Assembly (NCBI RefSeq): GCF_008369445.1
Contig: NZ_VTWH01000002.1
Span: 62,001-126,000 of the forward strand
Direction of reading: 5' to 3'
From: Aureimonas fodinaquatilis
Lineage (GTDB): Bacteria > Pseudomonadota > Alphaproteobacteria > Rhizobiales > Rhizobiaceae
DNA length: 64,000 bases
The position numbers and the translations under genes were made by a program. The notes below the pieces were generated by a model that was not told where the DNA came from, did not search any database, and was given only the letters and a program-made list of their open reading frames with translations. Shown one piece after another: positions 1 to 64,000 of the stretch (its first letter is position 1; each line of letters begins with the position of its first letter).

Positions 1-843
1 ACTCTCGCGCGTCTGGCTATCTACGGGCTGCTGTTTCTGTTTGCCGCCCTGTTTCTGATGCCGTTTTACGTGGTTATCGTCACCTCGCTGAAAACGCTGC
101 CCGAGCTGCGGCAGGGCAATATGCTCGCCCTTCCCGAAGGGCTGACCTTTGCCGCATGGGCAAAGGCCTGGGGCACGGCTTGCACCGGTGCGGCCTGCGA
201 AGGACTGCGGCCGTTCTTCATGAACTCTGTCATGATTGTCATTCCCTCGGTGCTGATTTCATCGGGCCTTGGCGCGATCAACGGCTATGCCTTGTCGCAA
301 TGGCGGTTTCCGGGGTCGGAAGTCATCTTCACAATGTTGCTTTTTGGTTTTTTCATTCCGTTTCAGGCCATTTTGCTGCCGGCAGCGCAATTTCTGGGTT
401 TTGTCGGGCTGGCCAACACCATTCCGGGCCTGATCATCATTCAAACGGTCTACGGCATAGCTTTCTGCACGATGCTGTTTCGCAATTACTACGTTGCCAT
501 CCCCGGCGAGCTGGTAAAAGCGGCACGTGTTGATGGGGCAGGGTTCTTTCTCATATTCCGACGGATTTTTCTGCCGCTGACCCTGCCGATCTTCATGGTC
601 TGTGTGATCTGGCAGTTTACGCACATCTGGAACGACTTTCTTTTCGGCGTGGTGTTTTCCGGTCCGGATTCCCGCCCGATCACGGTTGGCCTCAACAACC
701 TGGTCAACACGTCCGAGGGCGTCAAAGAATACAATGTCGACACTGCGGCGGCGCTGATAACCGCCTTGCCGACTTTGCTTGTCTACATTGTGGGCGGGCG
801 ATATTTCCTGCGCGGCCTGACCGCTGGCGCTGTCAAAGGATGA
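1..843 (+). CDS. Sugar ABC transporter permease (MalG-like), 5' partial
   Basis: Inner-membrane permease of a carbohydrate ABC importer (binding-protein-dependent, MalG/UgpE type). The reading frame is open from base 1, so the start lies outside the window; 280 codons are visible. It has several long hydrophobic segments. An EAA-type cytoplasmic loop (core AARVDGAG, about bases 510-590) is where the ATPase docks. The ATPase gene follows 81 bp downstream on the same strand, so the two are probably cotranscribed with a binding protein and a second permease to the left. The substrate is not readable from the sequence. The nearby sugar-acid genes and LacI regulator suggest a sugar, polyol or sugar acid (inference). 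Confidence 0.9.
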   Translation, partial: TLARLAIYGLLFLFAALFLMPFYVVIVTSLKTLPELRQGNMLALPEGLTFAAWAKAWGTACTGAACEGLRPFFMNSVMIVIPSVLISSGLGAINGYALSQWRFPGSEVIFTMLLFGFFIPFQAILLPAAQFLGFVGLANTIPGLIIIQTVYGIAFCTMLFRNYYVAIPGELVKAARVDGAGFFLIFRRIFLPLTLPIFMVCVIWQFTHIWNDFLFGVVFSGPDSRPITVGLNNLVNTSEGVKEYNVDTAAALITALPTLLVYIVGGRYFLRGLTAGAVKG

Positions 844-924
844 GCGCGCTTTCACCCAGCTTCTTCTGCCGCAAGGGCAGCTTTCAGTTCAAACGGTACG
901 GCCACGCGCTGTAAGGAAACGATA

Positions 925-2049
925 ATGGCAGGCTTGAGCATCAAGGACGTCCACAAGAATTACGGCAGCGTGCCGGTTCTCAAGGGCATCAATATTGAAG
1001 TTGCAGAGGGTGAGTTCCTCATTCTCGTCGGCAGTTCCGGCTGTGGAAAATCCACGCTTCTGAACATGATTGCCGGACTGGAAAGCATCACCACCGGTGA
1101 AATTCGCATCGGCGGCAGGGTTGTCAACGATCTGCCGCCAAAGAGCCGCGATATTGCAATGGTGTTTCAGTCCTATGCGCTGTACCCATCCATGACTGTG
1201 CGGGAGAACATCTCTTTCGGTCTGGAGATCCGCAAGGTTCCGGCCGAGGAGCAGAAGCGCATCGTCAACAGCGTGGCTGAATCCCTGCAGATTACCCACC
1301 TTCTGGATCGCAAGCCCAGGCAGCTTTCCGGCGGGCAGCGCCAGCGGGTTGCCATGGGCCGGGCGCTTGCCCGTGATCCGACACTGTTCTTGTTTGATGA
1401 GCCATTGTCCAATCTGGACGCGCAGTTGCGCATCGAGATGCGCTCGGAAATCAAGCTGATGCACCAGCGCACCGGCAAGACAATCTGCTATGTTACCCAT
1501 GATCAGGTGGAAGCCATGACGCTGGGCGACCGCATCGCCGTTATGAAGGATGGCGTTGTGCAGCAGCTTGGCCGCCCGCAGGAGGTTTATGACTCGCCTT
1601 CCAACATGTATGTGGCCAGCTTCATCGGCGCGCCGCCCATGAACTTCATTCCCGGAAAGCTGGAAATGGCTGGTGAACGTTTGGCCATGCGGCTGGAAAC
1701 CGGTGCGGAAAGCGGCTTGCTGATGCTGCCTTTCCAATTGGACACCGTGTCTGCCCGGCCTGGTGATGATATCATTCTGGGCATCCGTCCGGAACGCCTG
1801 ACCTCAAAGGTTGGCAAGGAGGCGGACGGCTCTGCCATGCAGCGCCTGAATGTTCTGGTGGATATTATTGAACCGACAGGGCCCGATACGCTGGTTTTCG
1901 CCACGCTGAATGGAAAGCGCACCTTATGCCGTGTGCAGCCCGATATTGCCCCGGCAGTGGGTGACAGATTGCCGATCGATTTTGATCTTTCGCTTGCCTT
2001 GCTGTTTGACCCGGCAAGCGGCAAGCGGCTGGATGCGGGCCGCACATAG
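925..2049 (+). CDS. Sugar ABC transporter ATP-binding protein (MalK/UgpC type)
   Basis: ATPase subunit of the importer whose permease lies just upstream. The protein is 374 aa, the normal length for the MalK/UgpC/MsmK group, which carries a C-terminal regulatory TOBE/OB domain. Visible motifs are Walker A GSSGCGKST (residues 36-44), Q-loop Gln82, signature LSGGQ (134-138), Walker B ending in FDEP (157-160), and a switch His in THDQ near residue 192. The C-terminal third includes GIRPE, typical of the TOBE region. The gene ends 46 bp before the convergent LacI gene. These ATPases are sometimes shared among several sugar importers, so it may serve more than one permease pair. Confidence 0.93.
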   Translation: MAGLSIKDVHKNYGSVPVLKGINIEVAEGEFLILVGSSGCGKSTLLNMIAGLESITTGEIRIGGRVVNDLPPKSRDIAMVFQSYALYPSMTVRENISFGLEIRKVPAEEQKRIVNSVAESLQITHLLDRKPRQLSGGQRQRVAMGRALARDPTLFLFDEPLSNLDAQLRIEMRSEIKLMHQRTGKTICYVTHDQVEAMTLGDRIAVMKDGVVQQLGRPQEVYDSPSNMYVASFIGAPPMNFIPGKLEMAGERLAMRLETGAESGLLMLPFQLDTVSARPGDDIILGIRPERLTSKVGKEADGSAMQRLNVLVDIIEPTGPDTLVFATLNGKRTLCRVQPDIAPAVGDRLPIDFDLSLALLFDPASGKRLDAGRT

Positions 2050-2095
2050 TCCGCGGGTTTCGGGGCATATCAGTTAAACGCTGCAATGCCCCGGA

Positions 2096-3172
2096 TCATT
2101 TTGCTTTGCTGGTGCCGCGCGGAACGGCGGTGGAGCCGCGGATGATGAGCGCAGCCTCCAGCCGATGCGGTACTGAAAGTTCGCCCAGTTCAAGATAACG
2201 CACAACAAACTCACCCACAGCCTGACCGATCTCTCTCGCGGGGACCTGAATTGTTGTCAAGGGCGGGTCCATGTGCTCGGCCAGATCCACATTGTCGAAA
2301 CCGGTGATGCTGAAATCTTCCGGCACTTTGTAGCCCGATGTCCGTGCCTCGATCAGCGCCCCGGCTGCCAGATAGTCATTGGCACACATCACCGCTGTCG
2401 GGTGGGTGGGTTCCGCCAGCAATTGCCGCATGCCCATTCGCCCGGAGCCGATTGTCCAGTCCCGCACGGGGATGAAGTGCTTCGGGCGCACCGCAAGGCC
2501 GGCGTCTGCCAAAACGGCATTAATGCCTTCTATACGCTGGCGAATACGGTCATTGCCCACAAATGGCCGGGTGATGATTGCGAAATCCCGGTGACCCAGG
2601 TCCAGAAGATGGTGCGTCAGCTTGGCCATTTCACCAAAATTGTCGAAGCCAATGCAGTTGGGTCGTCCGTAATGACCCGATGTGTAGGTGATGACGGTGA
2701 AAATGCCGCGTTTGTCGAGCAGTTCAAACAGCGCATCGGGATGGTCTTCTCCCATCAGGATCATACATTCGACGCCCTGCTGAATCATTTTTTCAGCCTG
2801 CGCCAAGGTGCGGTCCGCATATTCGTCCGGCCGGCCCAGCAGCAGAGTATAACCCTGTTCGCCCAAAGTGCGCTGCAGCGTTTCCAGCATGGCCGCGATG
2901 GCCTGGTGCCCCAGAGTTGGAATGAGTGCGCCAACGGTGCGTGTGCGCAAGGTGGCAAGCGCCTTGGCAGCGCCATGCGGAATCCAGCCCAGATCTTTGA
3001 TCGCGGCGTGCACGCGATCTTTGGTTGTTTCGGAAACCGTGTCCGGAGCATTCAACACCCGCGACACGGTTGCTGATGACACTTCAGCCGTGCGGGCGAC
3101 ATCTTCCAGCTTGACCCTTGAGGACGTGGAACGCCGCGTGCGGCGACGCTTGGTGGTAGGTTCAGGAGCCAA
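2096..3172 (-). CDS. LacI-family transcriptional regulator
   Basis: DNA-binding repressor of 358 aa. The N-terminal helix-turn-helix is at residues 22-43 (LEDVARTAEVSSATVSRVLN), followed by a periplasmic-binding-protein-like effector domain resembling gluconate-type LacI members. The start is a TTG; an AAGGA six bases upstream supports it and no in-frame ATG is available. The gene runs in the same direction as larB and follows it by 128 bp. It is convergent with the ABC transporter and lies one gene from the dehydratase/LarA operon, so it is the best candidate regulator of both. AAGCGCTT palindromes lie in its own upstream region and in the end of larB. The effector is presumably a sugar acid (inference). 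Confidence 0.9.
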   Translation of the reverse strand: MAPEPTTKRRRTRRSTSSRVKLEDVARTAEVSSATVSRVLNAPDTVSETTKDRVHAAIKDLGWIPHGAAKALATLRTRTVGALIPTLGHQAIAAMLETLQRTLGEQGYTLLLGRPDEYADRTLAQAEKMIQQGVECMILMGEDHPDALFELLDKRGIFTVITYTSGHYGRPNCIGFDNFGEMAKLTHHLLDLGHRDFAIITRPFVGNDRIRQRIEGINAVLADAGLAVRPKHFIPVRDWTIGSGRMGMRQLLAEPTHPTAVMCANDYLAAGALIEARTSGYKVPEDFSITGFDNVDLAEHMDPPLTTIQVPAREIGQAVGEFVVRYLELGELSVPHRLEAALIIRGSTAVPRGTSKAK

Positions 3173-3223
3173 TGCAATTCCTTAAGGCAGTCGTTGCTGC
3201 ACATTGGATCCGGGCAAAATGCC

Positions 3224-3231
3224 AAGCGCTT
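3224..3231. promoter_or_regulatory. AAGCGCTT palindrome upstream of the LacI gene
   Basis: A perfect 8-bp palindrome, AAGCGCTT, followed by TC, lies about 50 bp upstream of the LacI-gene start. The same AAGCGCTTTC string occurs at 3310-3319 inside the 3' end of larB, and a GCGCTTTC lies in the larB/dehydratase promoter region. LacI-family operators commonly have a central CG in a short palindrome, so this may be an autoregulatory site. The motif is short and the assignment is inference. Confidence 0.3.
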
Positions 3232-3300
3232 TCGGCCCGGATATGTTTTGCTGCGACTATAATATAAAGGCCGGGTTTGAACAGCCATCGCTGCGGCCCG

Positions 3301-3951
3301 TCACAAGCGAAGCGCTTTCATGGCGGCACACGCAGCTCCAAAGCCGTTGTCAATATTCACCGTAACAATGCCGGGTGAGCAGCTTGCCAGTGCCGAATGC
3401 AGGGCAGTGGCCCCGCCTTGCCCAACTCCATAACCCACCGATGTGGGAACGGCGATAACCAATGCGTTGACCAGACCGGCGATAACTGAAAACAGTGCGC
3501 CTTCCATGCCTGCAACTGCAATGACGATGCGATGCTGGCCAATAAACTCCGCTCTTTCCATCAGCCGCCACAGGCCGGCCACACCAACATCGCGCACCAT
3601 GCTTGCGCCCTGACCCATAAATTCCAATGTGCGCTGCGCTTCTCTTGCCACCGCATCGTCCGACGTGCCAGCGGACACAATGCAGATTGCATTCGGTTGT
3701 GACACGGGTGAAATCGCGCCCAGAAAAGCTGTTTGCGACACCGGCTCATAGTTCAGTGCATCGCGCGCTGAATCCGGCAGATCGGCAAATTTTTCAGCAG
3801 AGAGGCGGGTGAACAGCATGCGGTGCTGGCCGTTTGTTGCCTCGCCCAGAATGTCGGCAATCTGCGCCGTCGACTTGCTCTGACAGAACACCGCCTCGGC
3901 AATTCCAGTTCGCGCCTGTCTGTTCCAATCCCCGACAAAACCTGTGGTCAT
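3301..3951 (-). CDS. larB: Nickel-pincer cofactor biosynthesis protein LarB
   Basis: LarB starts synthesis of the nickel-pincer nucleotide by carboxylating the pyridinium ring of nicotinic acid adenine dinucleotide and releasing AMP. The C-terminal half is PurE-like. Recognisable landmarks are GMEGALFSVIAGLV, PTSVGYG, and the end ASCSPGI followed by NIDNGFGA. Cys191 in ASCSPG fits the catalytic Cys of the family. The protein is 216 aa, somewhat short against about 245 aa for characterised LarB; the N-terminal helical part is reduced. The ATG has GGAGCGG upstream. It is divergent from the dehydratase/LarA operon that carries larC and larE, so the three cofactor genes share one promoter region. 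Confidence 0.9.
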   Translation of the reverse strand: MTTGFVGDWNRQARTGIAEAVFCQSKSTAQIADILGEATNGQHRMLFTRLSAEKFADLPDSARDALNYEPVSQTAFLGAISPVSQPNAICIVSAGTSDDAVAREAQRTLEFMGQGASMVRDVGVAGLWRLMERAEFIGQHRIVIAVAGMEGALFSVIAGLVNALVIAVPTSVGYGVGQGGATALHSALASCSPGIVTVNIDNGFGAACAAMKALRL

Positions 3952-4008
3952 ATGTGCCGCTCCGTGTGCCCGACTGCCTTTAAAATTTAAAAGAAACTAC
4001 AGAGCACG

Positions 4009-4026
4009 GCGCTTTCATGAAAGTGC
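4009..4026. promoter_or_regulatory. Palindrome in larB/dehydratase promoter region
   Basis: The perfect 12-bp palindrome CTTTCATGAAAG (4012-4023) lies within an imperfect 18-bp dyad (GCG arm and TGC arm). It lies about 60 bp upstream of larB and 175 bp upstream of the dehydratase gene. The left half, GCGCTTTC, matches the string found twice near the LacI gene. Probably an operator or part of the larB promoter; function is inferred from position and symmetry only. Confidence 0.4.
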
Positions 4027-4047
4027 GCTATAGACTTGCCTATCAGG

Positions 4048-4074
4048 TCATCATATAAGCTGGTTATATAATGA
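4048..4074. promoter_or_regulatory. 27-bp inverted repeat, candidate operator for the Lar operon
   Basis: TCATCATATAA, a 5-bp spacer GCTGG, then TTATATAATGA: two 11-bp arms that pair with one mismatch. The element sits in the 249-bp divergent region between larB and the dehydratase gene. It is AT-rich in a GC-rich context and overlaps sequence that could act as a -10 region. Such size and symmetry fit a dimeric regulator. The nearby LacI and GntR proteins are the local candidates. Confidence 0.5.
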
Positions 4075-4200
4075 AACCAAGGCGATTTCGAACGTCGCAC
4101 GCGCTGCACGATTTAAAATTGCACGATCCAAAAACGATAGAGCGATCGCCCCGACAGCGGGCTGCTAGCGCTTGTAAAGCTTGTTGGGATAGCGTCTGGA

Positions 4201-5922
4201 ATGTCCGATAAAATCAAAGGGATGCGCAAAGGGCTCGCGAATTACGGAGACGCCGGATTTTCCCTGTTTCTGCGCAAGGCCTTTATCAAGGCCATGGGCT
4301 ATTCCGACAAGGCGCTGGACCGGCCAATCATCGGCATTACCAACACCTATTCCGGTTACAATGCCTGCCACCGCAATGTGCCGGAATTGATCGAGGCCAT
4401 AAAGCGCGGCGTGTTGATGGCCGGTGGGCTGCCGATCGATTTTCCAATTATTTCAATGCATGAGGCGTTTTCGCACCCGACAAGCATGTTCACCCGCAAC
4501 CTGATGTCAATGGATGCGGAAGAAATGATTCGAGCGCAGCCAATGGACGCTGTGGTGCTGATTGGCGGTTGTGATAAAACCGTGCCCGCATTGCTGATGG
4601 GCGCGGCCAGTGCCGATGTTCCGGCTATTCTGACAGTGACCGGGCCAATGATAACCGGCAGCCACAAGGGCGAAAGACTGGGTGCCTGTACCGATTGCCG
4701 GCGCCTGTGGGGCCAGCACCGCGCTGGCACGATTGACGAGCAGGAAATTGAGGAAATCAGCGGCAAGCTGGCGCCCGGGCCGGGAACCTGCATGGTGATG
4801 GGAACTGCCAGCACCATGGCGCTGGTTTCAGAAGCCATGGGCATGATGTTGCCAGGCGGGGCCGCAATCCCTGCGGTGCATGCCGACAGATTGCGCCATG
4901 CAGAAGCCACCGGCGAGCGCGCGGTGGAAATTGCCCGGGAAGGTTTGAAGCCCACAAGTGTGATGACCGAGGCCTCGCTGCGCAATGCGCTGCGTGTGTT
5001 GCAGGCGGTTGGCGGCTCCACCAATGGTGTTGTGCATCTGGCGGCGATTGCCGGACGGCTGGGCCTTGATATCGACATGCAGGAGTTTGACCGCATGGGT
5101 ACGGAAACGCCGGTGCTGGTGGATCTGAAGCCGTCCGGCCAAGGCTATATGGAAGATCTGCACAAGGCGGGCGGCCTGCAGGTCGTGTTGAAAAACATTG
5201 CCCATCTTCTGGAAAAGGACGCGCTGACCATTACCGGGCGCACGCTGGGTGAAGAAATTGAGGCAGCACCGCCAAGCTGGCCGCAAAATGTGGTGCGGCC
5301 ATTGAGTGACCCCATTCATTCCGGTGGCGGAATTCGCGTTTTGCGCGGCAACCTCGCGCCCAATGGTGCGATTATCAAGCAGGCAGCAGCCACGCCCGAA
5401 TTGTTGAAGCATCGCGGCCGCGCGGTGGTTTTTACCTCTTTGCAGGATATGGCCGAGCGGCTGGATCTGCCGGATCTGGACGTGCGGGCAGATGATGTTC
5501 TGGTGTTGCAGAACGCCGGACCGAAAGGCGCACCGGGCATGCCGGAGGCTGGATATCTGCCAATTCCCAAAAAACTGGCGGCGCAGGGCGTGAAAGACAT
5601 GGTGCGCATTTCCGATGCACGGATGAGCGGCACCGCCTTTGGCAGCATTGTATTGCACATCAGCCCGGAAGCCGCCGATGGTGGGCCTCTGGCGCTTGTG
5701 CGAGACGGCGACATGATTGAACTGAACGTTGAAGCGGGGTCTATCCGTCTGGATGTGCCTGAAGACGAATTGCAGCGCCGCGCCAAAGAGTGGAATATGC
5801 CCGAATTCGTCGACATCGAGCGTGGGTATCGGAGACTTTACTTCCAGCAGGTTCTTCAGGCGGAGCACGGCTGCGACTTTGATTTTCTGCGCAAATATCC
5901 GCTTAACAACAAAACCCTGTAA
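4201..5922 (+). CDS. IlvD/Edd-family sugar-acid dehydratase
   Basis: Iron-sulfur dehydratase of 573 aa in the dihydroxy-acid/phosphogluconate dehydratase family. Members act on dihydroxy acids or on aldonates such as L-arabinonate, D-xylonate and gluconate, giving 2-keto-3-deoxy acids. The cluster cysteines are recognisable in NACHRN (Cys56), GGCDKT and PGTCMVMGTAS. A C-terminal SDARMSGTAFG motif is also present. Length and the spacing of NACHRN match the [2Fe-2S] pentonate/hexonate dehydratase group better than biosynthetic IlvD (inference). It is the first gene of the plus-strand operon, 9 bp before the LarA homologue. That arrangement suggests the two act consecutively: C2 epimerisation then dehydration, or the reverse specificity pairing. 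The substrate is unknown. Confidence 0.9.
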   Translation: MSDKIKGMRKGLANYGDAGFSLFLRKAFIKAMGYSDKALDRPIIGITNTYSGYNACHRNVPELIEAIKRGVLMAGGLPIDFPIISMHEAFSHPTSMFTRNLMSMDAEEMIRAQPMDAVVLIGGCDKTVPALLMGAASADVPAILTVTGPMITGSHKGERLGACTDCRRLWGQHRAGTIDEQEIEEISGKLAPGPGTCMVMGTASTMALVSEAMGMMLPGGAAIPAVHADRLRHAEATGERAVEIAREGLKPTSVMTEASLRNALRVLQAVGGSTNGVVHLAAIAGRLGLDIDMQEFDRMGTETPVLVDLKPSGQGYMEDLHKAGGLQVVLKNIAHLLEKDALTITGRTLGEEIEAAPPSWPQNVVRPLSDPIHSGGGIRVLRGNLAPNGAIIKQAAATPELLKHRGRAVVFTSLQDMAERLDLPDLDVRADDVLVLQNAGPKGAPGMPEAGYLPIPKKLAAQGVKDMVRISDARMSGTAFGSIVLHISPEAADGGPLALVRDGDMIELNVEAGSIRLDVPEDELQRRAKEWNMPEFVDIERGYRRLYFQQVLQAEHGCDFDFLRKYPLNNKTL

Positions 5923-5931
5923 GAGGTTTTC

Positions 5932-7266
5932 ATGCCATCTGTTCAATTTCCTGCAATGCGGTTTGCTCACCTGGACAGCGTGGAGCTTCCGCAGGTTGCG
6001 CGGGTCAAGCTGGTGCATCCACGCGGTGAACCGATTGGCGATGTGGCGCAAGCCGTGCGTGACGCAGTTTTGCAGAGCAGGAGATTGCAGAATCTGCCAG
6101 CGGGCAGCTCTGTCGCTGTTGCGCTGGGCAGCCGTGGCATTGCCAAAATTCCGCTGATTGCAAAAGCTGCCATCGATACTGTGCGCGCCATGGGGCATGA
6201 GCCATTTATTGTGCCGGCCATGGGAAGCCATGGTGGCGGCACGGCGGCGGGGCAGGTGGATGTGCTGCGCAAGCTGGGGTTGAGCGAGGAAGCGCTGGGT
6301 GCGCCAGTGCACGCCACCATGAATGTGGTGGATTACGGCGTAACGCCGGATGGCTCGCGCTGCAAGTTTGACAAAAATGCCGCCGGGGCTGACGCGGTGG
6401 TGGTGATCAACCGTGTCAAATCACACACGACCTTTGACCGCGAGATTGAAAGCGGGCTGGTTAAAATGGTGGCCGTGGGGCTGGGCAAGGCAGAGGGCGC
6501 GCGCTCTGTGCACCGAACCGGCCCGCCGGCATTTATGGATGTGCTGCCGGAGCTGGCGCGAATTTCGCTGGAAAAATCACCGATTGCATTGGGCATTGCG
6601 CTGGTTGAAAACGCGCAAAAAGACCTGGTCGTAGTTGAGGGCGTTGCGCCCGAGGACTTTTTTGAAAGCGACAAGCGGCTTTTGAAAGTGGCCAAATCCT
6701 TCATCGCCCGGCTGCCTTTCGGTAAAATGGATGCGCTGGTTGTGGAGCTGATTGGCAAGGACATCAGCGGCGCGGGCATGGATTACGCGGTTATGGGCCG
6801 CGCCGATCTGCGCACCATTCCCAATCCGGCAGAACCCTTTGCCTCGCGCGTTACGGTTCTGGGTCTGTCAGAGGCAACGGGCGGCAACGGGCTGGGTGTC
6901 GGGCTGGCGGATTTCAGCACGGTGGATGTTGTTTCGCGCATTGACCTGCAACAGATTTACATGAACTCGCTGACCTCCACTCTGGTTGAGAAATCGCGCA
7001 TTCCCATTGTTCTGGAGAACGATCTGGATGCTTTGCGCGCCACCGTGTCCACGAGCTGGTCGCGCTCCGACCCGGAAACCCGGCTTTGCATCATTCGCTC
7101 GACGTTGCATCTGGAAGAAATTCTGGTTTCCGCCTCGCTGCTGGACGAGGTGCAAGCCAGTGGCAAGGCCGCAGACATTGGCCCCCTGTTCGATCTGCGC
7201 TTTGATGAGCAAGGGCGCATGCTGAGCCACGCTTATGCCAGAGATGAAGCCGGAGACGTGAAATGA
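5932..7266 (+). CDS. LarA-superfamily nickel-dependent hydroxyacid racemase/epimerase homologue
   Basis: A 444-aa protein of the lactate racemase LarA superfamily. LarA enzymes bind the nickel-pincer nucleotide through a Lys and racemise or epimerise at a 2-hydroxyacid carbon by hydride transfer. Candidate equivalents here are Arg68 (GSRG), His100 (MGSHGG), His165 (KSH), Lys178 as cofactor anchor and His194 as nickel ligand. The 16-residue Lys-to-His spacing equals that of Lactiplantibacillus LarA (Lys184-His200, from memory). larB, larC and larE lie in the same locus, so the cofactor can be supplied. It sits between an aldonate-type dehydratase and an oxidoreductase, which points to a sugar-acid 2-epimerase rather than a lactate racemase; that is inference. 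AGAGG precedes the ATG. The TGA overlaps the next ATG (ATGA). Confidence 0.85.
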   Translation: MPSVQFPAMRFAHLDSVELPQVARVKLVHPRGEPIGDVAQAVRDAVLQSRRLQNLPAGSSVAVALGSRGIAKIPLIAKAAIDTVRAMGHEPFIVPAMGSHGGGTAAGQVDVLRKLGLSEEALGAPVHATMNVVDYGVTPDGSRCKFDKNAAGADAVVVINRVKSHTTFDREIESGLVKMVAVGLGKAEGARSVHRTGPPAFMDVLPELARISLEKSPIALGIALVENAQKDLVVVEGVAPEDFFESDKRLLKVAKSFIARLPFGKMDALVVELIGKDISGAGMDYAVMGRADLRTIPNPAEPFASRVTVLGLSEATGGNGLGVGLADFSTVDVVSRIDLQQIYMNSLTSTLVEKSRIPIVLENDLDALRATVSTSWSRSDPETRLCIIRSTLHLEEILVSASLLDEVQASGKAADIGPLFDLRFDEQGRMLSHAYARDEAGDVK

Positions 7267-8396
7267 CCGTAGTGAAGATGAACGTGGCCCTGATCGGGTG
7301 CGGCTGGGTGGCCGGGCTGCAAATGATCAACGGGTTCAACCATGTTTCCGACCTGTTCAATGTCCAAACCGCTTGCGACAATGACCTGGCGAAAGCCCAG
7401 GCATTTGCGCGGGAATATGGGTTGCCGGAGGCTGTGGCCAGCTATGAGGCTGTGCTGGCAGACCCGCAGATTGATGCGGTGAGCATTTGCACGCCGCCAT
7501 CCTTGCACCATTCCATGGTCAAGGCCGCTCTGGCGGCAGGAAAAAACGTCATTTGCGAAAAACCTTTCACCAGCTCGCTGGAACTGGTGGATGACATCAT
7601 GGCAATGGAAGCGCTTTCATCAGCGCGGGTGATGCCGGTGTTTCAATATCGCTTCGCGCCCGGTCTTCAGCGCATACGCCGCATTCTGGCCAGCGGAATT
7701 GCGGGCAAGGCCTACACTTCATCCGTTGAAACCGCATGGCGGCGCGGATCAGACTATTACGCGGTGCCATGGCGCGGCAAATTTGCAACCGAACTGGGGG
7801 GAGTTCTTCTGACCCAGTCAATCCACATCCACGACCTGTTTCTTTACTTGCGTGGGCCGGTTGCGGAGGTCAAAGCCTTCAAAGCCACCCGCGTGAACCC
7901 GATTGAGGTGGAGGACTGCGCTGTTGCAGCCCTGCGCATGGAAGACGGCTCGCTGGCCTCGCTCACCGCGACGCTTGGCTCCATCCGTCCCGTCACGCGC
8001 ATCAGACTGTGTTTCGAAAACATGGTGATCGAGCGGCAGTGTTTCGATGAGGAAGCGCCGCGGCCCGGAAACGAGCCCTGGACGATTGTGCCCGTCAGTG
8101 ACGAAGTCGCCCGGAAGGTGGCGGACATTTCCGCCGAACCGGCCGAGCAGTACACAAGCTTTGCATTCCAGTTTGCGCAGTTTCACCGGGCAATCAACAC
8201 CGGTGAACCATTTGCCGTAACGCTGGAAGATGCGCGCCGCTCTCTGGAACTGGTGACGGCACTGTTTCACTCTGCTGAAACCGATGAGACCGTGTCGCTG
8301 CCAATGGATCAGCATCACGAACGCTATGGCGGCTGGATCAGCCATTCGTCCAGGGCGGCAGGCAGCGCAGCCGCAGTTCCGGCACTTCAGGAATAG
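7263..8396 (+). CDS. Gfo/Idh/MocA-family NAD(P)-dependent oxidoreductase
   Basis: A 377-aa dehydrogenase with an N-terminal Rossmann fold (ALIGCGWVAGLQM) and the family's EKP motif (CEKPF, about residue 100), whose Lys is catalytic. A C-terminal alpha/beta domain follows, with a possible catalytic His in the TQSIHIHD segment. Family members oxidise or reduce sugars, inositols and sugar acids, often at C1 or C3. The start overlaps the end of the LarA homologue by 4 bp (ATGA), and the gene ends 4 bp before the GMC gene, so translation is probably coupled. The tail after about residue 350 is Ala/Ser-rich and not conserved in style. The substrate cannot be named. Confidence 0.88.
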   Translation: MTVVKMNVALIGCGWVAGLQMINGFNHVSDLFNVQTACDNDLAKAQAFAREYGLPEAVASYEAVLADPQIDAVSICTPPSLHHSMVKAALAAGKNVICEKPFTSSLELVDDIMAMEALSSARVMPVFQYRFAPGLQRIRRILASGIAGKAYTSSVETAWRRGSDYYAVPWRGKFATELGGVLLTQSIHIHDLFLYLRGPVAEVKAFKATRVNPIEVEDCAVAALRMEDGSLASLTATLGSIRPVTRIRLCFENMVIERQCFDEEAPRPGNEPWTIVPVSDEVARKVADISAEPAEQYTSFAFQFAQFHRAINTGEPFAVTLEDARRSLELVTALFHSAETDETVSLPMDQHHERYGGWISHSSRAAGSAAAVPALQE

Positions 8397-8400
8397 TCGC

Positions 8401-10119
8401 ATGACATATGACTACATTATTGCAGGCGGTGGCACGGCGGGGGCGGTTCTTGCCAATCGCCTTTCGGCACGGCCGGATGTTAAAGTGCTGGTCATTGAGG
8501 CGGGGGAAGACACGCCGCCGGGGCGTGTGCCCGCCGAAATTCTCGACAGTTTTGCCGGACTGGCATATCTGAACGACCGGTTTTTGTGGAACGATCTGCG
8601 CGTCACCACTGAATTGCGCTCTCACAACCGGCCGGAGCAGGCTCCGCGCGCGCGCAAATATGAGCAGGCGCGTGTGCTGGGCGGCGGCTCCTCCATCAAC
8701 GGGCAGTTCGCCAATCGCGGGTCTCCGGCAGACTATGATGAATGGGAAAGCCTCGGCGCTTCCGGCTGGAACTGGGACAGCGTTCTGCCCTATTTCCGCA
8801 AGCTGGAACGCGACTATGATTTTGATGGCCCGCTGCATGGCAAAGATGGGCCGATTGCTGTTTCCCGCATTTTCAAAGATCAGTGGCCGGAACATGCAAA
8901 GGCCATGGCACGAGCCTTGGAGGAGGCGGGTTTTGACTATATCGCCGATCAGAATGGCGAATTTGTTGATGGCTATTATCCGGTAGCCATCAGCAATGTG
9001 TATGATCGTCGCGTTTCCACGGCAATCGCCTATCTGACCTCCACCGTGCGGCAGCGCCCTAATCTGACCATTCTGACCCGAACACAGGTTTGCCGCCTGT
9101 TGTTTGATGGCGCACGCTGCGTGGGGGTGGTCGCTGCCGACAAGTCTGGTGAGAAAACCTACCACGCAAGAGAGGTTATTGTTTCCAGCGGTGCAATTTA
9201 TTCGCCTGCGCTGCTGCTGCGCTCTGGCATCGGGCCGGCGGCAGAGCTGCGCGCATTGAATATTGATGTTGTGGCGGATGTGCCCGGTGTCGGCAAACGG
9301 CTGATGGACCACCCGGCTGTGGCCGTTGCCGCCTTTGTCAAACCGCAGGCGCGCATCAACGGTCGCACCCGCCGACATTTGATGCTGGGTCTGCGGCTTT
9401 CTTCCGGAATGGCGGGCATTCCCGCGGGCGACATGGCGGTGTCAATCTCGACCAAGTCGGCTTGGCATAAGGTGGGTGACCAATTGGCGACCGCCAATAT
9501 CTGGGTCAACAAAACCTATTCCGACAAGGGCGAAGTGAGGTTGAAATCTGCGGACTGGCGCGACCAGCCTGCGGTGGACTTCAACCTTCTGGCAGACCCG
9601 CGCGATATTGAGCGGCTGATGGCCGCCTTCAAAACCATGGCGGCGGCAATCCAGTCGCCATTGATGAGCGATGCAGTGGCAGACCCGTTCCCGGCCAGCT
9701 ACAGCGACAAGGTGCGGCAGGTGGCAGCCATCACCCCGCGCAACCGTGTTCTGACCTCCATTCTGGCAAAAATGCTGGACGGGCCAGACAGCCTGCGTCG
9801 CATGCTGATCCGCACATTCATACTCGAAGGCGCGCCGCTGGAGGTGCTGCTGCGCGATGATGATGAGTTGGAAGCCTTTGTGCGCCGCGCGGCCGTTGGT
9901 GTGTGGCATGCCAGTTGCTCGTGCCGAATGGGCGCAATGGAAGACCCGATGGCGGTGGTTGATCCTGAAGGCAGGGTTAAAAATACCTCGGGCCTGCGGG
10001 TCATCGATGCCTCAATTTTCCCGACAATCCCGTGTGGCAACACCAATCTGCCGGTTATCATGCTGGCGGAACGCATGTCCGACCTGATCCTGGCCGATGC
10101 CGAAGTGCACGCGGCATGA
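8401..10119 (+). CDS. GMC-family FAD-dependent oxidoreductase
   Basis: A 572-aa flavoprotein of the glucose-methanol-choline oxidoreductase family, cytoplasmic as no signal peptide is seen. The N-terminal dinucleotide motif is GGGTAGAVLANRLS (residues 8-21), with the ribose-binding Glu in VIEAGED. The ARVLGGGSSING signature follows, and the C-terminal catalytic pair is His in VWHASCSCRMG and Asn in GNTNLP. The family oxidises primary or secondary alcohols of sugars, polyols or choline. In this operon it may oxidise the sugar or polyol that the aldehyde dehydrogenase then takes to the acid (inference). The ATG at 8401 is preferred over longer versions because it opens exactly on the FAD motif and follows the upstream stop by 4 bp. 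Its stop codon is part of a dispersed palindromic element. Confidence 0.9.
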   Translation: MTYDYIIAGGGTAGAVLANRLSARPDVKVLVIEAGEDTPPGRVPAEILDSFAGLAYLNDRFLWNDLRVTTELRSHNRPEQAPRARKYEQARVLGGGSSINGQFANRGSPADYDEWESLGASGWNWDSVLPYFRKLERDYDFDGPLHGKDGPIAVSRIFKDQWPEHAKAMARALEEAGFDYIADQNGEFVDGYYPVAISNVYDRRVSTAIAYLTSTVRQRPNLTILTRTQVCRLLFDGARCVGVVAADKSGEKTYHAREVIVSSGAIYSPALLLRSGIGPAAELRALNIDVVADVPGVGKRLMDHPAVAVAAFVKPQARINGRTRRHLMLGLRLSSGMAGIPAGDMAVSISTKSAWHKVGDQLATANIWVNKTYSDKGEVRLKSADWRDQPAVDFNLLADPRDIERLMAAFKTMAAAIQSPLMSDAVADPFPASYSDKVRQVAAITPRNRVLTSILAKMLDGPDSLRRMLIRTFILEGAPLEVLLRDDDELEAFVRRAAVGVWHASCSCRMGAMEDPMAVVDPEGRVKNTSGLRVIDASIFPTIPCGNTNLPVIMLAERMSDLILADAEVHAA

Positions 10120-10150
10120 AGCGTTTTTGTTGAAGCGGCCTCGTTTCAAC
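10117..10150 (+). repeat. Dispersed palindromic element at the GMC stop codon
   Basis: The TGA stop of the GMC gene is followed directly by AGCGTTTTT and then GTTGAAGC-GGCCTC-GTTTCAAC, an 8-bp stem with one G.U pair and a 6-base loop. The layout (stop, AGC-A/G-TTT, inverted GTTGAA) matches copies at the ends of fabF, purF, cvpA and the SDR gene. Within the operon it could stabilise the upstream mRNA or attenuate the downstream genes. Confidence 0.6.
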
Positions 10151-10181
10151 ATTGAGATTTAAAGCATACCCGGAGACACAA

Positions 10182-11663
10182 ATGACCAGATTGACCCTGC
10201 CGGCCACGCCAAGGCCGTTTTCACTGCTGATCGACGGCAAGCTGATTCCGGTTTCGGAGCGCGAGCCGATTGTTCGTGAGAACCCGGCCCATTGCAAACC
10301 GGTCAGCCTCTATCCGCGCGCCACCGTTGCCGATGCCCATGCCGCAATTGATGCGGCCCGCCGCGCAGCCGATAGCCGCGTATGGCGCGATATGTCGGGT
10401 GCCGAGCGTGCACGGCTTCTGCTGCGCGTAGCACGGTTGATTGATGAAAACCGTGTTGAGCTGCGGGAAATTGAAAGCCTGGAAGTTGGCAAGCCCATCA
10501 GCCTGGTTGACCGCGAAATCAACGGCACGATTGCACATTGGGAATATGCGGCAACCCTTGCACGCCACGCATATGGCGACACCTATGACAGCCTTGGCGA
10601 CAACAATATGGCGTTCGTTTTCCGCGAGCCGATTGGCGTCGTCTCATTGATCACGCCGTGGAACTATCCCTTCCTGATCCTCAGCCAGAAGCTGCCATTT
10701 GTGCTGGCGGTCGGTGGTTGTGCGGTGGTCAAGCCCAGCGAACTTTCATCCGGTACGGCGCTGCGTCTTGGCGAGTTGCTGCTGGAAGCCGGACTGCCAG
10801 CCGGTGTTGTCAACATTCTGGCCGGTTCGGGCGCTGAACTGGGCGATGTCATGAGCCGCAGCCCCAAGGTGGACATGGTGTCCTTTACCGGTTCAACCAC
10901 CATTGGCCGGATCATTGGCCGGGTGGCCGGTGAAACGCTGAAAAAGGTTTCGCTGGAGCTGGGTGGCAAGGCAGCGCATATTGTCTGCGCGGATGCCGAC
11001 CTGCAACTGGCTGCCGAAAAAGTGGCTCTGGGCGCAACGCGCAATGCCGGCCAGGCTTGCGTGGGTGGCCACCGGCTGGTCGTGCATGAAAGCATTGCCG
11101 ACAATTTTGTCGAAGCGGTGCAAAAGGAAATCAGCAAGTTGGTGGTGGGTGATCCGTTGGACCCGGCAACAACTATGGGTCCGGTGGTCAGTAAAGTGCA
11201 GTTCGACCGGGTGAATGGCTATATCGCGGCGGGCGAAGACGCCGGTTGCGAAAAATGGGCCTTGCAGGATCGCGGGGCGGGTGCCTTGCCGGGATACTTC
11301 GTGCAGCCCACTATTTTCACGGGCGTTCAACCATCCATGGTCATTGCGCAGGAAGAGATTTTCGGCCCGGTTCTGTCTGTCATGCGGTTCAAAACCTTTG
11401 ATGATGCGCTGGCGATTGCCAACAGCACGCCATACGGGCTTTCCGCCGGGTTGTGGACGCGCGATCTGGATACTGCTTTTGCCTTTGGCCGCCAGTTGAA
11501 AGCAGGTACGGTTGAGGTGAACACATTCTTGGCAGGCGCGCCGGAACTGCCGCTCAGCGGTTTGGGCGACAGTGGCGTGGGGCATGAGCGTGGCCGGTTT
11601 GCTATTGAAGAGTTCACCGAACTGCGGACAATTCAGCTTCAGCTCAATCAGCCCAGACGTTAA
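10182..11663 (+). CDS. NAD(P)-dependent aldehyde dehydrogenase
   Basis: A 493-aa aldehyde dehydrogenase superfamily enzyme that oxidises an aldehyde to a carboxylate. Visible are the NAD-binding PWNYP (about 163-167), FTGSTTIG, the general-base Glu in LELGGK, the catalytic Cys in NAGQACVGG, and EEIFGPVL. The ATG at 10182, with GGAG upstream, is chosen over an in-frame ATG 30 bp earlier. The class resembles betaine/lactaldehyde/semialdehyde dehydrogenases. Two roles fit the locus: making the sugar acid from an aldehyde produced by the GMC enzyme, or removing a semialdehyde at the end of a 2-keto-3-deoxyacid route. The sequence does not choose between them. Confidence 0.92.
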   Translation: MTRLTLPATPRPFSLLIDGKLIPVSEREPIVRENPAHCKPVSLYPRATVADAHAAIDAARRAADSRVWRDMSGAERARLLLRVARLIDENRVELREIESLEVGKPISLVDREINGTIAHWEYAATLARHAYGDTYDSLGDNNMAFVFREPIGVVSLITPWNYPFLILSQKLPFVLAVGGCAVVKPSELSSGTALRLGELLLEAGLPAGVVNILAGSGAELGDVMSRSPKVDMVSFTGSTTIGRIIGRVAGETLKKVSLELGGKAAHIVCADADLQLAAEKVALGATRNAGQACVGGHRLVVHESIADNFVEAVQKEISKLVVGDPLDPATTMGPVVSKVQFDRVNGYIAAGEDAGCEKWALQDRGAGALPGYFVQPTIFTGVQPSMVIAQEEIFGPVLSVMRFKTFDDALAIANSTPYGLSAGLWTRDLDTAFAFGRQLKAGTVEVNTFLAGAPELPLSGLGDSGVGHERGRFAIEEFTELRTIQLQLNQPRR

Positions 11664-11678
11664 GAGGAAGCGGATATT

Positions 11679-12971
11679 ATGGCTTCAGCCAGCAATTTCG
11701 AACTGACCATTCATCTCGATGCTGTCGGGGGAATTGCTGGCGACATGTTTGCTGCCGCCATGCTGGATGCATTTCCGCATTTGCGCCAGCGGGTTCTGGC
11801 GGATATCAGTGCCATTCTGCCGGAGAATGTCGGTCAGGTTCGGCTTGAGCCGGGGGAAAGCGCGCATATTTCAGCATTGCGTTTTCTGGTCGAACTGGCA
11901 GGCGATCACCATCACCATCACCATCACCATCACCATCACCATCACCACAACCATGATCACAGCCATGAGGATCATGACCATGACCATGACCACAGTCACC
12001 ACCACCGGCATATCGGTGCGCATTCTTCAAAATATACGGATCTGGTAGCGGTCATCGCCGCAGCCAATCTGTCGCAAGGCACTGCCGAACAGGCCATTGC
12101 CATTCTAACGGTGATTGGTGAGGCCGAGGCCCTTGTGCACGGTACAACGCTGGATCAGGTGCACTTCCACGAGATTGCTGACTGGGATTCGCTGGTGGAC
12201 GTGGTCGCCGCAGGCAGCATAGCCGCCGCTTTGCACGGCGCGCGCTGGACAGCATCGCCGTTGCCACGCGGTGGCGGACTGGTGAAAACGCAACATGGGC
12301 AGTTGCCGGTGCCCACGCCTGCCACAACGGAAATTCTGAAAGATTTCATCTGGCGCGATGATGGCGTACCGGGCGAGCGGGTGACGCCGACCGGCGCTGC
12401 AATTGTGCGGCATTTGATTGGACATCCTGAAATGCCAGTTTCGGCAGGGGCCCAGACGCTGCATGGCAGCGGCACCGGCGCCGGTACCCGAAACCTGCCG
12501 GGCATACCCAATATTCTTCGTGTGCTGGTTTTTCAGGCTGTAGCTCAGGCTGGTGCAGATGAAGTGGATGTCATCAGCTTTGATGTGGATGATATGACTG
12601 GCGAAGAAATCGGCGTTGCACTGGACCGGCTGCGCGCTGCACCCGGTGTGCTGGATGTTTCTGTTGGCCAGCGCATTGGCAAGAAATCCCGCCCGCTAGT
12701 GGATTTTCGCATTCTCGCCCGTCCCGAAAACACCGATGCAATTGCCAGCCTGTGCCTTTCGGAAACGTCCACCATTGGTCTGCGCCGACACCGGGAGGCG
12801 CGTGTCACCCTGCCTCGACAGGAATTTGCCGAAGGTGACGGGCAGGCCGCCCATAAGATTGTAATCCGGCCAGATGGCTCGCGGACCGCCAAGGTGGAAA
12901 GCGACGCCTTGCAGAATATCGGCACACTTGCAGCGCGCAGACGCGCAGCGCGGCAGGGGAGCGAAACTTGA
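11679..12971 (+). CDS. larC: Nickel insertion protein LarC with polyhistidine tract
   Basis: LarC is the CTP-dependent nickel insertase that completes the nickel-pincer nucleotide. The 430-aa protein begins with the family motif IHLDAVGGIAGDM (residues 11-23), has RVTPTGAAIVRHL centrally, and a C-terminal domain with DVDDMTGEEIG. In Lactiplantibacillus the gene is read through a frameshift (larC1/larC2); here it is one uninterrupted frame. Residues 77-90 are 14 consecutive His, followed by a His/Asp-rich stretch to about residue 113. This is a likely nickel-storage or delivery loop, longer than usual for the family. GAGGAAG precedes the ATG. The stop overlaps the larE start. Confidence 0.93.
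   Translation: MASASNFELTIHLDAVGGIAGDMFAAAMLDAFPHLRQRVLADISAILPENVGQVRLEPGESAHISALRFLVELAGDHHHHHHHHHHHHHHNHDHSHEDHDHDHDHSHHHRHIGAHSSKYTDLVAVIAAANLSQGTAEQAIAILTVIGEAEALVHGTTLDQVHFHEIADWDSLVDVVAAGSIAAALHGARWTASPLPRGGGLVKTQHGQLPVPTPATTEILKDFIWRDDGVPGERVTPTGAAIVRHLIGHPEMPVSAGAQTLHGSGTGAGTRNLPGIPNILRVLVFQAVAQAGADEVDVISFDVDDMTGEEIGVALDRLRAAPGVLDVSVGQRIGKKSRPLVDFRILARPENTDAIASLCLSETSTIGLRRHREARVTLPRQEFAEGDGQAAHKIVIRPDGSRTAKVESDALQNIGTLAARRRAARQGSET
11907..11948 (+). repeat. Hexanucleotide CACCAT repeat coding the LarC His tract
   Basis: Seven uninterrupted copies of CACCAT encode 14 His within larC, followed by degenerate CAT/GAC/CAC codons. A perfect 6-bp microsatellite can lengthen or shorten by slippage without breaking the frame, so the His tract is expected to vary in length between strains. 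Confidence 0.9.
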
Positions 12972-13768
12972 CCGCGCAGGGCATTGTAGCCGCATTGCAG
13001 CGTCTTGAAACGGCGCTGGCAGCACATCCGCCATTGGCTATTGCCGTCAGCGGCGGGGTGGACAGCATGACACTGGCTTTTCTGGCCCACAGGATCAGCG
13101 ATGTGGAGATGATCCACGCCAGTTCACCGGCGGTGCCCGCTGAGGCAACGGCGCGGGTTGAGGCATATGCAAACCGGTTTGGCTGGAAGCTGACAGTTGC
13201 GCGAGCGCGCGAGTTTGAAGATCCGGATTATCTGGCCAATCCGGTCAATCGCTGTTTTTTCTGCAAGTCGAACCTGTATCAGCGAATATCAGAACTCAGC
13301 CCGCGCAAAATCGCTTCCGGCGCCAATCTGGATGATCTTGGCGACTATCGCCCCGGTTTGCTGGCGGCAGCGGAACGGCAGGTTGTGCACCCGCTGATTG
13401 AAGCGCAGATCAACAAGCAAATGGTGCGGGAACTGGCCCGCGCCGAACGGCTTGACGATCTTGCCGAGTTGGCGGCCCAGCCCTGCCTCAGCAGCCGAAT
13501 TGAAACCGGCATTGGCATTAACGCTGACGACCTGGCCTTTGTGCATATGGTTGAAAGCGCGGTCCGGCAGATTGGTGGTGCGCCTGCGGATGTGCGCTGC
13601 CGGATAACCCGAAACGGTGTTGTGCTGGAACTGGAAGCGGAAAGCAGTGAGCGTGTCGTGCATGAAGCGACAGCACTGGCCAGCAGGCTGGCGGCAGACA
13701 GCGGGCGTCAATGGTCCATGACCCGGCCCTATCAGCGCGGATCTGCTTTTCTGCATTCCAGGCCCTGA
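12968..13768 (+). CDS. larE: ATP-dependent sulfur transferase LarE
   Basis: LarE converts the dicarboxylated pyridinium mononucleotide to the dithio form by adenylation and sulfur transfer. The 266-aa protein has the PP-loop SGGVDS (residues 28-33) near the N terminus, GANLDDLGDYRPG (118-130), and QPCLSSRI (171-178), the family's active-site Cys region. Three Cys are placed in motifs: Cys96 and Cys99 (RCFFCK) and Cys173 (PCLSS). That pattern could fit the LarE class that holds a 4Fe-4S cluster instead of sacrificing its own Cys (inference). It starts with TTG overlapping the larC stop, so larC and larE are translationally coupled. Confidence 0.92.
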   Translation: MTAQGIVAALQRLETALAAHPPLAIAVSGGVDSMTLAFLAHRISDVEMIHASSPAVPAEATARVEAYANRFGWKLTVARAREFEDPDYLANPVNRCFFCKSNLYQRISELSPRKIASGANLDDLGDYRPGLLAAAERQVVHPLIEAQINKQMVRELARAERLDDLAELAAQPCLSSRIETGIGINADDLAFVHMVESAVRQIGGAPADVRCRITRNGVVLELEAESSERVVHEATALASRLAADSGRQWSMTRPYQRGSAFLHSRP

Positions 13769-13774
13769 CATATC

Positions 13775-14959
13775 GTGGCAATTCACCCGCAATCCCGGTC
13801 TTATCTGTTGTTGCTGGGGCTGACACTGGGCCTGCCCAGTCTTGGTACAGACATGGCAATGGCGTCGTTTTCCGCCACGGCTCTGGCTTATTGTGTAACT
13901 CCGGCAGAAGTGGGTTACGCGCTCTCATCCTTCATGGTTGGTTTTGCTACCTCGCCTCTGTTCTACGGCCCACTGTCGGATAGATTTGGCCGCAAGCCGG
14001 TTTTGCTGTCCGGCATTTTTCTGCTGGCCGCGGCATCGTATGTATCCGTGTTTGCAACCAGTCTGCCGGGGTTGATTGGCTGGCGGCTGGTGCAGGGCGT
14101 GGGCGCGGGTGTCTGCCGTCCACTGGTTATGGCCATCATCCGCGATGGTTTTGATGGGGCAGAGGCGCGTTCTGCGCAGTCATATGCGCAGGTTGTGGCT
14201 ATGTGCGGCCCCCTTTGCGGGCCAATTCTGGGCGCACTTCTGCTGTTCTATGCTGACTGGCAGATCATCTATCTGGCGCTTGGCACGATTGCCGCAGCCA
14301 TTGGCCTTTGTGTCTGGTTTGGATTTGCTGAAACAACTTTGCCGGAACACCGGGTCAGGGTGCGCGCCATTGAAGTTTGGCAGCATTACCGTGCCGTGTT
14401 GGGCAACGCCACCGTGCGCACAAACATCATGCTGGCGGCCTGCGCTTTTGGCGGACAGTTTGTTTATGTCAGTGCCTCGCCGCTGTTGCTGATGACGCGG
14501 CTGCAACTTTCTGCAGCAGCATTCGGGCTTGCATTTGCCACTGCTGCCACCGGCATGCTGCTTGGCAGTCTGCTAAGCGGCAGGCTTAACAGTCTTCGTG
14601 TCAACCCGCGCTATATCATGCTGGCCGGGCAGTGCATCTGCCTCGGCGCCAGCATCGCGCTGTTTGTTCTGCTTGCCACCAGCAACCTGGCCGTGTGGTC
14701 CTGCATCAGTCTGGGGTGGTGCTCCACATTCGCCTTTGGCCTTGTCAGTTCCAATGCTGCGCAACTGGCGTTGGCTCCCATGCGGTCTGCCATTGGCTAT
14801 GTGGCAGGGCTGATGGCGTTTGTGCAGATTGGCACAGGCGTGGCAGCCTCCACGCTGGTGTTTGCCCTCTACAATATCGGCCCGGCATGGGCATTTCTGT
14901 TGATGGCCGGTTTTGCAATTGCCGGTATCGCTTTGCTATTGCGGCCAACTGCGGCATAA
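13775..14959 (+). CDS. MFS transporter (Bcr/CflA-like, 12 TM)
   Basis: A 394-aa integral membrane protein of the major facilitator superfamily. It has about 12 hydrophobic segments and the loop 2-3 motif GPLSDRFGRKPVLL. The overall form resembles drug-efflux MFS of the Bcr/CflA group. It starts with GTG 6 bp after larE and is the last gene of the Lar operon. Position suggests uptake or export of a pathway substrate or intermediate, or of a metal complex, but Bcr-like proteins are often drug exporters and the substrate is unknown. Confidence 0.85.
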   Translation: MAIHPQSRSYLLLLGLTLGLPSLGTDMAMASFSATALAYCVTPAEVGYALSSFMVGFATSPLFYGPLSDRFGRKPVLLSGIFLLAAASYVSVFATSLPGLIGWRLVQGVGAGVCRPLVMAIIRDGFDGAEARSAQSYAQVVAMCGPLCGPILGALLLFYADWQIIYLALGTIAAAIGLCVWFGFAETTLPEHRVRVRAIEVWQHYRAVLGNATVRTNIMLAACAFGGQFVYVSASPLLLMTRLQLSAAAFGLAFATAATGMLLGSLLSGRLNSLRVNPRYIMLAGQCICLGASIALFVLLATSNLAVWSCISLGWCSTFAFGLVSSNAAQLALAPMRSAIGYVAGLMAFVQIGTGVAASTLVFALYNIGPAWAFLLMAGFAIAGIALLLRPTAA

Positions 14960-14998
14960 GCTGTCTTACATAAAGCGCTGCATGCAAAGGGGTCTGAC

Positions 14999-15709
14999 GT
15001 GTCACTGCCAGCCAGAACAGAGGATTTGCTTGCGCACCGCCTGACCGGCCTTTTCGCTGAAAAAGGTTTGAAACCCGGCGACAGACTGCCGCCTGAGCTG
15101 GAATTGTGCAAAATTCTGGATGTCAGCCGCCCGGCGCTGCGCGAGGCGCTGGCCGGGCTGGAAGCTGTGGGCATGCTGGCAACCCGCAAGGGAAGCGGGC
15201 GTGTTCTGCTGCCGATGGATTTCAACACCGCGCTGGTCGGGCTGGCCGGCTTTGTGCCGCTGAAGGACAAGCGGCTGCTGGATCTGTTGTTCATACGCCA
15301 GTTGCTGGAGGTGAATATTCTGCCGGTTGCTGCGCCGAAAATCAGCCCCAAGGCCCTGCAGAGACTGGAAGAGGTGACGCAGCAGATCGAAGAAAAGGCA
15401 CAGGCTGGCGAGTTTTTTGCCGACGAAGATTACGAGTTTCACCGGCTTCTTTACAGTGGTCTGGGAAACGAGGTGATGAACGGCGTCCTGGATCTTTTCT
15501 GGAGCACGTTTTCACGGCTGGATCCGCACAGGCTTTCCCACACGCAGCGGCTGGACGAAACTGCAGCCCACCACCGCCGCATTTTTGATGCAGTAAAAGA
15601 GGGCGATATTCGCAAGGCGCAATATCACCTTGATGCACATTTTTACGACACGGCATTTGCCGTGTCGCATTATGAAGAAAAGCCCTCTGAAGATCAGGCG
15701 ACCTTATAG
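14999..15709 (+). CDS. GntR-family regulator, FadR/FCD subgroup
   Basis: A 236-aa regulator with an N-terminal winged helix-turn-helix (residues 8-75, PGDRLPPELELCKILDVSRP then LREALAGLE) and an all-helical C-terminal FCD domain. The FCD metal/effector signature is seen as DYEFHRLL and AHHRRIFDAV followed by a late His. Members respond to sugar acids, carboxylates and related ligands. The gene follows the MFS gene by 39 bp but lies convergent to the enolase gene, their ends overlapping by 16 bp. It may regulate the enolase/ABC operon, whose upstream region contains a TTTGT-AAG-ACAAA dyad typical of FCD-type operators. It begins with GTG. Confidence 0.9.
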   Translation: MSLPARTEDLLAHRLTGLFAEKGLKPGDRLPPELELCKILDVSRPALREALAGLEAVGMLATRKGSGRVLLPMDFNTALVGLAGFVPLKDKRLLDLLFIRQLLEVNILPVAAPKISPKALQRLEEVTQQIEEKAQAGEFFADEDYEFHRLLYSGLGNEVMNGVLDLFWSTFSRLDPHRLSHTQRLDETAAHHRRIFDAVKEGDIRKAQYHLDAHFYDTAFAVSHYEEKPSEDQATL

Positions 15710-16770
15710 GTTTTCCAGGCTTCCTGCGTGAATTCCACGCCGTGGCCAGGGCGATCCGGCACAACAATCTCGCCATCTTCCATCAACAATGGATGGACCA
15801 GCAGATCATCCATGAACGGGTAGAATTCCAGATAGGTTGAGCGTGGCAGGGCCGCAGCAACATGAATGCTCAGCACCGACATGAAATGCGGCGCAAGGCC
15901 AAGGCCAAAACTGTCCGCAACATGGCCGATTTTCATGGTTTCGCTGATGCCGCCGACAAAGCAGATATCCGGGTTGAGAACATCGGCCACACCCTCGCGG
16001 ATGAATGGCATGAAATCGCGGCGCGAATGCACGTGCTCACCCATGGAAATGGCCATTGGCAACGCCGAGCGCAAACGGCGGTAGCCCTCAATATCCTGCG
16101 ATAGAATGGGCTCTTCGAACCAGAACACGTTGAGATCGGCAAGGCGTTTGCCCAGCCAGAGCGCAGCGGGCAGGCTCAACCGTTCATTGGCATCACACAT
16201 GATCAACGGCTCATCGCCAATGGCGGCGCGCACTTCGGTGATGCGCTGAATATCCTTGTCCGGCTCGCGCCCGACACGAATTTTCACCGCTTTGAAGCCC
16301 TCGGCAATATATCCGGCCGAAAGCTCTACCAGATCGTTCATCGGCAGTGATGGGCTGGCTTTGCCGCTGCCGTAACATGGCACCCTGTCACGAGCCTGCC
16401 CCAGTGCCTTTGCCAGTGAAAGCCCCTGCTGCCTTGCCCGCAGGTCCCAGATCGCAATGTCAATCGCGGCGATGGCCATGGAGGCAATGCCGTGGCCCAA
16501 GCGATGAGTATAGTGGAACAATTCGGCGTTGATGATTTCAACTTCATATGACTCGCGGCCAACAATCCGCTCGAGCAGGATGGTGTCCAGCAAGGCTTTG
16601 ACAGAGGCACCGCCACCGTAGTCTGACGTGAATGTCCAGCCGGTGCCGGTATGGCCGGAACTGTCCTCAACGGTCACGCCAATCAGCTCGAACTCTTCAT
16701 CGCTGCGTTCTGCTGCCGCCCGATTGGATGGAAAACGCAAAATCCAGCTCGTGGCTTTGGTGATGCTCAT
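15694..16770 (-). CDS. Mandelate racemase/muconate lactonizing enzyme family protein
   Basis: A 358-aa enolase-superfamily enzyme that abstracts a proton next to a carboxylate; acid-sugar dehydratases dominate this subgroup. Visible are the K-x-R base motif (Lys163-Ile-Arg165), metal ligands Asp193 (MCDANE), Glu219 (FEEP) and Glu245 (GEHV), and the Asp268/His295 dyad (PDI and APHFM). These fall almost at mandelate racemase numbering, so both faces of the active site look intact. The likely activity is a sugar-acid dehydratase or racemase; the exact substrate is not assignable. It is the last gene of the minus-strand ABC operon and overlaps the convergent GntR gene by 16 bp. Confidence 0.9.
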   Translation of the reverse strand: MSITKATSWILRFPSNRAAAERSDEEFELIGVTVEDSSGHTGTGWTFTSDYGGGASVKALLDTILLERIVGRESYEVEIINAELFHYTHRLGHGIASMAIAAIDIAIWDLRARQQGLSLAKALGQARDRVPCYGSGKASPSLPMNDLVELSAGYIAEGFKAVKIRVGREPDKDIQRITEVRAAIGDEPLIMCDANERLSLPAALWLGKRLADLNVFWFEEPILSQDIEGYRRLRSALPMAISMGEHVHSRRDFMPFIREGVADVLNPDICFVGGISETMKIGHVADSFGLGLAPHFMSVLSIHVAAALPRSTYLEFYPFMDDLLVHPLLMEDGEIVVPDRPGHGVEFTQEAWKTYKVA

Positions 16771-16866
16771 GCAGAGGTCCTCATGACTTGATACTGTGGA
16801 AGCGATGGCTTTTGGTCTGCCGTTTTGTCCGGCCGCTGGCGCGACACTGTTCCGACAGGAACAGCT

Positions 16867-17991
16867 TTAGTCTTCCAGCGCGACTGTGCGTTCAGGGTCA
16901 AATGACAGGCGCACCGCATCGCCCGTGGTGGCCCGCGCAGGCGGGGTGGACTGAACGCGCAGGATCGTTTCCGGGCTGTTGTTCAACCTGACAAAATAAT
17001 CCACCAGACCGCCAGTAAACACGGTGGAATCAACCACGCCTTCCAGCTCGTTGAATCCCGGCTCTTTGGCTTGCGATTGCCTGCTGATGGAAATATCCAC
17101 CGGGCGCACGCAGAGCTTGACCGCGCCAGTGCCATTGCCAAGCGCACCGCCGGCGGCACGTATGGCTGTACCATGGAGCTGGCCAATCAGGCTTTCACCA
17201 TCTCGGCTGGTATTTTCCAGCGTCAGAATGTTTGCCAGCCCGATAAAGGAAGCAACAAACTCGTTGCGCGGCAGATTGTAGATTGTCGAAGGCTCGCCGC
17301 TCTGCTCGATCAGCCCGTCGCGCATGACCGCAATGGAATCGGACAGCGCCAGAGCTTCTTCCTGACTGTGCGTTACATAGACCGCTGTTATGCCCAGTCG
17401 CTGTTGCAGGGAGCGGATTTCAAAGCGCATCTGTTCACGCAGCACTGCGTCCAGATTGCTCAATGGCTCATCAAACAACAAGGTGCGCGGTTCCGATGCA
17501 ATAGCGCGCGCCAGTGCCACGCGCTGCTGCTGGCCACCGCTGAGCTGGTGCGGGTAGCGCTCACCCCGATTGCCCATGTTCACAATGTCCAGAACTTCCT
17601 GCACCTTGCGCGCAGTCTGGTCTTTGCTGAAGCCCTTTTGCTTCAGGCCATAGCCAACATTATGCGCCACGGTCATATGTGGCCACAGCGCATAGGTCTG
17701 AAACACCATGCCCATATCGCGCTTTTCCGGCGGCATGACCCTTGGCCCGTCAGACATGACCATGCCACCGGATTGAATGGTGCCGGATGTCGGAATTTCC
17801 AGACCGGCAATCATCCGCAAAGTCGTGGTTTTGCCGCAACCACTGGAGCCGATCAGGGACACCATGTTTCCGGCGGGCACATGCAGGTCAATACCGCGCA
17901 CGGCCTGAAATGTGCCATAGTCCTTTTTCAGATCCCGGAGACGAAGATCGTGAGCGTCGGTCTTGGAGCCGGCTTTTGCAATTGTGGTCAT
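16867..17991 (-). CDS. ABC transporter ATP-binding protein (AfuC/FbpC-like)
   Basis: A 374-aa ATPase of the Fe(III)/2-aminoethylphosphonate/sugar-phosphate importer group. Walker A is GSSGCGKTT (residues about 52-60). LSGGQQQRVALARA, FDEPLSNLDA and VTHSQEEA follow, then a C-terminal TOBE-type domain. GGAGACGAAG precedes the ATG. The binding protein gene lies 20 bp upstream and the fused permease beyond it. Together they form a complete importer. Afu-type systems once annotated as iron transporters include proven sugar-phosphate importers, and the neighbouring catabolic genes favour an organic anion here (inference). Confidence 0.9.
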   Translation of the reverse strand: MTTIAKAGSKTDAHDLRLRDLKKDYGTFQAVRGIDLHVPAGNMVSLIGSSGCGKTTTLRMIAGLEIPTSGTIQSGGMVMSDGPRVMPPEKRDMGMVFQTYALWPHMTVAHNVGYGLKQKGFSKDQTARKVQEVLDIVNMGNRGERYPHQLSGGQQQRVALARAIASEPRTLLFDEPLSNLDAVLREQMRFEIRSLQQRLGITAVYVTHSQEEALALSDSIAVMRDGLIEQSGEPSTIYNLPRNEFVASFIGLANILTLENTSRDGESLIGQLHGTAIRAAGGALGNGTGAVKLCVRPVDISISRQSQAKEPGFNELEGVVDSTVFTGGLVDYFVRLNNSPETILRVQSTPPARATTGDAVRLSFDPERTVALED

Positions 17992-18011
17992 CTTCGTCTC
18001 CAGAAGTTCGA

Positions 18012-19037
18012 TTACTGGCCAAATGCCTTGGCGAAGTCTGCGGTCTGCTGTTCACGATTTTCAGTGATGTAGGCAGAATCCACCGGCACGATGTTCACAT
18101 CCGCAACGGCTGTGCCGCCGGGCAGGGTGTAGTCCACATCATTGCGGATAGGCGCGCAGCCAAGCGCATCCGGCATGATTGCCTGGGCTTTTGTGCTGAC
18201 CACAAAATCCAGCCATGCCTTTGCAGCATCCTTGTTGCTGGAGCCGGCAAACATGGCAAAGGAAGACAGTTCACCCGGCGAACCGGCTTCCGGCCAGACC
18301 AGCGCAGTCGGGTCGCCGCGCCGCTCCGAAGTCTGGCCATTGGCCAGAAGCTGAATGCCGATAGGGCGCTCGCCGCTGGCGGTCAGATCGCGGATGGTGC
18401 CGTGTGAGCTTTCCAGCCGCATGCCATTGTTTTTCAAGCCGGTGAAATAGTCCCAGCCAAAGCCCTCTTCACCGTGTTCCGGCAAATATTGGGTGACAAA
18501 CCACAGGAAGGAATGGATCGATTGCGAGCTGGCGGGATCAGCCATGGAGATCTTGCCGTTGTACTTCGGATCCAGCAGGTCCTTCCAGGTGGTGGGGGCA
18601 TCTTCCGGCTTGATCTGATTGGTGTTGTACTGGATCAGATAAGGGTTGATGCAGGCAGGGATAACAATATTGGCGGGGTCGCGTGCTTCCTGCCGAATGC
18701 CTTCAATGTCTGCGGGTTCATAGGCCTCAAGCGCATTGTGGCGTGCCTGCAAGGAATTGAGCGATGCCTGATTAAGGCCCACCACGTCTGCCTGTGGGCT
18801 GTTGGCCCGCAACTCAAGTTCCAGCGTTGAAAGCAGTTCCTCACCCGGCTGCACCGAAACCTCAACGCGCACATCCGGATGGTCTTCGTTGAACGCTGCG
18901 ATCAGCGGGCGCATATGTTCATCAGGATAGGCCGAATAGATCCGCAGAGGTCCGCTCTGGGCCAGTGCGCTGGTGGCCAGCAGCATGGTTGTGGTCGCAC
19001 CGGCAACCGCCATTGTTATATATTTTCTTGTCGTCAT
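18012..19037 (-). CDS. ABC transporter substrate-binding protein (AfuA/Fbp-like)
   Basis: A 341-aa periplasmic binding protein. The signal peptide spans about residues 1-26 and ends ATSALA before QSGPL. A type 2 periplasmic-binding fold opens with LRIYSAYPDEHMRPLI. It lacks an obvious pair of adjacent tyrosines for iron, consistent with an anionic organic ligand; this reading is tentative. GGGAGAG precedes the ATG. It lies between the fused permease and the ATPase of the same importer. Confidence 0.88.
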   Translation of the reverse strand: MTTRKYITMAVAGATTTMLLATSALAQSGPLRIYSAYPDEHMRPLIAAFNEDHPDVRVEVSVQPGEELLSTLELELRANSPQADVVGLNQASLNSLQARHNALEAYEPADIEGIRQEARDPANIVIPACINPYLIQYNTNQIKPEDAPTTWKDLLDPKYNGKISMADPASSQSIHSFLWFVTQYLPEHGEEGFGWDYFTGLKNNGMRLESSHGTIRDLTASGERPIGIQLLANGQTSERRGDPTALVWPEAGSPGELSSFAMFAGSSNKDAAKAWLDFVVSTKAQAIMPDALGCAPIRNDVDYTLPGGTAVADVNIVPVDSAYITENREQQTADFAKAFGQ

Positions 19038-19084
19038 GGTTCTCTCCCTTAGTTTATAAGTTTAAGTGCAGACTGCTTTTTGGC

Positions 19085-20803
19085 TTAAGACAGAGCCACG
19101 CCACGCATGGCTCCCGTGCGGCGGGCCACAAAGGTCGCCAGCCCGAACAGCGCGCCAACCACCGCGAAAATCGTCATGCCAAAGGCGCTTGCGACTGCCA
19201 GCCCGCCATTGCCATTCCAGATGCCGAGCAGGGCGGTGGACAAGGTTTGCGTGCCGAAGCCACGCAGAATGACAGAGGCGCTCAGTTCCGGAATGGCCAT
19301 GATGAACACCAGCAGCCAGGTGTAGACGATGGCCGGCAACATCAGTGGCACGGTGATGCGCAGCAGCGTCTTGAACTCGCTGGCGCCAAAAACGCGGGAT
19401 GCTTCTTCCAGTTCCGGCGCAATCTGCAAAAGGGTGGTCTGGCTGTTGCGCACGCCCAGAGGAATGAACCGGGCGAGATAGGCCACAAGCAGGATCATGG
19501 GCGTGCCATAGAAACCCAGCATGTTCATTGGCCATGTCAGGTACACAACCACAAGGGCAAAGGCGAGTGCGGTGCCCGGAATGGCCAGCGGCAGGATGGA
19601 CAGGTAATCAAGAAAAGCCCGGCCGCGAATTTTGGTGCGCAGGATAACATAGGCAACCACCACTCCCATGATGGAAACCAGAGTGGCGCTGCCTGTCGCC
19701 AGACCCAGGCTCAATGTTGCTGCACGCAGAATGCTGGGATCGTTGAAAACCAGCACATAATTGTCCAGCGTCCAATTGCCCGCCGTGAAGCCATTGCCGA
19801 TGCTTTTCATCAACGACGCGGCGGTCATTGCACCATAGGGAACGACCAGCGAGGCAAAAGTGTAAACCACACCCAGAACTGTAAGCAGATGCGTGATCCA
19901 GCCCATGTTGATCGTGCGGGAACCAAAGGACTTTCCGCCCAACGTGCGATAGCGCTCGACATGGCGTGTGCTGAAACGCTGGGCCAGCAGCGCCAGAATG
20001 GAAAGGCTGATCAGCACCATTGCGGCAACGGAGGCGGTGGCAAAGTTCAACCGCACCATGGCATCACGAATGGCCACAGTCAGCACATTGATGCCCAGCA
20101 TCTGCGGCGGGCCATACATTGCCAGACTTGTGGCAAAGGCCAGAAGCGCACCGGACAGAACGGCAGGGCGCAACTGCGGAATGGTGATCTGGCGGATGGC
20201 ACGCAGGGCAGACGCGCCTTTCATGCGGGCTGCCTCTTCCAAAGCCGGATCAATATTGTTGAAGGCAGGCACGAGCGTCAGAAACACAAAGGCAACGCCG
20301 CTGGGCAACGCGGTGAGAATAAGGCCCCAGAGCGAGAAGATGTTAAGCGGACCGGTGGGCGAAGAGATGCCGAACATGCCGCGTATCAGCATGTTGAAAT
20401 AGCCGGCATTCGGCCCGGCCAGCAGAATGTAGCCCATTGCCAGCAGAAATTCCGGGCTGATAAGCGCGATCAGCATGGTCACGCGCACCAGCCCTTTGAA
20501 TTTCATGTCAGTTCGCGCCACGCCGAAAGCCAGTGGCCCGCCGATAACCACACTCAATACGGCTATGCCTATTGCAACCAGAAGGCTGTTCAAAGTGGCT
20601 GTCAGAAGCGCGTTGCTGCCGAAAAAACTGGAATAATGGTCGAGCGTTACACCCTCATCGTAAACACTGCTGAAAATGATGACGAGGATGGGCAGCGCAA
20701 TCAGGAAAAACAGCCACAGGCAGGCGACAATCCATGCCAGCCTTCCCATTCCGACAGCAAAAAGGCGACCAACCGGCCGGCTGGCTTCAGTGATATCGCT
20801 CAA
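19085..20803 (-). CDS. Fused ABC transporter permease (AfuB/FbpB-like)
   Basis: A 572-aa membrane protein with two complete permease domains of about 260 residues each, as usual in FbpB/AfuB importers. EAA-type loops are seen as EEAARMKGASALRAI in the first half and EEASRVFGASEFKTLL in the second. About 12 hydrophobic segments are visible. The start is TTG with GGAG 11 bases upstream; no ATG is available near the first membrane segment. It lies 47 bp before the binding-protein gene and 156 bp after the Gfo/Idh gene, a gap that holds a candidate GntR operator, so transcription may restart here. Confidence 0.9.
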   Translation of the reverse strand: MSDITEASRPVGRLFAVGMGRLAWIVACLWLFFLIALPILVIIFSSVYDEGVTLDHYSSFFGSNALLTATLNSLLVAIGIAVLSVVIGGPLAFGVARTDMKFKGLVRVTMLIALISPEFLLAMGYILLAGPNAGYFNMLIRGMFGISSPTGPLNIFSLWGLILTALPSGVAFVFLTLVPAFNNIDPALEEAARMKGASALRAIRQITIPQLRPAVLSGALLAFATSLAMYGPPQMLGINVLTVAIRDAMVRLNFATASVAAMVLISLSILALLAQRFSTRHVERYRTLGGKSFGSRTINMGWITHLLTVLGVVYTFASLVVPYGAMTAASLMKSIGNGFTAGNWTLDNYVLVFNDPSILRAATLSLGLATGSATLVSIMGVVVAYVILRTKIRGRAFLDYLSILPLAIPGTALAFALVVVYLTWPMNMLGFYGTPMILLVAYLARFIPLGVRNSQTTLLQIAPELEEASRVFGASEFKTLLRITVPLMLPAIVYTWLLVFIMAIPELSASVILRGFGTQTLSTALLGIWNGNGGLAVASAFGMTIFAVVGALFGLATFVARRTGAMRGVALS

Positions 20804-20851
20804 TTGAGACGGTCTCCACTAGGCTGCTGTTCTCTTCCGCAGAACAAATAT

Positions 20852-20864
20852 TTTGTAAGACAAA
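20852..20864. promoter_or_regulatory. Candidate GntR/FCD operator TTTGT-AAG-ACAAA
   Basis: A perfect 13-bp dyad with arms TTTGT/ACAAA around AAG, about 50 bp upstream of the fused permease start. FadR-type regulators often bind TTGTnnnACAA or TGGTnnnACCA. The nearby GntR gene at 14999 is the obvious candidate. Assigned from symmetry and position only. Confidence 0.4.
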
Positions 20865-20959
20865 TTTCCGGAATTGGCGGCAGTTCTTCTCATCGTCGGG
20901 CACAAATATACAATCGAACTGCCTATCTCTATTAGGCTGAGTGCTATTGTCAAATGAAT

Positions 20960-21910
20960 TTATGAAGCAGCGCTCGCCAAGATGTTGTCATACAAATTAC
21001 GCTCAACTTTGACCGGCTCGCCGTTTTGAAGACTGGCCGAGGCTGCCGTTAAAACTTCGACAATATGCGCGGCAGCGGCAAAACGCAGGCGTGTCGGGCG
21101 TGGTTCTTCCGCGCCAGCAAGCAGTTCTGCTGCCGCCCGGCCAAATGCGGCCACGCGGTCATATGGCTTGCCTTGAAGCCTTCTTTCACCGTCACCCGCG
21201 TCAAAGGCATAGGTTTCCAACAGGCTGCCCGCTTCACCATTCTGGCTGATTTCGAAGCGCGACGTCGCATGATTGCTGTGTGTCAGCCGGGCTGTGAGGG
21301 TGCCACCTTCATCGCGTTGCAGTTGCACTTGCGCAATGGGACCAAGAACATCCAGCAGCGGTGTCAGAACATGCGGCCCAACATCCCACAGGGTTGCACC
21401 TTCAGCCTGCCTCCAGACAGAATTGGCATAGGGGCTGCCTGGCGCCATGCCGCCGGAACGAAAGCTGGAAGCGCCAAATTCGGTTTTTTCCGCATCTGTT
21501 TCAGCAATAAATGCCGCAACTTCGGGAATATAGCGCCGGGTCAGGAAGCAGACCGCAGCAACCGGGCTGGCGACAAGCGCGCTGCAAATCGCAAGCGCTT
21601 CCTCCTGCGTAGTTGCAATCGGCTTTTCCAAAATCACGTGCTTGCCGGCTGAAATTGCCTTAATAGCCAGCGCTGGCTGAATATTGGGCGGCAGGGCAAA
21701 GCTGAGCGCATCCACCTGAGCCAATGTTTCGTCAAAATCCGTAAGCCCGGCAATGCCGAATTTGTCTGCCAGTGCCGCAACACGGTCGGCATTGCGACCA
21801 TAAACCGCAACAAGATCAATATCCGGCGCAGCTTGCAAAGCCGGAATATGCACGGTTTCAGCCCAGTGGGCCGTGCCACAAACGGCAATTCGCAATGGGG
21901 GCCTGCTCAT
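20960..21910 (-). CDS. Gfo/Idh/MocA-family oxidoreductase
   Basis: A 316-aa NAD(P)-dependent dehydrogenase. The Rossmann motif is at the N terminus (AVCGTAHWAETVH), with the catalytic EKP motif in LEKPIATT (about residue 94) and a C-terminal substrate domain. It is shorter than the Gfo/Idh protein in the Lar operon and not closely similar to it. Its start overlaps the stop of the MmgE/PrpD gene (ATGA), so the two are coupled. It probably oxidises or reduces a sugar-derived intermediate imported by the downstream ABC system; the substrate is unknown. Confidence 0.87.
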   Translation of the reverse strand: MSRPPLRIAVCGTAHWAETVHIPALQAAPDIDLVAVYGRNADRVAALADKFGIAGLTDFDETLAQVDALSFALPPNIQPALAIKAISAGKHVILEKPIATTQEEALAICSALVASPVAAVCFLTRRYIPEVAAFIAETDAEKTEFGASSFRSGGMAPGSPYANSVWRQAEGATLWDVGPHVLTPLLDVLGPIAQVQLQRDEGGTLTARLTHSNHATSRFEISQNGEAGSLLETYAFDAGDGERRLQGKPYDRVAAFGRAAAELLAGAEEPRPTRLRFAAAAHIVEVLTAASASLQNGEPVKVERNLYDNILASAAS

Positions 21911-23283
21911 GACTGTCCCTCCGGGCGCATGGCTGCCACCAGCCGGTCAATGGATGGTTCTGACTCTATCTCGAACACCAGATCCACTGTGCGCTTAGCC
22001 GCATCTTCGCTCAGCACTGTGCACAGCAACTCGGTGGCCTTTTCGACAACCTGTTCTGTGGTCATCGGGTTTTCCTTGCGCCCCAGAACATTCAGTCCCT
22101 GCGAAGCCTCAAATATCTGCCCGTTGCATTCAACTTCAACCCGCGCTTCAAACCGGTCCTGACCCGCATCATTGTCCTTCAGGTCAATTTTGCGGCCCAT
22201 TGCCAATATGGCTTCGTCTTTCATCCGCTCCGGGTCATGCGAGGCATCAAAGCCCAGCCGCCCTTCAACCAGCATGGCGGCCATGCAGTGGCGCAGGTTA
22301 AGGTCCGGCATGCGGTTAAGGTCACCAATCACCTTGTACCAGTCAGGGTCGTAACGCAGCCGGATGGCGGAAACCTTCGCAGCGTCGAAGCCGTCCCGCG
22401 CCATAATATCCTCCAGTGCTGCAAGCGGTGCCGCAATGGGAAAGCCGACAGAATATTTCTTGATGTCGGTTTCCAGAATTTTATGGCGCGTTTCCAACTC
22501 GTGAAAAAGCCGCTCCGGCTTGGTTGCCGGCGACAGCGCTTCAAAGAAATTGCGGTCCGCGGGGTCAATCACGTCGCCGCTGCCGGTAAAGCCGGAATCC
22601 ACCAGCAATGCCGCTTTCACGGCGTTGCTGGCAGGCATGCCCGCAAAAACATAGCTCTTCAGCGTGTGCGCTCCGTCCAGCCGCCAGGTCGTCATGCCGG
22701 AGGCTTCCTGCGCCAGATAGTTCAGCAGAATCTGGAAACGCTCGGCGTCAAAGCCCATCAGGCTGCCGGATGCATAGCCAGCGCCAAACAGCGGCCCATA
22801 AGCGTGGCAGGAAAGCGATGACCTCGCAAAGCTCATGGCGGGGGACATTGCCTCGCCAAAGCGAATGGTCATTTCATAACCCAGATACACTGCATTGAGG
22901 AAATCGCGCCCGGAAACCTTGCGCGCTTCCGCCACCACCAGTGCCGCCGGCAAAACGCCGCAACCGGGGTGCGTCTGGCTGTCTTCATGCGAGTCATCGG
23001 ATTCATCGGCATGCGCCGCCATGCCATTGGCCAGGGCCGCCTCAATCAGTGAACTGCGTTGATTGGTGCCAATAATGGAAGCTTGCGCATGGCCGCCGGT
23101 TATGCCGGCATAACGCTGCCCGGCAAGGCCCGCTTCCAGCGCGGCGCCAGAGACGATAGCAGCCAGTGTATCCAGAATATGGATCTTGGTTTTCAGCGCA
23201 ACATCGTCTGGCAGCGTGGCAGATTTCGTGCCAACTGCAAAGGCAGCAACGCGTTTGCCAAACTGCAAATTCTCTTGTGTCAT
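21907..23283 (-). CDS. MmgE/PrpD family protein
   Basis: A 458-aa member of the 2-methylcitrate dehydratase/cis-aconitate decarboxylase superfamily. It has the all-helical N-terminal lyase domain (DTLAAIVSG, ANGMAAHADESDD, HPGCGVLPAALVVAE). A smaller C-terminal domain begins near VSAIRLRYDP. GGAGGA lies upstream of the ATG. Known members dehydrate 2-methylcitrate or related hydroxyacids, decarboxylate aconitate, or act as epimerases. It is 34 bp after a CoA-transferase gene, which suggests a branched di- or tricarboxylate intermediate, but a citrate pathway is not supported by any synthase nearby. Confidence 0.88.
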   Translation of the reverse strand: MTQENLQFGKRVAAFAVGTKSATLPDDVALKTKIHILDTLAAIVSGAALEAGLAGQRYAGITGGHAQASIIGTNQRSSLIEAALANGMAAHADESDDSHEDSQTHPGCGVLPAALVVAEARKVSGRDFLNAVYLGYEMTIRFGEAMSPAMSFARSSLSCHAYGPLFGAGYASGSLMGFDAERFQILLNYLAQEASGMTTWRLDGAHTLKSYVFAGMPASNAVKAALLVDSGFTGSGDVIDPADRNFFEALSPATKPERLFHELETRHKILETDIKKYSVGFPIAAPLAALEDIMARDGFDAAKVSAIRLRYDPDWYKVIGDLNRMPDLNLRHCMAAMLVEGRLGFDASHDPERMKDEAILAMGRKIDLKDNDAGQDRFEARVEVECNGQIFEASQGLNVLGRKENPMTTEQVVEKATELLCTVLSEDAAKRTVDLVFEIESEPSIDRLVAAMRPEGQS

Positions 23284-23317
23284 GCGTATGTCCTCCCCAC
23301 CAAAAACCAGACTTGTA

Positions 23318-24841
23318 TCAAGCAGCCGGTTCGAACAGGCTCTTATCCATCAGCTTCAGGTTTTCAGCGACTGTGATTTTGAACGGGATCTGCGAGAGAA
23401 TATGCTTTTCAAGGTCGATCCCAGGCGCAATATGCGTCAGGTGCAAACCAGTTTCCGTCAGTGCGAAAATGCCCCGTTCTGTAAGGTAAGTGACTGACTT
23501 GCCCGCAGCAAAAGCCTGCCTTGCATTGAACGTCACCTGCTCAACATTTTCGACAAAGCGCTGAATCCGCCCTTCGGTCTTGACCGTCACACCATCCGTG
23601 GAAATTTCTTCTTCCAGCCCGCCGGTCGTCAGAGTTCCGCAGAACATCAGCGTTTTGATGCCGTGAACAATGTTGATGAAGCCGCCGCATCCCGGCAGCA
23701 TGCCGGAAAACCGGCTGACATTGACATTGCCATACTGATCCACCTGACCGAAAGACAGTATGGAAACATCCGGGCCGCCACCTTCGTAAAAATGGAAGAC
23801 TTCCTGCTGTTCCAGCACCAGTTCCAGATTGCGCGATGCGCCGCCAACCTTGGGCCAGCCGCCCATTGGCCCCTGTTCAACGGTGAAGTAGATGTCGTCG
23901 CGCCCGATCATTCGTGCAGCTTCGGGCACATCATACATTGGAATGCCCGCGCCCAGATTGACCATGTCACCCTCTGCCAGCAGCGAAACAGCCGTGCGGG
24001 CAATAACATCGCGCGGCAGATTGCGCGGCACCGGTGGGGCTAGCTCTTCACGCGTGGCACCGGTGATGACCGGGTCCTGCTCATCCTCCCAAGGCTCTGG
24101 CTGCACCACGACTGCCGTGACAATCGCGCCGGGAATAAGCGCCATGCGCGGGTGGATTTCGCCAGCTTTTACAATCCGGTTCACCTCTGCCAGCACAATA
24201 CCGCCACTGTTATGCGCGGCAAAGGCGACATCCAGCACACCGTGATTGAACGCCTCGCGATCAAAATACAGGTTTCCCCGCTCATCCGCTGCGCTGGCCT
24301 TGACCAGTGCAACGTCAATCCTGAGCGATGGATAGTAGATCATCTTGTGGCCATCCACATCGACAATGCGGCTATAGGGCGTTGCCGCATCATTGACTCG
24401 GCCACCCTCGACAGCGGGGTCAACAAAGGTGCCAAGACCTACAGGAGTGGCCAGTCCCGGCCGACCGGATGCAATGGCCCGCAGCCATTGCACGATGCTG
24501 CCCATGGGAAAATTGTAGGTGGCAAAATGGTTTTCTCGGATGCCGACATTCAGCTCATGTTCGGAAGACCTGGAGAAACTGGACACAAAAATCCGTTTCA
24601 TCAGGCCGGGCTTCGCCAGCCGGTTCAGGCCTGTGTCCTTGCCACCTTTGCCGCCGCGCGCACGCTCTACCATCGCCACTGCGATAACAGTCAGGTCCGA
24701 TGGGGAATTTTCCGCCACATAACGATCGGAGACAGCCTCGATCAGCGATTCCGGCTCAACGCGATATCCGCCACCGGAAATTGCAATTGTTGCGTTGTCG
24801 CGCACCATGGAAGCTGCGGCTTTCGCGTCGATGAGTTTCAT
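23318..24841 (-). CDS. Acyl-CoA:carboxylate CoA-transferase (family I)
   Basis: A 507-aa fused alpha/beta CoA-transferase of the propionate/3-oxoacid type, moving CoA from an acyl-CoA to a free acid. The active-site Glu is Glu322 in YFTVEQGPMGG. GGCDV-like glycine loops are replaced here by GGGYRVEP near the N terminus. The ATG at 24841 is preferred over an upstream in-frame ATG because MKLIDAKAA opens the family domain. First gene of a minus-strand operon, divergent from the LacI gene, with a palindromic operator between them. It probably activates the pathway acid so that the enoyl-CoA hydratase at 27071 can act (inference). Confidence 0.88.
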   Translation of the reverse strand: MKLIDAKAAASMVRDNATIAISGGGYRVEPESLIEAVSDRYVAENSPSDLTVIAVAMVERARGGKGGKDTGLNRLAKPGLMKRIFVSSFSRSSEHELNVGIRENHFATYNFPMGSIVQWLRAIASGRPGLATPVGLGTFVDPAVEGGRVNDAATPYSRIVDVDGHKMIYYPSLRIDVALVKASAADERGNLYFDREAFNHGVLDVAFAAHNSGGIVLAEVNRIVKAGEIHPRMALIPGAIVTAVVVQPEPWEDEQDPVITGATREELAPPVPRNLPRDVIARTAVSLLAEGDMVNLGAGIPMYDVPEAARMIGRDDIYFTVEQGPMGGWPKVGGASRNLELVLEQQEVFHFYEGGGPDVSILSFGQVDQYGNVNVSRFSGMLPGCGGFINIVHGIKTLMFCGTLTTGGLEEEISTDGVTVKTEGRIQRFVENVEQVTFNARQAFAAGKSVTYLTERGIFALTETGLHLTHIAPGIDLEKHILSQIPFKITVAENLKLMDKSLFEPAA

Positions 24842-24918
24842 ATTTCCCCGTGGCGTAAAAATGTGGTCGGTAGTGGCTGAAAGCGGCATGAAGCCATGTC
24901 TATTTTTGCGAAGTTTAT

Positions 24919-24932
24919 AGTAACGGGTTACT
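24919..24932. promoter_or_regulatory. LacI-type operator 1 (AGTAACGGGTTACT)
   Basis: A 14-bp dyad AGTAAC-GG-GTTACT between the divergent CoA-transferase and LacI genes. It shares GTAAC(C/G)GGTTACTGTA with the site at 26061, which precedes the DapA-like gene. Two copies around one LacI gene make this a credible operator set. Confidence 0.65.
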
Positions 24933-24978
24933 GTAATTGCCTGGCATGGTCAAGCTGGGTCAGATGGAGCGTGAGCGG

Positions 24979-26022
24979 ATGAGCGAAAAAAGAACCCGAC
25001 GCGGCGGTGAGGGGCGAATTGGCATTCGCGATGTTGCTCGCGATGCCGGGGTTTCCGTTGCCACGGTTTCGCGCACCCTGGCCGGAGATGGCTATCCAGT
25101 ATCGGATGAAGCACGGCGTAAGGTTCTGGAATCCGTCAAGAAACTCAATTTCGTCCCGAATGATCTGGCCCGCGGCCTGACGCAAAGCCGCACCAACACC
25201 GTTGGCGTTATCGTGCCAAATCTCGTGAATCTGTATTATGCGCGCGTTGTTATCGGGGTTGAGGAAATTGCCGCGCAAAACGGCATATCCATCATCTTCT
25301 GCAACACGAACCACAATATTGCCAAGCGGGAGCAGGACATTAACCTCCTCCTGCAAAAGCGGGTGGATGGCATCATCATCTGCGGCAGCGGAACCGATTA
25401 TGAAAGCGGCTCCGGCCGCCTGGCCAACGGCAACGCACCATTCGTTGTGCTGGGTCGAAATGAGCGGCTGGACTATCCCTCGGTTCACGCGGACAATTTT
25501 CGTGCGGGGTACCGCGCAACCCAGCATTTGGTCGACCTTGGCCACCGCCAGTTTCTGTTTCTGGGCGGACCGGAAAAATGGCCCGATGGCAGCGATCGCA
25601 TAGCAGGGTTTAAAGCATGTCTTGCCGAAAATGACATAGAATTTCAACAGGATATGCTGCTGTTTGGAGATTTTGCCGAAGAGAATGCCTATCAGCGGGT
25701 GCTGCATCTGGGGCGGAATTTTCCGGCAACCGCCGTGCTGGCTGGCAATGATCGCATTGCCCTTGGCGGTATGGCGGCTGTGGTCGATCTTGGCCTTCGT
25801 ATTCCTGATGATGTGGCATTTGTCGGCTTTGACAACATTGCCACAAGTCACTACCTGCGCCCCTCACTCACCACAATGGATATGCCCGCCCGGCTGATAG
25901 GAGCTGAGGGAATGCGCGTTTTGCTGCGCATAATCGCCGGAGAAACCGTGGCTTCACGCACGGTATTCGAGGCCGATCTCTTGGTGCGCCAATCTTCCGG
26001 TGGCACGCGTTTGCAAGCTTGA
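24979..26022 (+). CDS. LacI-family transcriptional regulator
   Basis: A 347-aa regulator. The helix-turn-helix is IRDVARDAGVSVATVSRTLA near the N terminus, followed by a sugar-binding-like effector domain ending in FVGFDNI and LTTMDMPA. Several in-frame starts exist (24937 TTG, 24946, 24964 and 24979 ATG). The last has GGAG at nine bases and gives a normal tail before the helix-turn-helix, so it is chosen. Palindromes of the LacI type lie in its own promoter region and after its end, before the DapA-like gene. This indicates autoregulation and control of both the minus and plus arms. The ligand is unknown. Confidence 0.9.
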   Translation: MSEKRTRRGGEGRIGIRDVARDAGVSVATVSRTLAGDGYPVSDEARRKVLESVKKLNFVPNDLARGLTQSRTNTVGVIVPNLVNLYYARVVIGVEEIAAQNGISIIFCNTNHNIAKREQDINLLLQKRVDGIIICGSGTDYESGSGRLANGNAPFVVLGRNERLDYPSVHADNFRAGYRATQHLVDLGHRQFLFLGGPEKWPDGSDRIAGFKACLAENDIEFQQDMLLFGDFAEENAYQRVLHLGRNFPATAVLAGNDRIALGGMAAVVDLGLRIPDDVAFVGFDNIATSHYLRPSLTTMDMPARLIGAEGMRVLLRIIAGETVASRTVFEADLLVRQSSGGTRLQA

Positions 26023-26060
26023 GCCATTGCTTGACCGTGTTAATGGCCTTGGCTAGAACT

Positions 26061-26072
26061 GTAACCGGTTAC
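26061..26072. promoter_or_regulatory. LacI-type operator 2 (GTAACCGGTTAC)
   Basis: A perfect 12-bp palindrome with central CG, 27 bp before the DapA-like start and 39 bp after the LacI stop. It matches operator 1 at 24919 over about 15 positions, including the right flank TGTA. A repressor bound here would block the lyase/hydratase pair. Confidence 0.7.
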
Positions 26073-26098
26073 TGTATTTTTGATTCGAGGAGCGACCA

Positions 26099-27040
26099 AT
26101 GTCCGATGCCTTGCGTGCGGGTATCATCCCGGCACCTGTCATGCCGTTCAACACCGATGCATCCGTCGATTGGGAAACCTTTGATCGCTATATGGTTGAA
26201 ATGGCTGATGGCGGCGCCAGCGCCATTGCCGTCAACATGGCGGCGGCAGAGGTAACAACCCTTGAACTGGAAGAGCAGGTTGAGGCGGTCAGGCGCGCAA
26301 CCAAAGCCGTTGCAGGCGCATGCCCGATTGTCGCAGGCATCGTTTCCGGTTCGACCAATGGCGCCATACGCATTGCCAGAGAAGTTGAAGATGCCGGCGC
26401 AGAGGGCATTGTCGTCTTTCCGCCATTGCCAACGTTCAGTTCCCGGCCTGTGGATGTTGCCATGGTGGTGGACCATCACGCGGCAATTGCGCAGGCTGTG
26501 AAGATGCCGGTCATTGCTTTCAACACCGGCAATGCAACTTATCCGGCGGGGACTATCAAAGCTTTGTCGGACATTCCGTCGCTGGTTGCCATCAAGGATG
26601 CGGTTTTCAACATCGAAATCACCGCCGAAATGGTGGATGAGGCGGAAGAGACCGGCAACCGCGTTGTTGTCATGACGGGGAATGATACATTCGTGCTGGA
26701 ATCTCTGATGCTTGGTTGCCCGGGCGCCTTGATTGGTTATGCAGGCACTGCAACAGCCGAACTGGTGAAAATGCAGCGCCATGTTGCGGCTGGCGAGATA
26801 ACAGAGGCGCATGAGGTCTGGACGCGTCTTGGACCGCTGGCCCGCTTTGTCTGGAGCGCACCGCTGCGCGATTATCGCCCGCGGATGAAATATGTTCTGG
26901 CGCGGCAGGGCGTTCTTCCCAACACCGTCACACGCGCGCCGCAACCGGGTATTCGAGATGCCGACAAGGCGGTTATCGACGCTCTGTTTGAGAAACATGG
27001 CTATGCCGATGCACTGTATCGCCCGCGCGGTCGCGCCTGA
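26099..27040 (+). CDS. DapA/dihydrodipicolinate synthase-family lyase with altered active site
   Basis: A 313-aa TIM-barrel Schiff-base lyase or aldolase. The Schiff-base Lys is Lys166 in VAIKDAV, matching DapA Lys161. Two usual features differ. The Y-N pair that supplies the catalytic Tyr is Phe141-Asn142 (IAFNTGN), and the carboxylate-binding GTTGE-like loop reads MAAAEVTTL (residues 47-55). Members of this superfamily cleave 2-keto-3-deoxy sugar acids, N-acetylneuraminate or hydroxybenzylidene-pyruvates. The changes suggest an unusual substrate or a non-aldol reaction. It is preceded by operator 2 and followed at 30 bp by an enoyl-CoA hydratase gene. Confidence 0.88.
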   Translation: MSDALRAGIIPAPVMPFNTDASVDWETFDRYMVEMADGGASAIAVNMAAAEVTTLELEEQVEAVRRATKAVAGACPIVAGIVSGSTNGAIRIAREVEDAGAEGIVVFPPLPTFSSRPVDVAMVVDHHAAIAQAVKMPVIAFNTGNATYPAGTIKALSDIPSLVAIKDAVFNIEITAEMVDEAEETGNRVVVMTGNDTFVLESLMLGCPGALIGYAGTATAELVKMQRHVAAGEITEAHEVWTRLGPLARFVWSAPLRDYRPRMKYVLARQGVLPNTVTRAPQPGIRDADKAVIDALFEKHGYADALYRPRGRA

Positions 27041-27070
27041 TTTTCCAATCTGCCATTCAGGAGTTGCCGC

Positions 27071-27856
27071 ATGGCCGACTTGAGCAACCACATTCTTCTT
27101 GAACGCCCGTCAAAGCATGTGGCGTTGATCCGTATTGAGCGGGGCGAAAAGCGCAATGCGCTTCACAGCTCCATGGTGATTGAGATTGGCCGCTTGCTTG
27201 GCCAATTGGAAGCCGATGATACCGTGCGCTGTGTGGTGCTGACCGGCACCGAGCAGATTTTCGCAGCCGGGGCTGATATCAAGGAAATGCTGGAGCATGG
27301 ACCATCCGGCACAGCCAACAACCCGCTTCGGGTAGCGGCATGGCGGCGGATTGAAAACTTCCCCAAGCCTGTCATCGCAGCCGTGAACGGCATTGCCTTT
27401 GGCGCTGGCAACGAGCTTGCCATGACGTGCGACTTCATCATTGCCGGTCGCAATGCTCAGTTTGGCCAGCCTGAAGTCAAGATTGGCGGCATGGCCGGGG
27501 ATGGCGGCACGCAACGCCTGCCTCGCAAAATGGGTCCGAATGTTGCGGCCTATATGCTGATGACCGGCGACCCGATCGAGGTCGAGCGCGCCTATCAACT
27601 CGGCTTTGTGGTTGAGATTTGTGAAGTGGAGCAGACAGTGGCGCGGGCTATAGCCATAGGCAACACTATTTCCGAACGCGCACCAATTGCGGTTAAAAAC
27701 ACCAAGGCATGCATTCGCACCGCAGTGGGTGCCACGCTGGAGAATGGCATTGCCTTTGAACGGGATGCGATCTGGCGCAACTCCATGACGGATGACAAGC
27801 TGGAAGGCACTCGTTCTTTCGTAGAGAAGCGCCCCCCGGTTTTCACGGGAAAGTAA
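27071..27856 (+). CDS. Enoyl-CoA hydratase/isomerase (crotonase) family protein
   Basis: A 261-aa crotonase. The oxyanion-hole segment FAAGADIKEM and both catalytic Glu of true hydratases are present: one in GAGNELAM and one 20 residues later in GQPEVK, followed by GDGGTQRL. It is therefore probably an active hydratase rather than an isomerase. AGGAG precedes the ATG by several bases. It follows the DapA-like gene and is likely cotranscribed with it. With the CoA-transferase in the divergent arm it can hydrate a CoA-activated unsaturated acid. A general beta-oxidation role is an alternative. Confidence 0.9.
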   Translation: MADLSNHILLERPSKHVALIRIERGEKRNALHSSMVIEIGRLLGQLEADDTVRCVVLTGTEQIFAAGADIKEMLEHGPSGTANNPLRVAAWRRIENFPKPVIAAVNGIAFGAGNELAMTCDFIIAGRNAQFGQPEVKIGGMAGDGGTQRLPRKMGPNVAAYMLMTGDPIEVERAYQLGFVVEICEVEQTVARAIAIGNTISERAPIAVKNTKACIRTAVGATLENGIAFERDAIWRNSMTDDKLEGTRSFVEKRPPVFTGK

Positions 27857-27922
27857 GGCCAGGCCGTTGCAACGGCAAAATTGCCCTTCCGCGGCAGTTT
27901 CTGATATAAGGCTTGGATCAAC

Positions 27923-27944
27923 GGGCGGCTGTCACAGGCCGCCC
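27923..27944 (+). terminator. Hairpin after the enoyl-CoA hydratase gene
   Basis: GGGCGGC, 8-base loop, GCCGCCC: a perfect 7-bp GC stem followed by GAATTGTTTTG. It lies 66 bp after the hydratase stop and just before dusA. It probably ends the catabolic transcript and argues that dusA begins downstream of it. Confidence 0.6.
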
Positions 27945-27979
27945 GAATTGTTTTGCGCATATATTCAGTTGACGACGCC

Positions 27980-29047
27980 GTGAGAAAATCAGTGCAACAG
28001 ACGGAAATAAAACAACAAACGGGTTGCAGCAACGTTCCGGTTTTCGCCGTGGCGCCGATGATCGACTGGACTGATAGAAATTGTCGTTTTTTTCACCGAT
28101 TGATGACGCGTCACGCAAGGCTGTTCACGGAAATGGTCGTGGATGAGGCGATTTTGCACGGTAATCGTCAGAAGTTACTGGGTTTTGATCCGGCAGAACA
28201 CCCGCTGGTGCTTCAACTGGGCGGATCCAACCCGGCAAAACTGGCAGAAGCGGCCAGAATTGCCGAACAGTTCGGCTATGACGAAATCAATCTGAATGTC
28301 GGCTGCCCCTCGGACCGGGTTCAATCCGGCACGTTTGGCGCTTGCCTGATGCTTCAGCCGGAGCTGGTGGGCGAATGCGTTGCCGCCATGCACAATGCCG
28401 TTGCCGTGCCGGTAACCGTTAAATGTCGCATCGGTGTGGATGATCAGGATCCCGAACCGGCTTTGGACAATCTGGCAGATGCGGTGTTTGATGCCGGTAG
28501 CGCCGGCATCTGGGTGCATGCCCGCAAAGCCTGGCTTAAAGGTCTGAGCCCAAAGGAAAACCGTGAAATCCCTCCGCTGGACTACACACGCGTAACCCGC
28601 TTGAAACAGCGATACCCCGCGCGATTTGTCGGCATTAACGGAGGCATTGCCAATGTTGCTGCTGCGCAACCTCATTTGCAACATCTGGACGGGGTGATGC
28701 TGGGCCGTGCTGCCTATCATGACCCCGCTGATCTGTTGAATGTGGATCCGCTGTTGTTCGGGCGGAAAGCGCCCGTGGCCGGACTGGCCGACGTGGTGAT
28801 GCAGATGGCGGATTATGCCGCGCACCATATTGCCAATGGCGGCAAGCTGGGGCAGGTGACACGGCATATGCTGGGCCTGTTCAATGGCCGCCCCGGTGCG
28901 CGGCAGTGGCGCCAGATCCTGTCACAGGCGGCCTATGCGCCAGGTGCCAGCCCGGCGCTGTTGCTGGAGGCCATGGCGAAGGTGCAGTTTGCCGGCAATG
29001 AGGCGTCAATCGGTGAGAATGAGCCTGTCGCCGCGGAACTCGACTGA
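27980..29047 (+). CDS. dusA: tRNA-dihydrouridine(20/20a) synthase DusA
   Basis: FMN- and NADPH-dependent enzyme reducing uridine 20/20a in the tRNA D-loop. Family hallmarks are FAVAPMIDWTDRNCRFFHR near the N terminus, the catalytic Cys in NLNVGCPSDRVQSG, VKCRIGVDDQD, and HARKAWLKGLSPKENREIPP, which is diagnostic for DusA over DusB/C. The frame extends upstream to a TTG at 27953, but a terminator-like hairpin ends at 27944. GTG at 27980, or at 27992, gives a normal-length N terminus, so 27980 is used with low certainty. The 3' end overlaps the convergent protease gene by 42 bp. Confidence 0.92.
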   Translation: MRKSVQQTEIKQQTGCSNVPVFAVAPMIDWTDRNCRFFHRLMTRHARLFTEMVVDEAILHGNRQKLLGFDPAEHPLVLQLGGSNPAKLAEAARIAEQFGYDEINLNVGCPSDRVQSGTFGACLMLQPELVGECVAAMHNAVAVPVTVKCRIGVDDQDPEPALDNLADAVFDAGSAGIWVHARKAWLKGLSPKENREIPPLDYTRVTRLKQRYPARFVGINGGIANVAAAQPHLQHLDGVMLGRAAYHDPADLLNVDPLLFGRKAPVAGLADVVMQMADYAAHHIANGGKLGQVTRHMLGLFNGRPGARQWRQILSQAAYAPGASPALLLEAMAKVQFAGNEASIGENEPVAAELD

Positions 29048-29713
29048 AGCGAGCTGCCCCAGAAAGCTCATGCCCAATAAAGCCATGCCAATGCCGTCAC
29101 CGTCGGTGACCAGCGCATTGACATTGCGCCGGGTGATGGGGCCGATCGACACTGTGTCGAGCCGGATCAGCGCTGCAGATGCTATGCCATTGGCCGTGCG
29201 CACCTGCGCTGTGTAGGAAAGGCTGTCAGGGTCAACACCAATCCTGCGAGCCATTTCCCTGTCAAAAGCAATGGTGCTTGCGCCGGTATCAACCAGAAAC
29301 GAAACGTCCACACCATTGACCTGACCATTAACATTGAAATGCCTGTCAAAACCCCGCGCAACGGAAATCTGCTGCTGACCATCGACCGTGCTGACAACGT
29401 TGCGACCCGGCACAAGCGCTCCGAGCATACGTTGCCCGACCGATTCAAACTCCGATGAAAATGTGTAGCCCATGATCAGAACCGCAAATGCACACACCCA
29501 TAAAAGTGCGCTGCGAACGGCCTGGGCAAAGTGGCCGCGAAACATGAACAGCATGGAAGTGCCAAGCACGGCGCCAATGGCTCCCAGATAAACAAGCTGG
29601 GCAAAATCATCGGCTGGCAAACCAGCCACCTGCCCATCCGTATCCAGCACCAGTACCAGAGCCGCCAGCCCCAGAATTGCAAGGATAAAGATCAAAATCG
29701 TGCTGTTTCTCAT
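29006..29713 (-). CDS. Membrane-anchored retropepsin-like aspartic protease (TIGR02281 type)
   Basis: A 235-aa protein with three hydrophobic segments (about residues 4-22, 40-58 and 68-84) and a C-terminal retropepsin-like domain. The active-site motif is VDTGAS with Asp142, followed by an ALLGMSFLGQL flap-end region typical of the clan AA family found in alphaproteobacteria. These proteases act as dimers; the domain is probably periplasmic. Physiological targets are unknown. The last 42 bp overlap the dusA 3' end on the other strand. Confidence 0.85.
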   Translation of the reverse strand: MRNSTILIFILAILGLAALVLVLDTDGQVAGLPADDFAQLVYLGAIGAVLGTSMLFMFRGHFAQAVRSALLWVCAFAVLIMGYTFSSEFESVGQRMLGALVPGRNVVSTVDGQQQISVARGFDRHFNVNGQVNGVDVSFLVDTGASTIAFDREMARRIGVDPDSLSYTAQVRTANGIASAALIRLDTVSIGPITRRNVNALVTDGDGIGMALLGMSFLGQLASVEFRGDRLILTD

Positions 29714-29870
29714 TCAGGTCTATCCATGAGCAAAGCTGAATTAAAAATGGACGCGACCCTTGCAGGAAGCGAACGGAACAATGATCATGAAATGCAATAA
29801 CCTTTTGTCAGCACCATGCCTGATTGCATATAGGTTACGAAGAGCAATTTCGGTATATGTGTGGTGGATT

Positions 29871-29945
29871 TTGCGCAAGCCATGGATGTAGCGCAAAGGC
29901 TTGCCAAGGTGAGCGCGGTTTTGAAACGTATCCGGACTTGCGCAA
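29871..29945. promoter_or_regulatory. Two TTGCGCAA palindromes upstream of the Lrp-type gene
   Basis: Perfect 8-bp palindromes TTGCGCAA at 29871-29878 and 29938-29945, 67 bp apart, with a related GCGCAA near 29890. They lie within 130 bp upstream of the Lrp/AsnC gene. Lrp-type regulators often bind several phased sites and autoregulate. The 286-bp region holds no gene that I can support. Confidence 0.35.
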
Positions 29946-29999
29946 GTGGTCTGACCATAGCACAAGAAGGTTCCTGATTTCGCGTATATGGGACAGTAG

Positions 30000-30485
30000 A
30001 TGGATAGGCTCGACAAAAAGATACTGAGACTGCTTCAGGAAGATGCCACTCTGGCGGTTGCTGATGTTGCCAAGCGTGTCGGGCTTTCCACCACACCCTG
30101 CTGGCGGCGCATTCAGAAACTTGAGGAAGAGGGCGTTATCAAGCGGCGCGTTGCCATTCTGGACCCGCAGAAGATCAACGCCCGCGTTACGGTGTTTGTT
30201 GCCGTGCGCACCTCATCACACTCCAATGAATGGCTGCTGCGCTTTTCCGAAATCGTAGCTGAATTTCCCGAAGTGATCGAATTTTACCGGATGAGCGGTG
30301 ATATTGACTATCTGCTGCGGGTGGTCGTGCCGGATATTGCCGCTTATGACGCCTTCTACAAACGTCTGATCACCAAAATCGACATTCGTGACGTGTCGTC
30401 ATCTTTTGCGATGGAGCAGATCAAATACACGACGCAGATGCCGCTGGACTATCTGATACTGGACAAGGAACAGCGCGATATCTGA
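30000..30485 (+). CDS. Lrp/AsnC-family transcriptional regulator
   Basis: A 161-aa regulator of the feast/famine family. The N-terminal helix-turn-helix is seen in ILRLLQEDATLAVADVAKRV and GLSTTPCWRRIQKLEEEGVI. The C-terminal RAM/AsnC ligand domain includes GDIDYLLRVVVPD. Members sense amino acids and control amino-acid metabolism or transport. Its target is unclear. It is divergent from the aspartic protease gene, and the hydroxyacid dehydrogenase gene faces it from the right. Confidence 0.92.
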   Translation: MDRLDKKILRLLQEDATLAVADVAKRVGLSTTPCWRRIQKLEEEGVIKRRVAILDPQKINARVTVFVAVRTSSHSNEWLLRFSEIVAEFPEVIEFYRMSGDIDYLLRVVVPDIAAYDAFYKRLITKIDIRDVSSSFAMEQIKYTTQMPLDYLILDKEQRDI

Positions 30486-30546
30486 AAGCGCAGATGCGCG
30501 CATGGCTGACCACTGAGGTCAGCCATGCGAATTCATGCGCGGGGTT

Positions 30547-31416
30547 TCAGCGCTCAAGCCGTGCCAGAAGGGACGAGGTGTCCCAACGCGACCCGCCCAT
30601 CGCAATCACTTCACCATAAAACTGGTCAATCAAGGCTGTAATTGGCAGCGTGGAGCCATTAGCCCTTGCCTCCTCAAGGCAGATTCCAAGGTCCTTGCGC
30701 ATCCACTCAGCCGCGAAACCAAACTCATATTGCTGAGCGATCATGGTTTTATGCCGGTTCTCCATCTGCCACGAACCCGCTGCGCCCTTCGAGATGACCT
30801 CGATGACCTTCTGAATGTCCAGCCCGGCATTGCGGCCAAACTGCACGGCCTCCGCCAGACCTTGCACCAGACCTGCAATGCAAATCTGGTTCATCATCTT
30901 GGCCAGTTGCCCACTGCCTGCCGGCCCCATCAAACCCACCATGCGTGCGTAAGCGTCAATGACCGGGCGCGCTTCGTTGAAGTCGGCTTCCTCGCCGCCA
31001 ACCATGACCGTCAGCACGCCGTTTTCCGCACCAGCCTGTCCACCTGAAACGGGAGCATCCAGAAAACGCCCGCCGGCTGCACGCACCGCCTCGTCCAGTT
31101 CACGCGCCATAAGCGCAGAGGCTGTTGTGTTGTCGATAAGAATAGCGCCGGGCTTCAGAGCTGCCAGAATACCATCCGGACCGTATGTGACCGAGCGGAT
31201 GTCGTCATCATTGCCCACGCACATGAACACAAAATCTGCATCTGCAGCCGCCTTGGCTGGTGTTGCTTCTGCGGAGCCTGAAAACTCGCCAGCCCATTTT
31301 TCGGCCTTCGCCAATGTCCGGTTGTAAACTGTAACATCATGACCGCCCTTGCGTTTCAGATGTCCGGCCATTGGATAGCCCATGACGCCCAGGCCGATGA
31401 ATGCAACTTTTGCCAT
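30547..31416 (-). CDS. NAD(P)-dependent beta-hydroxyacid dehydrogenase
   Basis: A 289-aa member of the 3-hydroxyisobutyrate/tartronate-semialdehyde reductase family. It shows the N-terminal GLGVMGYPMAGHL dinucleotide motif, the substrate-binding DAPVSGGQAGA (residues 120-130), the catalytic Lys173 in GQLAKMMNQ, and Asn177. The substrate could be 3-hydroxyisobutyrate, tartronate semialdehyde or succinic semialdehyde; motifs do not decide. It stands alone between two regulators, Lrp and TetR, and is divergent from the latter across 232 bp without another gene. Confidence 0.9.
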   Translation of the reverse strand: MAKVAFIGLGVMGYPMAGHLKRKGGHDVTVYNRTLAKAEKWAGEFSGSAEATPAKAAADADFVFMCVGNDDDIRSVTYGPDGILAALKPGAILIDNTTASALMARELDEAVRAAGGRFLDAPVSGGQAGAENGVLTVMVGGEEADFNEARPVIDAYARMVGLMGPAGSGQLAKMMNQICIAGLVQGLAEAVQFGRNAGLDIQKVIEVISKGAAGSWQMENRHKTMIAQQYEFGFAAEWMRKDLGICLEEARANGSTLPITALIDQFYGEVIAMGGSRWDTSSLLARLER

Positions 31417-31648
31417 TTTTTACTTTCCAGACTGCTCTTGTTACCCACACTCAGTCTATGTTTAGCAACAGTTTTGCGTCATCTGCCAGTGCGGTCATGA
31501 AAATTTCGATGATCGATTGAGCATCATGGGAATTATTGAAATACAGATTAAGCATTACATTCTATGCACTTTCATTTGCCAAATGTCATGATATGCTTTT
31601 ACCGCAGGTATCAGGCCGACTGAACGTTTCAATGTCGGGGACAATGCA

Positions 31649-32272
31649 ATGGAAAATCCGGTTTTAAGCTCGGATGCATTGCGCCAACGCATTCTTGCTA
31701 GTGCAACCAAACTTTTTATGGTTCGCGGGTTTCAGGAAACCAGCATAGAGGAAATTGCGCGCGACGCAGCCACAACCAAACGGTCTCTGTATTCTCGATA
31801 CGCCTCGAAGATGAAACTTTTCGAGGACGTGGTGCACAATGTGCTGAAGACCATTTCTCCACGCGATTTTGTCAGGCCGCGATCAGATGGCGTGGAACAA
31901 AGGTTGACCGAGCTGGGGCACTACATTGTCAGACTGTGCTTCCAGCCTTCATCTCGCGACTGTTTCAGAATCATGCTGGCGGAATCGTGGAAATTTCCTG
32001 AAATTGCCAATCTTTGGTTTCGATTGACAGTGACCCTGCGCGATGTGGTGCAGAAGGTTTTGGATGTGGCTGTTCGTTACGGCGAACTGTGCCCCGGCAA
32101 CAACAAGGTTCGCGCGGGGCAATTTCTTGCTCTGGTTGCCACTGAGCCAATGCGGCTGGCTCTAAGCTCCGAGTTCCGGCTGGTTTTCACTTCGGAGCAT
32201 GAAAGGCATGTTCAGCAATGCGTGGAGCTGTTTCTTCATGGATGCAGTTCACACAGCAGGAAGCTGAAATAG
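31649..32272 (+). CDS. TetR/AcrR-family transcriptional regulator
   Basis: A 207-aa regulator. The helix-turn-helix is at residues 12-58 (ILASATKLFMVRGFQETSIE, then TTKRSLYSRYASKMKLF), and a helical ligand domain ends in a cysteine-containing tail. GGGGA precedes the ATG. It is divergent from the hydroxyacid dehydrogenase, its most likely target. It ends 3 bp before the convergent permease gene. The AT-rich 232-bp upstream region presumably holds both promoters, but I see no clear operator. Confidence 0.88.
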   Translation: MENPVLSSDALRQRILASATKLFMVRGFQETSIEEIARDAATTKRSLYSRYASKMKLFEDVVHNVLKTISPRDFVRPRSDGVEQRLTELGHYIVRLCFQPSSRDCFRIMLAESWKFPEIANLWFRLTVTLRDVVQKVLDVAVRYGELCPGNNKVRAGQFLALVATEPMRLALSSEFRLVFTSEHERHVQQCVELFLHGCSSHSRKLK

Positions 32273-32275
32273 CGC

Positions 32276-33067
32276 TTACCGAACGAGGTGCCGCGTCAGC
32301 CTGCGTTCCGCCAGAACCGTGAGATTGCGGATTGTTTCCACGATCAGGAGATAAATCACCGCTGCCCAGACATAGGTTTGAAAATCATAAGTCTGGCTAT
32401 AGGCACGACGGGTGACGCCGAACAGATCAAACACAGTGACGATGGCAATAATGGCTGATGATTTGACCATGAGTATCAGCTCATTGGCATAGGGTCGCAG
32501 CGCCACCATCATCGCCTGAGGCAGAATGACTTTGAAAAATGCGATGACGGGTGGAATGCCCAGTGACCGCGCACCCTCCCATTGCCCGCGGGCAACGCCC
32601 TGAATGGCGCCTCGCAGGATTTCCGCTTGATAGGCCGCGGTGTTCAACACCATTGCCAATACGGCGCAGTACCAGGGGTCACGGAAAAACCACCAGAGGC
32701 CAACGGTTTCAAACTCTGCACGAAAACTGCCCAGGCCATAATAGATCAGGAATATTTGCGCGATAAACGGCGTTCCACGGAAAAAATTGACAAATCCGGA
32801 GGCGGTGCCCCGCGCTATCCTGTTGGTTGAGAGGCGACCAAAGGCCACGGGAACCGAAAGCGCCGCACCGATGACAAATGACACCGCAACGAATTTGACG
32901 GTGATGTACAGGCCTGACAGATAGCGTTCGCCATAGCGCTCGACGAGCGCCGGATTGTACACACTGAACAAATAGTAGATCAGTCCGGCAGCGGCCGCCG
33001 CCCAGAAACCCATTGCCAGTATTCCGGCCAGCCCCGGCCGGTTGGTTGTCGCGCTGGCCGCCTTCAT
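32276..33067 (-). CDS. Polar amino acid ABC transporter permease (HisM-like)
   Basis: A 263-aa inner-membrane permease of the His/Glu/Gln/Arg importer family. The EAA-type loop is in GQWEGARSLGIPPVIAFFKVILPQ. About five hydrophobic segments are visible. The ATG at 33067 overlaps the TGA of the upstream permease gene (ATGA), so the start 27 bp upstream is rejected. It pairs with the adjacent permease and with the binding protein at 33959. No ATPase gene is present in this cluster. Confidence 0.9.
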   Translation of the reverse strand: MKAASATTNRPGLAGILAMGFWAAAAAGLIYYLFSVYNPALVERYGERYLSGLYITVKFVAVSFVIGAALSVPVAFGRLSTNRIARGTASGFVNFFRGTPFIAQIFLIYYGLGSFRAEFETVGLWWFFRDPWYCAVLAMVLNTAAYQAEILRGAIQGVARGQWEGARSLGIPPVIAFFKVILPQAMMVALRPYANELILMVKSSAIIAIVTVFDLFGVTRRAYSQTYDFQTYVWAAVIYLLIVETIRNLTVLAERRLTRHLVR

Positions 33068-33774
33068 CGTGCTGCCTCCCCACGGCGGGTCCATTGCTCA
33101 ATACGGGAGATGCCGATGCCCGAAACAAAAGTAAGGATGAGAAAAAGCACGCAGGCCAGCGAGAAAAACAGGAAAGGTTCCCGCGTGACGCGCGCCGCCA
33201 CTCCGGTTTGGCGCATGATATCGGCAAGCCCGATAACGGAAACCAGCGCTGTATCCTTCAGAAGGTTTTGCCAGCAGTTGGACAGTCCGGGCAGAGCATG
33301 GCGCATCAATTGCGGAAAAACGATCTTGTAGCCAATGGCAAAGCGATGCATGCCCAGCGCCCGACCGGCCTCTGCCTGCCCAGGCGAAATGGCCTGGAAG
33401 GCCGAAAGAAAAACTTCCGATGCAAAGGCCGAAAACACCAGTCCAAGTGCGATCATGCCCGAAACGAAGCTGGATAAGGTCAAAGCCGGAAGACCGGTTG
33501 CTCCGGTCATGGCATTGATGAGAGATTGCCCACCATAATAAACCAGAAACAGCGTCAGCAATTCCGGTAGTCCGCGAAAAATAGTCGTGTAGATATTGGC
33601 CGAAAGCCGAAGCGCCGGGTCTGCGCTGCGCTTGGCCAGCGCCATGGCAAGCCCGCCCGCTATGCCAACCGGCAAGGTGGCAAGCGAAAGCGACACTGTC
33701 ACCAGAACGCCACCGATAATTTCATCGCCCCAGCCCGCATCGCCATAGGCAAGCAGCGACAAAAGCTCTGTCAT
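33064..33774 (-). CDS. Polar amino acid ABC transporter permease (HisQ-like)
   Basis: A 236-aa permease with hydrophobic segments typical of HisQ/ArtQ. The EAA-type loop reads EAGRALGMHRFAIGYKIVFPQ in part. It is the first permease after the binding-protein gene; 184 bp separate them, and a strong hairpin in that gap may set the level of permease mRNA relative to the binding protein. It ends overlapping the HisM-like gene by 4 bp. Confidence 0.9.
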   Translation of the reverse strand: MTELLSLLAYGDAGWGDEIIGGVLVTVSLSLATLPVGIAGGLAMALAKRSADPALRLSANIYTTIFRGLPELLTLFLVYYGGQSLINAMTGATGLPALTLSSFVSGMIALGLVFSAFASEVFLSAFQAISPGQAEAGRALGMHRFAIGYKIVFPQLMRHALPGLSNCWQNLLKDTALVSVIGLADIMRQTGVAARVTREPFLFFSLACVLFLILTFVSGIGISRIEQWTRRGEAAR

Positions 33775-33881
33775 GAACGGCCCTCTTTGGCGGTGCTCCG
33801 CAGAGCTGCCGGTTTATGCTGATTTCCAAACCTTCAGGCCCGAACTCTGGCGAGCTGACCTGAAAACCCTGCCTGCTACAA

Positions 33882-33912
33882 ATTTCCGGTGCAGCAATGC
33901 TACACCGGAAAT
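33882..33912 (-). terminator. Hairpin between binding-protein and permease genes
   Basis: ATTTCCGGTG and CACCGGAAAT form a perfect 10-bp stem, with an inner AGC/GCT pairing across the 11-base loop. It lies 47 bp after the binding-protein stop and has no clear T-tract, so it is better seen as an mRNA-stabilising or attenuating structure than a full terminator. Such intercistronic stems commonly keep binding-protein mRNA in excess of permease mRNA. Confidence 0.6.
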
Positions 33913-33958
33913 CAGCAATATCAATCAATTAGAATATTTTTCTAAGGTCTTGGCAGGC

Positions 33959-34756
33959 CTATTCGCCATAGACGTCAAAGTCGAAATACTTGTCCTGCAC
34001 CTTCTGGTAGGTGCCATTTTCACGAATTGCCAGAATGGCTTCGTCAAACTTGGTTTTCAGCTGCTCATTGCCCTGGCGCAAGGCAATGCCGATGCCGGGG
34101 CCATAGATCTCCGGCTTGGCTTCCAGCTGGCCAATGATCTTGCAGCAAGCGCCCGCGTCGCTGTTGATCCAGTCTGAAAGAACGACGATATCGTCAACAA
34201 CCGCATCCACACGGCCATTTTCAATATCGAGCTTGTATTCCTCAGCTGTTGGATAAACCCGCACGTCCGCATCTGGAAAATAGGTTTCCGCAGCGGTCGA
34301 GTGCGTCGTGCCACCCTGGGCGCCGATTGTTTTTCCGGCCAGGGTTTCAGCGGTGGCTTCTGTCAGGTCGCTGTCTTTAGGTACAGCAACAGCGCCACCG
34401 GTGTTGTAGTATTTGTTGGTGAACAACACCTGCTGTGACCGTTCAGGAGTGATGGACATGGATGCGACTATGGCATCAAACCGGCCATTCTGGAGGGCAG
34501 GGATAATGCCGTCCCAGTCCGAGGTGACAAAAGTGCAGGTAACTTTCATTTCATCGCAAAGCGCCTTGGCAATGTCGATGTCAAACCCTTCAAGCTGGCC
34601 GGCAGAATTCAAAAAGTTGAATGGCGGATATGCGCCTTCCGTCCCAATTCGCACCTCTGTCCAGGTTTTGTCAGCATCTGATTTCTGGGCGCTCGCCACA
34701 CCGGCGACCAATGCAAAAGTTGCGACTGCGGAAACCAGGCGTAAAAATAAACGCAT
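33959..34756 (-). CDS. Polar amino acid ABC transporter substrate-binding protein
   Basis: A 265-aa periplasmic protein of the Lys/Arg/Orn/His/octopine-binding family. The signal peptide begins MRLFLRLVSAVATFALVAG and ends near GVASAQ. The SBP family 3 signature begins GAYPPFNFLN and FDIDIAKALCDEM. The ATG at 34756 is chosen because GGAGG lies ten bases upstream and the signal peptide opens there; longer in-frame starts have no such support. Conserved Asp and Arg of the amino-acid site appear plausible in IGAQGGTTHS, where the usual R-G motif differs. It is the first gene of the importer cluster. Confidence 0.9.
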   Translation of the reverse strand: MRLFLRLVSAVATFALVAGVASAQKSDADKTWTEVRIGTEGAYPPFNFLNSAGQLEGFDIDIAKALCDEMKVTCTFVTSDWDGIIPALQNGRFDAIVASMSITPERSQQVLFTNKYYNTGGAVAVPKDSDLTEATAETLAGKTIGAQGGTTHSTAAETYFPDADVRVYPTAEEYKLDIENGRVDAVVDDIVVLSDWINSDAGACCKIIGQLEAKPEIYGPGIGIALRQGNEQLKTKFDEAILAIRENGTYQKVQDKYFDFDVYGE

Positions 34757-34869
34757 AGACGGCATTCCTCCAAATTTTTCTAATCGTTCGCACATGCACA
34801 AAGCATAATATTCCGATAGTGCCTGTTTCGACGCAAATGGCAACTACCTATTGGCCGCAGACTGAACGT

Positions 34870-35475
34870 TCATTCGTCTGGCAAAAACCGTTGGGCGTTA
34901 CGAAGATCGTCGGGCGTGTTGACGTTGAAAAACGGGTCAAGGTCGGCAAATGGCTGGAATTCAACCATGTGAATTGTCGTCCTGCGTGCAAAGGCCATAA
35001 CCTGTAGTTTTGCGTCCGGCTGACTCAAATATTTTTCCAGCTGGCTCAGCAATGCCATGGGCCATAGTGCCGCAGTGGGGTGAGCTCTGCCATTGCTGCT
35101 TGCCATGTTCACGGCAGTGCCAGACCTTGCACACATGCGGGAAACATAATCAATCGGCAGAAATGGTGTGTCACCGGCAACAGATAGCAGATGCGTGATC
35201 CGGGGAAAATTGCGCTCAAGATGGGCTGCTGCGGCGCTTAGGCCGGCCAAAGGGCCATGATGGCCGGTCAACATGTCCGGGACGACAGGCAGGCCGAGTC
35301 GCTCAAAGCCGTTGTGCAGCGCGGCATTGATCAGAAGCGGGCTGACCTGTCCCTGCATCTGCGGAATGATCCGCTCAATCAGAGTGGATTTGCCCAGTGG
35401 CGTCAGCGGTTTTGCAACAAGGCCTCCCATCCTTGTTCCTTCTCCACCGGCCAGGATAACTCCGGCTATTGTCAT
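34870..35475 (-). CDS. mobA: Molybdenum cofactor guanylyltransferase MobA
   Basis: MobA links GMP to molybdopterin to form the bis-MGD-type cofactor of DMSO-reductase family enzymes. The protein is 201 aa. The nucleotide-binding N terminus is VILAGGEGTRMGG with Lys in AKPLTPLG, and the GDTPFLP motif carries the metal-binding Asp. The ATG at 35475 overlaps the TGA of the upstream MFS gene (ATGA); a longer in-frame version reaching 36168 is only read-through of the MFS region. moaA is about 2.5 kb away on the same strand. Confidence 0.92.
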   Translation of the reverse strand: MTIAGVILAGGEGTRMGGLVAKPLTPLGKSTLIERIIPQMQGQVSPLLINAALHNGFERLGLPVVPDMLTGHHGPLAGLSAAAAHLERNFPRITHLLSVAGDTPFLPIDYVSRMCARSGTAVNMASSNGRAHPTAALWPMALLSQLEKYLSQPDAKLQVMAFARRTTIHMVEFQPFADLDPFFNVNTPDDLRNAQRFLPDE

Positions 35476-36650
35476 CGCGGCTCCCGCAAAACAGCGCAGG
35501 TGGTGCCCAACACTCCCATAACAACCATAAATGTGGCCACCGCTATGGGGCTGTGTGCCAGAGCAGAGGCGAATGCGGCAGCACAGGCGCAGATGCCCAT
35601 TTGAAAAGCGCCCAGCAGCCCCGCGGCAGCACCCGCGGCTTCCGGTTGAACGGACACTCCGCCCGCTACGGATGTTGGAACGGACAAGCCGTTGCCAACA
35701 CCCAGAACCAGCATGGGCAGAAAAAGCGTAGTGGGGGTAATATATCCCGCCAGAAAGCAGACCAGCGTGATGACTGCAGAAAACAGCGTCAGGCTGCTGC
35801 CGATAACCATCATCCGGTTGATGCCAACCCTTTGCGACATGCGGCCAGTTATAAAGTTTCCCAATATATAGCCAAGTGAGCAAACCATGAACCACAAGCC
35901 ATATTCTGCCGGGCTCATGCCCAGAATATGCGAGGCTATGAAGGGCGCGCCCCCGAGGAAACCAAAGAAAACCGCAGAAATCAGCGCCGCAGTGCTGGCA
36001 TAGCGCCAGAATGCCAGCGACCGAAAGAGAAAGCGGTAGGAATTGAGCTGCATCAGCATCGGTTTGCCGCGGGATTGATTGGTTTCCGGCAGAAAAAACG
36101 CAATCAGAGCAGTTGTAATAACTCCGCACACTGCCAGCAGCCAGAAGACTGAACGCCAGCCCAGCCATGTGTCGAGAACGCCGCCAATTGCCGGGCCAAA
36201 CAAAGGCGCAACTGCCAGACCCATGGTGACATAGCCAATCATGCTGGCTGCCTTGTCACGCGAGAACAGGTCGCGGACAATGGCTCTGGAAAGCACCATC
36301 CCGGTGGCGCTGCTGGCCTGGATCACACGCCCGGCCAGAAAGGTTGGACCATCCTGTGCATAGATGCAGAGCAGGGTGCCCAGGAGATACAGCATCATCC
36401 CCGCAAGAATGACGGGTTTGCGGCCGAATTTGTCGGACAGCGGGCCGGCCACGAGTTGAACCGCGGCCACCATGACGAGAAACAGCGACAGGCCAAGCGC
36501 AATGGTCGTCGGGTCTGCGCTAAGGTCCGAGGCAATGGATGCCATGGACGGGATGAAGATGTTGATGGCGAGCGGCGAGAGTGCCGAGGCGCATATGAGT
36601 GACAGGACCAGCAGTGGGCCGAGACGGGTTTTTTCCATGCGGTCTGTCAT
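35472..36650 (-). CDS. MFS drug exporter, Bcr/CflA family
   Basis: A 392-aa, 12-segment major facilitator with the loop motif GPLSDKFGRKPVIL and the family's LSRAIVRDLF (motif with Arg-Asp in TM4-5 region). Bcr/CflA members export bicyclomycin, chloramphenicol and cysteine-type compounds. It starts at an ATG sharing its A with the TGA of the DMT gene (TGATG) and ends overlapping mobA, so DMT-MFS-mobA form one coupled transcription unit. A link to molybdenum metabolism is not implied by sequence. Confidence 0.88.
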   Translation of the reverse strand: MTDRMEKTRLGPLLVLSLICASALSPLAINIFIPSMASIASDLSADPTTIALGLSLFLVMVAAVQLVAGPLSDKFGRKPVILAGMMLYLLGTLLCIYAQDGPTFLAGRVIQASSATGMVLSRAIVRDLFSRDKAASMIGYVTMGLAVAPLFGPAIGGVLDTWLGWRSVFWLLAVCGVITTALIAFFLPETNQSRGKPMLMQLNSYRFLFRSLAFWRYASTAALISAVFFGFLGGAPFIASHILGMSPAEYGLWFMVCSLGYILGNFITGRMSQRVGINRMMVIGSSLTLFSAVITLVCFLAGYITPTTLFLPMLVLGVGNGLSVPTSVAGGVSVQPEAAGAAAGLLGAFQMGICACAAAFASALAHSPIAVATFMVVMGVLGTTCAVLREPR

Positions 36651-37573
36651 CAATGCGCCTGCGTGCGAGCAAGTATCAGGCGATTGCGCCGCCTTTCACG
36701 AGAAAACGTATATAGGCCCGATGCAACGATGATCATCGACCCGATGATTTCCCACTTTCCAGGCACATCTCCAAACACGAGATAGCCCAGAATGGCCGCG
36801 AATATCAGCGAGGCATAACGCAGTGGGGCAACAAAGCCCATGTCGCCAATACGCAGGGCAGCAACCATGAGAATATTGGCGGTGCCCATCAGCAGCGCGG
36901 CAGCAAAAAGCAACCCGTAAGTCGGGTTGGAAATGGGTGTTGTGCCGGTGAATGGCAGAAAGGCTGCGCCTGTCAGCGCAATTGCGGTTGAGGTGACACC
37001 TGCCACTGACAGCGACGACAGTTCCTTGGGCAGTTTGTGCACCACAAGGTCGCGAATGGCAGACACAAGCACCGAGAGCAGAACGAACACCGAATACATC
37101 GTGAACCCTTCCAGCCCGGGGCGCACGATGATCACCACTCCGATAAAGCCGACAGCCGTAGCAGACCAGCGCCGCCAGCCCACACTTTCGCGCAGAAACA
37201 ACGCCGCGCCCACCGTTACCGCCAAGGGCAGTGCCTGATAGATTGCGGTTGTGTTGGCAAGGGGCAGATGCGCCAGGGCAATCATGTAGAGAAGTGTCGT
37301 CAACGAGTCGCCGAATGCACGGATGAGCAGATATTTGTTCAGAAGAAGCCGGGGAGCGGGCAGGGCATTTTTCCACCAGCCGATCGAAAAAATGAAGATG
37401 GCGATCATGACACCGCGCACCGCCATAACCTGGGCTGGCGCCATATCCTGCATGACGAACTTGACGATCGTGTCATTGATCATGAAGCACGCAACCGACG
37501 TGATCATGAGAAGGCTGGCACGAAGATTTTCTGCCGGCGACGCGCCTGCAATCGGAACTCTGACGATAGGCAA
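36650..37573 (-). CDS. EamA/DMT-superfamily transporter
   Basis: A 307-aa membrane protein with ten hydrophobic segments in two repeated EamA halves (the second begins near VFVLLSVLVSAIRDLV). The pattern is typical of RhaT/YdcZ-like metabolite exporters. The frame begins with TTG at 37573; a later in-frame ATG would lose the first membrane segment. It is the first gene of the DMT-MFS-mobA unit, with an 18-bp perfect palindrome 57 bp upstream. The substrate is unknown. Confidence 0.85.
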   Translation of the reverse strand: MPIVRVPIAGASPAENLRASLLMITSVACFMINDTIVKFVMQDMAPAQVMAVRGVMIAIFIFSIGWWKNALPAPRLLLNKYLLIRAFGDSLTTLLYMIALAHLPLANTTAIYQALPLAVTVGAALFLRESVGWRRWSATAVGFIGVVIIVRPGLEGFTMYSVFVLLSVLVSAIRDLVVHKLPKELSSLSVAGVTSTAIALTGAAFLPFTGTTPISNPTYGLLFAAALLMGTANILMVAALRIGDMGFVAPLRYASLIFAAILGYLVFGDVPGKWEIIGSMIIVASGLYTFSRERRRNRLILARTQAH

Positions 37574-37629
37574 GATAATCTCGGAATAAGATGCGGGACT
37601 GATAGTATGGAATACTTCTTATCCGGCTT

Positions 37630-37647
37630 AAAATCGAGATCGATTTT
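37630..37647. promoter_or_regulatory. 18-bp palindrome upstream of the DMT exporter
   Basis: AAAATCGA-GA-TCGATTTT is a perfect dyad 57-74 bp upstream of the DMT start and 11 bp from the lipoprotein terminator. It has the size of a dimeric-repressor operator. No regulator gene is adjacent, so its protein is unknown. Confidence 0.4.
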
Positions 37648-37657
37648 ACAGTAAAAT

Positions 37658-37679
37658 GCCGCTGCGTTTCCGCAGCGGC
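37658..37679 (-). terminator. Intrinsic terminator of the lipoprotein gene
   Basis: A perfect 9-bp stem GCCGCTGCG/CGCAGCGGC with a four-base loop (GAAA on the minus strand), followed on the minus strand by ATTTTAC. It lies 35 bp after the stop of the glycine-zipper lipoprotein gene. A very stable, textbook-like intrinsic terminator. Confidence 0.85.
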
Positions 37680-37714
37680 CTGTATTTTGATACAATTATT
37701 GTATCGCGATGGAA

Positions 37715-37927
37715 TTAATACGTGTTGCGTCCGACCAAAGCGCCGGTGCCCGCACCAGCCAAGCCACCAATCAGCGCGCCTGTGCCACCACCGACTGCGT
37801 TTCCGATGGCTGCACCACCAACGCCGCCGATTGCCGCGCCGCTGACTGTGCGCTCTGTCTGAGTGCAGCCTGCGGTCAGCAGAACAATTGCCGCCAAGGC
37901 AGCGACCGACTTGATCTTGCTCGTCAT
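37715..37927 (-). CDS. Small glycine-zipper lipoprotein
   Basis: A 70-aa protein. The signal peptide has the lipobox LTAGC (Cys about residue 21), followed by a Gly/Ala-rich GxxxG zipper (AAIGGVGGAAIGNAVGG, GALIGGLAGAGTGALVG) to the end. Rickettsia 17-kDa-type or OmpA-type glycine-zipper lipoproteins look like this. It is probably anchored in the outer membrane; function is unknown. It has its own terminator, so it is likely monocistronic. Confidence 0.8.
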   Translation of the reverse strand: MTSKIKSVAALAAIVLLTAGCTQTERTVSGAAIGGVGGAAIGNAVGGGTGALIGGLAGAGTGALVGRNTY

Positions 37928-38018
37928 TTCCGAAAACCCTCGTTAATTGCCAATTGTGAATCGGCCTGAAAGTCGCATAATTCAGGTTGCAAATCTATTA
38001 CGACACGGAGAATTTGTT

Positions 38019-39062
38019 TCAGCCGCCCGTTACCGACATGGTGCGCATGACTGCAGGCTGGTTGTTCCAGCGATCAATAACGAAGTCATGACCTTTGGGT
38101 TTGCGGGCAATCGCCTCTCCAATTGCTGCATGCAGAGCCTCATCGCTCTCCGAGCTGCGCAAAGGCGCTCGCAGGTCCGCAGCGTCATCCTGCCCCAGGC
38201 ACATATAGAGAGTGCCGGTGCAACTGATGCGGACACGGTTGCAACTTTCGCAGAAATTGTGAGTCATGGGGGTTATGAATCCAAGCCGGCCGCCGGTGTG
38301 CGCAACGTTGTAGTAGCGGGCTGGCCCGCCCGTTCTGTGGCTCGATTCTGCAAGTGAAAAACCGTGTCGCTGCTCAAGCTGGCGACGCAGCACCGTCAGT
38401 GGCAGATAATGCTCCGTGCGATCCTCATCCACCTCGCCGAGCGGCATGGTTTCAATCAGCGTCATATCCATGCCCATGCTGTGCGCCCATTCGATCATAT
38501 GGGGGATTTCGCCCTCATTGAAGTTGCGCAGGGCCACAGTGTTGAGCTTGATGGAAATGCCGGTTTTCAATGCCGTTTCAATGCCGTGCATAACCTTGGC
38601 AAAGTCACCACGACGGGTGATCATGTGAAATTTTCCGGCGTCCAGTGTGTCGAGGGAAACATTCAGCCGCTTTATTCCACAGGCTGCCAGCTCGCTGGCA
38701 TATTGGGCCAGCTGCGTGCCATTGGTCGTCAATGTCAACTCCTGCAAGGCGCCACTTTGCAAATGGCGCGACAGCGAGCGAATGAGTGACATCAGGTTTT
38801 TGCGAACCAACGGTTCGCCGCCGGTCAGCCGCAGTCTTTTCACGCCGCGTTCAATAAACGCACTGCACAGACGGTCCAGCTCCTCAAGGCTGAGCAAATC
38901 CTTTCTGGGCAGAAACTGCGCATGTTCCGACATGCAGTAAACACAACGCAAATCACACCGATCCGTCACAGAAACACGCAGATAGGTGATTTCCCGCCCG
39001 AACGGGTCCACCATCGCGCCCTCCAACTGAGGGTTTGTCAAAAATCTGCTTGCGTTGTTCAT
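38019..39062 (-). CDS. moaA: GTP 3',8-cyclase MoaA
   Basis: Radical-SAM enzyme that, with MoaC, converts GTP to cyclic pyranopterin in molybdenum cofactor synthesis. The protein is 347 aa. The SAM cluster Cys are Cys36, Cys40 and Cys43 (CDLRCVYC), LRLTGGEPL follows, and the C-terminal cluster Cys lie in [15 protein letters not shown]. It ends in Gly-Gly, which MoaA needs for GTP activation. The ATG at 39062 is the only clear start. It is divergent from the DUF971 gene. Confidence 0.95.
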
Positions 39063-39147
39063 GCCGGTTTTCCGCAGCGTTCAGTTGTGCACAATGTGGA
39101 AGCGCGCTACCTCGGGGTCAAGAGACAGACATGGTTTGGAGAGTGTT

Positions 39148-39507
39148 ATGAGTCAAACAGTAGCGCCCCCGCGTGAAATTCGCGTTTCAAAAGACCGTGC
39201 GGTTCTGACGGTTGTGGGTCCCCAGGAGGGAGAGCACAGCTTCTCAGCCGAAATGTTGCGGGTTTTGTCACCGTCTGCCGAAGTGCAGGGTCATTCTCCG
39301 GAGCAGAGGGTGACGGTGGGTGGCAAGCGCAATGTCAAAATTGCCGATGTGCGCCCCGTCGGCAATTACGCCATTCGCATCGTGTTCGATGATCACCACG
39401 ATTCCGGTCTGTATAGCTGGGCATATCTGGCACAGCTTGCCAGCGAGCATGAAACCCGGTGGCAGTCCTACCTCGACGAACTGACGCAGAAGGGATTGAG
39501 CCGGTAG
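39148..39507 (+). CDS. DUF971 (GBBH-like N-terminal domain) protein
   Basis: A 119-aa protein of the gamma-butyrobetaine hydroxylase-like N-terminal family. LRVLSPSAEVQGH and the later IRIVFDDHHDSGLYSWAYL motif are diagnostic, and the family may bind zinc or iron. The ATG at 39148 has GGAGAG upstream and removes a non-conserved N-terminal extension. Stand-alone members are linked to iron-sulfur protein assembly in some bacteria (established for related ApbC/Mrp associations, inferred here). It lies divergent from moaA across 85 bp. Confidence 0.85.
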   Translation: MSQTVAPPREIRVSKDRAVLTVVGPQEGEHSFSAEMLRVLSPSAEVQGHSPEQRVTVGGKRNVKIADVRPVGNYAIRIVFDDHHDSGLYSWAYLAQLASEHETRWQSYLDELTQKGLSR

Positions 39508-39523
39508 AGCGCATCGTTTGATC

Positions 39524-39537
39524 GGATCGTGCGATCC
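39524..39537. terminator. Short hairpin between DUF971 and Anbu genes
   Basis: GGATCG-TG-CGATCC lies in the 51-bp gap between two convergent genes, just after the DUF971 stop. The effective loop is four bases. No T-tract follows in either direction; weak terminator or repeat remnant. Confidence 0.35.
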
Positions 39538-39558
39538 CTGAGCTGCCCTTGAGCTCTG

Positions 39559-40305
39559 TCAGCCCTGATGCCTGTTCGGGACAAAGGGCGGCAGACGTTC
39601 AAACGCCTGTTTCAACGCATCTGACCAACCATCGGAAATGCTTTGATAATATGGGTCGCGCTCATCAAAGCGTTGCGCATAGCCCGCTTGCAGTGAGTCC
39701 GCCTCATAAACCTGCAGATCCAGCGGCATGCCTACGGACAGGTTGGATTTGATGGTTGAATCAAATGAAACCAGAAGCAGCTTCGAGGCTTCCTCCAGCG
39801 ACATTTCAGGATCATAGGTGCGAACGATGATTGGACGGCCATATTTGTGCTCGCCAATCTGAAAGAACGGGTTGTCTGCACTGGCTTCGATGAAGTTGCC
39901 CTCAGGATAGATCATGAACAGCCGCGGCTTGCCGCCCCTGATCTGCCCACCCAGAATAAATGTGCCGGCAAAGCGACTGTCTGCAGATTGGCCCGATGGG
40001 CTGGTATAGGCAATAACCTCTTTGAGCGTATCGCCCACCAGCTTGGCGGTTTGAAACATTGAAGGCTGGGTAAACAGCGATGGGCGGCGTTCTGACGGGT
40101 GAAGCCCGCGCTCTTCCAGCAACGAAACAGCGGCCTGCGTGGTCGCCAGATTGCCAGCCGACAGAAGGCAAAGAAAACGGTCGTCCGGCAGGGACCAGCT
40201 TTTCATTTTGGTGACAGTGGAAATATTGTCGACGCCCGCATTGGTGCGGGTGTCCGACATGAAAACCAAGCCCGCATTGACCAGCAGCCCGACACAATAA
40301 GTCAT
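39559..40305 (-). CDS. Anbu proteasome-like peptidase
   Basis: A 248-aa Ntn-hydrolase of the Anbu (ancestral beta-subunit, COG3484) family. The N terminus MTYCVGLLVNAGLVFMSDTR places the proteasome-type nucleophile Thr at residue 2, followed by the conserved Asp in SDTRTNAG and Lys in TKMKSW. Anbu forms helical or ring assemblies; substrates are not established. In most genomes it is found with a circularly permuted ATP-grasp protein, an alpha-E protein and a transglutaminase-like protein. Here the first two follow at 40610 and 41555, but the transglutaminase is absent. It is separated from them by 304 bp. Confidence 0.9.
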   Translation of the reverse strand: MTYCVGLLVNAGLVFMSDTRTNAGVDNISTVTKMKSWSLPDDRFLCLLSAGNLATTQAAVSLLEERGLHPSERRPSLFTQPSMFQTAKLVGDTLKEVIAYTSPSGQSADSRFAGTFILGGQIRGGKPRLFMIYPEGNFIEASADNPFFQIGEHKYGRPIIVRTYDPEMSLEEASKLLLVSFDSTIKSNLSVGMPLDLQVYEADSLQAGYAQRFDERDPYYQSISDGWSDALKQAFERLPPFVPNRHQG

Positions 40306-40609
40306 TCGTCAATTCCCCGGCGAGTTGCTGCACTGGGAGCTGCAAAACCGCGCCTGTTCGCTCTATTTCAATCACGCAACGGACATCTGCCGCAGCCGCT
40401 AAAAACTATGCATAAAAACCCGATGATTCTGGATTTTTGCGCAGTCAGCAAGATATCAGAAATTGAAATATGCGCAGAATTGCCGCTCTTGCAACTGAGT
40501 ATACCCGGTTATCCCGGACTATCGGCTGCCGGTCCGCCGCATTTCGCATGAATGCGGGCAAACCAGAGGTTGCAGTCGTTCAACATGGCAGACCATCAGC
40601 CGGAATGGT
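40306..40609. other. 304-bp gap inside the Anbu cluster, no gene seen
   Basis: Between the alpha-E gene stop and the Anbu start. I see no reading frame resembling a transglutaminase and no clear remnant of one. It probably holds the Anbu promoter. No strong hairpin was noticed. Confidence 0.6.
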
Positions 40610-41551
40610 CTAGTGATAGAACCGGTAGGCCTTGGCAATTTCATCAGACAGGCGATTGCTGTCGATGATGAACTGCTCCAGAAACTCGTGAAGCCCACCA
40701 TCGATGATATCTCCGACAGTGGTGTTTTCCAGCCGGGCTACAATGGTGTGCACCGTCTCATGGCATTCATGCGTTTCGCCATAGGTGCGGGCCAGATAGA
40801 CGAGGCTCTCTTCAATCAACCGGTAGCAATAGGCCAAAGATCTGGGCATGCGGCGGTTGAGGATAAGAAAGTCGATAATATCCACGGCTTTCAGCTCTGC
40901 ATCATATTCCCATGCATAGGCACGCAACGCCGAAACCGAGCGCAGAATGGAGCCCCACTGATAATTGTCGAGTGATGAGCCGACAGAGGAATGTTCCGGC
41001 AGCAGCACCCAGTATTTCACATCCAGAATGCGCGCGGTGTTGTCGGCGCGTTCCAGAAATGTGCCGATGTTGCAGAAATCAAAAATCTCATTGCGCAGCA
41101 TGGTACCGTAGAAACAGCCGCGGATCAGTGCGGTCCGCTGTTTGACCAGGCCCAACAGCACAGGCAGTTCGCATCTGGGCCTGGAAAGCTGGTCACGCAG
41201 CACCATCCAGCTTTCATTCAACGCTTCCCATGTTTCCTGGGTCAGTGCGGTGCGAACCATGCGACCGTTCGTACGGGCTGCTGCCATGGAGTTGAGAATG
41301 CTGGATGAATTTGCCGGATCCCGCAGCATGAAATCAGCAATTTTATCAGGATCAAAACTGCCATGTTTGGCCAGATACTCATCCAGCACACCGGCGGTTA
41401 CCAGAATGGAGTTCCACTCATCGGGTTCGGATGAAAGATTCGTCAGCGAAAGACGCAAGCCCGCATCGATCAGGCGCGCAGTGTTTTCTGTTCGCTCAAT
41501 ATAACGCTGCATCCAGAACAGCCCGTTGGCTGTGCGACCTAGCAATGGCAT
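40610..41551 (-). CDS. Alpha-E domain protein (DUF403)
   Basis: A 313-aa all-helical protein of the alpha-E family, partner of the circularly permuted ATP-grasp protein in predicted peptide-tagging operons. The start MPLLGRTANGLFWMQRYIERTENTARLI is diagnostic in its first 20 residues. It starts 3 bp after the ATP-grasp gene's stop. Its biochemical role is unknown; comparative work predicted peptide synthesis or modification together with Anbu and a transglutaminase. Confidence 0.9.
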   Translation of the reverse strand: MPLLGRTANGLFWMQRYIERTENTARLIDAGLRLSLTNLSSEPDEWNSILVTAGVLDEYLAKHGSFDPDKIADFMLRDPANSSSILNSMAAARTNGRMVRTALTQETWEALNESWMVLRDQLSRPRCELPVLLGLVKQRTALIRGCFYGTMLRNEIFDFCNIGTFLERADNTARILDVKYWVLLPEHSSVGSSLDNYQWGSILRSVSALRAYAWEYDAELKAVDIIDFLILNRRMPRSLAYCYRLIEESLVYLARTYGETHECHETVHTIVARLENTTVGDIIDGGLHEFLEQFIIDSNRLSDEIAKAYRFYH

Positions 41552-41554
41552 GAA

Positions 41555-42964
41555 TCAGGCCTCCAGCACCCAGGTGTCTTTGGTGCCGCCGCCCTGGCTG
41601 GAATTAACCACCAGGGAACCCTCCTGCAACGCCACGCGCGTCAGGCCACCAGGAATGATTTTGATAGTTTCGCCCACCAGCACGAATGGCCGCAAATCAA
41701 CATGGCGCGGGGCTAGGCCTGCTTCCGTAAGAATGGGCACGGTGGAAAGCGCCAAAGTTGGCTGTGCAATGTAATTGGACGGGCGCTGGCGAAGTTTTGC
41801 GGCAAAAAGCTCTATTTCCGCCTTGGATGCTGCAGGGCCGACCAGCATTCCATAGCCGCCGGAACCGTGCACTTCCTTCACCACCAATTCGTCCAGATGT
41901 TCCAGCACATAGGCAAGGCTGTCTGCCTCTGTGCAGCGCCAGGTCGGCACATTTTCCAGAATGGCGCTGCGTCCGGTGTAGAACTGAACAATTTCCGGCA
42001 TGTAGGAATAGATGGCTTTGTCATCTGCAATGCCGGTGCCCGGAGCGTTGGCAATGGTGATGCCACCGTTTTTATAGACATCCATAATTCCTGGCACGCC
42101 GAGCATCGATTCCGGGTTGAACACTTCAGGATCCAGATAGGCGTCATCAACACGGCGATACAGGACGTCTATGGGCAGGTAGCCCTGCGTTGTTCGCATG
42201 GCAATGCGTCCGTCCACCGTCATCAGATCGGCGCCTTCAACCAGCTCAACGCCCATCTGATCGGCCAGGAAAGCATGCTCATAATATGCGGAGTTGTGGA
42301 TGCCCGGTGTCAGAACGGCGATGCGCACCGGCCCGTTGCAGGCAGATGGTGCCACCCCTGCCAGAGAGCGGCGCAAATGCCGGGGGTAATTTTCAACGGG
42401 GCGGACGCGGTTCTGGGCGAAAAGTTCCGGAAACATCTGCATCATCGTTTCGCGGTTTTCGATCATATATGACACGCCGGAGGGCGTTCTCGCATTGTCC
42501 TCCAGCACGTAGAAGCGGTTTTCTTCCGTTCGAACAATGTCGACGCCGATAATGTGTGTGTAAACGCCGCCGGGTGGACGAAAGCCAACCATTTGCGGCA
42601 GAAACGCCTCATTGCCCTCAATCAGGCGTGCCGGCACAATCCCGGCCCGCACAATTTCCTGATCGTGGTAGATGTCATGCAGAAAGGCATTCAGCGCCTG
42701 CACCCTCTGCTCGATGCCTTCAGCCAGCGGTGCCCATTCCTGACCGGAAATAATGCGTGGCACCAGATCAAAAGGGATAAGCCGCTCTGCCGCATCCTGT
42801 GCGCCATAGACGTTGAAGGTAATGCCAGTGCGGCGGAAAAGGCCCTCTGCCTCACTGGCTTTCAACGCAAGGGATTTGGCTTCCTGTAACTGAAACCAGC
42901 TCTGGAACTGGTCATATGCCTGCCGTACACCGCCATCCTTCGTCAGCATTTCATCGAACGGCAT
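41555..42964 (-). CDS. Circularly permuted ATP-grasp type 2 protein
   Basis: A 469-aa member of the DUF404/DUF407 circularly permuted ATP-grasp family, predicted to make amide bonds. Recognisable blocks are FNVYGA, PFDLVPRII, FRPPGGVYTHIIGVDIVR, LEDNARTPSGVSYM, VVKEVHGSGGYGML (nucleotide-binding) and SSQGGGTKDTWVL at the C terminus. The frame opens farther upstream (TTG at 43048), but ATG 42964, giving MPFDEMLTKDGG, matches the expected N terminus. It is the first gene of the alpha-E/ATP-grasp pair. Confidence 0.9.
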   Translation of the reverse strand: MPFDEMLTKDGGVRQAYDQFQSWFQLQEAKSLALKASEAEGLFRRTGITFNVYGAQDAAERLIPFDLVPRIISGQEWAPLAEGIEQRVQALNAFLHDIYHDQEIVRAGIVPARLIEGNEAFLPQMVGFRPPGGVYTHIIGVDIVRTEENRFYVLEDNARTPSGVSYMIENRETMMQMFPELFAQNRVRPVENYPRHLRRSLAGVAPSACNGPVRIAVLTPGIHNSAYYEHAFLADQMGVELVEGADLMTVDGRIAMRTTQGYLPIDVLYRRVDDAYLDPEVFNPESMLGVPGIMDVYKNGGITIANAPGTGIADDKAIYSYMPEIVQFYTGRSAILENVPTWRCTEADSLAYVLEHLDELVVKEVHGSGGYGMLVGPAASKAEIELFAAKLRQRPSNYIAQPTLALSTVPILTEAGLAPRHVDLRPFVLVGETIKIIPGGLTRVALQEGSLVVNSSQGGGTKDTWVLEA

Positions 42965-43135
42965 GCGCAACAACCCCCGGTCTTTGTCTCTTATAGAGAA
43001 TGTCGCAGTTCGTTTATTTGCCAAGCCCTCAAAAGGATAATTCGGCAAAATACGACCTCTATCTCGTCAGGCAGCATCCACTTTGATCAAGATGCACGCA
43101 AGATGCAAACAAACCGGGCTGCAGGGCAACAAAAA

Positions 43136-44284
43136 TCAGGCAGCCAGCAAGCGCGTCATCGCATTGCGCGCAGCGTCGATGATGCGGTTCTGAGTCGGCT
43201 CATCAAGGTATGGGTGCATTGGCAGGCTGACGACCTCTTTCGACAGGGCTTCACTCACTGGCAGTTGCCCGGATTCGACCGGGAATGCGCGGTAGGCCGT
43301 CTGCAGATGCAGCGGCTTGCCATAATAGATCACGGTCGGCACGCCGGCCTCGCGCATATGCGCCATGAAGGCATCACGGTGACCGCCGGGTACACGAATG
43401 GTGTATTGAGCCCAGGTGGAAACCACGCCGTCCGGCAGTCTTTGCGGGGTTACAATATCAGACAATGTGCTGGTATAGCGTGCGGCGATTGCCTGGCGGG
43501 TTGCGATTTCCTCGGCAAAAAGCGGCAGCTTTTCCAGAAGCACCGCTGCCTGGAATGTGTCCAGACGGCCGGTTATACCAATTCTCAAATTGTCGTATTT
43601 ATCAATGCCTTGTCCGTGAACGCTAAGAGAACGCATGATCGAGGCGAGCTCTTTATCATCCGTTTGCACCGCGCCGCCATCTCCGTAGCAGCCCAGAGGC
43701 TTGGCCGGGTAAAAGCTGGTGGAAAGCACATCGGCAAATTTGCCTGCCTGTTGGCCATTCAGCGTGGAGCCGTAACCCTGGGCGGCATCTGCCACCAGTT
43801 TAAGCCCATGCTTGTCTGCAATTTTGCGCAGTGCCGGATAGTCTGCAATCTGCCCGAACAGGTCTACGGCGATGATGGCCCGCGGCGTGAGTTTGCCTTC
43901 CGCCTGAACCTGCAGAATGGCGCGCTCAAGCCCCTCGGGATCGATGTTGAATGTGTCTGGCAGAACATCAACAAAAACGGGTGTTGCACCGACCAGGGCT
44001 GCAACCTCCGCTGTTGCGGCAAAGGTGAAGCTTGGAACGAAAATTGCATCGCCCGGGCCAAATTCCCAAGCCATCAAAGGCAACAGCAATGCATCCGTGC
44101 CCGACGCACAACCCAGTGTGTGCTCAAGTTCTGCAAAGGCAGACAGTTTCTGCTCCAGCTCCGCCACATCAGGACCGAGAATATAGGCGCCACTGTCCAA
44201 TATTGCCTTCAGCCGCGCTTCGACGCCCTCTCGGATGCGCTTTTGTTGTGAAGCCAGATCAATAAAGGCAATAGGGCTGTTCAT
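43136..44284 (-). CDS. DegT/DnrJ/EryC1/StrS-family PLP aminotransferase
   Basis: A 382-aa PLP-dependent aminotransferase acting on nucleotide-linked keto sugars. The PLP Lys is Lys195 in FYPAKPLGC, with VADAAQGYG (Asp166 pairing the pyridine N) and GCYGDGGAV nearby. It resembles WbpE/WlbC-type enzymes that make 3-amino sugars for surface polysaccharides (inference). The ATG at 44284 is chosen; an extension to 44482 runs over the neighbouring gene. No other sugar-nucleotide genes are adjacent, so it is an isolated member here. Confidence 0.88.
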   Translation of the reverse strand: MNSPIAFIDLASQQKRIREGVEARLKAILDSGAYILGPDVAELEQKLSAFAELEHTLGCASGTDALLLPLMAWEFGPGDAIFVPSFTFAATAEVAALVGATPVFVDVLPDTFNIDPEGLERAILQVQAEGKLTPRAIIAVDLFGQIADYPALRKIADKHGLKLVADAAQGYGSTLNGQQAGKFADVLSTSFYPAKPLGCYGDGGAVQTDDKELASIMRSLSVHGQGIDKYDNLRIGITGRLDTFQAAVLLEKLPLFAEEIATRQAIAARYTSTLSDIVTPQRLPDGVVSTWAQYTIRVPGGHRDAFMAHMREAGVPTVIYYGKPLHLQTAYRAFPVESGQLPVSEALSKEVVSLPMHPYLDEPTQNRIIDAARNAMTRLLAA

Positions 44285-44366
44285 CCTGGATATTCCTGCT
44301 TTTGCGATGCAATAGAATTTCGCTAGAGCATTTTCACGCTGACAGCTATTCACGTTTGTCGCTGAA

Positions 44367-45695
44367 TTATGCGGCTTTGTGATGTGAAGGGCTGGAGCGA
44401 AATGCGGCAGCGGCATTTGTGCCTGCCAGTTGTATGGCATTGACTGCCAGCCATGCTGCCACTGCAAACAGCCCCGCCTCAAGCAGAAACACCAGCATAT
44501 AGCCGGTCACCAGTGTTCCATGGGTCCAGCTAACTACATCCACGATAGCGCCGGCAAGCAACCCGCCGGATCCGAAGGCAAGCGCCTGTGCCGCGCCCCA
44601 TATGCCCATCCGCAAGCCTTCATGTCCATTTCCGGCAGCACCCGCCAGTGCCATCATGGCGCCAATGGCCGAAACCGTGAAACCGCCCAGACCAAGGCCA
44701 AGCGCAAAAGTCACCCCGGTCAACGGAAAATCCGGGCCGTAAAGCGGACTCAGCGCCAGTGCGGTCAGACATATGCCCGAAACGCCGCAACCAAGAAGCG
44801 CAGTAGAGCGCAAAACATTGGGCCAGCGCGGCGCGAAAACACCGCCGGCCACGGCCACAGCCGCCATGCCAATAAAAATTCCGCCGTTCTGCCAGGCTGA
44901 CAGTCGTGTCGTCTGAGCGGGTGACAGGCCGAAGGCCAGGCCGCCAAACGGTTCCAGCACGACGTCTTGCCCGCTATAGGCCAACATGGAGGCGAAGACA
45001 AAATAGGCAAAGCGGCGTGTTGCCGGTTCGCGCCATGCATCGCGCATGGCCGCATTGAAACCGGCTTTTCCTTTGCTGGCTGAGGGTGTTGTTTGTGAAT
45101 TCTGTTCAATGCCAAGCGTGGCAAAATATGCGGTTATCGTTGCGATAAGTCCAACAACAGCGGAAATCAGAACAAGGCGCGAAAAGGAAAACGGCTCCAG
45201 AAAATGCGCAGCCAGAGCCGTTGTCAGAACAAAACCACCAATCATCATAGTGAACATGATGGTTGCGGCCGGACCGCGACGGGCCGGGCTGACAACGGCT
45301 GCAGACAAGGTCAGAAGTGAAGTGCCCGCCGCGCCGACACCCGCACCGATGATCAAAAATGCCAGAAATGCCAGTGCTATACCGCTCCAGCCGCCATTGT
45401 TCATGAGTTGAGTGGCCAGGGCTGCCATGACGCCGCCACATGCCAGAACCGCAACGCCGCCAATAATCCAGGGCGTGCGCCGCTGCCCGCTATCCGAGCC
45501 ATAGCCAAAACGCGGGCGCGACAGCTGCACGGCATAATGAACGGCAATCAGCATGCTTGGCAGAATTGCCGGCAGGGCCAATTCAACAATAATAATCCGG
45601 TTGAGTGTAGACGTGGTCAGGACAACAACGGCCCCGATTGCTGTTTGCACAAGCGCCAGCCGGAAGATTGTCAGCCAACCCTGTTCTGCGCCCAT
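44367..45695 (-). CDS. PucC/BCD-like MFS protein
   Basis: A 442-aa, 12-segment protein resembling the PucC/LhaA/BCD branch of the major facilitator superfamily, whose members help assemble or supply light-harvesting complexes in purple bacteria. Family-like features are an N terminus RLALVQTAIGAVVVLTTSTLNRIIIVE in part, the loop LSRPRFGYGSDSGQRRTPWI, and EPFGGLAFGLSP in the second half. No puf, puh or bch gene is in the window. It may mark a photosynthesis island elsewhere in the genome or be a relic; a generic MFS role is the alternative. Confidence 0.6.
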   Translation of the reverse strand: MGAEQGWLTIFRLALVQTAIGAVVVLTTSTLNRIIIVELALPAILPSMLIAVHYAVQLSRPRFGYGSDSGQRRTPWIIGGVAVLACGGVMAALATQLMNNGGWSGIALAFLAFLIIGAGVGAAGTSLLTLSAAVVSPARRGPAATIMFTMMIGGFVLTTALAAHFLEPFSFSRLVLISAVVGLIATITAYFATLGIEQNSQTTPSASKGKAGFNAAMRDAWREPATRRFAYFVFASMLAYSGQDVVLEPFGGLAFGLSPAQTTRLSAWQNGGIFIGMAAVAVAGGVFAPRWPNVLRSTALLGCGVSGICLTALALSPLYGPDFPLTGVTFALGLGLGGFTVSAIGAMMALAGAAGNGHEGLRMGIWGAAQALAFGSGGLLAGAIVDVVSWTHGTLVTGYMLVFLLEAGLFAVAAWLAVNAIQLAGTNAAAAFRSSPSHHKAA

Positions 45696-45907
45696 AACTT
45701 TTCATTCCCTGTTCTGCTGCACATCTACATAGGCGATCCGGTGCTTTGTGGCAGCCCGAACTTTTCCGCCATTGTCATGTTTTTCGCCGGCATACGTCAG
45801 AAAGATGAGGGAATATTCACCTTGTTGCATGATGTTTTCATTTGATAAACTGTCACATGGGGGCTTATGAGCGTATACTTGTAACAACCCATGCTGGCGG
45901 AGATGAG

Positions 45908-47089
45908 ATGAAACGGAAGAACGGCGTCATTCTGGCGACTGCATGCGCGGTTGGCGTCGTGGGTCTTGTCGTGGGCTATTGGCAGTTTGACGGGGCGCGG
46001 CTTCAGTCAGACGAAAAGGTTGCTCTGGCAAAGCCCGAGGCTGCGCCCGCGCCACTGGCAAACGGCGCTCCTGCTTCTGCCGCATCGCCTGAACCCGCAG
46101 CGCCCGCACAGGCAGCCGCGGAAATTCCGGAATTTGATATCATTCGTGTCGAGCCAGACGGCTCTGCGGTGATTGCCGGGCGTGGTGCGCCGGACAGCGA
46201 CATTTTCATATACAGCGGCGAGCGGCTTGTGGCCAAAGCCCGCAGCAATTCTGCTGGCGAATTTGCTCTGACGTTGGAGCAGCCCCTGGTTGTCGGCGAT
46301 CACTCACTGCGAATTGTGTCCGGTGAAGGAGAGGGCGCCATTGAATCTGCACAGCGGGTGCTGGTCAGCGTGCCCATGCCGGGGCGTGAACAAGAGCTTC
46401 TGGTGATGCTGCAGGAACCCAACCGGCCATCTCAGGTCATTGCAGCGCCCAGCACGGCGCCGCAAGTGGCTGGCACTGCCCCGCAGCAGGCGGACAGTGC
46501 GGTAGCAACCGCACAGGCCCCGGTTGCCGACCCGGATGCACCAGCCATTGGTGCGGTGGAAATTGACGGTGACCAGCTTTTCATTGCCGGCACTGCGGCA
46601 AAGGGCGACAAGGTTCGCGTTTATCTGAACGATGAATTCGTGACGGAAACGGAAATAGGCGACAAGCGGGAGTTTCTGGCTGGCGCAGTTCAGGAAGTAC
46701 CGGTTGGCCAGCATGTTGTGCGGGCAGATGTCGTGGATCGGGCCGGGCAGGTTATGGCGCGTGCCGAAGTGCCATTCAACCGGCCTGAGGGGGATAGGAT
46801 GGCGGCAGTGGCCTCTTCGCCTGCCTTGCCGGGTGCCTCTGCTGCCGAAAAAGCCGATTCCACTCAGCTTGCAGCGGCCGATGGCGCTCTGCAGCCGGTT
46901 GGCGGCCGTGTCATCATCCGCAAAGGCGATACGCTCTGGCGGATTTCACGCGATACCTATGGTGATGGTAGTCGCTACACGGTGATTTATCTGGCCAATG
47001 GTGACCAGATCCGCAATCCGCACCTGATTTATCCCGGCCAGATTTTCGTTATGCCCGAGGGCGATGGCGACCGGGCAACCGGCGGCTGA
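45908..47089 (+). CDS. LysM and Ig-like domain cell-envelope protein
   Basis: A 393-aa protein with one N-terminal membrane segment (VILATACAVGVVGLVVGYW). An Ala/Pro-rich linker follows, then two Ig-like repeats (around IIRVEPDGSAVIAGRGAPDS and EIDGDQLFIAGTAAKGDKV). The C-terminal LysM domain runs VIIRKGDTLWRISRDTYGDG to the end. LysM binds peptidoglycan, so it probably links the inner membrane to the wall. The ATG at 45908 with GGAG upstream is chosen over a frame opening at 45842. It is divergent from the PucC-like gene. Confidence 0.88.
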   Translation: MKRKNGVILATACAVGVVGLVVGYWQFDGARLQSDEKVALAKPEAAPAPLANGAPASAASPEPAAPAQAAAEIPEFDIIRVEPDGSAVIAGRGAPDSDIFIYSGERLVAKARSNSAGEFALTLEQPLVVGDHSLRIVSGEGEGAIESAQRVLVSVPMPGREQELLVMLQEPNRPSQVIAAPSTAPQVAGTAPQQADSAVATAQAPVADPDAPAIGAVEIDGDQLFIAGTAAKGDKVRVYLNDEFVTETEIGDKREFLAGAVQEVPVGQHVVRADVVDRAGQVMARAEVPFNRPEGDRMAAVASSPALPGASAAEKADSTQLAAADGALQPVGGRVIIRKGDTLWRISRDTYGDGSRYTVIYLANGDQIRNPHLIYPGQIFVMPEGDGDRATGG

Positions 47090-47193
47090 CACTGTATTTG
47101 TTGCTGCCGCGGGCTGGCAAATGCGCTATCGCATAGCCAGTTAAGCATAAAGCACCATCCCCAAATGCCTTCCGGATATTCGTTTTGACAGAT

Positions 47194-49092
47194 ATGAGCC
47201 AGCACCCCCACTTAAGTGACGGGGGAGCGACATTCAGAATACTTCGCAAATTGTGGCCTTATATGTGGCCAGCCGAGCGCCCGGATCTGCGCGCGCGGGT
47301 GGTGTGGGCCAGCGTTTTTCTGCTGACAGCCAAAGTGCTGACCGTTGGCGTGCCCTATTTTTACAAATGGGCAACGGACGCGCTGGATCAGGGAAATGCA
47401 ACGCCGGGCTGGTTGCCGCTGTTTCTGACGGGAGCAGTGGCGCTTGTTATTGCCTACAATGTTGCGCGGGTCATTTCAGTCGCATTTAACCAGCTGCGCG
47501 ATGCGCTGTTTGCCAGCGTCGGGCAATATGCTGTGCGCCGACTGGCTTACCGCACCTTTGTGCACATGCATGCTCTGTCGCTGCGCTTTCATCTGGAACG
47601 GCGAACAGGTGGCCTGAGCCGGATTATCGAGCGCGGAACCCGTGGCATCGAGACCATTGTCCGGTTCACCATTCTCAATTCAATGCCGACCTTGCTGGAA
47701 TTCCTGCTGACAGCAGCAATTTTCGGCCTGACATATGGCGTGTCCTACATGCTTGTGGTGGCCATGACCGTGGCGCTTTATTCGTGGTTCACCGTCTGGG
47801 CCAGTGATTGGCGCACCGTGATTCGCCGCGAGATGAACGACAGTGACACAGAGGCCAACACACGGGCGGTTGATTCCCTGCTCAATTTTGAAACCGTGAA
47901 GTATTTTGGCAATGAGACCATGGAAGCAGAGCGGTTTGACCGCTCCATGGCCCGGTTTGAACGCGCGGCAACAAAGACCTGGACCTCGCTCGGCTGGTTG
48001 AACTTCGGACAAGGGGTCATTTTTGCCATCGGCATGGGCATTATCATGATCATGTCCGCGCGTGAGGTTCAGGCCGGTACGCAAAATCTGGGCGATTTTG
48101 TTTTTATCAACGCTTTGTTGATGCAGCTTTCGGTTCCGCTGAACTTCATTGGCTTTATCTACCGCGAAATTCGCCAGGGTCTGACGGATATGGAGCAGAT
48201 GTTTGACCTGCTGACCGTGCGGCAGGAGGTCAAGGATGATCCGGATGCGCCACCGCTGACAGTGACTGCGGGCGCAATCCGGTTTGAAAATGTGCGCTTT
48301 GCCTATGATCCGGAGCGTGAGATTCTCAAAGGCATCAGCTTTGACGTGCCGGCCGGAAGCTCCGTGGCAATTGTTGGCCCTTCCGGCGCTGGAAAGTCCA
48401 CCATTTCACGCTTGCTGTTCCGCTTCTATGATACGTCTTCCGGGCAGATCACCATTGATGGCCAGAACATCGCCAAGGTCAGCCAGCACAGCTTGCGGGC
48501 TGCCATTGGCATTGTTCCTCAGGATACAGTGCTTTTCAATGACTCCATTGCCTATAACATCGCCTATGGCCGACCAGGTGCCACCGAGGCTGAGGTTTAT
48601 AGAGCGGCAGCGCTGGCGCAGATTGGCAACTTCATAGAATCGCTGCCAGATGGCTATAAAACCATGGTGGGCGAACGCGGGCTGAAGCTTTCGGGCGGAG
48701 AAAAGCAGCGTGTCGCAATTGCCCGAACGATTTTGAAGGCGCCGCCAATTCTGGTGCTGGATGAAGCAACCTCGGCATTGGATACGCACACCGAACAGGA
48801 GATCCAGGGTGCTCTTACCCTTGTTTCCCGCGAGCGCACCACACTGACCATCGCTCACCGCCTTTCAACCATTGTTGATGCGGACGAAATTATCGTGCTT
48901 CGCGCCGGCGAAATTGCCGAACGGGGAACGCACGCATCCTTGCTGGCACAACGCGGCCTATATGCCGAAATGTGGAGCATGCAGCGCGAAGTGGACGAGG
49001 CTGAAGAGGCGTTGGAGCGCGCCCGTGCGGCGGATGCGCTTGGTGTGGTTGAACGCAAGCGGGTGTCAGACCCGCTTGAACCCGGCCAATAA
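47194..49092 (+). CDS. Atm1/ABCB7-type ABC exporter
   Basis: A 632-aa half-transporter: a six-helix membrane domain (about residues 30-330) fused to an ATPase domain. Walker A is GPSGAGKST, signature LSGGEKQRVA, Walker B ends VLDEATSALD, and HRLST carries the switch His. The membrane domain resembles mitochondrial/bacterial Atm1, which exports glutathione-linked sulfur or metal species and works as a homodimer. The start could also be TTG at 47185. It lies just before psd-pssA, an arrangement usual in rhizobia. Confidence 0.9.
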   Translation: MSQHPHLSDGGATFRILRKLWPYMWPAERPDLRARVVWASVFLLTAKVLTVGVPYFYKWATDALDQGNATPGWLPLFLTGAVALVIAYNVARVISVAFNQLRDALFASVGQYAVRRLAYRTFVHMHALSLRFHLERRTGGLSRIIERGTRGIETIVRFTILNSMPTLLEFLLTAAIFGLTYGVSYMLVVAMTVALYSWFTVWASDWRTVIRREMNDSDTEANTRAVDSLLNFETVKYFGNETMEAERFDRSMARFERAATKTWTSLGWLNFGQGVIFAIGMGIIMIMSAREVQAGTQNLGDFVFINALLMQLSVPLNFIGFIYREIRQGLTDMEQMFDLLTVRQEVKDDPDAPPLTVTAGAIRFENVRFAYDPEREILKGISFDVPAGSSVAIVGPSGAGKSTISRLLFRFYDTSSGQITIDGQNIAKVSQHSLRAAIGIVPQDTVLFNDSIAYNIAYGRPGATEAEVYRAAALAQIGNFIESLPDGYKTMVGERGLKLSGGEKQRVAIARTILKAPPILVLDEATSALDTHTEQEIQGALTLVSRERTTLTIAHRLSTIVDADEIIVLRAGEIAERGTHASLLAQRGLYAEMWSMQREVDEAEEALERARAADALGVVERKRVSDPLEPGQ

Positions 49093-49183
49093 GCCCTTTA
49101 CATCGCTGTAACAGAACAGTCGCAATTTTATAACGCGAACTGCACGGGCAGATGTGCGTGAAATTGCTTGAAGGAAAAATTCC

Positions 49184-49882
49184 ATGAACATGCTTCAGTC
49201 AATTCGCAACGCTCTGGTGCCCGTGCACCGCGCGGGTTACCCGTTCATCGCCGGGTTTTTTGTTGCCTCGCTCATTCTGGGGTTTTTGTGGGAACCGCTG
49301 TTCTGGATCGGTCTGGTTCTGACAATCTGGTGTGCCTATTTCTTCCGCGATCCGGAAAGAATCGTGCCGCAGGCCGACCATCTTGTTGTCAGCCCGGCTG
49401 ATGGCACCGTGTCGCTGGTTGGTCATGTTGTGCCACCGACTGAATTGCAGTTGGGTGATGAGCCAATGCTGCGGATTTCGATTTTCATGAATGTGTTCAA
49501 TTGCCATGTTAACCGCGCCCCGGTGCGCGGCGCGATCCTGCGCACGGCCTATCGCGAAGGTGAGTTTAAAAATGCAGAGCTGGACAAAGCCAGTGAGGTT
49601 AATGAGCGTTCATCCATGATACTGGCAGGCCCATTTGGTGAGGTTGGCGTGGTGCAGATTGCCGGTGCGGTGGCCCGGCGAATTATCAGCTTTGTCAAAC
49701 AGGGTGAAACTTTGGAAGCCGGCCAGCGTTTTGGACTTATTCGATTTGGCTCGCGGCTGGATGTCTATCTTCCAGATGGAGTTGTGCCACGTGTGGCTGA
49801 GGGCCAGACCGCGATTGCCGGGGAAACAGTGCTTGCCGAACACGGGCAGGAATTGGCAAGCTGGCCAGCACGCAGGGATTGA
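49184..49882 (+). CDS. psd: Phosphatidylserine decarboxylase
   Basis: Makes phosphatidylethanolamine from phosphatidylserine. A 232-aa short (type A) form. N-terminal hydrophobic segments, FFRDPER (54-60), the conserved VSPADGTV (69-76) and [11 protein letters not shown] are visible. The self-cleavage site is Gly189-Ser190 in RFGSRLD, where Ser becomes the pyruvoyl group; the motif is GS in place of LGST. pssA follows 5 bp downstream, so the two pathway enzymes are coexpressed. Confidence 0.95.
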
Positions 49883-49887
49883 TATTG

Positions 49888-50688
49888 ATGCAGGATCCAG
49901 CAGGCGGACCGGAAGAACCAGCGACCATTCGCTATTACTCCCGCATTCCCGTGCGCCACATTCTACCAAATCTCATCACCATTCTGTCGATATGCGCAGG
50001 CATGACCGGCATTCGCTACGCATTTGAGGGTCGCTTTGAGCTGGCGGTTGTTCTGGTGCTGGGTGCTGCGTTTCTGGACGGGATTGACGGGCGTATTGCG
50101 CGTCTGGTCAACGGCCAAAGCCGCTTTGGCGCTGAGATGGACTCGCTGGCGGATGTGGTCAATTTCGGCGTTGCGCCAGCCCTGGTGCTGTATGCGTTCA
50201 CACTTCACGATGCCGGTGCCGGGGGTTGGATAGCAGCCCTGCTTTACGCCAGTGGCTCTGCCCTGCGGCTGGCGCGCTTCAACACGATGCTGGATGAGCC
50301 CAACCGGCCTGCATGGAAGAGCGCTTACTTTGTTGGCGTGCCCGCACCTGCCGGAGCGGCCCTGGCGTTGTTTCCCGTTTATCTTGGGTTCAGCGGCGAA
50401 AGCACCGGTTTTCCGCAGATCACTGCAATGTTTGCCTCGGTCTATCTGGTCGTTGTCGGCCTGTTGATGGCCAGCCGCATTCCGACCTATTCCGGCAAGA
50501 CAATGGCCATTCCGGTCAAACGCGAACATGTGGTTCCGCTGGTTCTGGTGGTAGTGCTCTATATCGGTCTTTTGCTCAGCTACTTCTGGGAAACGCTGGT
50601 TGTTTCTTCGCTGGCTTATTACGCAGCCATGCCCCTCGCCATACGTTCATATCGCATTGCCCTGGCCAAACATCACGAAACCGAATGA
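49888..50688 (+). CDS. pssA: CDP-diacylglycerol-serine O-phosphatidyltransferase
   Basis: Makes phosphatidylserine from CDP-diacylglycerol and serine. A 266-aa integral membrane enzyme with about eight hydrophobic segments. The CDP-alcohol phosphotransferase motif is present with all Asp residues (DGIDGRIAR, then G, then MDSLAD). The ATG at 49888 is preferred to in-frame TTG codons that overlap the psd stop. A strong terminator follows immediately at 50690. Confidence 0.93.
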   Translation: MQDPAGGPEEPATIRYYSRIPVRHILPNLITILSICAGMTGIRYAFEGRFELAVVLVLGAAFLDGIDGRIARLVNGQSRFGAEMDSLADVVNFGVAPALVLYAFTLHDAGAGGWIAALLYASGSALRLARFNTMLDEPNRPAWKSAYFVGVPAPAGAALALFPVYLGFSGESTGFPQITAMFASVYLVVVGLLMASRIPTYSGKTMAIPVKREHVVPLVLVVVLYIGLLLSYFWETLVVSSLAYYAAMPLAIRSYRIALAKHHETE

Positions 50689-50689
50689 T

Positions 50690-50727
50690 GAGAGCTTCAC
50701 CTGATCAGCGTATCAGTTGAAGCTCTC
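50690..50727 (+). terminator. Intrinsic terminator of psd-pssA
   Basis: Arms GAGAGCTTCA and TGAAGCTCTC with an inner CTGAT/ATCAG and one mismatch make a 16-position stem, loop CAGCGT, followed by TGACTTTTCT. It begins 1 bp after the pssA stop. Confidence 0.85.
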
Positions 50728-50752
50728 TGACTTTTCTGTCTCACAGGCATGC

Positions 50753-51019
50753 CGTTGAAACGATGTCGCTTCAGCGGCCGATGCTGGCACTTTGTCGTGT
50801 AGGACTGTCCGTGCGTTGAAACATAAGTTTCAACGGGAAATGCTGGTTTTCTCTTGTCGCATTGTCCGTGCGTTGAAACAAAAGTTTCAACGGGAAATGC
50901 TGGTTTTTCTCTGGTCGCATTGTCCTTTCGTTGAAACAAAAGTTTCAACGGGAAATGCTGGTTTTTCTCTGGTCGCATTGTCCTTTCGTTGAAACAAAAG
51001 TTTCAACGGGAAATGCTCA
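50753..51019 (-). repeat. Tandem array of 57-58 bp hairpin units between pssA and the SDR gene
   Basis: Four near-identical units begin at 50814, 50871, 50929 and 50987 (periods 57, 58, 58), with a degenerate unit from 50753. Each contains the perfect inverted repeat GTTGAAAC-4 bases-GTTTCAAC, followed by GGGAAATGCT and a conserved TCGCATTGTCC segment. The last unit ends exactly at the SDR stop codon (51019-51017). All inter-hairpin sequence is conserved, so this is a tandem repeat of one unit and not a CRISPR. It lies between convergent genes and could act as a multi-hairpin terminator or mRNA stabiliser. Confidence 0.9.
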
Positions 51020-51757
51020 CTCTGGCACGCGGTAGCTGAGAAAACGGTTTTGCGGCACATCGAACAGTTGGCCGGTCCGTGTGACTTCCGGGTAAAGCAG
51101 CGGAAGAATTTTTGCCGCAACATCAGCCGGGCGGGGCAGGGTGTCCGGGTCTTCCCCCGGCATTGCCAATGCCCGCATGGCAGTGCGTGTCGCCCCTGGA
51201 TTGACAGAGTTGACACGCAGCGGAGTATTGACCGTCTCATTCGCCCAGGAGCGTATCATCGCCTCGCCCGCCGCCTTTGACGCCGCATACAAGCCCCAAT
51301 ACGCCTTCGTGCTGTGCGCTGCGCCAGATGAAAGGTAAACAGCGCGCCCTGCATCCGACATGCGCAGGAGAGGATCAACGGTGCGGATCATTCGCCACGT
51401 TGCGTTGACGTTGATGGACATCGTTTTTTCAAACGTCTTGGCCTCAATATGTCCCAGCGGTGCAAGAACGCCCAGAACACCGGCATTGGCCACCAGAATG
51501 TCCAGCTTGCCCCAGCGTTCGTGAATCGCGCCGCCAAGCTGGTCTATGGCCGCCATGTCCGTCAAATCCAGCGGCACCAGCGTTGCGGTGCCACCAGCGG
51601 CCTGAATTTCATCGTCCAGTTCTTCCAGACCGCCAACTGTCCGCGCTACGGCGATCACATGCGCGCCTTCCGCTGCAAGCTGCTTTGCAATGAAATATCC
51701 GATACCGCGTGATGCGCCGGTAACAAGGGCTATCCGCCCGTTAAGCTTGTCGGCCAT
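51017..51757 (-). CDS. SDR-family oxidoreductase
   Basis: A 246-aa short-chain dehydrogenase. The cofactor motif is TGASRGIG (14-21), with NAG in VANAGVLG, catalytic Ser in YLSSGAAH and Tyr-Lys in YAASK (the Y-x3-K pair). It is downstream of purF on the same strand, a position held by this SDR in many rhizobial genomes. The substrate is unknown. Its stop codon joins the tandem hairpin array. Confidence 0.9.
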   Translation of the reverse strand: MADKLNGRIALVTGASRGIGYFIAKQLAAEGAHVIAVARTVGGLEELDDEIQAAGGTATLVPLDLTDMAAIDQLGGAIHERWGKLDILVANAGVLGVLAPLGHIEAKTFEKTMSINVNATWRMIRTVDPLLRMSDAGRAVYLSSGAAHSTKAYWGLYAASKAAGEAMIRSWANETVNTPLRVNSVNPGATRTAMRALAMPGEDPDTLPRPADVAAKILPLLYPEVTRTGQLFDVPQNRFLSYRVPE

Positions 51758-51902
51758 TTGATGCCCTTGTCACAATATTTCGCGGCGTTTCGGCATAGTG
51801 AACATGCCAATCCGCCGCGGATCTGTTTTGCCGCATATGCGAGCGCGGTATCCAGAGCCAATTTATGATCATACGATCACCTGAATGGCTCTGACTCTCA
51901 TG

Positions 51903-51955
51903 TGTCGCATTGTCCTGCCAGTGAAACGCGAATGTTTTCACCGGAAAATGCTTCA
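51903..51955 (-). repeat. Copy of the hairpin unit at the purF stop codon
   Basis: Reading on the minus strand, the purF TGA is followed directly by AGCATTTTCCGGTGAAAAC, and a matching GTTTCACTGG arm lies seven bases on. Beyond that, the GGACAATGCGAC segment of the tandem unit is also present. It is therefore nearly a full-length diverged copy of the 58-bp unit found at 50814-51016. Confidence 0.75.
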
Positions 51956-53434
51956 GCCGTAATTTGCCATGACAGACAGTTTGCGCACCGTGCTAGGCGG
52001 TGTTTCCTGATCCTGCAAGCGCGTGGGATAGTCGCCTGTAAAATAATGATCAGTGAATTGTGGAGCATCATCATTGCGCGACTCGCCACCCACGGCCCGG
52101 TACAGCCCGTCCAGCGACAGGAAGGCAAGGGAGTCCGCCCCGATATATTTGCACATGGCGTCCAGCGAGGAATACTGGTTTGCCAGCAGCCTTTCAGCAT
52201 CCGGCGTGTCGATGCCGTAAAAATCCGGATAGAAAATCATCGGGCTGGCAACGCGAATATGCACTTCGCTTGCGCCAGCGTCGCGGATCATCTGCACAAT
52301 TTTCAGCGAGGTTGTGCCGCGAACAATGGAATCATCCACCAGCACAACACGCTTTCCTTCAATCATTGCACGGTTGGCAGAGTGTTTCAGCTTTACACCA
52401 AAGGCCCGGATCTGCTGCGTCGGTTCAATGAAGGTGCGGCCGACATAGTGGTTGCGGATAATGCCCAGCTCGAACGGGATGCCGCTTGCCTGTGCATAGC
52501 CTATAGCAGCAGGGGTGCCCCCATCCGGCACCGGCACAACAACATCGGCTTCAACCGGCGCTTCCTGTGCCAGATGCTTGCCCATGGCTTTGCGCGCCGT
52601 ATAAACACTGCGTCCGCCAACAATGGAGTCCGGCCGGGCAAAATAAACATACTCAAACAGGCAAAGCCGCTCCGGGCCGACCTTTTCGTCCCGCGTGGAA
52701 TCGATCGAGATCGAGCCATCGGGCTGAATTTCGCAAACAATGACTTCGCCGTTTTCCACATCGCGGATGTATCTGGCGCCAATAATGTCCAGAGCACAGG
52801 TTTCCGAACAGAAAATCGGTTTGCCGTCCAACTCACCCATGACCAGCGGCCGAATGCCAATCGGATCACGCGCGGCAATCAATTTGGTACGGGTCAGAGC
52901 CAGCATCGAGTAACCGCCCTCGACATGGCGTATGGCATCAACAAACCTGTCGGAAGACGAGATGTGTTTGGAGCGCGCGATGAGGTGCAGCACAACTTCC
53001 GTGTCTGACGTTGCCTGGAAAATGGCACCATCGGCGATCAACTGCTTGCGCAATGTCAGCCCGTTGGTGAAATTGCCGTTATGGGCAATGGCGATGCCGC
53101 CCACTTCCAGCTCGGCAAAAAGCGGCTGCACATTGCGCAACGCTGTTTCGCCCGTGGTGGAATAGCGCACATGGCCAATGGCCATCTGGCCGGGCAGGCG
53201 GGCCAGCACCGAAGGGTCGGTATAGTGATCACCCACCAGCCCCATGCGCTTTTCCGCATGAAACTGCTTGCCGTCAAAAGACACCAGCCCCGCGGCTTCC
53301 TGGCCGCGATGCTGAAGTGCATGCAAGCCCAGGGCAGTCAGGGTTGAAGCATCAGGGTGGCCCAGAATGCCGAATACACCGCATTCTTCGTGCAGAGTGT
53401 CACCGTCCAAGTCTTCAAACGGAAGATTTTCCAT
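51953..53434 (-). CDS. purF: Amidophosphoribosyltransferase PurF
   Basis: First committed enzyme of purine synthesis: PRPP plus glutamine to phosphoribosylamine. The 493-aa protein is an Ntn-type glutaminase. Cys18 (HEECGVFGI) becomes the N-terminal nucleophile after propeptide removal. HALQHRGQEAAG follows, and the PRPP loop is VVLVDDSIVRGTTS. The ATG at 53434 is used; an upstream start would add ten residues to the propeptide. The 199-bp space to cvpA holds a palindromic element at its far end. It lies downstream of cvpA as in many proteobacteria. Confidence 0.95.
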   Translation of the reverse strand: MENLPFEDLDGDTLHEECGVFGILGHPDASTLTALGLHALQHRGQEAAGLVSFDGKQFHAEKRMGLVGDHYTDPSVLARLPGQMAIGHVRYSTTGETALRNVQPLFAELEVGGIAIAHNGNFTNGLTLRKQLIADGAIFQATSDTEVVLHLIARSKHISSSDRFVDAIRHVEGGYSMLALTRTKLIAARDPIGIRPLVMGELDGKPIFCSETCALDIIGARYIRDVENGEVIVCEIQPDGSISIDSTRDEKVGPERLCLFEYVYFARPDSIVGGRSVYTARKAMGKHLAQEAPVEADVVVPVPDGGTPAAIGYAQASGIPFELGIIRNHYVGRTFIEPTQQIRAFGVKLKHSANRAMIEGKRVVLVDDSIVRGTTSLKIVQMIRDAGASEVHIRVASPMIFYPDFYGIDTPDAERLLANQYSSLDAMCKYIGADSLAFLSLDGLYRAVGGESRNDDAPQFTDHYFTGDYPTRLQDQETPPSTVRKLSVMANYG

Positions 53435-53597
53435 TATCCACTCATTTTCCGGCCCACGGGCCAATTGAAGTTGTGCCCTGCATATGGGGGCTCAAAGGCA
53501 CATTCGCGAATATAAAGATTGGCGGACGCAATTTCCAACGCAAAACCACCGAAATTGCTTCCGCCCGCGTAACACTCGGGTTCTGGCACACCGTCTT

Positions 53598-53636
53598 CCT
53601 GCTGAACCATGACCGTTTCAACAGGGAACGCTTTTA
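53598..53636 (-). repeat. Dispersed palindromic element at the cvpA stop codon
   Basis: The minus-strand TAA of cvpA is followed by AAGCGTTCCCTGTTGAAAC and a second arm ending GGTTCAGCAGG. CCTGTTGAA and TTCAGCAGG pair over nine positions with one G.T. It follows the same order (stop, AGC-A/G-TT-CC, inverted TTGAA) as the other copies. Confidence 0.6.
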
Positions 53637-54272
53637 GTTGGCAGGCGCAGGCGCAGGTGCCGGTGCCGGTGCAGGCTGCGTCGTGCCGTCTATCAGGTCT
53701 TCGATAGTTCCTGCATCTTCCGTTTCAGCCGGTTGCGGTGCGGTTTCACCAGCAGGTGGCTGGGGTGGTGTGCCCAGCTTGGAGTTTGCAAAGTCAACCA
53801 GCCCGTCCATTTTGCCGGCCAGGGTGCTGCCCAGATTATCCAGAAACGGCTTGCTGGCAGCATTTGCGATCTGTGGATGCTGTTCTGCCGGGTTGAGCCA
53901 GTTGAGAAACACCACTGCCACCACCATGAGCAGAATGCCCCGCGCCACGCCGAACAGGAAGCCCAGCATGCGGTCGATAGCACCAACCCGGCTGTCGATG
54001 ATGAAATCTGCCAGATGCAGCGTGATGAGCGAAACCACAATCAGCACCACCACAAAAATAACCAGCGCGGTGACCGCCATGGCCAGTGTGGGGTTGGAAA
54101 TATACGGTTCGGCATATTGAGTGAAACGCGGGAAGAAGTACCATGCTGCTGCGGCGGCGGCGACCCAGCTGACGATGGACAGCACCTCCCGCGAGAAGCC
54201 ACGCACCATGGCCAGGATGGCAGAGATAAGGGTGATCACGACGAGCGCGATGTCGAGCAAGGTAATGTTCAT
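53634..54272 (-). CDS. cvpA: CvpA family membrane protein
   Basis: A 212-aa inner-membrane protein of the colicin V production family: four hydrophobic segments in the first 130 residues, with VGAIDRMLGFLFGVARGI as the family's conserved core, then a hydrophilic tail. The tail ends in a simple Ala-Pro repeat. CvpA is required for colicin V export in E. coli and linked to envelope stress tolerance. It is next to purF, the usual partner. The upstream radA gene ends 78 bp before it. Confidence 0.9.
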   Translation of the reverse strand: MNITLLDIALVVITLISAILAMVRGFSREVLSIVSWVAAAAAAWYFFPRFTQYAEPYISNPTLAMAVTALVIFVVVLIVVSLITLHLADFIIDSRVGAIDRMLGFLFGVARGILLMVVAVVFLNWLNPAEQHPQIANAASKPFLDNLGSTLAGKMDGLVDFANSKLGTPPQPPAGETAPQPAETEDAGTIEDLIDGTTQPAPAPAPAPAPAN

Positions 54273-54350
54273 TCTGATCCCTGGCTTTTGCGGTACAGTC
54301 TGGGCAAATGAGGTTTGTGCCCCGTCTTACACTCGCGCATGCGGTGAAAA

Positions 54351-55739
54351 TCAAGCATTCGTTTTCTTCAGTCCGCTTGCAACTCTTACCACCAGATCGG
54401 CAAGCGGCCCAATCTGGGTGGATGTCATGCCGCTTAAACGCGGCAATTCTGCGCTGGCTGTTGGAAAAACCGCCTGACGAAAGCCAAGCTTTTCCGCTTC
54501 CTTCAATCTTTGTGCAGCATGGGCCACCGGCCTGACCGCACCTGACAGGCTGATCTCGCCAAAATAAACGCAATCGGCGGGCAGAGCTATGCCTGAAAGT
54601 GAAGAAACAAGAGCAGCCGCCACGGCAAGGTCCGCCGCTGGTTCATTGATCCTGTATCCACCTGCAACATTCAGATAAATATCATGCTGGCCAAGCCGCA
54701 CACCACAATGTGCCTCCAGCACAGCAACCACCATTGCAAGGCGTGGCTGATCCCAGCCAAGCACCGAGCGGCGCGGCGTGCCAAGGTTGGATGGTGCAAC
54801 CAGCGCCTGAATTTCCACCAGAACAGGGCGTGTGCCCTCCACTCCGGCAAACACGGCTGCGCCGGGCGCCTGCGTGTTTCGCTCGCCCAGAAAAAGTTCT
54901 GACGGGTTGGAAACTTCACGCAGGCCACCATCGCCCATTTCGAAAACGCCGATTTCGTCGGTTGCGCCAAATCGGTTTTTGACGCCGCGCAAAATGCGGT
55001 AGTGATGCCCGCCTTCACCTTCAAAATAGATCACGCCATCCACCATATGCTCAACCACCCGCGGACCGGCAATCTGGCCTTCCTTGGTGACATGGCCAAC
55101 CAGCACCACCGCGGTGCCGGATGATTTGGCGTAGCGAATCAAGGTCTGTGCCGCTGCCCGGACCTGAGTAACCGTACCGGGTGCGGAATCAGCAATGTCG
55201 GTCCAGATGGTTTGAATGGAATCGATGATCACAAGATCCGGTTTGGCATTGCTGGCCAGCGTGGCCAAAATGTCTTCGATATTGGTTTCCGCCATCAACT
55301 GAACGTTGCTGTCTGCCGCGTTCAGCCGCTGTGCGCGCAGCCGAACCTGCGCCACGGCTTCTTCACCTGAAACGTAAACAATGCTGTAGCCACGCCGGGC
55401 CAATGCCGCGGCGGCCTGCATCAACAATGTGGATTTGCCGATGCCCGGATCTCCGCCAACCAGAATTGCCGAGCCGCGTACGAAACCGCCTCCGGTTACC
55501 CGGTCCAGTTCCGACATGCCGGATACGATGCGTGGTGCTTCCTCCGTTTCGCCGGACAAGGAGAACAATGCCGAGGGCCGGCCCTTGCGCCGTGCCTGAG
55601 ACGGGCCGCCACCGATGCCGCCCGACTGGCTTTCCTCGACAATTGTGTTCCATTCGCCGCACGCATCGCATTTGCCCTGCCAGCGCGTGTAAACCGCGCC
55701 GCAATTCTGGCAGATGAAGCTGGTTTTTGCCTTGGCCAT
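54351..55739 (-). CDS. radA: DNA repair protein RadA
   Basis: RecA-like ATPase that helps branch migration in recombinational repair. The 462-aa protein has the N-terminal zinc finger Cys10, Cys13, Cys24 and Cys27, Walker A GGDPGIGKST (about 93-102), the RadA-specific KNRFG motif, and a C-terminal Lon-protease-like domain (lacking peptidase function in this family). It starts 27 bp after dnaB. In many rhizobia the alanine racemase gene alr sits between the two; it is not here. Confidence 0.95.
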   Translation of the reverse strand: MAKAKTSFICQNCGAVYTRWQGKCDACGEWNTIVEESQSGGIGGGPSQARRKGRPSALFSLSGETEEAPRIVSGMSELDRVTGGGFVRGSAILVGGDPGIGKSTLLMQAAAALARRGYSIVYVSGEEAVAQVRLRAQRLNAADSNVQLMAETNIEDILATLASNAKPDLVIIDSIQTIWTDIADSAPGTVTQVRAAAQTLIRYAKSSGTAVVLVGHVTKEGQIAGPRVVEHMVDGVIYFEGEGGHHYRILRGVKNRFGATDEIGVFEMGDGGLREVSNPSELFLGERNTQAPGAAVFAGVEGTRPVLVEIQALVAPSNLGTPRRSVLGWDQPRLAMVVAVLEAHCGVRLGQHDIYLNVAGGYRINEPAADLAVAAALVSSLSGIALPADCVYFGEISLSGAVRPVAHAAQRLKEAEKLGFRQAVFPTASAELPRLSGMTSTQIGPLADLVVRVASGLKKTNA

Positions 55740-55766
55740 ATGCGGCTGCTACCCGGTTTCCAAGTT

Positions 55767-57254
55767 CTATTCAAACCGCTCTGGCAAATGAGAATCCTCT
55801 GCCAGATCGGTGAACCGCGTGAATTCGGCCTGAAAGGCCAGCTGAACGGTTCCGGTCGGGCCGTGACGCTGCTTGGCGATGATCACCTCGGCCTTGCCCC
55901 GCGCCTCATCCATTTGCTGCTGCCATTTCAGGTGCTCATCCGTTCCGGGCTTGGGTTCCTTGTTCTGGAGATAATACTCATCGCGATACACAAACATCAC
56001 CACGTCGGCGTCTTGCTCAATCGAACCGGATTCACGCAAGTCCGCCAATTGTGGCCGCTTGTCTTCCCGGTTTTCGACCTGACGGGAAAGCTGTGACAGT
56101 GCGATAATCGGCACCGAAAGTTCCTTGGCCAGGGCCTTCAGGCCGGTGGTGATTTCGGTGATTTCCTGAACGCGGTTTTCGGATGCGCGCCGGGACGAAC
56201 CTTGCATAAGCTGCAAATAGTCGATCACCATCACATCCAGCCCACGCTGCCGCTTCAGCCGCCGCGCCCGTGCCGCCAATTGCGCAATGGAGATACCACC
56301 GGTCTGGTCGATATAGAGCGGGGCGCGCTGCATCATTTCGGTGCAGGCAACAAGCTTGGCATATTCGGCATCGGTGATATTGCCACGCCGGATTTTGGAA
56401 GAAGAAACTTCGCTCTGTTCGGAAATGATACGCGTGGCCAACTGCTCTGCCGACATTTCGAGCGAAAAGAAAGCAACAACCCCGCCATTCTTGGCTTTGA
56501 AAGAGCCGTCGGCCTGTTCTGCCGCCTCGTAGGCACTGGCAACATTGAAAGCGATGTTGGTGGCCAGCGAGGTTTTGCCCATCGCAGGGCGACCCGCCAG
56601 AATGATCAAATCCGATGATTGCAGGCCACCCATGCGGCGGTCCAGTTCCCGGATGCCGCTGGAGGTTCCGGAAAGCCCGCCGTCACGATCCTTGGCGGCG
56701 CCCGCCATTTCGATGGCCAGCGCCATTGCATCGGAAAACGGCTGAAAGCCACCATCATAGCGCCCGGTTTCAGCCAGCTCAAAAAGCTTGCGCTCAGCTT
56801 CTTCAATCTGCTTTTTTGGCTCCATGTCCAACGGCGCGTCGAACGCGTCATTGACCATGTCTTCGCCAATGCGGATCAGCGAACGGCGAAGCGCCAGGTC
56901 GTAGATGCCGCGGCCATAGTCTGATGAGTTGATGATGGTTGTGGCTTCTGCAGCCAGGCGCGCCAGATACTGCGCGACGCTGATATCACCCACCCGATCA
57001 TTCGCCGCCATGAAGGTTTTGATCGTGACCGGATTGGCAATCTTGCCCATGCGAATCATTTCCGATGCCTTGCCGAAAATTTCGCGGTGCAAAGGCTCGT
57101 GAAAATGTTCTGGCTTCAGAAAGTCATGAACAATGTAATAGGCATCATTATTGACCAGAATTGCGCCAAGCAAAGCTTGCTCTGCCTCGATATTGGATGG
57201 CGCCTCGCGATAAAGCTGCCCATCTTGCTCGGCCTTGCGCGCCGTTTCGGCCAT
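55767..57254 (-). CDS. dnaB: Replicative DNA helicase DnaB
   Basis: Hexameric 5'-3' helicase of the replication fork. The 495-aa protein has an N-terminal primase-interacting domain (NIEAEQALLGAILVNNDA) and a RecA-like domain with Walker A GRPAMGKTS, FSLEMSAEQLATR and VIDYLQLM. The ATG at 57254 is used; GTG at 57281 would add nine residues. It is separated from rplI by a strong terminator, so it has its own promoter. Confidence 0.95.
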   Translation of the reverse strand: MAETARKAEQDGQLYREAPSNIEAEQALLGAILVNNDAYYIVHDFLKPEHFHEPLHREIFGKASEMIRMGKIANPVTIKTFMAANDRVGDISVAQYLARLAAEATTIINSSDYGRGIYDLALRRSLIRIGEDMVNDAFDAPLDMEPKKQIEEAERKLFELAETGRYDGGFQPFSDAMALAIEMAGAAKDRDGGLSGTSSGIRELDRRMGGLQSSDLIILAGRPAMGKTSLATNIAFNVASAYEAAEQADGSFKAKNGGVVAFFSLEMSAEQLATRIISEQSEVSSSKIRRGNITDAEYAKLVACTEMMQRAPLYIDQTGGISIAQLAARARRLKRQRGLDVMVIDYLQLMQGSSRRASENRVQEITEITTGLKALAKELSVPIIALSQLSRQVENREDKRPQLADLRESGSIEQDADVVMFVYRDEYYLQNKEPKPGTDEHLKWQQQMDEARGKAEVIIAKQRHGPTGTVQLAFQAEFTRFTDLAEDSHLPERFE

Positions 57255-57376
57255 AGCTGCCAACCTTATTTTTCGAGACACGACATTTTAGAGTGAGCGC
57301 AGGATTAAGTCACCGCTGTGAATTGGCACGCCGCAGGATGGGGCACGGTAAAAGCGCCGGGCAGCATCATCAAAAA

Positions 57377-57415
57377 CAGCGTGGGGCCGGGCAGTTATAT
57401 CCCGACCCCACGCTG
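57377..57415 (-). terminator. Intrinsic terminator of the rpsF-rpsR-rplI operon
   Basis: Fifteen-base arms CAGCGTGGGGCCGGG and CCCGACCCCACGCTG pair with one mismatch around a nine-base loop. On the minus strand the stem is followed by TTTTTGATG. It lies 26 bp after the rplI stop. A very strong intrinsic terminator. Confidence 0.92.
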
Positions 57416-57441
57416 TGGAAAACTTGGGGAAAACTGCCAGA

Positions 57442-58029
57442 TCAGGCAGCGGTTTCCTCATCTTCTGCTTCTTCGGAGTCCGCGTCTTCCGCTTCATCCT
57501 CGGCTTCAACTTCGTCTTCATCGGTGCCGTAGATAGCATCAGCCGATGTCAGAAGCTCACCGCGTGCCTGACGCTCTGCTTCATCCGGCGAACGGGCAAT
57601 ATTGACGTCGACCTTAACTTCAACTTCCGCATGCAGAATGATGGAAACAGAGTGAAGACCAATTGTCTTCAGAGGCTGATTCAGGTTCACCGAATTGCGG
57701 CTGATGTTGAAGCCTTCGGCCTTGATCAGCTCTGCAAGATCACGTGCAGAAACTGAACCGTAGAGCTGGCCTGTTTCACCGGCGGAACGGATGATGACAA
57801 TGCGCTTGCCTTCAAGCTGGCTGGCAATCGACTGCGCGTCGGTCCGGCGCTCTTCGTTGCGGGCGATCAGCTGTGCCTTCTGTGTTTCGAAACGTGCACG
57901 GTTGGCCTCGTTGTTGCGCAGCGCGCGGCCAGTTGGCAGCAGGTAATTGCGAGCAAAACCATCGCGCACACGCACAGTGTCGCCAAGCTGGCCAAGACGG
58001 GCAATGCGTTCAAGAAGAATGACTTCCAT
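57442..58029 (-). CDS. rplI: 50S ribosomal protein L9
   Basis: Large-subunit protein L9, 195 aa. The N-terminal [19 protein letters not shown], with [13 protein letters not shown], is diagnostic, followed by the long helix and the C-terminal rRNA-binding domain. The ATG at 58029 has AAGGA upstream, and the open frame further upstream is not used. The last 27 residues are strongly acidic (Glu/Asp/Ala), a tail seen in alphaproteobacterial L9. It is the last gene of the operon. Confidence 0.96.
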
Positions 58030-58054
58030 AGGATTTTCCTTTGAGTTCAGAATT

Positions 58055-58978
58055 TCAGTTTGAATTTCGGAATGAGTTGTTGCGAACCACGTTGACAATG
58101 CCCAGCACCATGAACGCGAGCAGCGGCAGCGAGGTAAACAGGATGAGAAAGTAAACGGTGAACAGGATCAGCATTCTGCCCGGAACCGGGCGGGTCAACC
58201 GGTGCATGGCTGCAAGGCCAACCATGGCAAAGGCCATGCCCAAAGCCCCTGTGAAAACCGAGGCGACAACCCCGACGGTGCCACCCAGAAGTGATGCGGC
58301 CAGCACCAGCGCCAGCACAATCAAGGCGGAACCGGGCAGGCTGAGCGTGGCCGGAATATCATCCACCGGGCGGGCAAGCTTGCCACTGGCGCGGGTGATG
58401 AAACCCGCGACATAGAGCAGACCGCACATGATGAACAAAAGCATGCCGGAAACCAGATAAGGCACAATGCGAAGCGCCATGTCGGCAAATTGCAGTTGTT
58501 CCTCGGCGCTCATGCCGGATTGGCCAAGCTCCATCGCCTGCACGACATACAGGCCAAACTGTTCCAGGCTAAAGCCGATAAGCCAGCCGATGATGATGCA
58601 CGCACCCGCAGAAGCAAGAGTGATTGCCAGCAGAATATGCGATAGCGGATACCACTCAAGATATTCAGTGTTGTCTGATGCGGTGAACGAGCGGGAAAGA
58701 CCGGCCAGATGACCGACCCATGCTGCCGGCAACGCCATGCCGACCAGAAGCGGGGCGCTGGCAAGAAGGGAACCGGTGGCGATGGTGAAGACTGCGCCCG
58801 CAACAAGCGCCGAAACAAGCCCAGCGAGACTGCCCCAACCCAGACTGGCGATAAAAATCGGCAGCGGAGCCAGCATGGCAATGATGATGCCAAGAACTGA
58901 CTGGCTGACAACGGCTGCGAAAAGCAGGGCGCTTGTCAGGCCGGTGGCCAGTGAAACGAGAATAGCGGACTTATGCAT
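58055..58978 (-). CDS. DUF2232 membrane protein
   Basis: A 307-aa protein with about eight hydrophobic segments, of the DUF2232 family typically located between rpsR and rplI in alphaproteobacteria. The start [13 protein letters not shown] is chosen; an extension to 59059 would cross the rpsR-side hairpin. The function is not established. It resembles ECF-type or YybS-like membrane proteins only in general shape. Confidence 0.88.
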
Positions 58979-59069
58979 TGGTTCTTTCGCTGTCCTGCAG
59001 ATCTTGCAGTTAGGAGCCTTTGCCCCAACTTGGCGTTTTGCTTCTTCGCCCCCTGCCACGGAAGGCGAA

Positions 59070-59095
59070 GTCTGGCGGCGCAGGCGCCGCCAGAC
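59070..59095 (-). terminator. GC-rich hairpin between rpsR and DUF2232
   Basis: GTCTGGCGGCGC and GCGCCGCCAGAC are perfect 12-base arms two bases apart (so an effective 11-bp stem with a 4-base loop). It begins 7 bp after the rpsR stop. No T-tract follows on the minus strand, so partial attenuation of DUF2232-rplI is more likely than full termination. Confidence 0.6.
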
Positions 59096-59101
59096 AGAAT
59101 T

Positions 59102-59350
59102 TTACTTCAGCACATATGGCAGAAGGCCGAGGAACCGGGCGCGCTTGATGGCACGTGCCAGCTCGCGCTGGTTCTTCTGCGAAACAGCCGTAATGCGTGA
59201 AGGAACGATTTTGCCGCGCTCTGAAATGTAGCGCTGCAGAAGACGCACGTCCTTGTAGTCGATCTTCGGCGAATCACTCGCTGCAAAAGGATCGGACTTG
59301 CGACGACGGTGAAATGGCCGGCGTGTCGGCAACTGGGCGATATCAACCAT
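59102..59350 (-). CDS. rpsR: 30S ribosomal protein S18
   Basis: Small-subunit protein S18, 82 aa, which forms a dimer with S6 on 16S rRNA. The core [20 protein letters not shown] and [13 protein letters not shown] is diagnostic. Its start shares one base with the rpsF stop (TAATG), so S6 and S18 are translationally coupled at equal amounts. Confidence 0.96.
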
Positions 59351-59772
59351 TATACGGCCTCCTCGCTGCGCTCACGGCGCGGGCGGTCTTCCCGGTCACG
59401 GCGTGGTGGACGGTCGCCGCCATCACGGTCGTTGCGACGTGGACGGTCATCACGCTTCTGCATCATGGCCGACTGACCGTCTTCATGCTCCTCGACGCGA
59501 ATGGTCATGTAGCGAAGAATGTCTTCGTTGAAACGCATCTGGCGTTCCATCTCAGCAACAGCGGCCGAAGGCGCGTCGATGTTGATCAGGGTGTAATACG
59601 CCTTGCGATTCTTCTTAATGCGATATGTCAGGGTCTTCAGACCCCAGCTCTCGACCTTGCCGACTTTGCCGCCATTAGCTTCAAGCACGCCGCGATATTG
59701 TTCAACGAGCGCTTCGACCTGCTGGCCGCTAATGTCCTGCCGGGCAAGAAATACGTGCTCATAGAGCGCCAT
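59350..59772 (-). CDS. rpsF: 30S ribosomal protein S6
   Basis: Small-subunit protein S6, 140 aa. The N-terminal ferredoxin-like fold is seen in [27 protein letters not shown] and the conserved [12 protein letters not shown] 40-residue Arg/Asp-rich tail follows, longer than in E. coli S6 but common in alphaproteobacteria. It is the first gene of the ribosomal operon and divergent from fabD. Confidence 0.96.
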
Positions 59773-60100
59773 ATGGTTGCCTTTCCGTGTTTTAGCTTCA
59801 CAATCCTGCTCGATTGACAGCGGCTAAGCCTCTGCAACTCTCCCGGAAGCAGCCCTTGGCGGGCTGGGTATGGAAAAGGCGCGTCAGTTGAGACGTCGAG
59901 AGCAGGGACACGGGAAGCGATGCAGGGCCTTACAGACCATGCGACGGCGGAAACCGCCCTTCCGTTCAGCCCCCGGCTGACAAATCGAGCATTGACGTGG
60001 CGGCATTTACGCGATTTCTCCTCAGTTCGCAAGGCTTGGCTTGACATGGCCGGTTCCGATACTCATTGACCCGCGTTAACAACAAAAGGAATTTGCTGAC
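59773..60100. other. Divergent rpsF/fabD promoter region (328 bp)
   Basis: No gene is supported here. It must hold promoters for rpsF on the minus strand and fabD on the plus strand. A perfect GGCGG-AAA-CCGCC hairpin lies at 59946-59958 and could belong to the 5' leader of rpsF, where S6:S18 autoregulation is known in many bacteria; I cannot match the leader motif with confidence. Confidence 0.5.
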
Positions 60101-61042
60101 ATGAAACTTGCATTGGTATTTCCGGGGCAGGGCAGCCAGGCAACTGGCATGGGGCACGAGCTTTACCAGGCATTTCCTGAAAGTCGGGCAGTCTTTGATG
60201 AAGTTGACGCGGCGCTGGGCGAAAAGCTGAGCCAGTTGATTTTTGAAGGACCGGACGAAACCCTGACTTTGACGGCCAATGCGCAGCCTGCCCTGATGGC
60301 GGTATCACTCGCCGCATTGCGGGCGATGGAATCACGCGGATTCAATCTGGCAAGCGCCAGCTATGTTGCAGGCCACTCTCTGGGTGAATATTCCGCACTG
60401 GCTGCCGCGGGCGCTTTGTCCATTGGTGAAACAGCCCGGCTGTTGCGCATTCGGGGCAACGCAATGCAGGCCGCCGTGCCTGCGGGTGAAGGCGCCATGG
60501 CCGCGATTATCGGTCTGGAAAATGACGCATTGGAAGCAGTGTGTGCTGCGGCCAGCGAAGATGGAACGGTGCAGATTGCCAATGACAATGGCGGCGGCCA
60601 GCTTGTGATTTCGGGCAGCAGGGGCGCAGTGGAGCGGGCGATGGCTCTGGCTTCTGAAAAGGGGGCCAAGCGCGCAATCGCGCTGCCGGTATCTGCACCT
60701 TTCCATAGTGCCTTGATGCAGCCTGCCGCCGACAAGATGGCCGAGGCGCTGCTGGGTGTGGACATTCATCAGCCCACCGTGCCGTTGATAGCAAATGTCA
60801 TGGCGGCACCGGTTTCCGACCCGGAGCGGATCCGCGCTCAACTGGTGGAGCAAGTGACCGGGCAGGTGCGGTGGCGCGAAAGCATGATGTTCCTGGCCGA
60901 TGATGCGGTTGATACTCTATTTGAAGTGGGGGCCGGTAAAGTGCTATCGGGCTTGGCAAAGCGGATCGACAAACGCCTGACCAGCCTGTCCATAGGCACA
61001 CCGGCGGATGTCGAGGCGGCGATGCAGAAGCTGGGAGAATGA
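60101..61042 (+). CDS. fabD: Malonyl-CoA-ACP transacylase
   Basis: Transfers malonyl from CoA to ACP in type II fatty acid synthesis. The 313-aa protein has FPGQGSQ (7-13), the active Ser93 in GHSLGEY, and His202 in PFHSALM. AAGGA precedes the ATG. It overlaps fabG by 4 bp and heads the fab cluster. Confidence 0.96.
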   Translation: MKLALVFPGQGSQATGMGHELYQAFPESRAVFDEVDAALGEKLSQLIFEGPDETLTLTANAQPALMAVSLAALRAMESRGFNLASASYVAGHSLGEYSALAAAGALSIGETARLLRIRGNAMQAAVPAGEGAMAAIIGLENDALEAVCAAASEDGTVQIANDNGGGQLVISGSRGAVERAMALASEKGAKRAIALPVSAPFHSALMQPAADKMAEALLGVDIHQPTVPLIANVMAAPVSDPERIRAQLVEQVTGQVRWRESMMFLADDAVDTLFEVGAGKVLSGLAKRIDKRLTSLSIGTPADVEAAMQKLGE

Positions 61043-61785
61043 GTGGCATGTTCGATTTAACAGGGCGCAAAGCGCTGATCACCGGAGCAAGTGGCGGTAT
61101 TGGTGAGGCAATTGCCCGCACGCTGCATTCTGCCGGTGCAACCGTTGGCTTGCATGGCACGCGCCGGGAAAAACTGGACGAACTGGCTGCTTCCCTGGGT
61201 GAGCGCGCACATGTCTTCACGGCCAATCTGGGCGACAGGGAAGATCAGAAGGCGTTGGCCGAAGCGGCTGACAGCGCCCTGGACGGAGTGGATATTCTGG
61301 TCAACAACGCCGGAATCACTCGCGACGGCCTTTTCGTGCGCATGTCGGATGACGACTGGGACAGCGTTGTGGAAGTGAACCTGACCGCGACATTTCGCCT
61401 GACCCGGGCTCTGACACATCAGATGATGCGCCGCCGTTATGGCCGCATCGTCAACATCACGTCTATCGTCGGGGTTACCGGAAATCCCGGCCAGACCAAT
61501 TACTGTGCTGCCAAGGCGGGGCTTATCGGCTTTTCAAAATCGCTTGCGCAGGAAATTGCTTCGCGCAATGTGACGGTTAACTGCATTGCGCCGGGCTTTA
61601 TCGAAAGCGCCATGACTGGCAAACTGAACGAAAAGCAGAAAGAATCAATTATGTCTGCGATTCCCATGAAACGCATGGGTGATCCGGCAGAAATTGCGGC
61701 TGCGGCATTGTTTCTTGCATCTGGCGAAGCAGCTTATGTTACAGGACAGACTATTCATGTGAATGGCGGAATGGCCATGATCTGA
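61039..61785 (+). CDS. fabG: 3-oxoacyl-ACP reductase
   Basis: NADPH-dependent reductase of the first reductive step in fatty acid elongation. The 248-aa SDR shows TGASGGIG, NNAGITRDGL, catalytic Ser in NITSIVG and Tyr-Lys in YCAAKAG, and the FabG-typical MRRRYGRIVNI. It starts in an ATGA overlap with fabD. A terminator follows at 61796. Confidence 0.95.
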   Translation: MSGMFDLTGRKALITGASGGIGEAIARTLHSAGATVGLHGTRREKLDELAASLGERAHVFTANLGDREDQKALAEAADSALDGVDILVNNAGITRDGLFVRMSDDDWDSVVEVNLTATFRLTRALTHQMMRRRYGRIVNITSIVGVTGNPGQTNYCAAKAGLIGFSKSLAQEIASRNVTVNCIAPGFIESAMTGKLNEKQKESIMSAIPMKRMGDPAEIAAAALFLASGEAAYVTGQTIHVNGGMAMI

Positions 61786-61795
61786 TAAAGCTTTT

Positions 61796-61832
61796 CGGGC
61801 CATGTTGCTGCAAGGCGCAGGGCCCGGTTTTT
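61796..61832 (+). terminator. Intrinsic terminator after fabG
   Basis: CGGGCC and GGCCCG arms around a 19-base loop, then GTTTTTC. It lies 11 bp after the fabG stop and separates fabDG from acpP, which therefore probably has its own promoter for high expression. Confidence 0.7.
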
Positions 61833-61938
61833 CAGGAGCGGAGCTGCCATACGCCAGCACTTTGCAGCCTGGCCGCTTGATTAACCGTCTGGCGGCGTCT
61901 AACGAGAACGGCGAAACTAACTCATTAGAGGATATAAT

Positions 61939-62175
61939 ATGAGCGATACCGCTGAACGGGTGAAGAAGATCGTCGTCGAGCATCTTGGTGTAGAACAAGA
62001 GAAGGTGACAGATAACGCCAGCTTCATTGATGATCTTGGCGCAGACAGCCTGGACACGGTCGAACTCGTCATGGCTTTCGAAGAAGAGTTCGGCGTTGAA
62101 ATTCCGGACGACGCTGCCGAGACGATTTTGACGGTTGGAGATGCGGTCAAGTTCATCGAAAAGAATCAGAGCTGA
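61939..62175 (+). CDS. acpP: Acyl carrier protein
   Basis: A 78-aa acidic carrier of growing fatty acyl chains. Ser37 in [10 protein letters not shown] takes the phosphopantetheine arm. The helix II region [20 protein letters not shown] is that of ordinary AcpP. AGAGGA lies upstream of the ATG. It has its own promoter region after the fabG terminator. Confidence 0.97.
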
Positions 62176-62198
62176 TTCTTTCGTTGGTGCATTACGCG

Positions 62199-62222
62199 TT
62201 GCCGGGCTGAAAGGCCCGGCAA
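62199..62222 (+). terminator. Hairpin after acpP
   Basis: TTGCCGGGC, loop TGAAAG, GCCCGGCAA: perfect 9-bp arms 24 bp after the acpP stop. It is followed by ATTCTG, not a T-tract, so it may protect acpP mRNA and attenuate fabF. Confidence 0.65.
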
Positions 62223-62317
62223 ATTCTGACCGCGGCGTGGCCAGTGTGACGCTGGTTTGTGCCTGCTGCTGTGCGGCGTTTGCCCGGCAGCCTGCGTAAA
62301 GTATAAAAGGGTGCTTG

Positions 62318-63580
62318 ATGAGGCGTGTTGTAATTACCGGCCTTGGCATGGTGTCACCACTGGCATCTGGCGTAGAAGCAAGCTGGAAGCGTCTGTTGGC
62401 CGGTCAAAGCGGCGCCGCTCGTATCACCGGGTTTGAGGTGGATGATCTGGCTTGCCAGATTGCATGCCAGATCCCGATGGGCGACGGCAGCGACGGTACT
62501 TTTTCTCCCGATCTGATTATGGAGCCCAAAGAACAGCGCAAGGTTGACCCATTTATTGTTTATGCGGTCGCCGCTGCTGATGAAGCTTTGGCCGATGCCA
62601 ACTGGCATCCTGAAAACAATGAAGACCAAGAGCGTACCGGCGTCCTTATCGGCTCGGGAATTGGTGGTCTGGAAGGCATTGTTGAGGCGGGTTACACACT
62701 ACGCGACAAGGGTCCTCGGCGGATATCTCCGTTCTTCATTCCCGGTCGGTTGATCAATCTGGCGTCCGGCCATGTTTCAATCCGGCACAAGCTGCGCGGC
62801 CCGAACCATTCGGTTGTTACAGCCTGCTCCACCGGTGCGCACGCCATTGGCGATGCGGCAAGGTTGATTGCGCTGGATGATGCCGATGTCATGGTTGCCG
62901 GCGGAACCGAGTCTCCTGTCTGCCGCATTTCCATGGCAGGTTTTGCTGCATGCAAAGCGCTTTCCACCATGCGCAATGACGATCCTACCAGGGCATCCCG
63001 CCCCTATGACGCAGACCGGGACGGTTTCGTCATGGGTGAGGGCGCGGGCATCATGGTGCTGGAAGAATACGAACATGCGAAAGCCCGCGGCGCAAAGATT
63101 TATGCGGAAGTGGTGGGTTATGGTCTGAGCGGTGATGCGTTTCACATCACGGCACCATCCGAACACGGCGAAGGTGCCGAGCGCTGCATGCGCGCCGCTT
63201 TGAAGCGGGCAGGGCTGGAGCCTTCGCAGATCGACTATATCAACGCCCATGGCACTTCGACCATGGCCGATACGATTGAGCTTGGTGCGGTGGAAAGATT
63301 GCTGGGCGATGCGGCAAGCCACGTCTCCATGTCATCCACAAAATCGGCCATTGGCCATTTGCTGGGTGCTGCCGGTGCGGTGGAGGCAATTTTCTCAACC
63401 CTCGCCATTCGCGACAATGTTGCGCCGCCGACTCTGAATCTCGACAATCCTTCGGTTGAAACCGCCATTGATCTTGTGCCCCACGTCAAGCGTGAACGGC
63501 AGATTGATGTTGTATTGTCGAACTCGTTTGGATTTGGCGGAACGAACGCTTCGCTGGTTGTAAAGCGGGTTACGGACTGA
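62318..63580 (+). CDS. fabF: 3-oxoacyl-ACP synthase II
   Basis: Condensing enzyme of fatty acid elongation. The 420-aa protein has nucleophile Cys170 in TACSTGAHAIG and His residues in NAHGTST and KSAIGHLLGAAG, the complete Cys-His-His triad. ATG 62318 is preferred over the preceding TTG. The stop codon forms the start of a dispersed palindromic element. Confidence 0.96.
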   Translation: MRRVVITGLGMVSPLASGVEASWKRLLAGQSGAARITGFEVDDLACQIACQIPMGDGSDGTFSPDLIMEPKEQRKVDPFIVYAVAAADEALADANWHPENNEDQERTGVLIGSGIGGLEGIVEAGYTLRDKGPRRISPFFIPGRLINLASGHVSIRHKLRGPNHSVVTACSTGAHAIGDAARLIALDDADVMVAGGTESPVCRISMAGFAACKALSTMRNDDPTRASRPYDADRDGFVMGEGAGIMVLEEYEHAKARGAKIYAEVVGYGLSGDAFHITAPSEHGEGAERCMRAALKRAGLEPSQIDYINAHGTSTMADTIELGAVERLLGDAASHVSMSSTKSAIGHLLGAAGAVEAIFSTLAIRDNVAPPTLNLDNPSVETAIDLVPHVKRERQIDVVLSNSFGFGGTNASLVVKRVTD

Positions 63581-63618
63581 AGCATTTCCTGCTGAAGCGG
63601 ACTCGTTCTGGCAGCAGG
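63578..63618 (+). repeat. Dispersed palindromic element at the fabF stop codon
   Basis: The fabF TGA is followed by AGCATTTCC, and CCTGCTG and CAGCAGG form a perfect 7-bp stem. It aligns closely with the copy at the GMC stop (both read TGAAGC, TTT, TGAAGCGG, CTCGTT). Confidence 0.65.
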
Positions 63619-63764
63619 GCAATGCGCAACAAAGAGCTCAACATTTCGGGCGATTACGGCATCGCCTGGAATGGTCCAACCCGGCTTTCGCCATATTGAT
63701 CCGGTAACCCGAGCGAAACTGTCAGACGGTTTCGTCCGGGCGGTAACCGCAGAGCATTGAGTCA

Positions 63765-63802
63765 GGGTATTTCGGCGAACGGATCGCAAAGCGGAAATAC
63801 CC
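63765..63802. promoter_or_regulatory. Inverted repeat upstream of mltG
   Basis: GGGTATTTC and GAAATACCC are perfect 9-bp arms around a 20-base loop, 35 bp upstream of the mltG start. It may be a terminator of the fab transcript or an operator; no T-tract is present. Confidence 0.4.
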
Positions 63803-63836
63803 TGCTGCATCAATTGATTTGAGAGGCTCGTATCCT

Positions 63837-64000
63837 GTGACTGATCTGACGAGAGGCGGCGGAAGAACACCGGATTCTGAATCCACTGGAAAGCGGCGCA
63901 AAAAAGGTCGTTCTCGCGGGTCGCGCAACGCCATCATCGTTTTCATCAATTTCATGCTTGGCTTGGCCGTCATTGCCTTGATTGGCGGTGCGGCCATGTT
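63837..64000 (+). CDS. mltG: Endolytic murein transglycosylase MltG, 3' partial
   Basis: The first 54 codons of a protein whose N terminus is basic and cytoplasmic (KRRKKGRSRGSRN), followed by one membrane segment (IIVFINFMLGLAVIALIGG). This fits the start of MltG, which cleaves nascent peptidoglycan, and mltG is the usual gene after fabF in rhizobia. The identification rests mainly on position, because the catalytic domain is outside the window. It starts with GTG, with GAGAGG about ten bases upstream. Confidence 0.7.
   Translation, partial: MTDLTRGGGRTPDSESTGKRRKKGRSRGSRNAIIVFINFMLGLAVIALIGGAAM

What the first reader, a model, noticed from the sequence alone, without database searches (positions are those of the whole stretch)
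3301..14959. Self-contained nickel-pincer epimerase module inside a sugar-acid catabolic operon
All three known NPN-cofactor genes (larB, larC, larE) share a locus with one LarA-superfamily enzyme. Between them lie an aldonate-type IlvD/Edd dehydratase, Gfo/Idh and GMC oxidoreductases, an aldehyde dehydrogenase and a transporter, all tightly packed or overlapping. A sugar ABC importer and a LacI regulator flank it. Known LarA-family members include lactate, malate and other 2-hydroxyacid racemases and a gluconate 2-epimerase. The context here suggests oxidation of a sugar or polyol to an aldonate, nickel-dependent C2 epimerisation, then dehydration to a 2-keto-3-deoxyacid. I do not know a described pathway with this exact gene set.
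Basis: partly seen in the sequence, partly recalled or inferred. Interest (0 to 1): 0.85.

Follow-up and report, generated by a model that had tools for sequence, protein, structure and literature searches.

The report
Nickel-enzyme sugar-acid catabolic gene island
A bacterium carries the genes for making a rare nickel cofactor together with a likely sugar-acid epimerase of unknown substrate, inside a large catabolic gene island shared with three other bacteria, which looks like a sugar-degradation route still to be worked out.

Summary
larB, IlvD/Edd dehydratase, LarA homologue, Gfo/Idh, GMC, ALDH, larC and larE lie at 3301-13768, the last seven tightly packed. The LarA homologue is NCBIfam 'NPN isomerase group 22' (456 bits, cut-off 400). 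It finds no solved LarA by sequence, but fold and profile comparison place its N-terminal half with LarA, and R75, H108, H174, K184 and H200 of LarA have invariant counterparts in 37 of 37 group-22 proteins examined. In the order sample 12 of 12 group-22 genomes have LarB, against 13 of 385 others.

The locus is larger than reported: 19 genes, including MR_MLE, a second ABC importer, MmgE/PrpD, CoA-transferase, DHDPS-family lyase and enoyl-CoA hydratase, recur in 4 of 4 complete islands compared. Elsewhere group 22 often, not always, sits with sugar-acid genes.

Most likely it is a nickel-dependent aldonate 2-epimerase serving the adjacent dehydratase. Substrate and order of steps are inferred. 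I found no activity for group 22 in the papers and passages seen. New variant of a known kind.

The parts
58..2049 (+). CUT1-type carbohydrate ABC importer: second permease (58-843) and MalK-like ATPase (925-2049); binding protein and first permease lie just upstream of the window
   Evidence: Pfam BPD_transp_1, ABC_tran; L057 proteins SBP_bac_1 and GlcT/UgpA-like permease; 79-87% identical set in the Devosia island, not found in the fetched Tropicimonas and Roseicitreum stretches, which have a TRAP transporter
2096..3172 (-). LacI-family regulator
   Evidence: Pfam LacI and Peripla_BP_3; 56-74% identical copy in 3 of 3 other complete islands
3301..3951 (-). larB, NPN cofactor biosynthesis
   Evidence: NCBIfam LarB 250 bits, cut-off 175; only LarB over cut-off in the genome
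4201..5922 (+). IlvD/Edd-family sugar-acid dehydratase
   Evidence: NCBIfam PRK06131 856 bits, cut-off 539; best solved relatives 8ej0 and L-arabinonate dehydratase 9evv/5j83; Cys56, Cys124 and Cys197 aligned with cysteines of those
5932..7266 (+). LarA-superfamily enzyme, NPN isomerase group 22; invariant R68, H100, H165, K178, H194
   Evidence: NF052515 456 bits, cut-off 400; 37-sequence alignment; hhalign to LarA; Foldseek and VIA-align
7263..8396 (+). Gfo/Idh/MocA oxidoreductase, overlaps the LarA homologue by 4 nt
   Evidence: Pfam; solved relatives diffuse; in 3 of 3 other islands at 60-70%
8401..10119 (+). GMC-family FAD oxidoreductase (start inferred from the MTYDYI motif; the listed ORF starts at 8284)
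   Evidence: Pfam; best solved relatives 4udp (GMC oxidoreductase) and 6f97 (5-(hydroxymethyl)furfural oxidase)
10182..11663 (+). aldehyde dehydrogenase (longest ORF starts at 10152)
   Evidence: Pfam Aldedh; best solved relatives 3u4j and then L-sorbosone dehydrogenase 7w5l; alternative start seen
11679..12971 (+). larC, nickel insertion protein, single ORF with a 14-histidine run
   Evidence: NCBIfam LarC1 164 bits (cut-off 90) and LarC2 94 bits (cut-off 50); His run
12968..13768 (+). larE, CXXC-C (three-cysteine) type sulfur insertase
   Evidence: TIGR00268 237 bits, cut-off 150; CXXC at 96-99 and Cys173
13775..14959 (+). MFS transporter, Bcr/CflA-like; not part of the conserved core
   Evidence: no copy in the fetched stretches of the other islands
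14999..15709 (+). GntR/FCD regulator
   Evidence: Pfam; 55% copy in the Devosia island
15694..16770 (-). mandelate-racemase/enolase-type (MR_MLE) protein, probable acid-sugar dehydratase
   Evidence: Pfam MR_MLE; nearest NCBIfam L-talarate/galactarate dehydratase, 228 bits, below cut-off 500; in 3 of 3 other islands
16867..20803 (-). second ABC importer: ATPase, binding protein, fused permease
   Evidence: Pfam; binding protein nearest 2-aminoethylphosphonate and thiamine types, below cut-offs; in 3 of 3 other islands
20960..21910 (-). second Gfo/Idh oxidoreductase
   Evidence: Pfam; 44-51% in 3 of 3 other islands
21907..23283 (-). MmgE/PrpD-family protein
   Evidence: Pfam; nearest solved iminodisuccinate epimerase; in 3 of 3 other islands
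23318..24889 (-). CoA-transferase
   Evidence: Pfam CoA_trans; in 3 of 3 other islands
24937..26022 (+). second LacI-family regulator
   Evidence: Pfam; 75% copy in the Devosia island
26099..27040 (+). DHDPS-family lyase or dehydratase
   Evidence: Pfam DHDPS; in 3 of 3 other islands
27071..27856 (+). enoyl-CoA hydratase-family protein; last gene of the island, dusA follows
   Evidence: Pfam ECH_1; in 3 of 3 other islands; DusA at 27953-29047

Best explanation
The island degrades an unusual sugar, polyol or sugar acid by an oxidative, non-phosphorylating route. LarB, LarE and LarC make the nickel-pincer nucleotide (NPN); the group-22 LarA homologue holds it through Lys178 and His194. With His100 and His165 as the acid/base pair it inverts C2 of an aldonate by hydride transfer through the 2-keto acid. 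The two C2 epimers of an aldonate give the same 2-keto-3-deoxy acid on dehydration, so the epimerase lets a C2-specific dehydratase, the adjacent IlvD/Edd enzyme, take both. GMC and aldehyde dehydrogenase probably oxidise a primary alcohol to the acid; the DHDPS-family enzyme probably cleaves or dehydrates the keto-deoxy acid; CoA-transferase and enoyl-CoA hydratase may handle a fragment. Shown by computation: gene content, conservation, LarA-type N-domain fold, conserved catalytic set, link to LarB. Inferred: substrate class, stereochemistry, order of steps.
Against: No assay exists. The C-terminal, substrate-binding half is not aligned to LarA (one search covers residues 12-234) and its model is poor (mean pLDDT 49.8); LarA Asp72 falls in a gap of that alignment. 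Sequence searches found no solved LarA. Some group-22 genes sit beside arginase, 2-oxoglutarate oxygenase, acyl-CoA dehydrogenase or AMP-ligase genes, not sugar-acid genes, so the group may not share one substrate class. Two of 12 further group-22 genomes gave no LarB match. In Rhizobium sp. BK313 the LarA gene has only a 36-residue ilvD remnant beside it, with larC-larE-larB on another contig. The 8 annotated loci were picked by eye from the 40 listed of 113 records; one (Halocatena) has no such gene.
Confidence: 0.55

Rival explanations
1. The group-22 enzyme is an NPN-dependent epimerase, but its substrate here is not the aldonate that the IlvD enzyme dehydrates: an aldarate or another 2-hydroxy acid of the MR_MLE, MmgE/PrpD and CoA half of the island.
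For: The second half of the island recurs in the same 4 islands and holds two MR_MLE proteins nearest to talarate/galactarate dehydratase, below its cut-off, and an MmgE/PrpD protein nearest to iminodisuccinate epimerase; LarA enzymes acting on malate, 2-hydroxyglutarate and D-arabinarate are known (PMC7583248 sections; PMC11770544 abstract).
Against: The LarA gene sits directly behind ilvD in 4 of 4 complete islands and overlaps gfo1 here; Loktanella and Pseudosulfitobacter also have group 22 near IlvD-type dehydratases.
Confidence: 0.22
2. The enzyme carries NPN but does other hydride chemistry, for example moving the hydride to a neighbouring carbon, as suggested for LarA homologues lacking a histidine.
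For: The C-terminal half was not aligned to solved LarAs; a Gfo/Idh oxidoreductase is a neighbour; Desguin 2020 raises such reactions for groups lacking catalytic residues (PMC7583248 sections 8 and 9).
Against: Both acid/base histidines have counterparts in 37 of 37 sequences, which is the feature that two-way epimerases need.
Confidence: 0.1
3. Group 22 is a DUF362-type protein that does not use NPN; the lar genes serve something else.
For: Pfam DUF362 passes its cut-off (24.9 v 24) and Lar_N does not; the Roseicitreum copy is annotated DUF362.
Against: No other Lar_N match in the genome for the lar genes to serve; LarB linkage; LarA-only fold matches at E up to 0.001; conserved NPN residues.
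Confidence: 0.05
4. The enzyme is a lactate- or glycerate-type racemase that salvages a three-carbon product of the pathway (from aldolase cleavage followed by aldehyde dehydrogenase).
For: Aldolase cleavage of keto-deoxy acids gives C2-C3 aldehydes that ALDH could oxidise to 2-hydroxy acids (established chemistry; inference); LarA members racemise lactate and glycerate (PMC11770544).
Against: Group-22 contexts with UxaC, UxaA or four-carbon acid-sugar kinase point to C4-C6 acids. I noted no lactate permease or lactate dehydrogenase among the island genes scanned, but not every gene was scanned, and the Rubrobacter locus does have lactate-utilisation genes near.
Confidence: 0.08

Closest known systems
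GntE, D-gluconate 2-epimerase (LarA groups 19 and 20; Corynebacterium glutamicum, Thermotoga maritima)
   Same: NPN-dependent C2 epimerisation of an aldonate with a uronate-metabolism context (PMC7583248 sections 5, 8, 9)
   Different: A different LarA group; the window protein passes the group-22 NCBIfam model and does not match solved LarAs by sequence; here the partner is an IlvD dehydratase with GMC and ALDH
Lactate racemase LarA of Lactiplantibacillus plantarum with LarB, LarC, LarE
   Same: Same cofactor genes and N-domain fold; counterparts of R75, H108, H174, K184, H200
   Different: Substrate-binding domain not alignable here; single-ORF LarC (the L. plantarum one is split, recalled); LarE of the three-cysteine type (PMC9283937 passages)
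Single-histidine LarA homologues LarA_Bw and LarA_Sp
   Same: LarA-like, suggested carbohydrate role from context (PMC12611868, parts 1-3 of 5 read)
   Different: They replace the second histidine by asparagine; group 22 keeps a histidine there in 37 of 37
Oxidative non-phosphorylating pentose pathways (Weimberg and Dahms type) with L-arabinonate or D-xylonate dehydratase
   Same: IlvD/Edd dehydratase and a DHDPS-family partner (pathway recalled)
   Different: No NPN epimerase, GMC oxidoreductase or CoA-transferase in the classical versions (recalled)

Membership tests
LarA superfamily, NPN isomerase group 22 | Score over the curated NF052515 cut-off | tested here: met
   456 bits against 400
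LarA superfamily | LarA N-domain fold | tested here: met
LarA superfamily | NPN-binding Arg75, Lys184 and His200 | tested here: met
   R68, K178 and H194 invariant in 37 of 37 and aligned to the LarA residues by hhalign (numbering of LarA from the chains shown)
LarA superfamily | Two catalytic histidines (His108, His174) | tested here: met
   H100 and H165 invariant in 37 of 37 and aligned to the LarA histidines
LarA superfamily | Gln295/Lys298 residues of the C-domain | tested here: inconclusive
   C-domain not aligned
LarA superfamily | Bound NPN and nickel-dependent activity | not testable with these tools
   needs purified protein
Pfam Lar_N (PF09861) as a model | Over the gathering score | tested here: not met
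   19.5 against 23.3 bits; the protein is filed by the group-22 model, fold and residues, not under this model
NPN biosynthesis set | LarB, LarC, LarE all over curated cut-offs | tested here: met
   250/175, 164/90 plus 94/50, 237/150 bits
GntE D-gluconate 2-epimerase | Group 19/20 membership and gluconate 2-epimerase activity | tested here: inconclusive
   only the group-22 model matched in NCBIfam, but I did not check that a group-19/20 model is in the library; activity not testable here
Sugar-acid IlvD/Edd dehydratase (PRK06131 subfamily) | Over subfamily cut-off, below the biosynthetic ilvD cut-off | tested here: met
   856/539 and 458/618 bits; separate biosynthetic IlvD at 833 bits
L-arabinonate dehydratase (PRK13016) | Over equivalog cut-off 882 | tested here: not met
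   698 bits

The most novel reading that the evidence does not exclude
The island encodes an undescribed sugar-degradation pathway in which a nickel-pincer epimerase makes both C2 epimers of an aldonate pass through one IlvD dehydratase, and group 22 as a whole is a family of aldonate and tetronate 2-epimerases that joins hexuronate, aldonate and tetronate routes in bacteria and haloarchaea.
Probability: 0.4. Interest if true: 0.72.

Novelty: new variant of a known kind. Interest (0 to 1): 0.6.

Why it matters
Group 22 was not among the LarA groups assayed in 2020 (Table 1 of PMC7583248, seen), and I found no later assignment in the papers and passages seen. A conserved operon that holds the cofactor genes, the epimerase and a likely consumer of its product, present also in named isolates (Devosia enhydra ATCC 23634, Roseicitreum antarcticum ZS2-28), gives a direct way to find its substrate. 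If right, it gives the nickel-pincer cofactor a role in sugar-acid catabolism of alphaproteobacteria and explains how one dehydratase can serve two C2 epimers.

Tried and rejected
Sequence search of solved structures with the LarA homologue alone or with its 37-sequence profile found no LarA (the profile's weak hits were TAL-effector repeats and a ribosomal protein); fold and profile-profile comparison were used instead. A biosynthetic role for the dehydratase was tested and rejected. 'One LarA among several in the genome' was tested with Lar_N and LarB and rejected; LarC and LarE copies elsewhere in the genome were not searched. I tried to name the substrate from relatives of the GMC, ALDH, Gfo/Idh, DHDPS, MmgE/PrpD and amidohydrolase proteins; the nearest ones (HMF oxidase, L-sorbosone dehydrogenase, iminodisuccinate epimerase, L-fucono-1,5-lactonase) do not agree on a substrate, so none was adopted. 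Oxidation of a ketose or polyol remains only a lead. Plasmid neighbours of IlvD and GMC relatives showed an IlvD next to tricarboxylate-type transporter genes and a GMC-ALDH pair but named no substrate; one record had no annotation. Literature searches with NPN, LarA, altronate, DUF362, aldonate and related terms gave no activity for this group in what I saw; supplementary tables (Table S1 of PMC7583248, which may list the group-22 context) could not be opened. Papers: PMC7583248 sections 5, 8, 9 and passages; PMC11770544 abstract, section 3 part 1 and section 6; PMC12611868 parts 1-3 of 5; PMC12393405 abstract and outline; PMC9283937 and PMC6978723 passages; all others in search listings only.
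Full report
OBSERVATION. On the minus strand: LacI (2096-3172) and larB (3301-3951). On the plus strand: IlvD/Edd dehydratase (4201-5922), LarA homologue (5932-7266), Gfo/Idh (7263-8396), GMC (about 8401-10119), ALDH (about 10182-11663), larC (11679-12971), larE (12968-13768), MFS (13775-14959) and GntR (14999-15709). Neighbouring genes from ilvD to larE are separated by 9, -4, 4, about 62, 15 and -4 nt, which is operon-like. LarB, LarC and LarE each exceed their NCBIfam cut-offs. The MFS protein is nearest to Bcr/CflA exporters, just below that cut-off, and was not found in the fetched stretches of the other islands.

COFACTOR LINK. In a sample of 397 genomes of the order, 12 (the window's own included) have group 22 and 25 have LarB over cut-off. 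All 12 are among the 25; 13 of the other 385 have LarB (Fisher p 1.9e-16; genomes are related, so this overstates independence). Of 12 further group-22 genomes from the class and phylum samples, 10 have LarB and 2 gave no match at E up to 1e-30. In the order sample no other genome of the window's family has a LarB match, so the module may have been acquired. In the own genome there is one LarB over cut-off and one Lar_N match, the latter below cut-off.

THE ISLAND. Four complete islands were compared: the window genome, Devosia enhydra (L084, L003, L081), Tropicimonas sp. IMCC34011 (L002, L082) and Roseicitreum antarcticum plasmid pRA01 (L004). Nineteen genes occur in 4 of 4: lacI, larB, ilvD, larA22, gfo1, gmc, aldh, larC, larE, MR_MLE, three genes of a second ABC importer, gfo2, mmgE, CoA-transferase, DHDPS-family, enoyl-CoA hydratase, and a second MR_MLE that in the window genome lies just upstream of the window. 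The order lacI, larB, ilvD to larE is kept (Tropicimonas has a GntR-type gene between larB and ilvD), while the other half is arranged differently in the two Rhodobacterales copies. The window and Devosia have a CUT1 sugar importer (79-87% identical) and a lactonase-like amidohydrolase (nearest L-fucono-1,5-lactonase, 61 bits, cut-off 400); Tropicimonas and Roseicitreum have a TRAP transporter instead. A fifth close relative, Rhizobium sp. BK313, has an open larA22 (77%) next to the last 36 residues of ilvD, with larC-larE-larB on another contig. The five larA22 proteins form one clade (support 100/99). In the plasmid collection the mmgE and MR_MLE proteins have relatives over 60% identity only in Roseicitreum.

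CONTEXT OF GROUP 22 ELSEWHERE. I read the annotation around 8 of the 113 plasmid records with a match (besides Roseicitreum), chosen by eye from the 40 listed. Seven of 8 have genes that I count as sugar-acid genes: Sporomusa (UxaA, MR_MLE, tricarboxylate-type transporter), Rubrobacter (UxaA, four-carbon acid-sugar kinase, PdxA; also lactate-utilisation genes), Paenibacillus (UxaC, an SDR oxidoreductase, larE, larB, larC, with zwf and gnd near), Loktanella (IlvD, DHDPS, altronate dehydratase, larB, LarC, and an 'adenine nucleotide alpha hydrolase', the name that larE also bears in Roseicitreum), Marinovum (KDPG aldolase, 2-keto-3-deoxy-galactonokinase), Pseudosulfitobacter (L-arabinonate dehydratase, DHDPS, altronate dehydratase, LarC) and, weakest, Haloferax (MR_MLE, ALDH). 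Halocatena has none. So sugar acids are a frequent but not the only setting. larB, larC and larE all lie within the fetched stretch in 12 of the 28 loci mapped (L001-L004, L033-L056).

THE OTHER ENZYMES. The dehydratase scores 856 bits for PRK06131 and 458 for biosynthetic ilvD (cut-off 618); the biosynthetic enzyme is elsewhere (833 bits). It keeps three cysteines aligned with those of L-arabinonate dehydratase, but is below the L-arabinonate equivalog cut-off (698 against 882). ALDH is nearest 3u4j and then L-sorbosone dehydrogenase; GMC is nearest HMF oxidase, and a 52% identical GMC lies beside an ALDH in Agrobacterium. LarE has the CXXC-C motif of the [4Fe-4S] type described for Thermotoga (passages of PMC9283937). 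AGCGCT cores typical of LacI operators (recalled) occur in the lacI-larB-ilvD gaps of three of the four islands: window 2 in 377 nt (about 0.15 expected from the window's rate), Devosia 2 in 201, Roseicitreum 1 in 320, Tropicimonas 0 in 327.

MECHANISM. C2 of an aldonate becomes a ketone on dehydration, so both C2 epimers give one 2-keto-3-deoxy acid (established chemistry). A C2 epimerase directly behind a stereospecific dehydratase therefore makes metabolic sense, and LarA enzymes that epimerise D-mannonate to D-gluconate are proven (PMC7583248, sections 5, 8, 9 read). I judge NPN dependence about 0.9 likely, an aldonate (C4-C6) substrate about 0.6, and the order oxidation, epimerisation, dehydration about 0.4. 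The role of MmgE/PrpD, CoA-transferase and enoyl-CoA hydratase is unexplained.

NOVELTY. NPN enzymes, IlvD sugar-acid dehydratases and aldonate 2-epimerisation are known. Group 22 itself has a curated NCBI model but no activity that I could find: it is absent from the assayed list in PMC7583248, 'group 22' does not occur in that paper's main text, and the searches listed under Tried and rejected found nothing more. I call it a new variant of a known kind, with an unassigned enzyme group made testable.

Noticed in passing
11679-12971 (larC): LarC carries a run of 14 histidines followed by a His/Asp-rich stretch, a possible nickel store; LarC1 and LarC2 are one ORF, so no frameshift is needed.
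   Followed up: partly
L057:6918-10085 (just upstream of the window): On the minus strand: a fucono-lactonase-like amidohydrolase, an N-acetylneuraminate-lyase-family protein (351 bits, cut-off 281 for PRK04147) and a second MR_MLE protein; the amidohydrolase and the MR_MLE recur in the Devosia island.
   Followed up: partly
L001:9875-11338 and L080:187-2893: Rhizobium sp. BK313 keeps an open larA22 with only the last 36 residues of ilvD in front, while larC-larE-larB lie on another contig: a decaying or rearranged module.
   Followed up: partly
L048:8323-10609, L052:8236-10575: Group-22 genes of one lineage lie directly beside an arginase-family gene or a 2-oxoglutarate/Fe(II) oxygenase gene, hinting at non-sugar substrates in part of the group.
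   Followed up: no
L044 and L047 (genome G520): One genome holds two group-22 genes in different contexts and only one LarB match.
   Followed up: no
3173-4200: AGCGCT palindromic cores between lacI, larB and ilvD, shared with the Devosia and Roseicitreum islands but not Tropicimonas: candidate LacI operators.
   Followed up: partly
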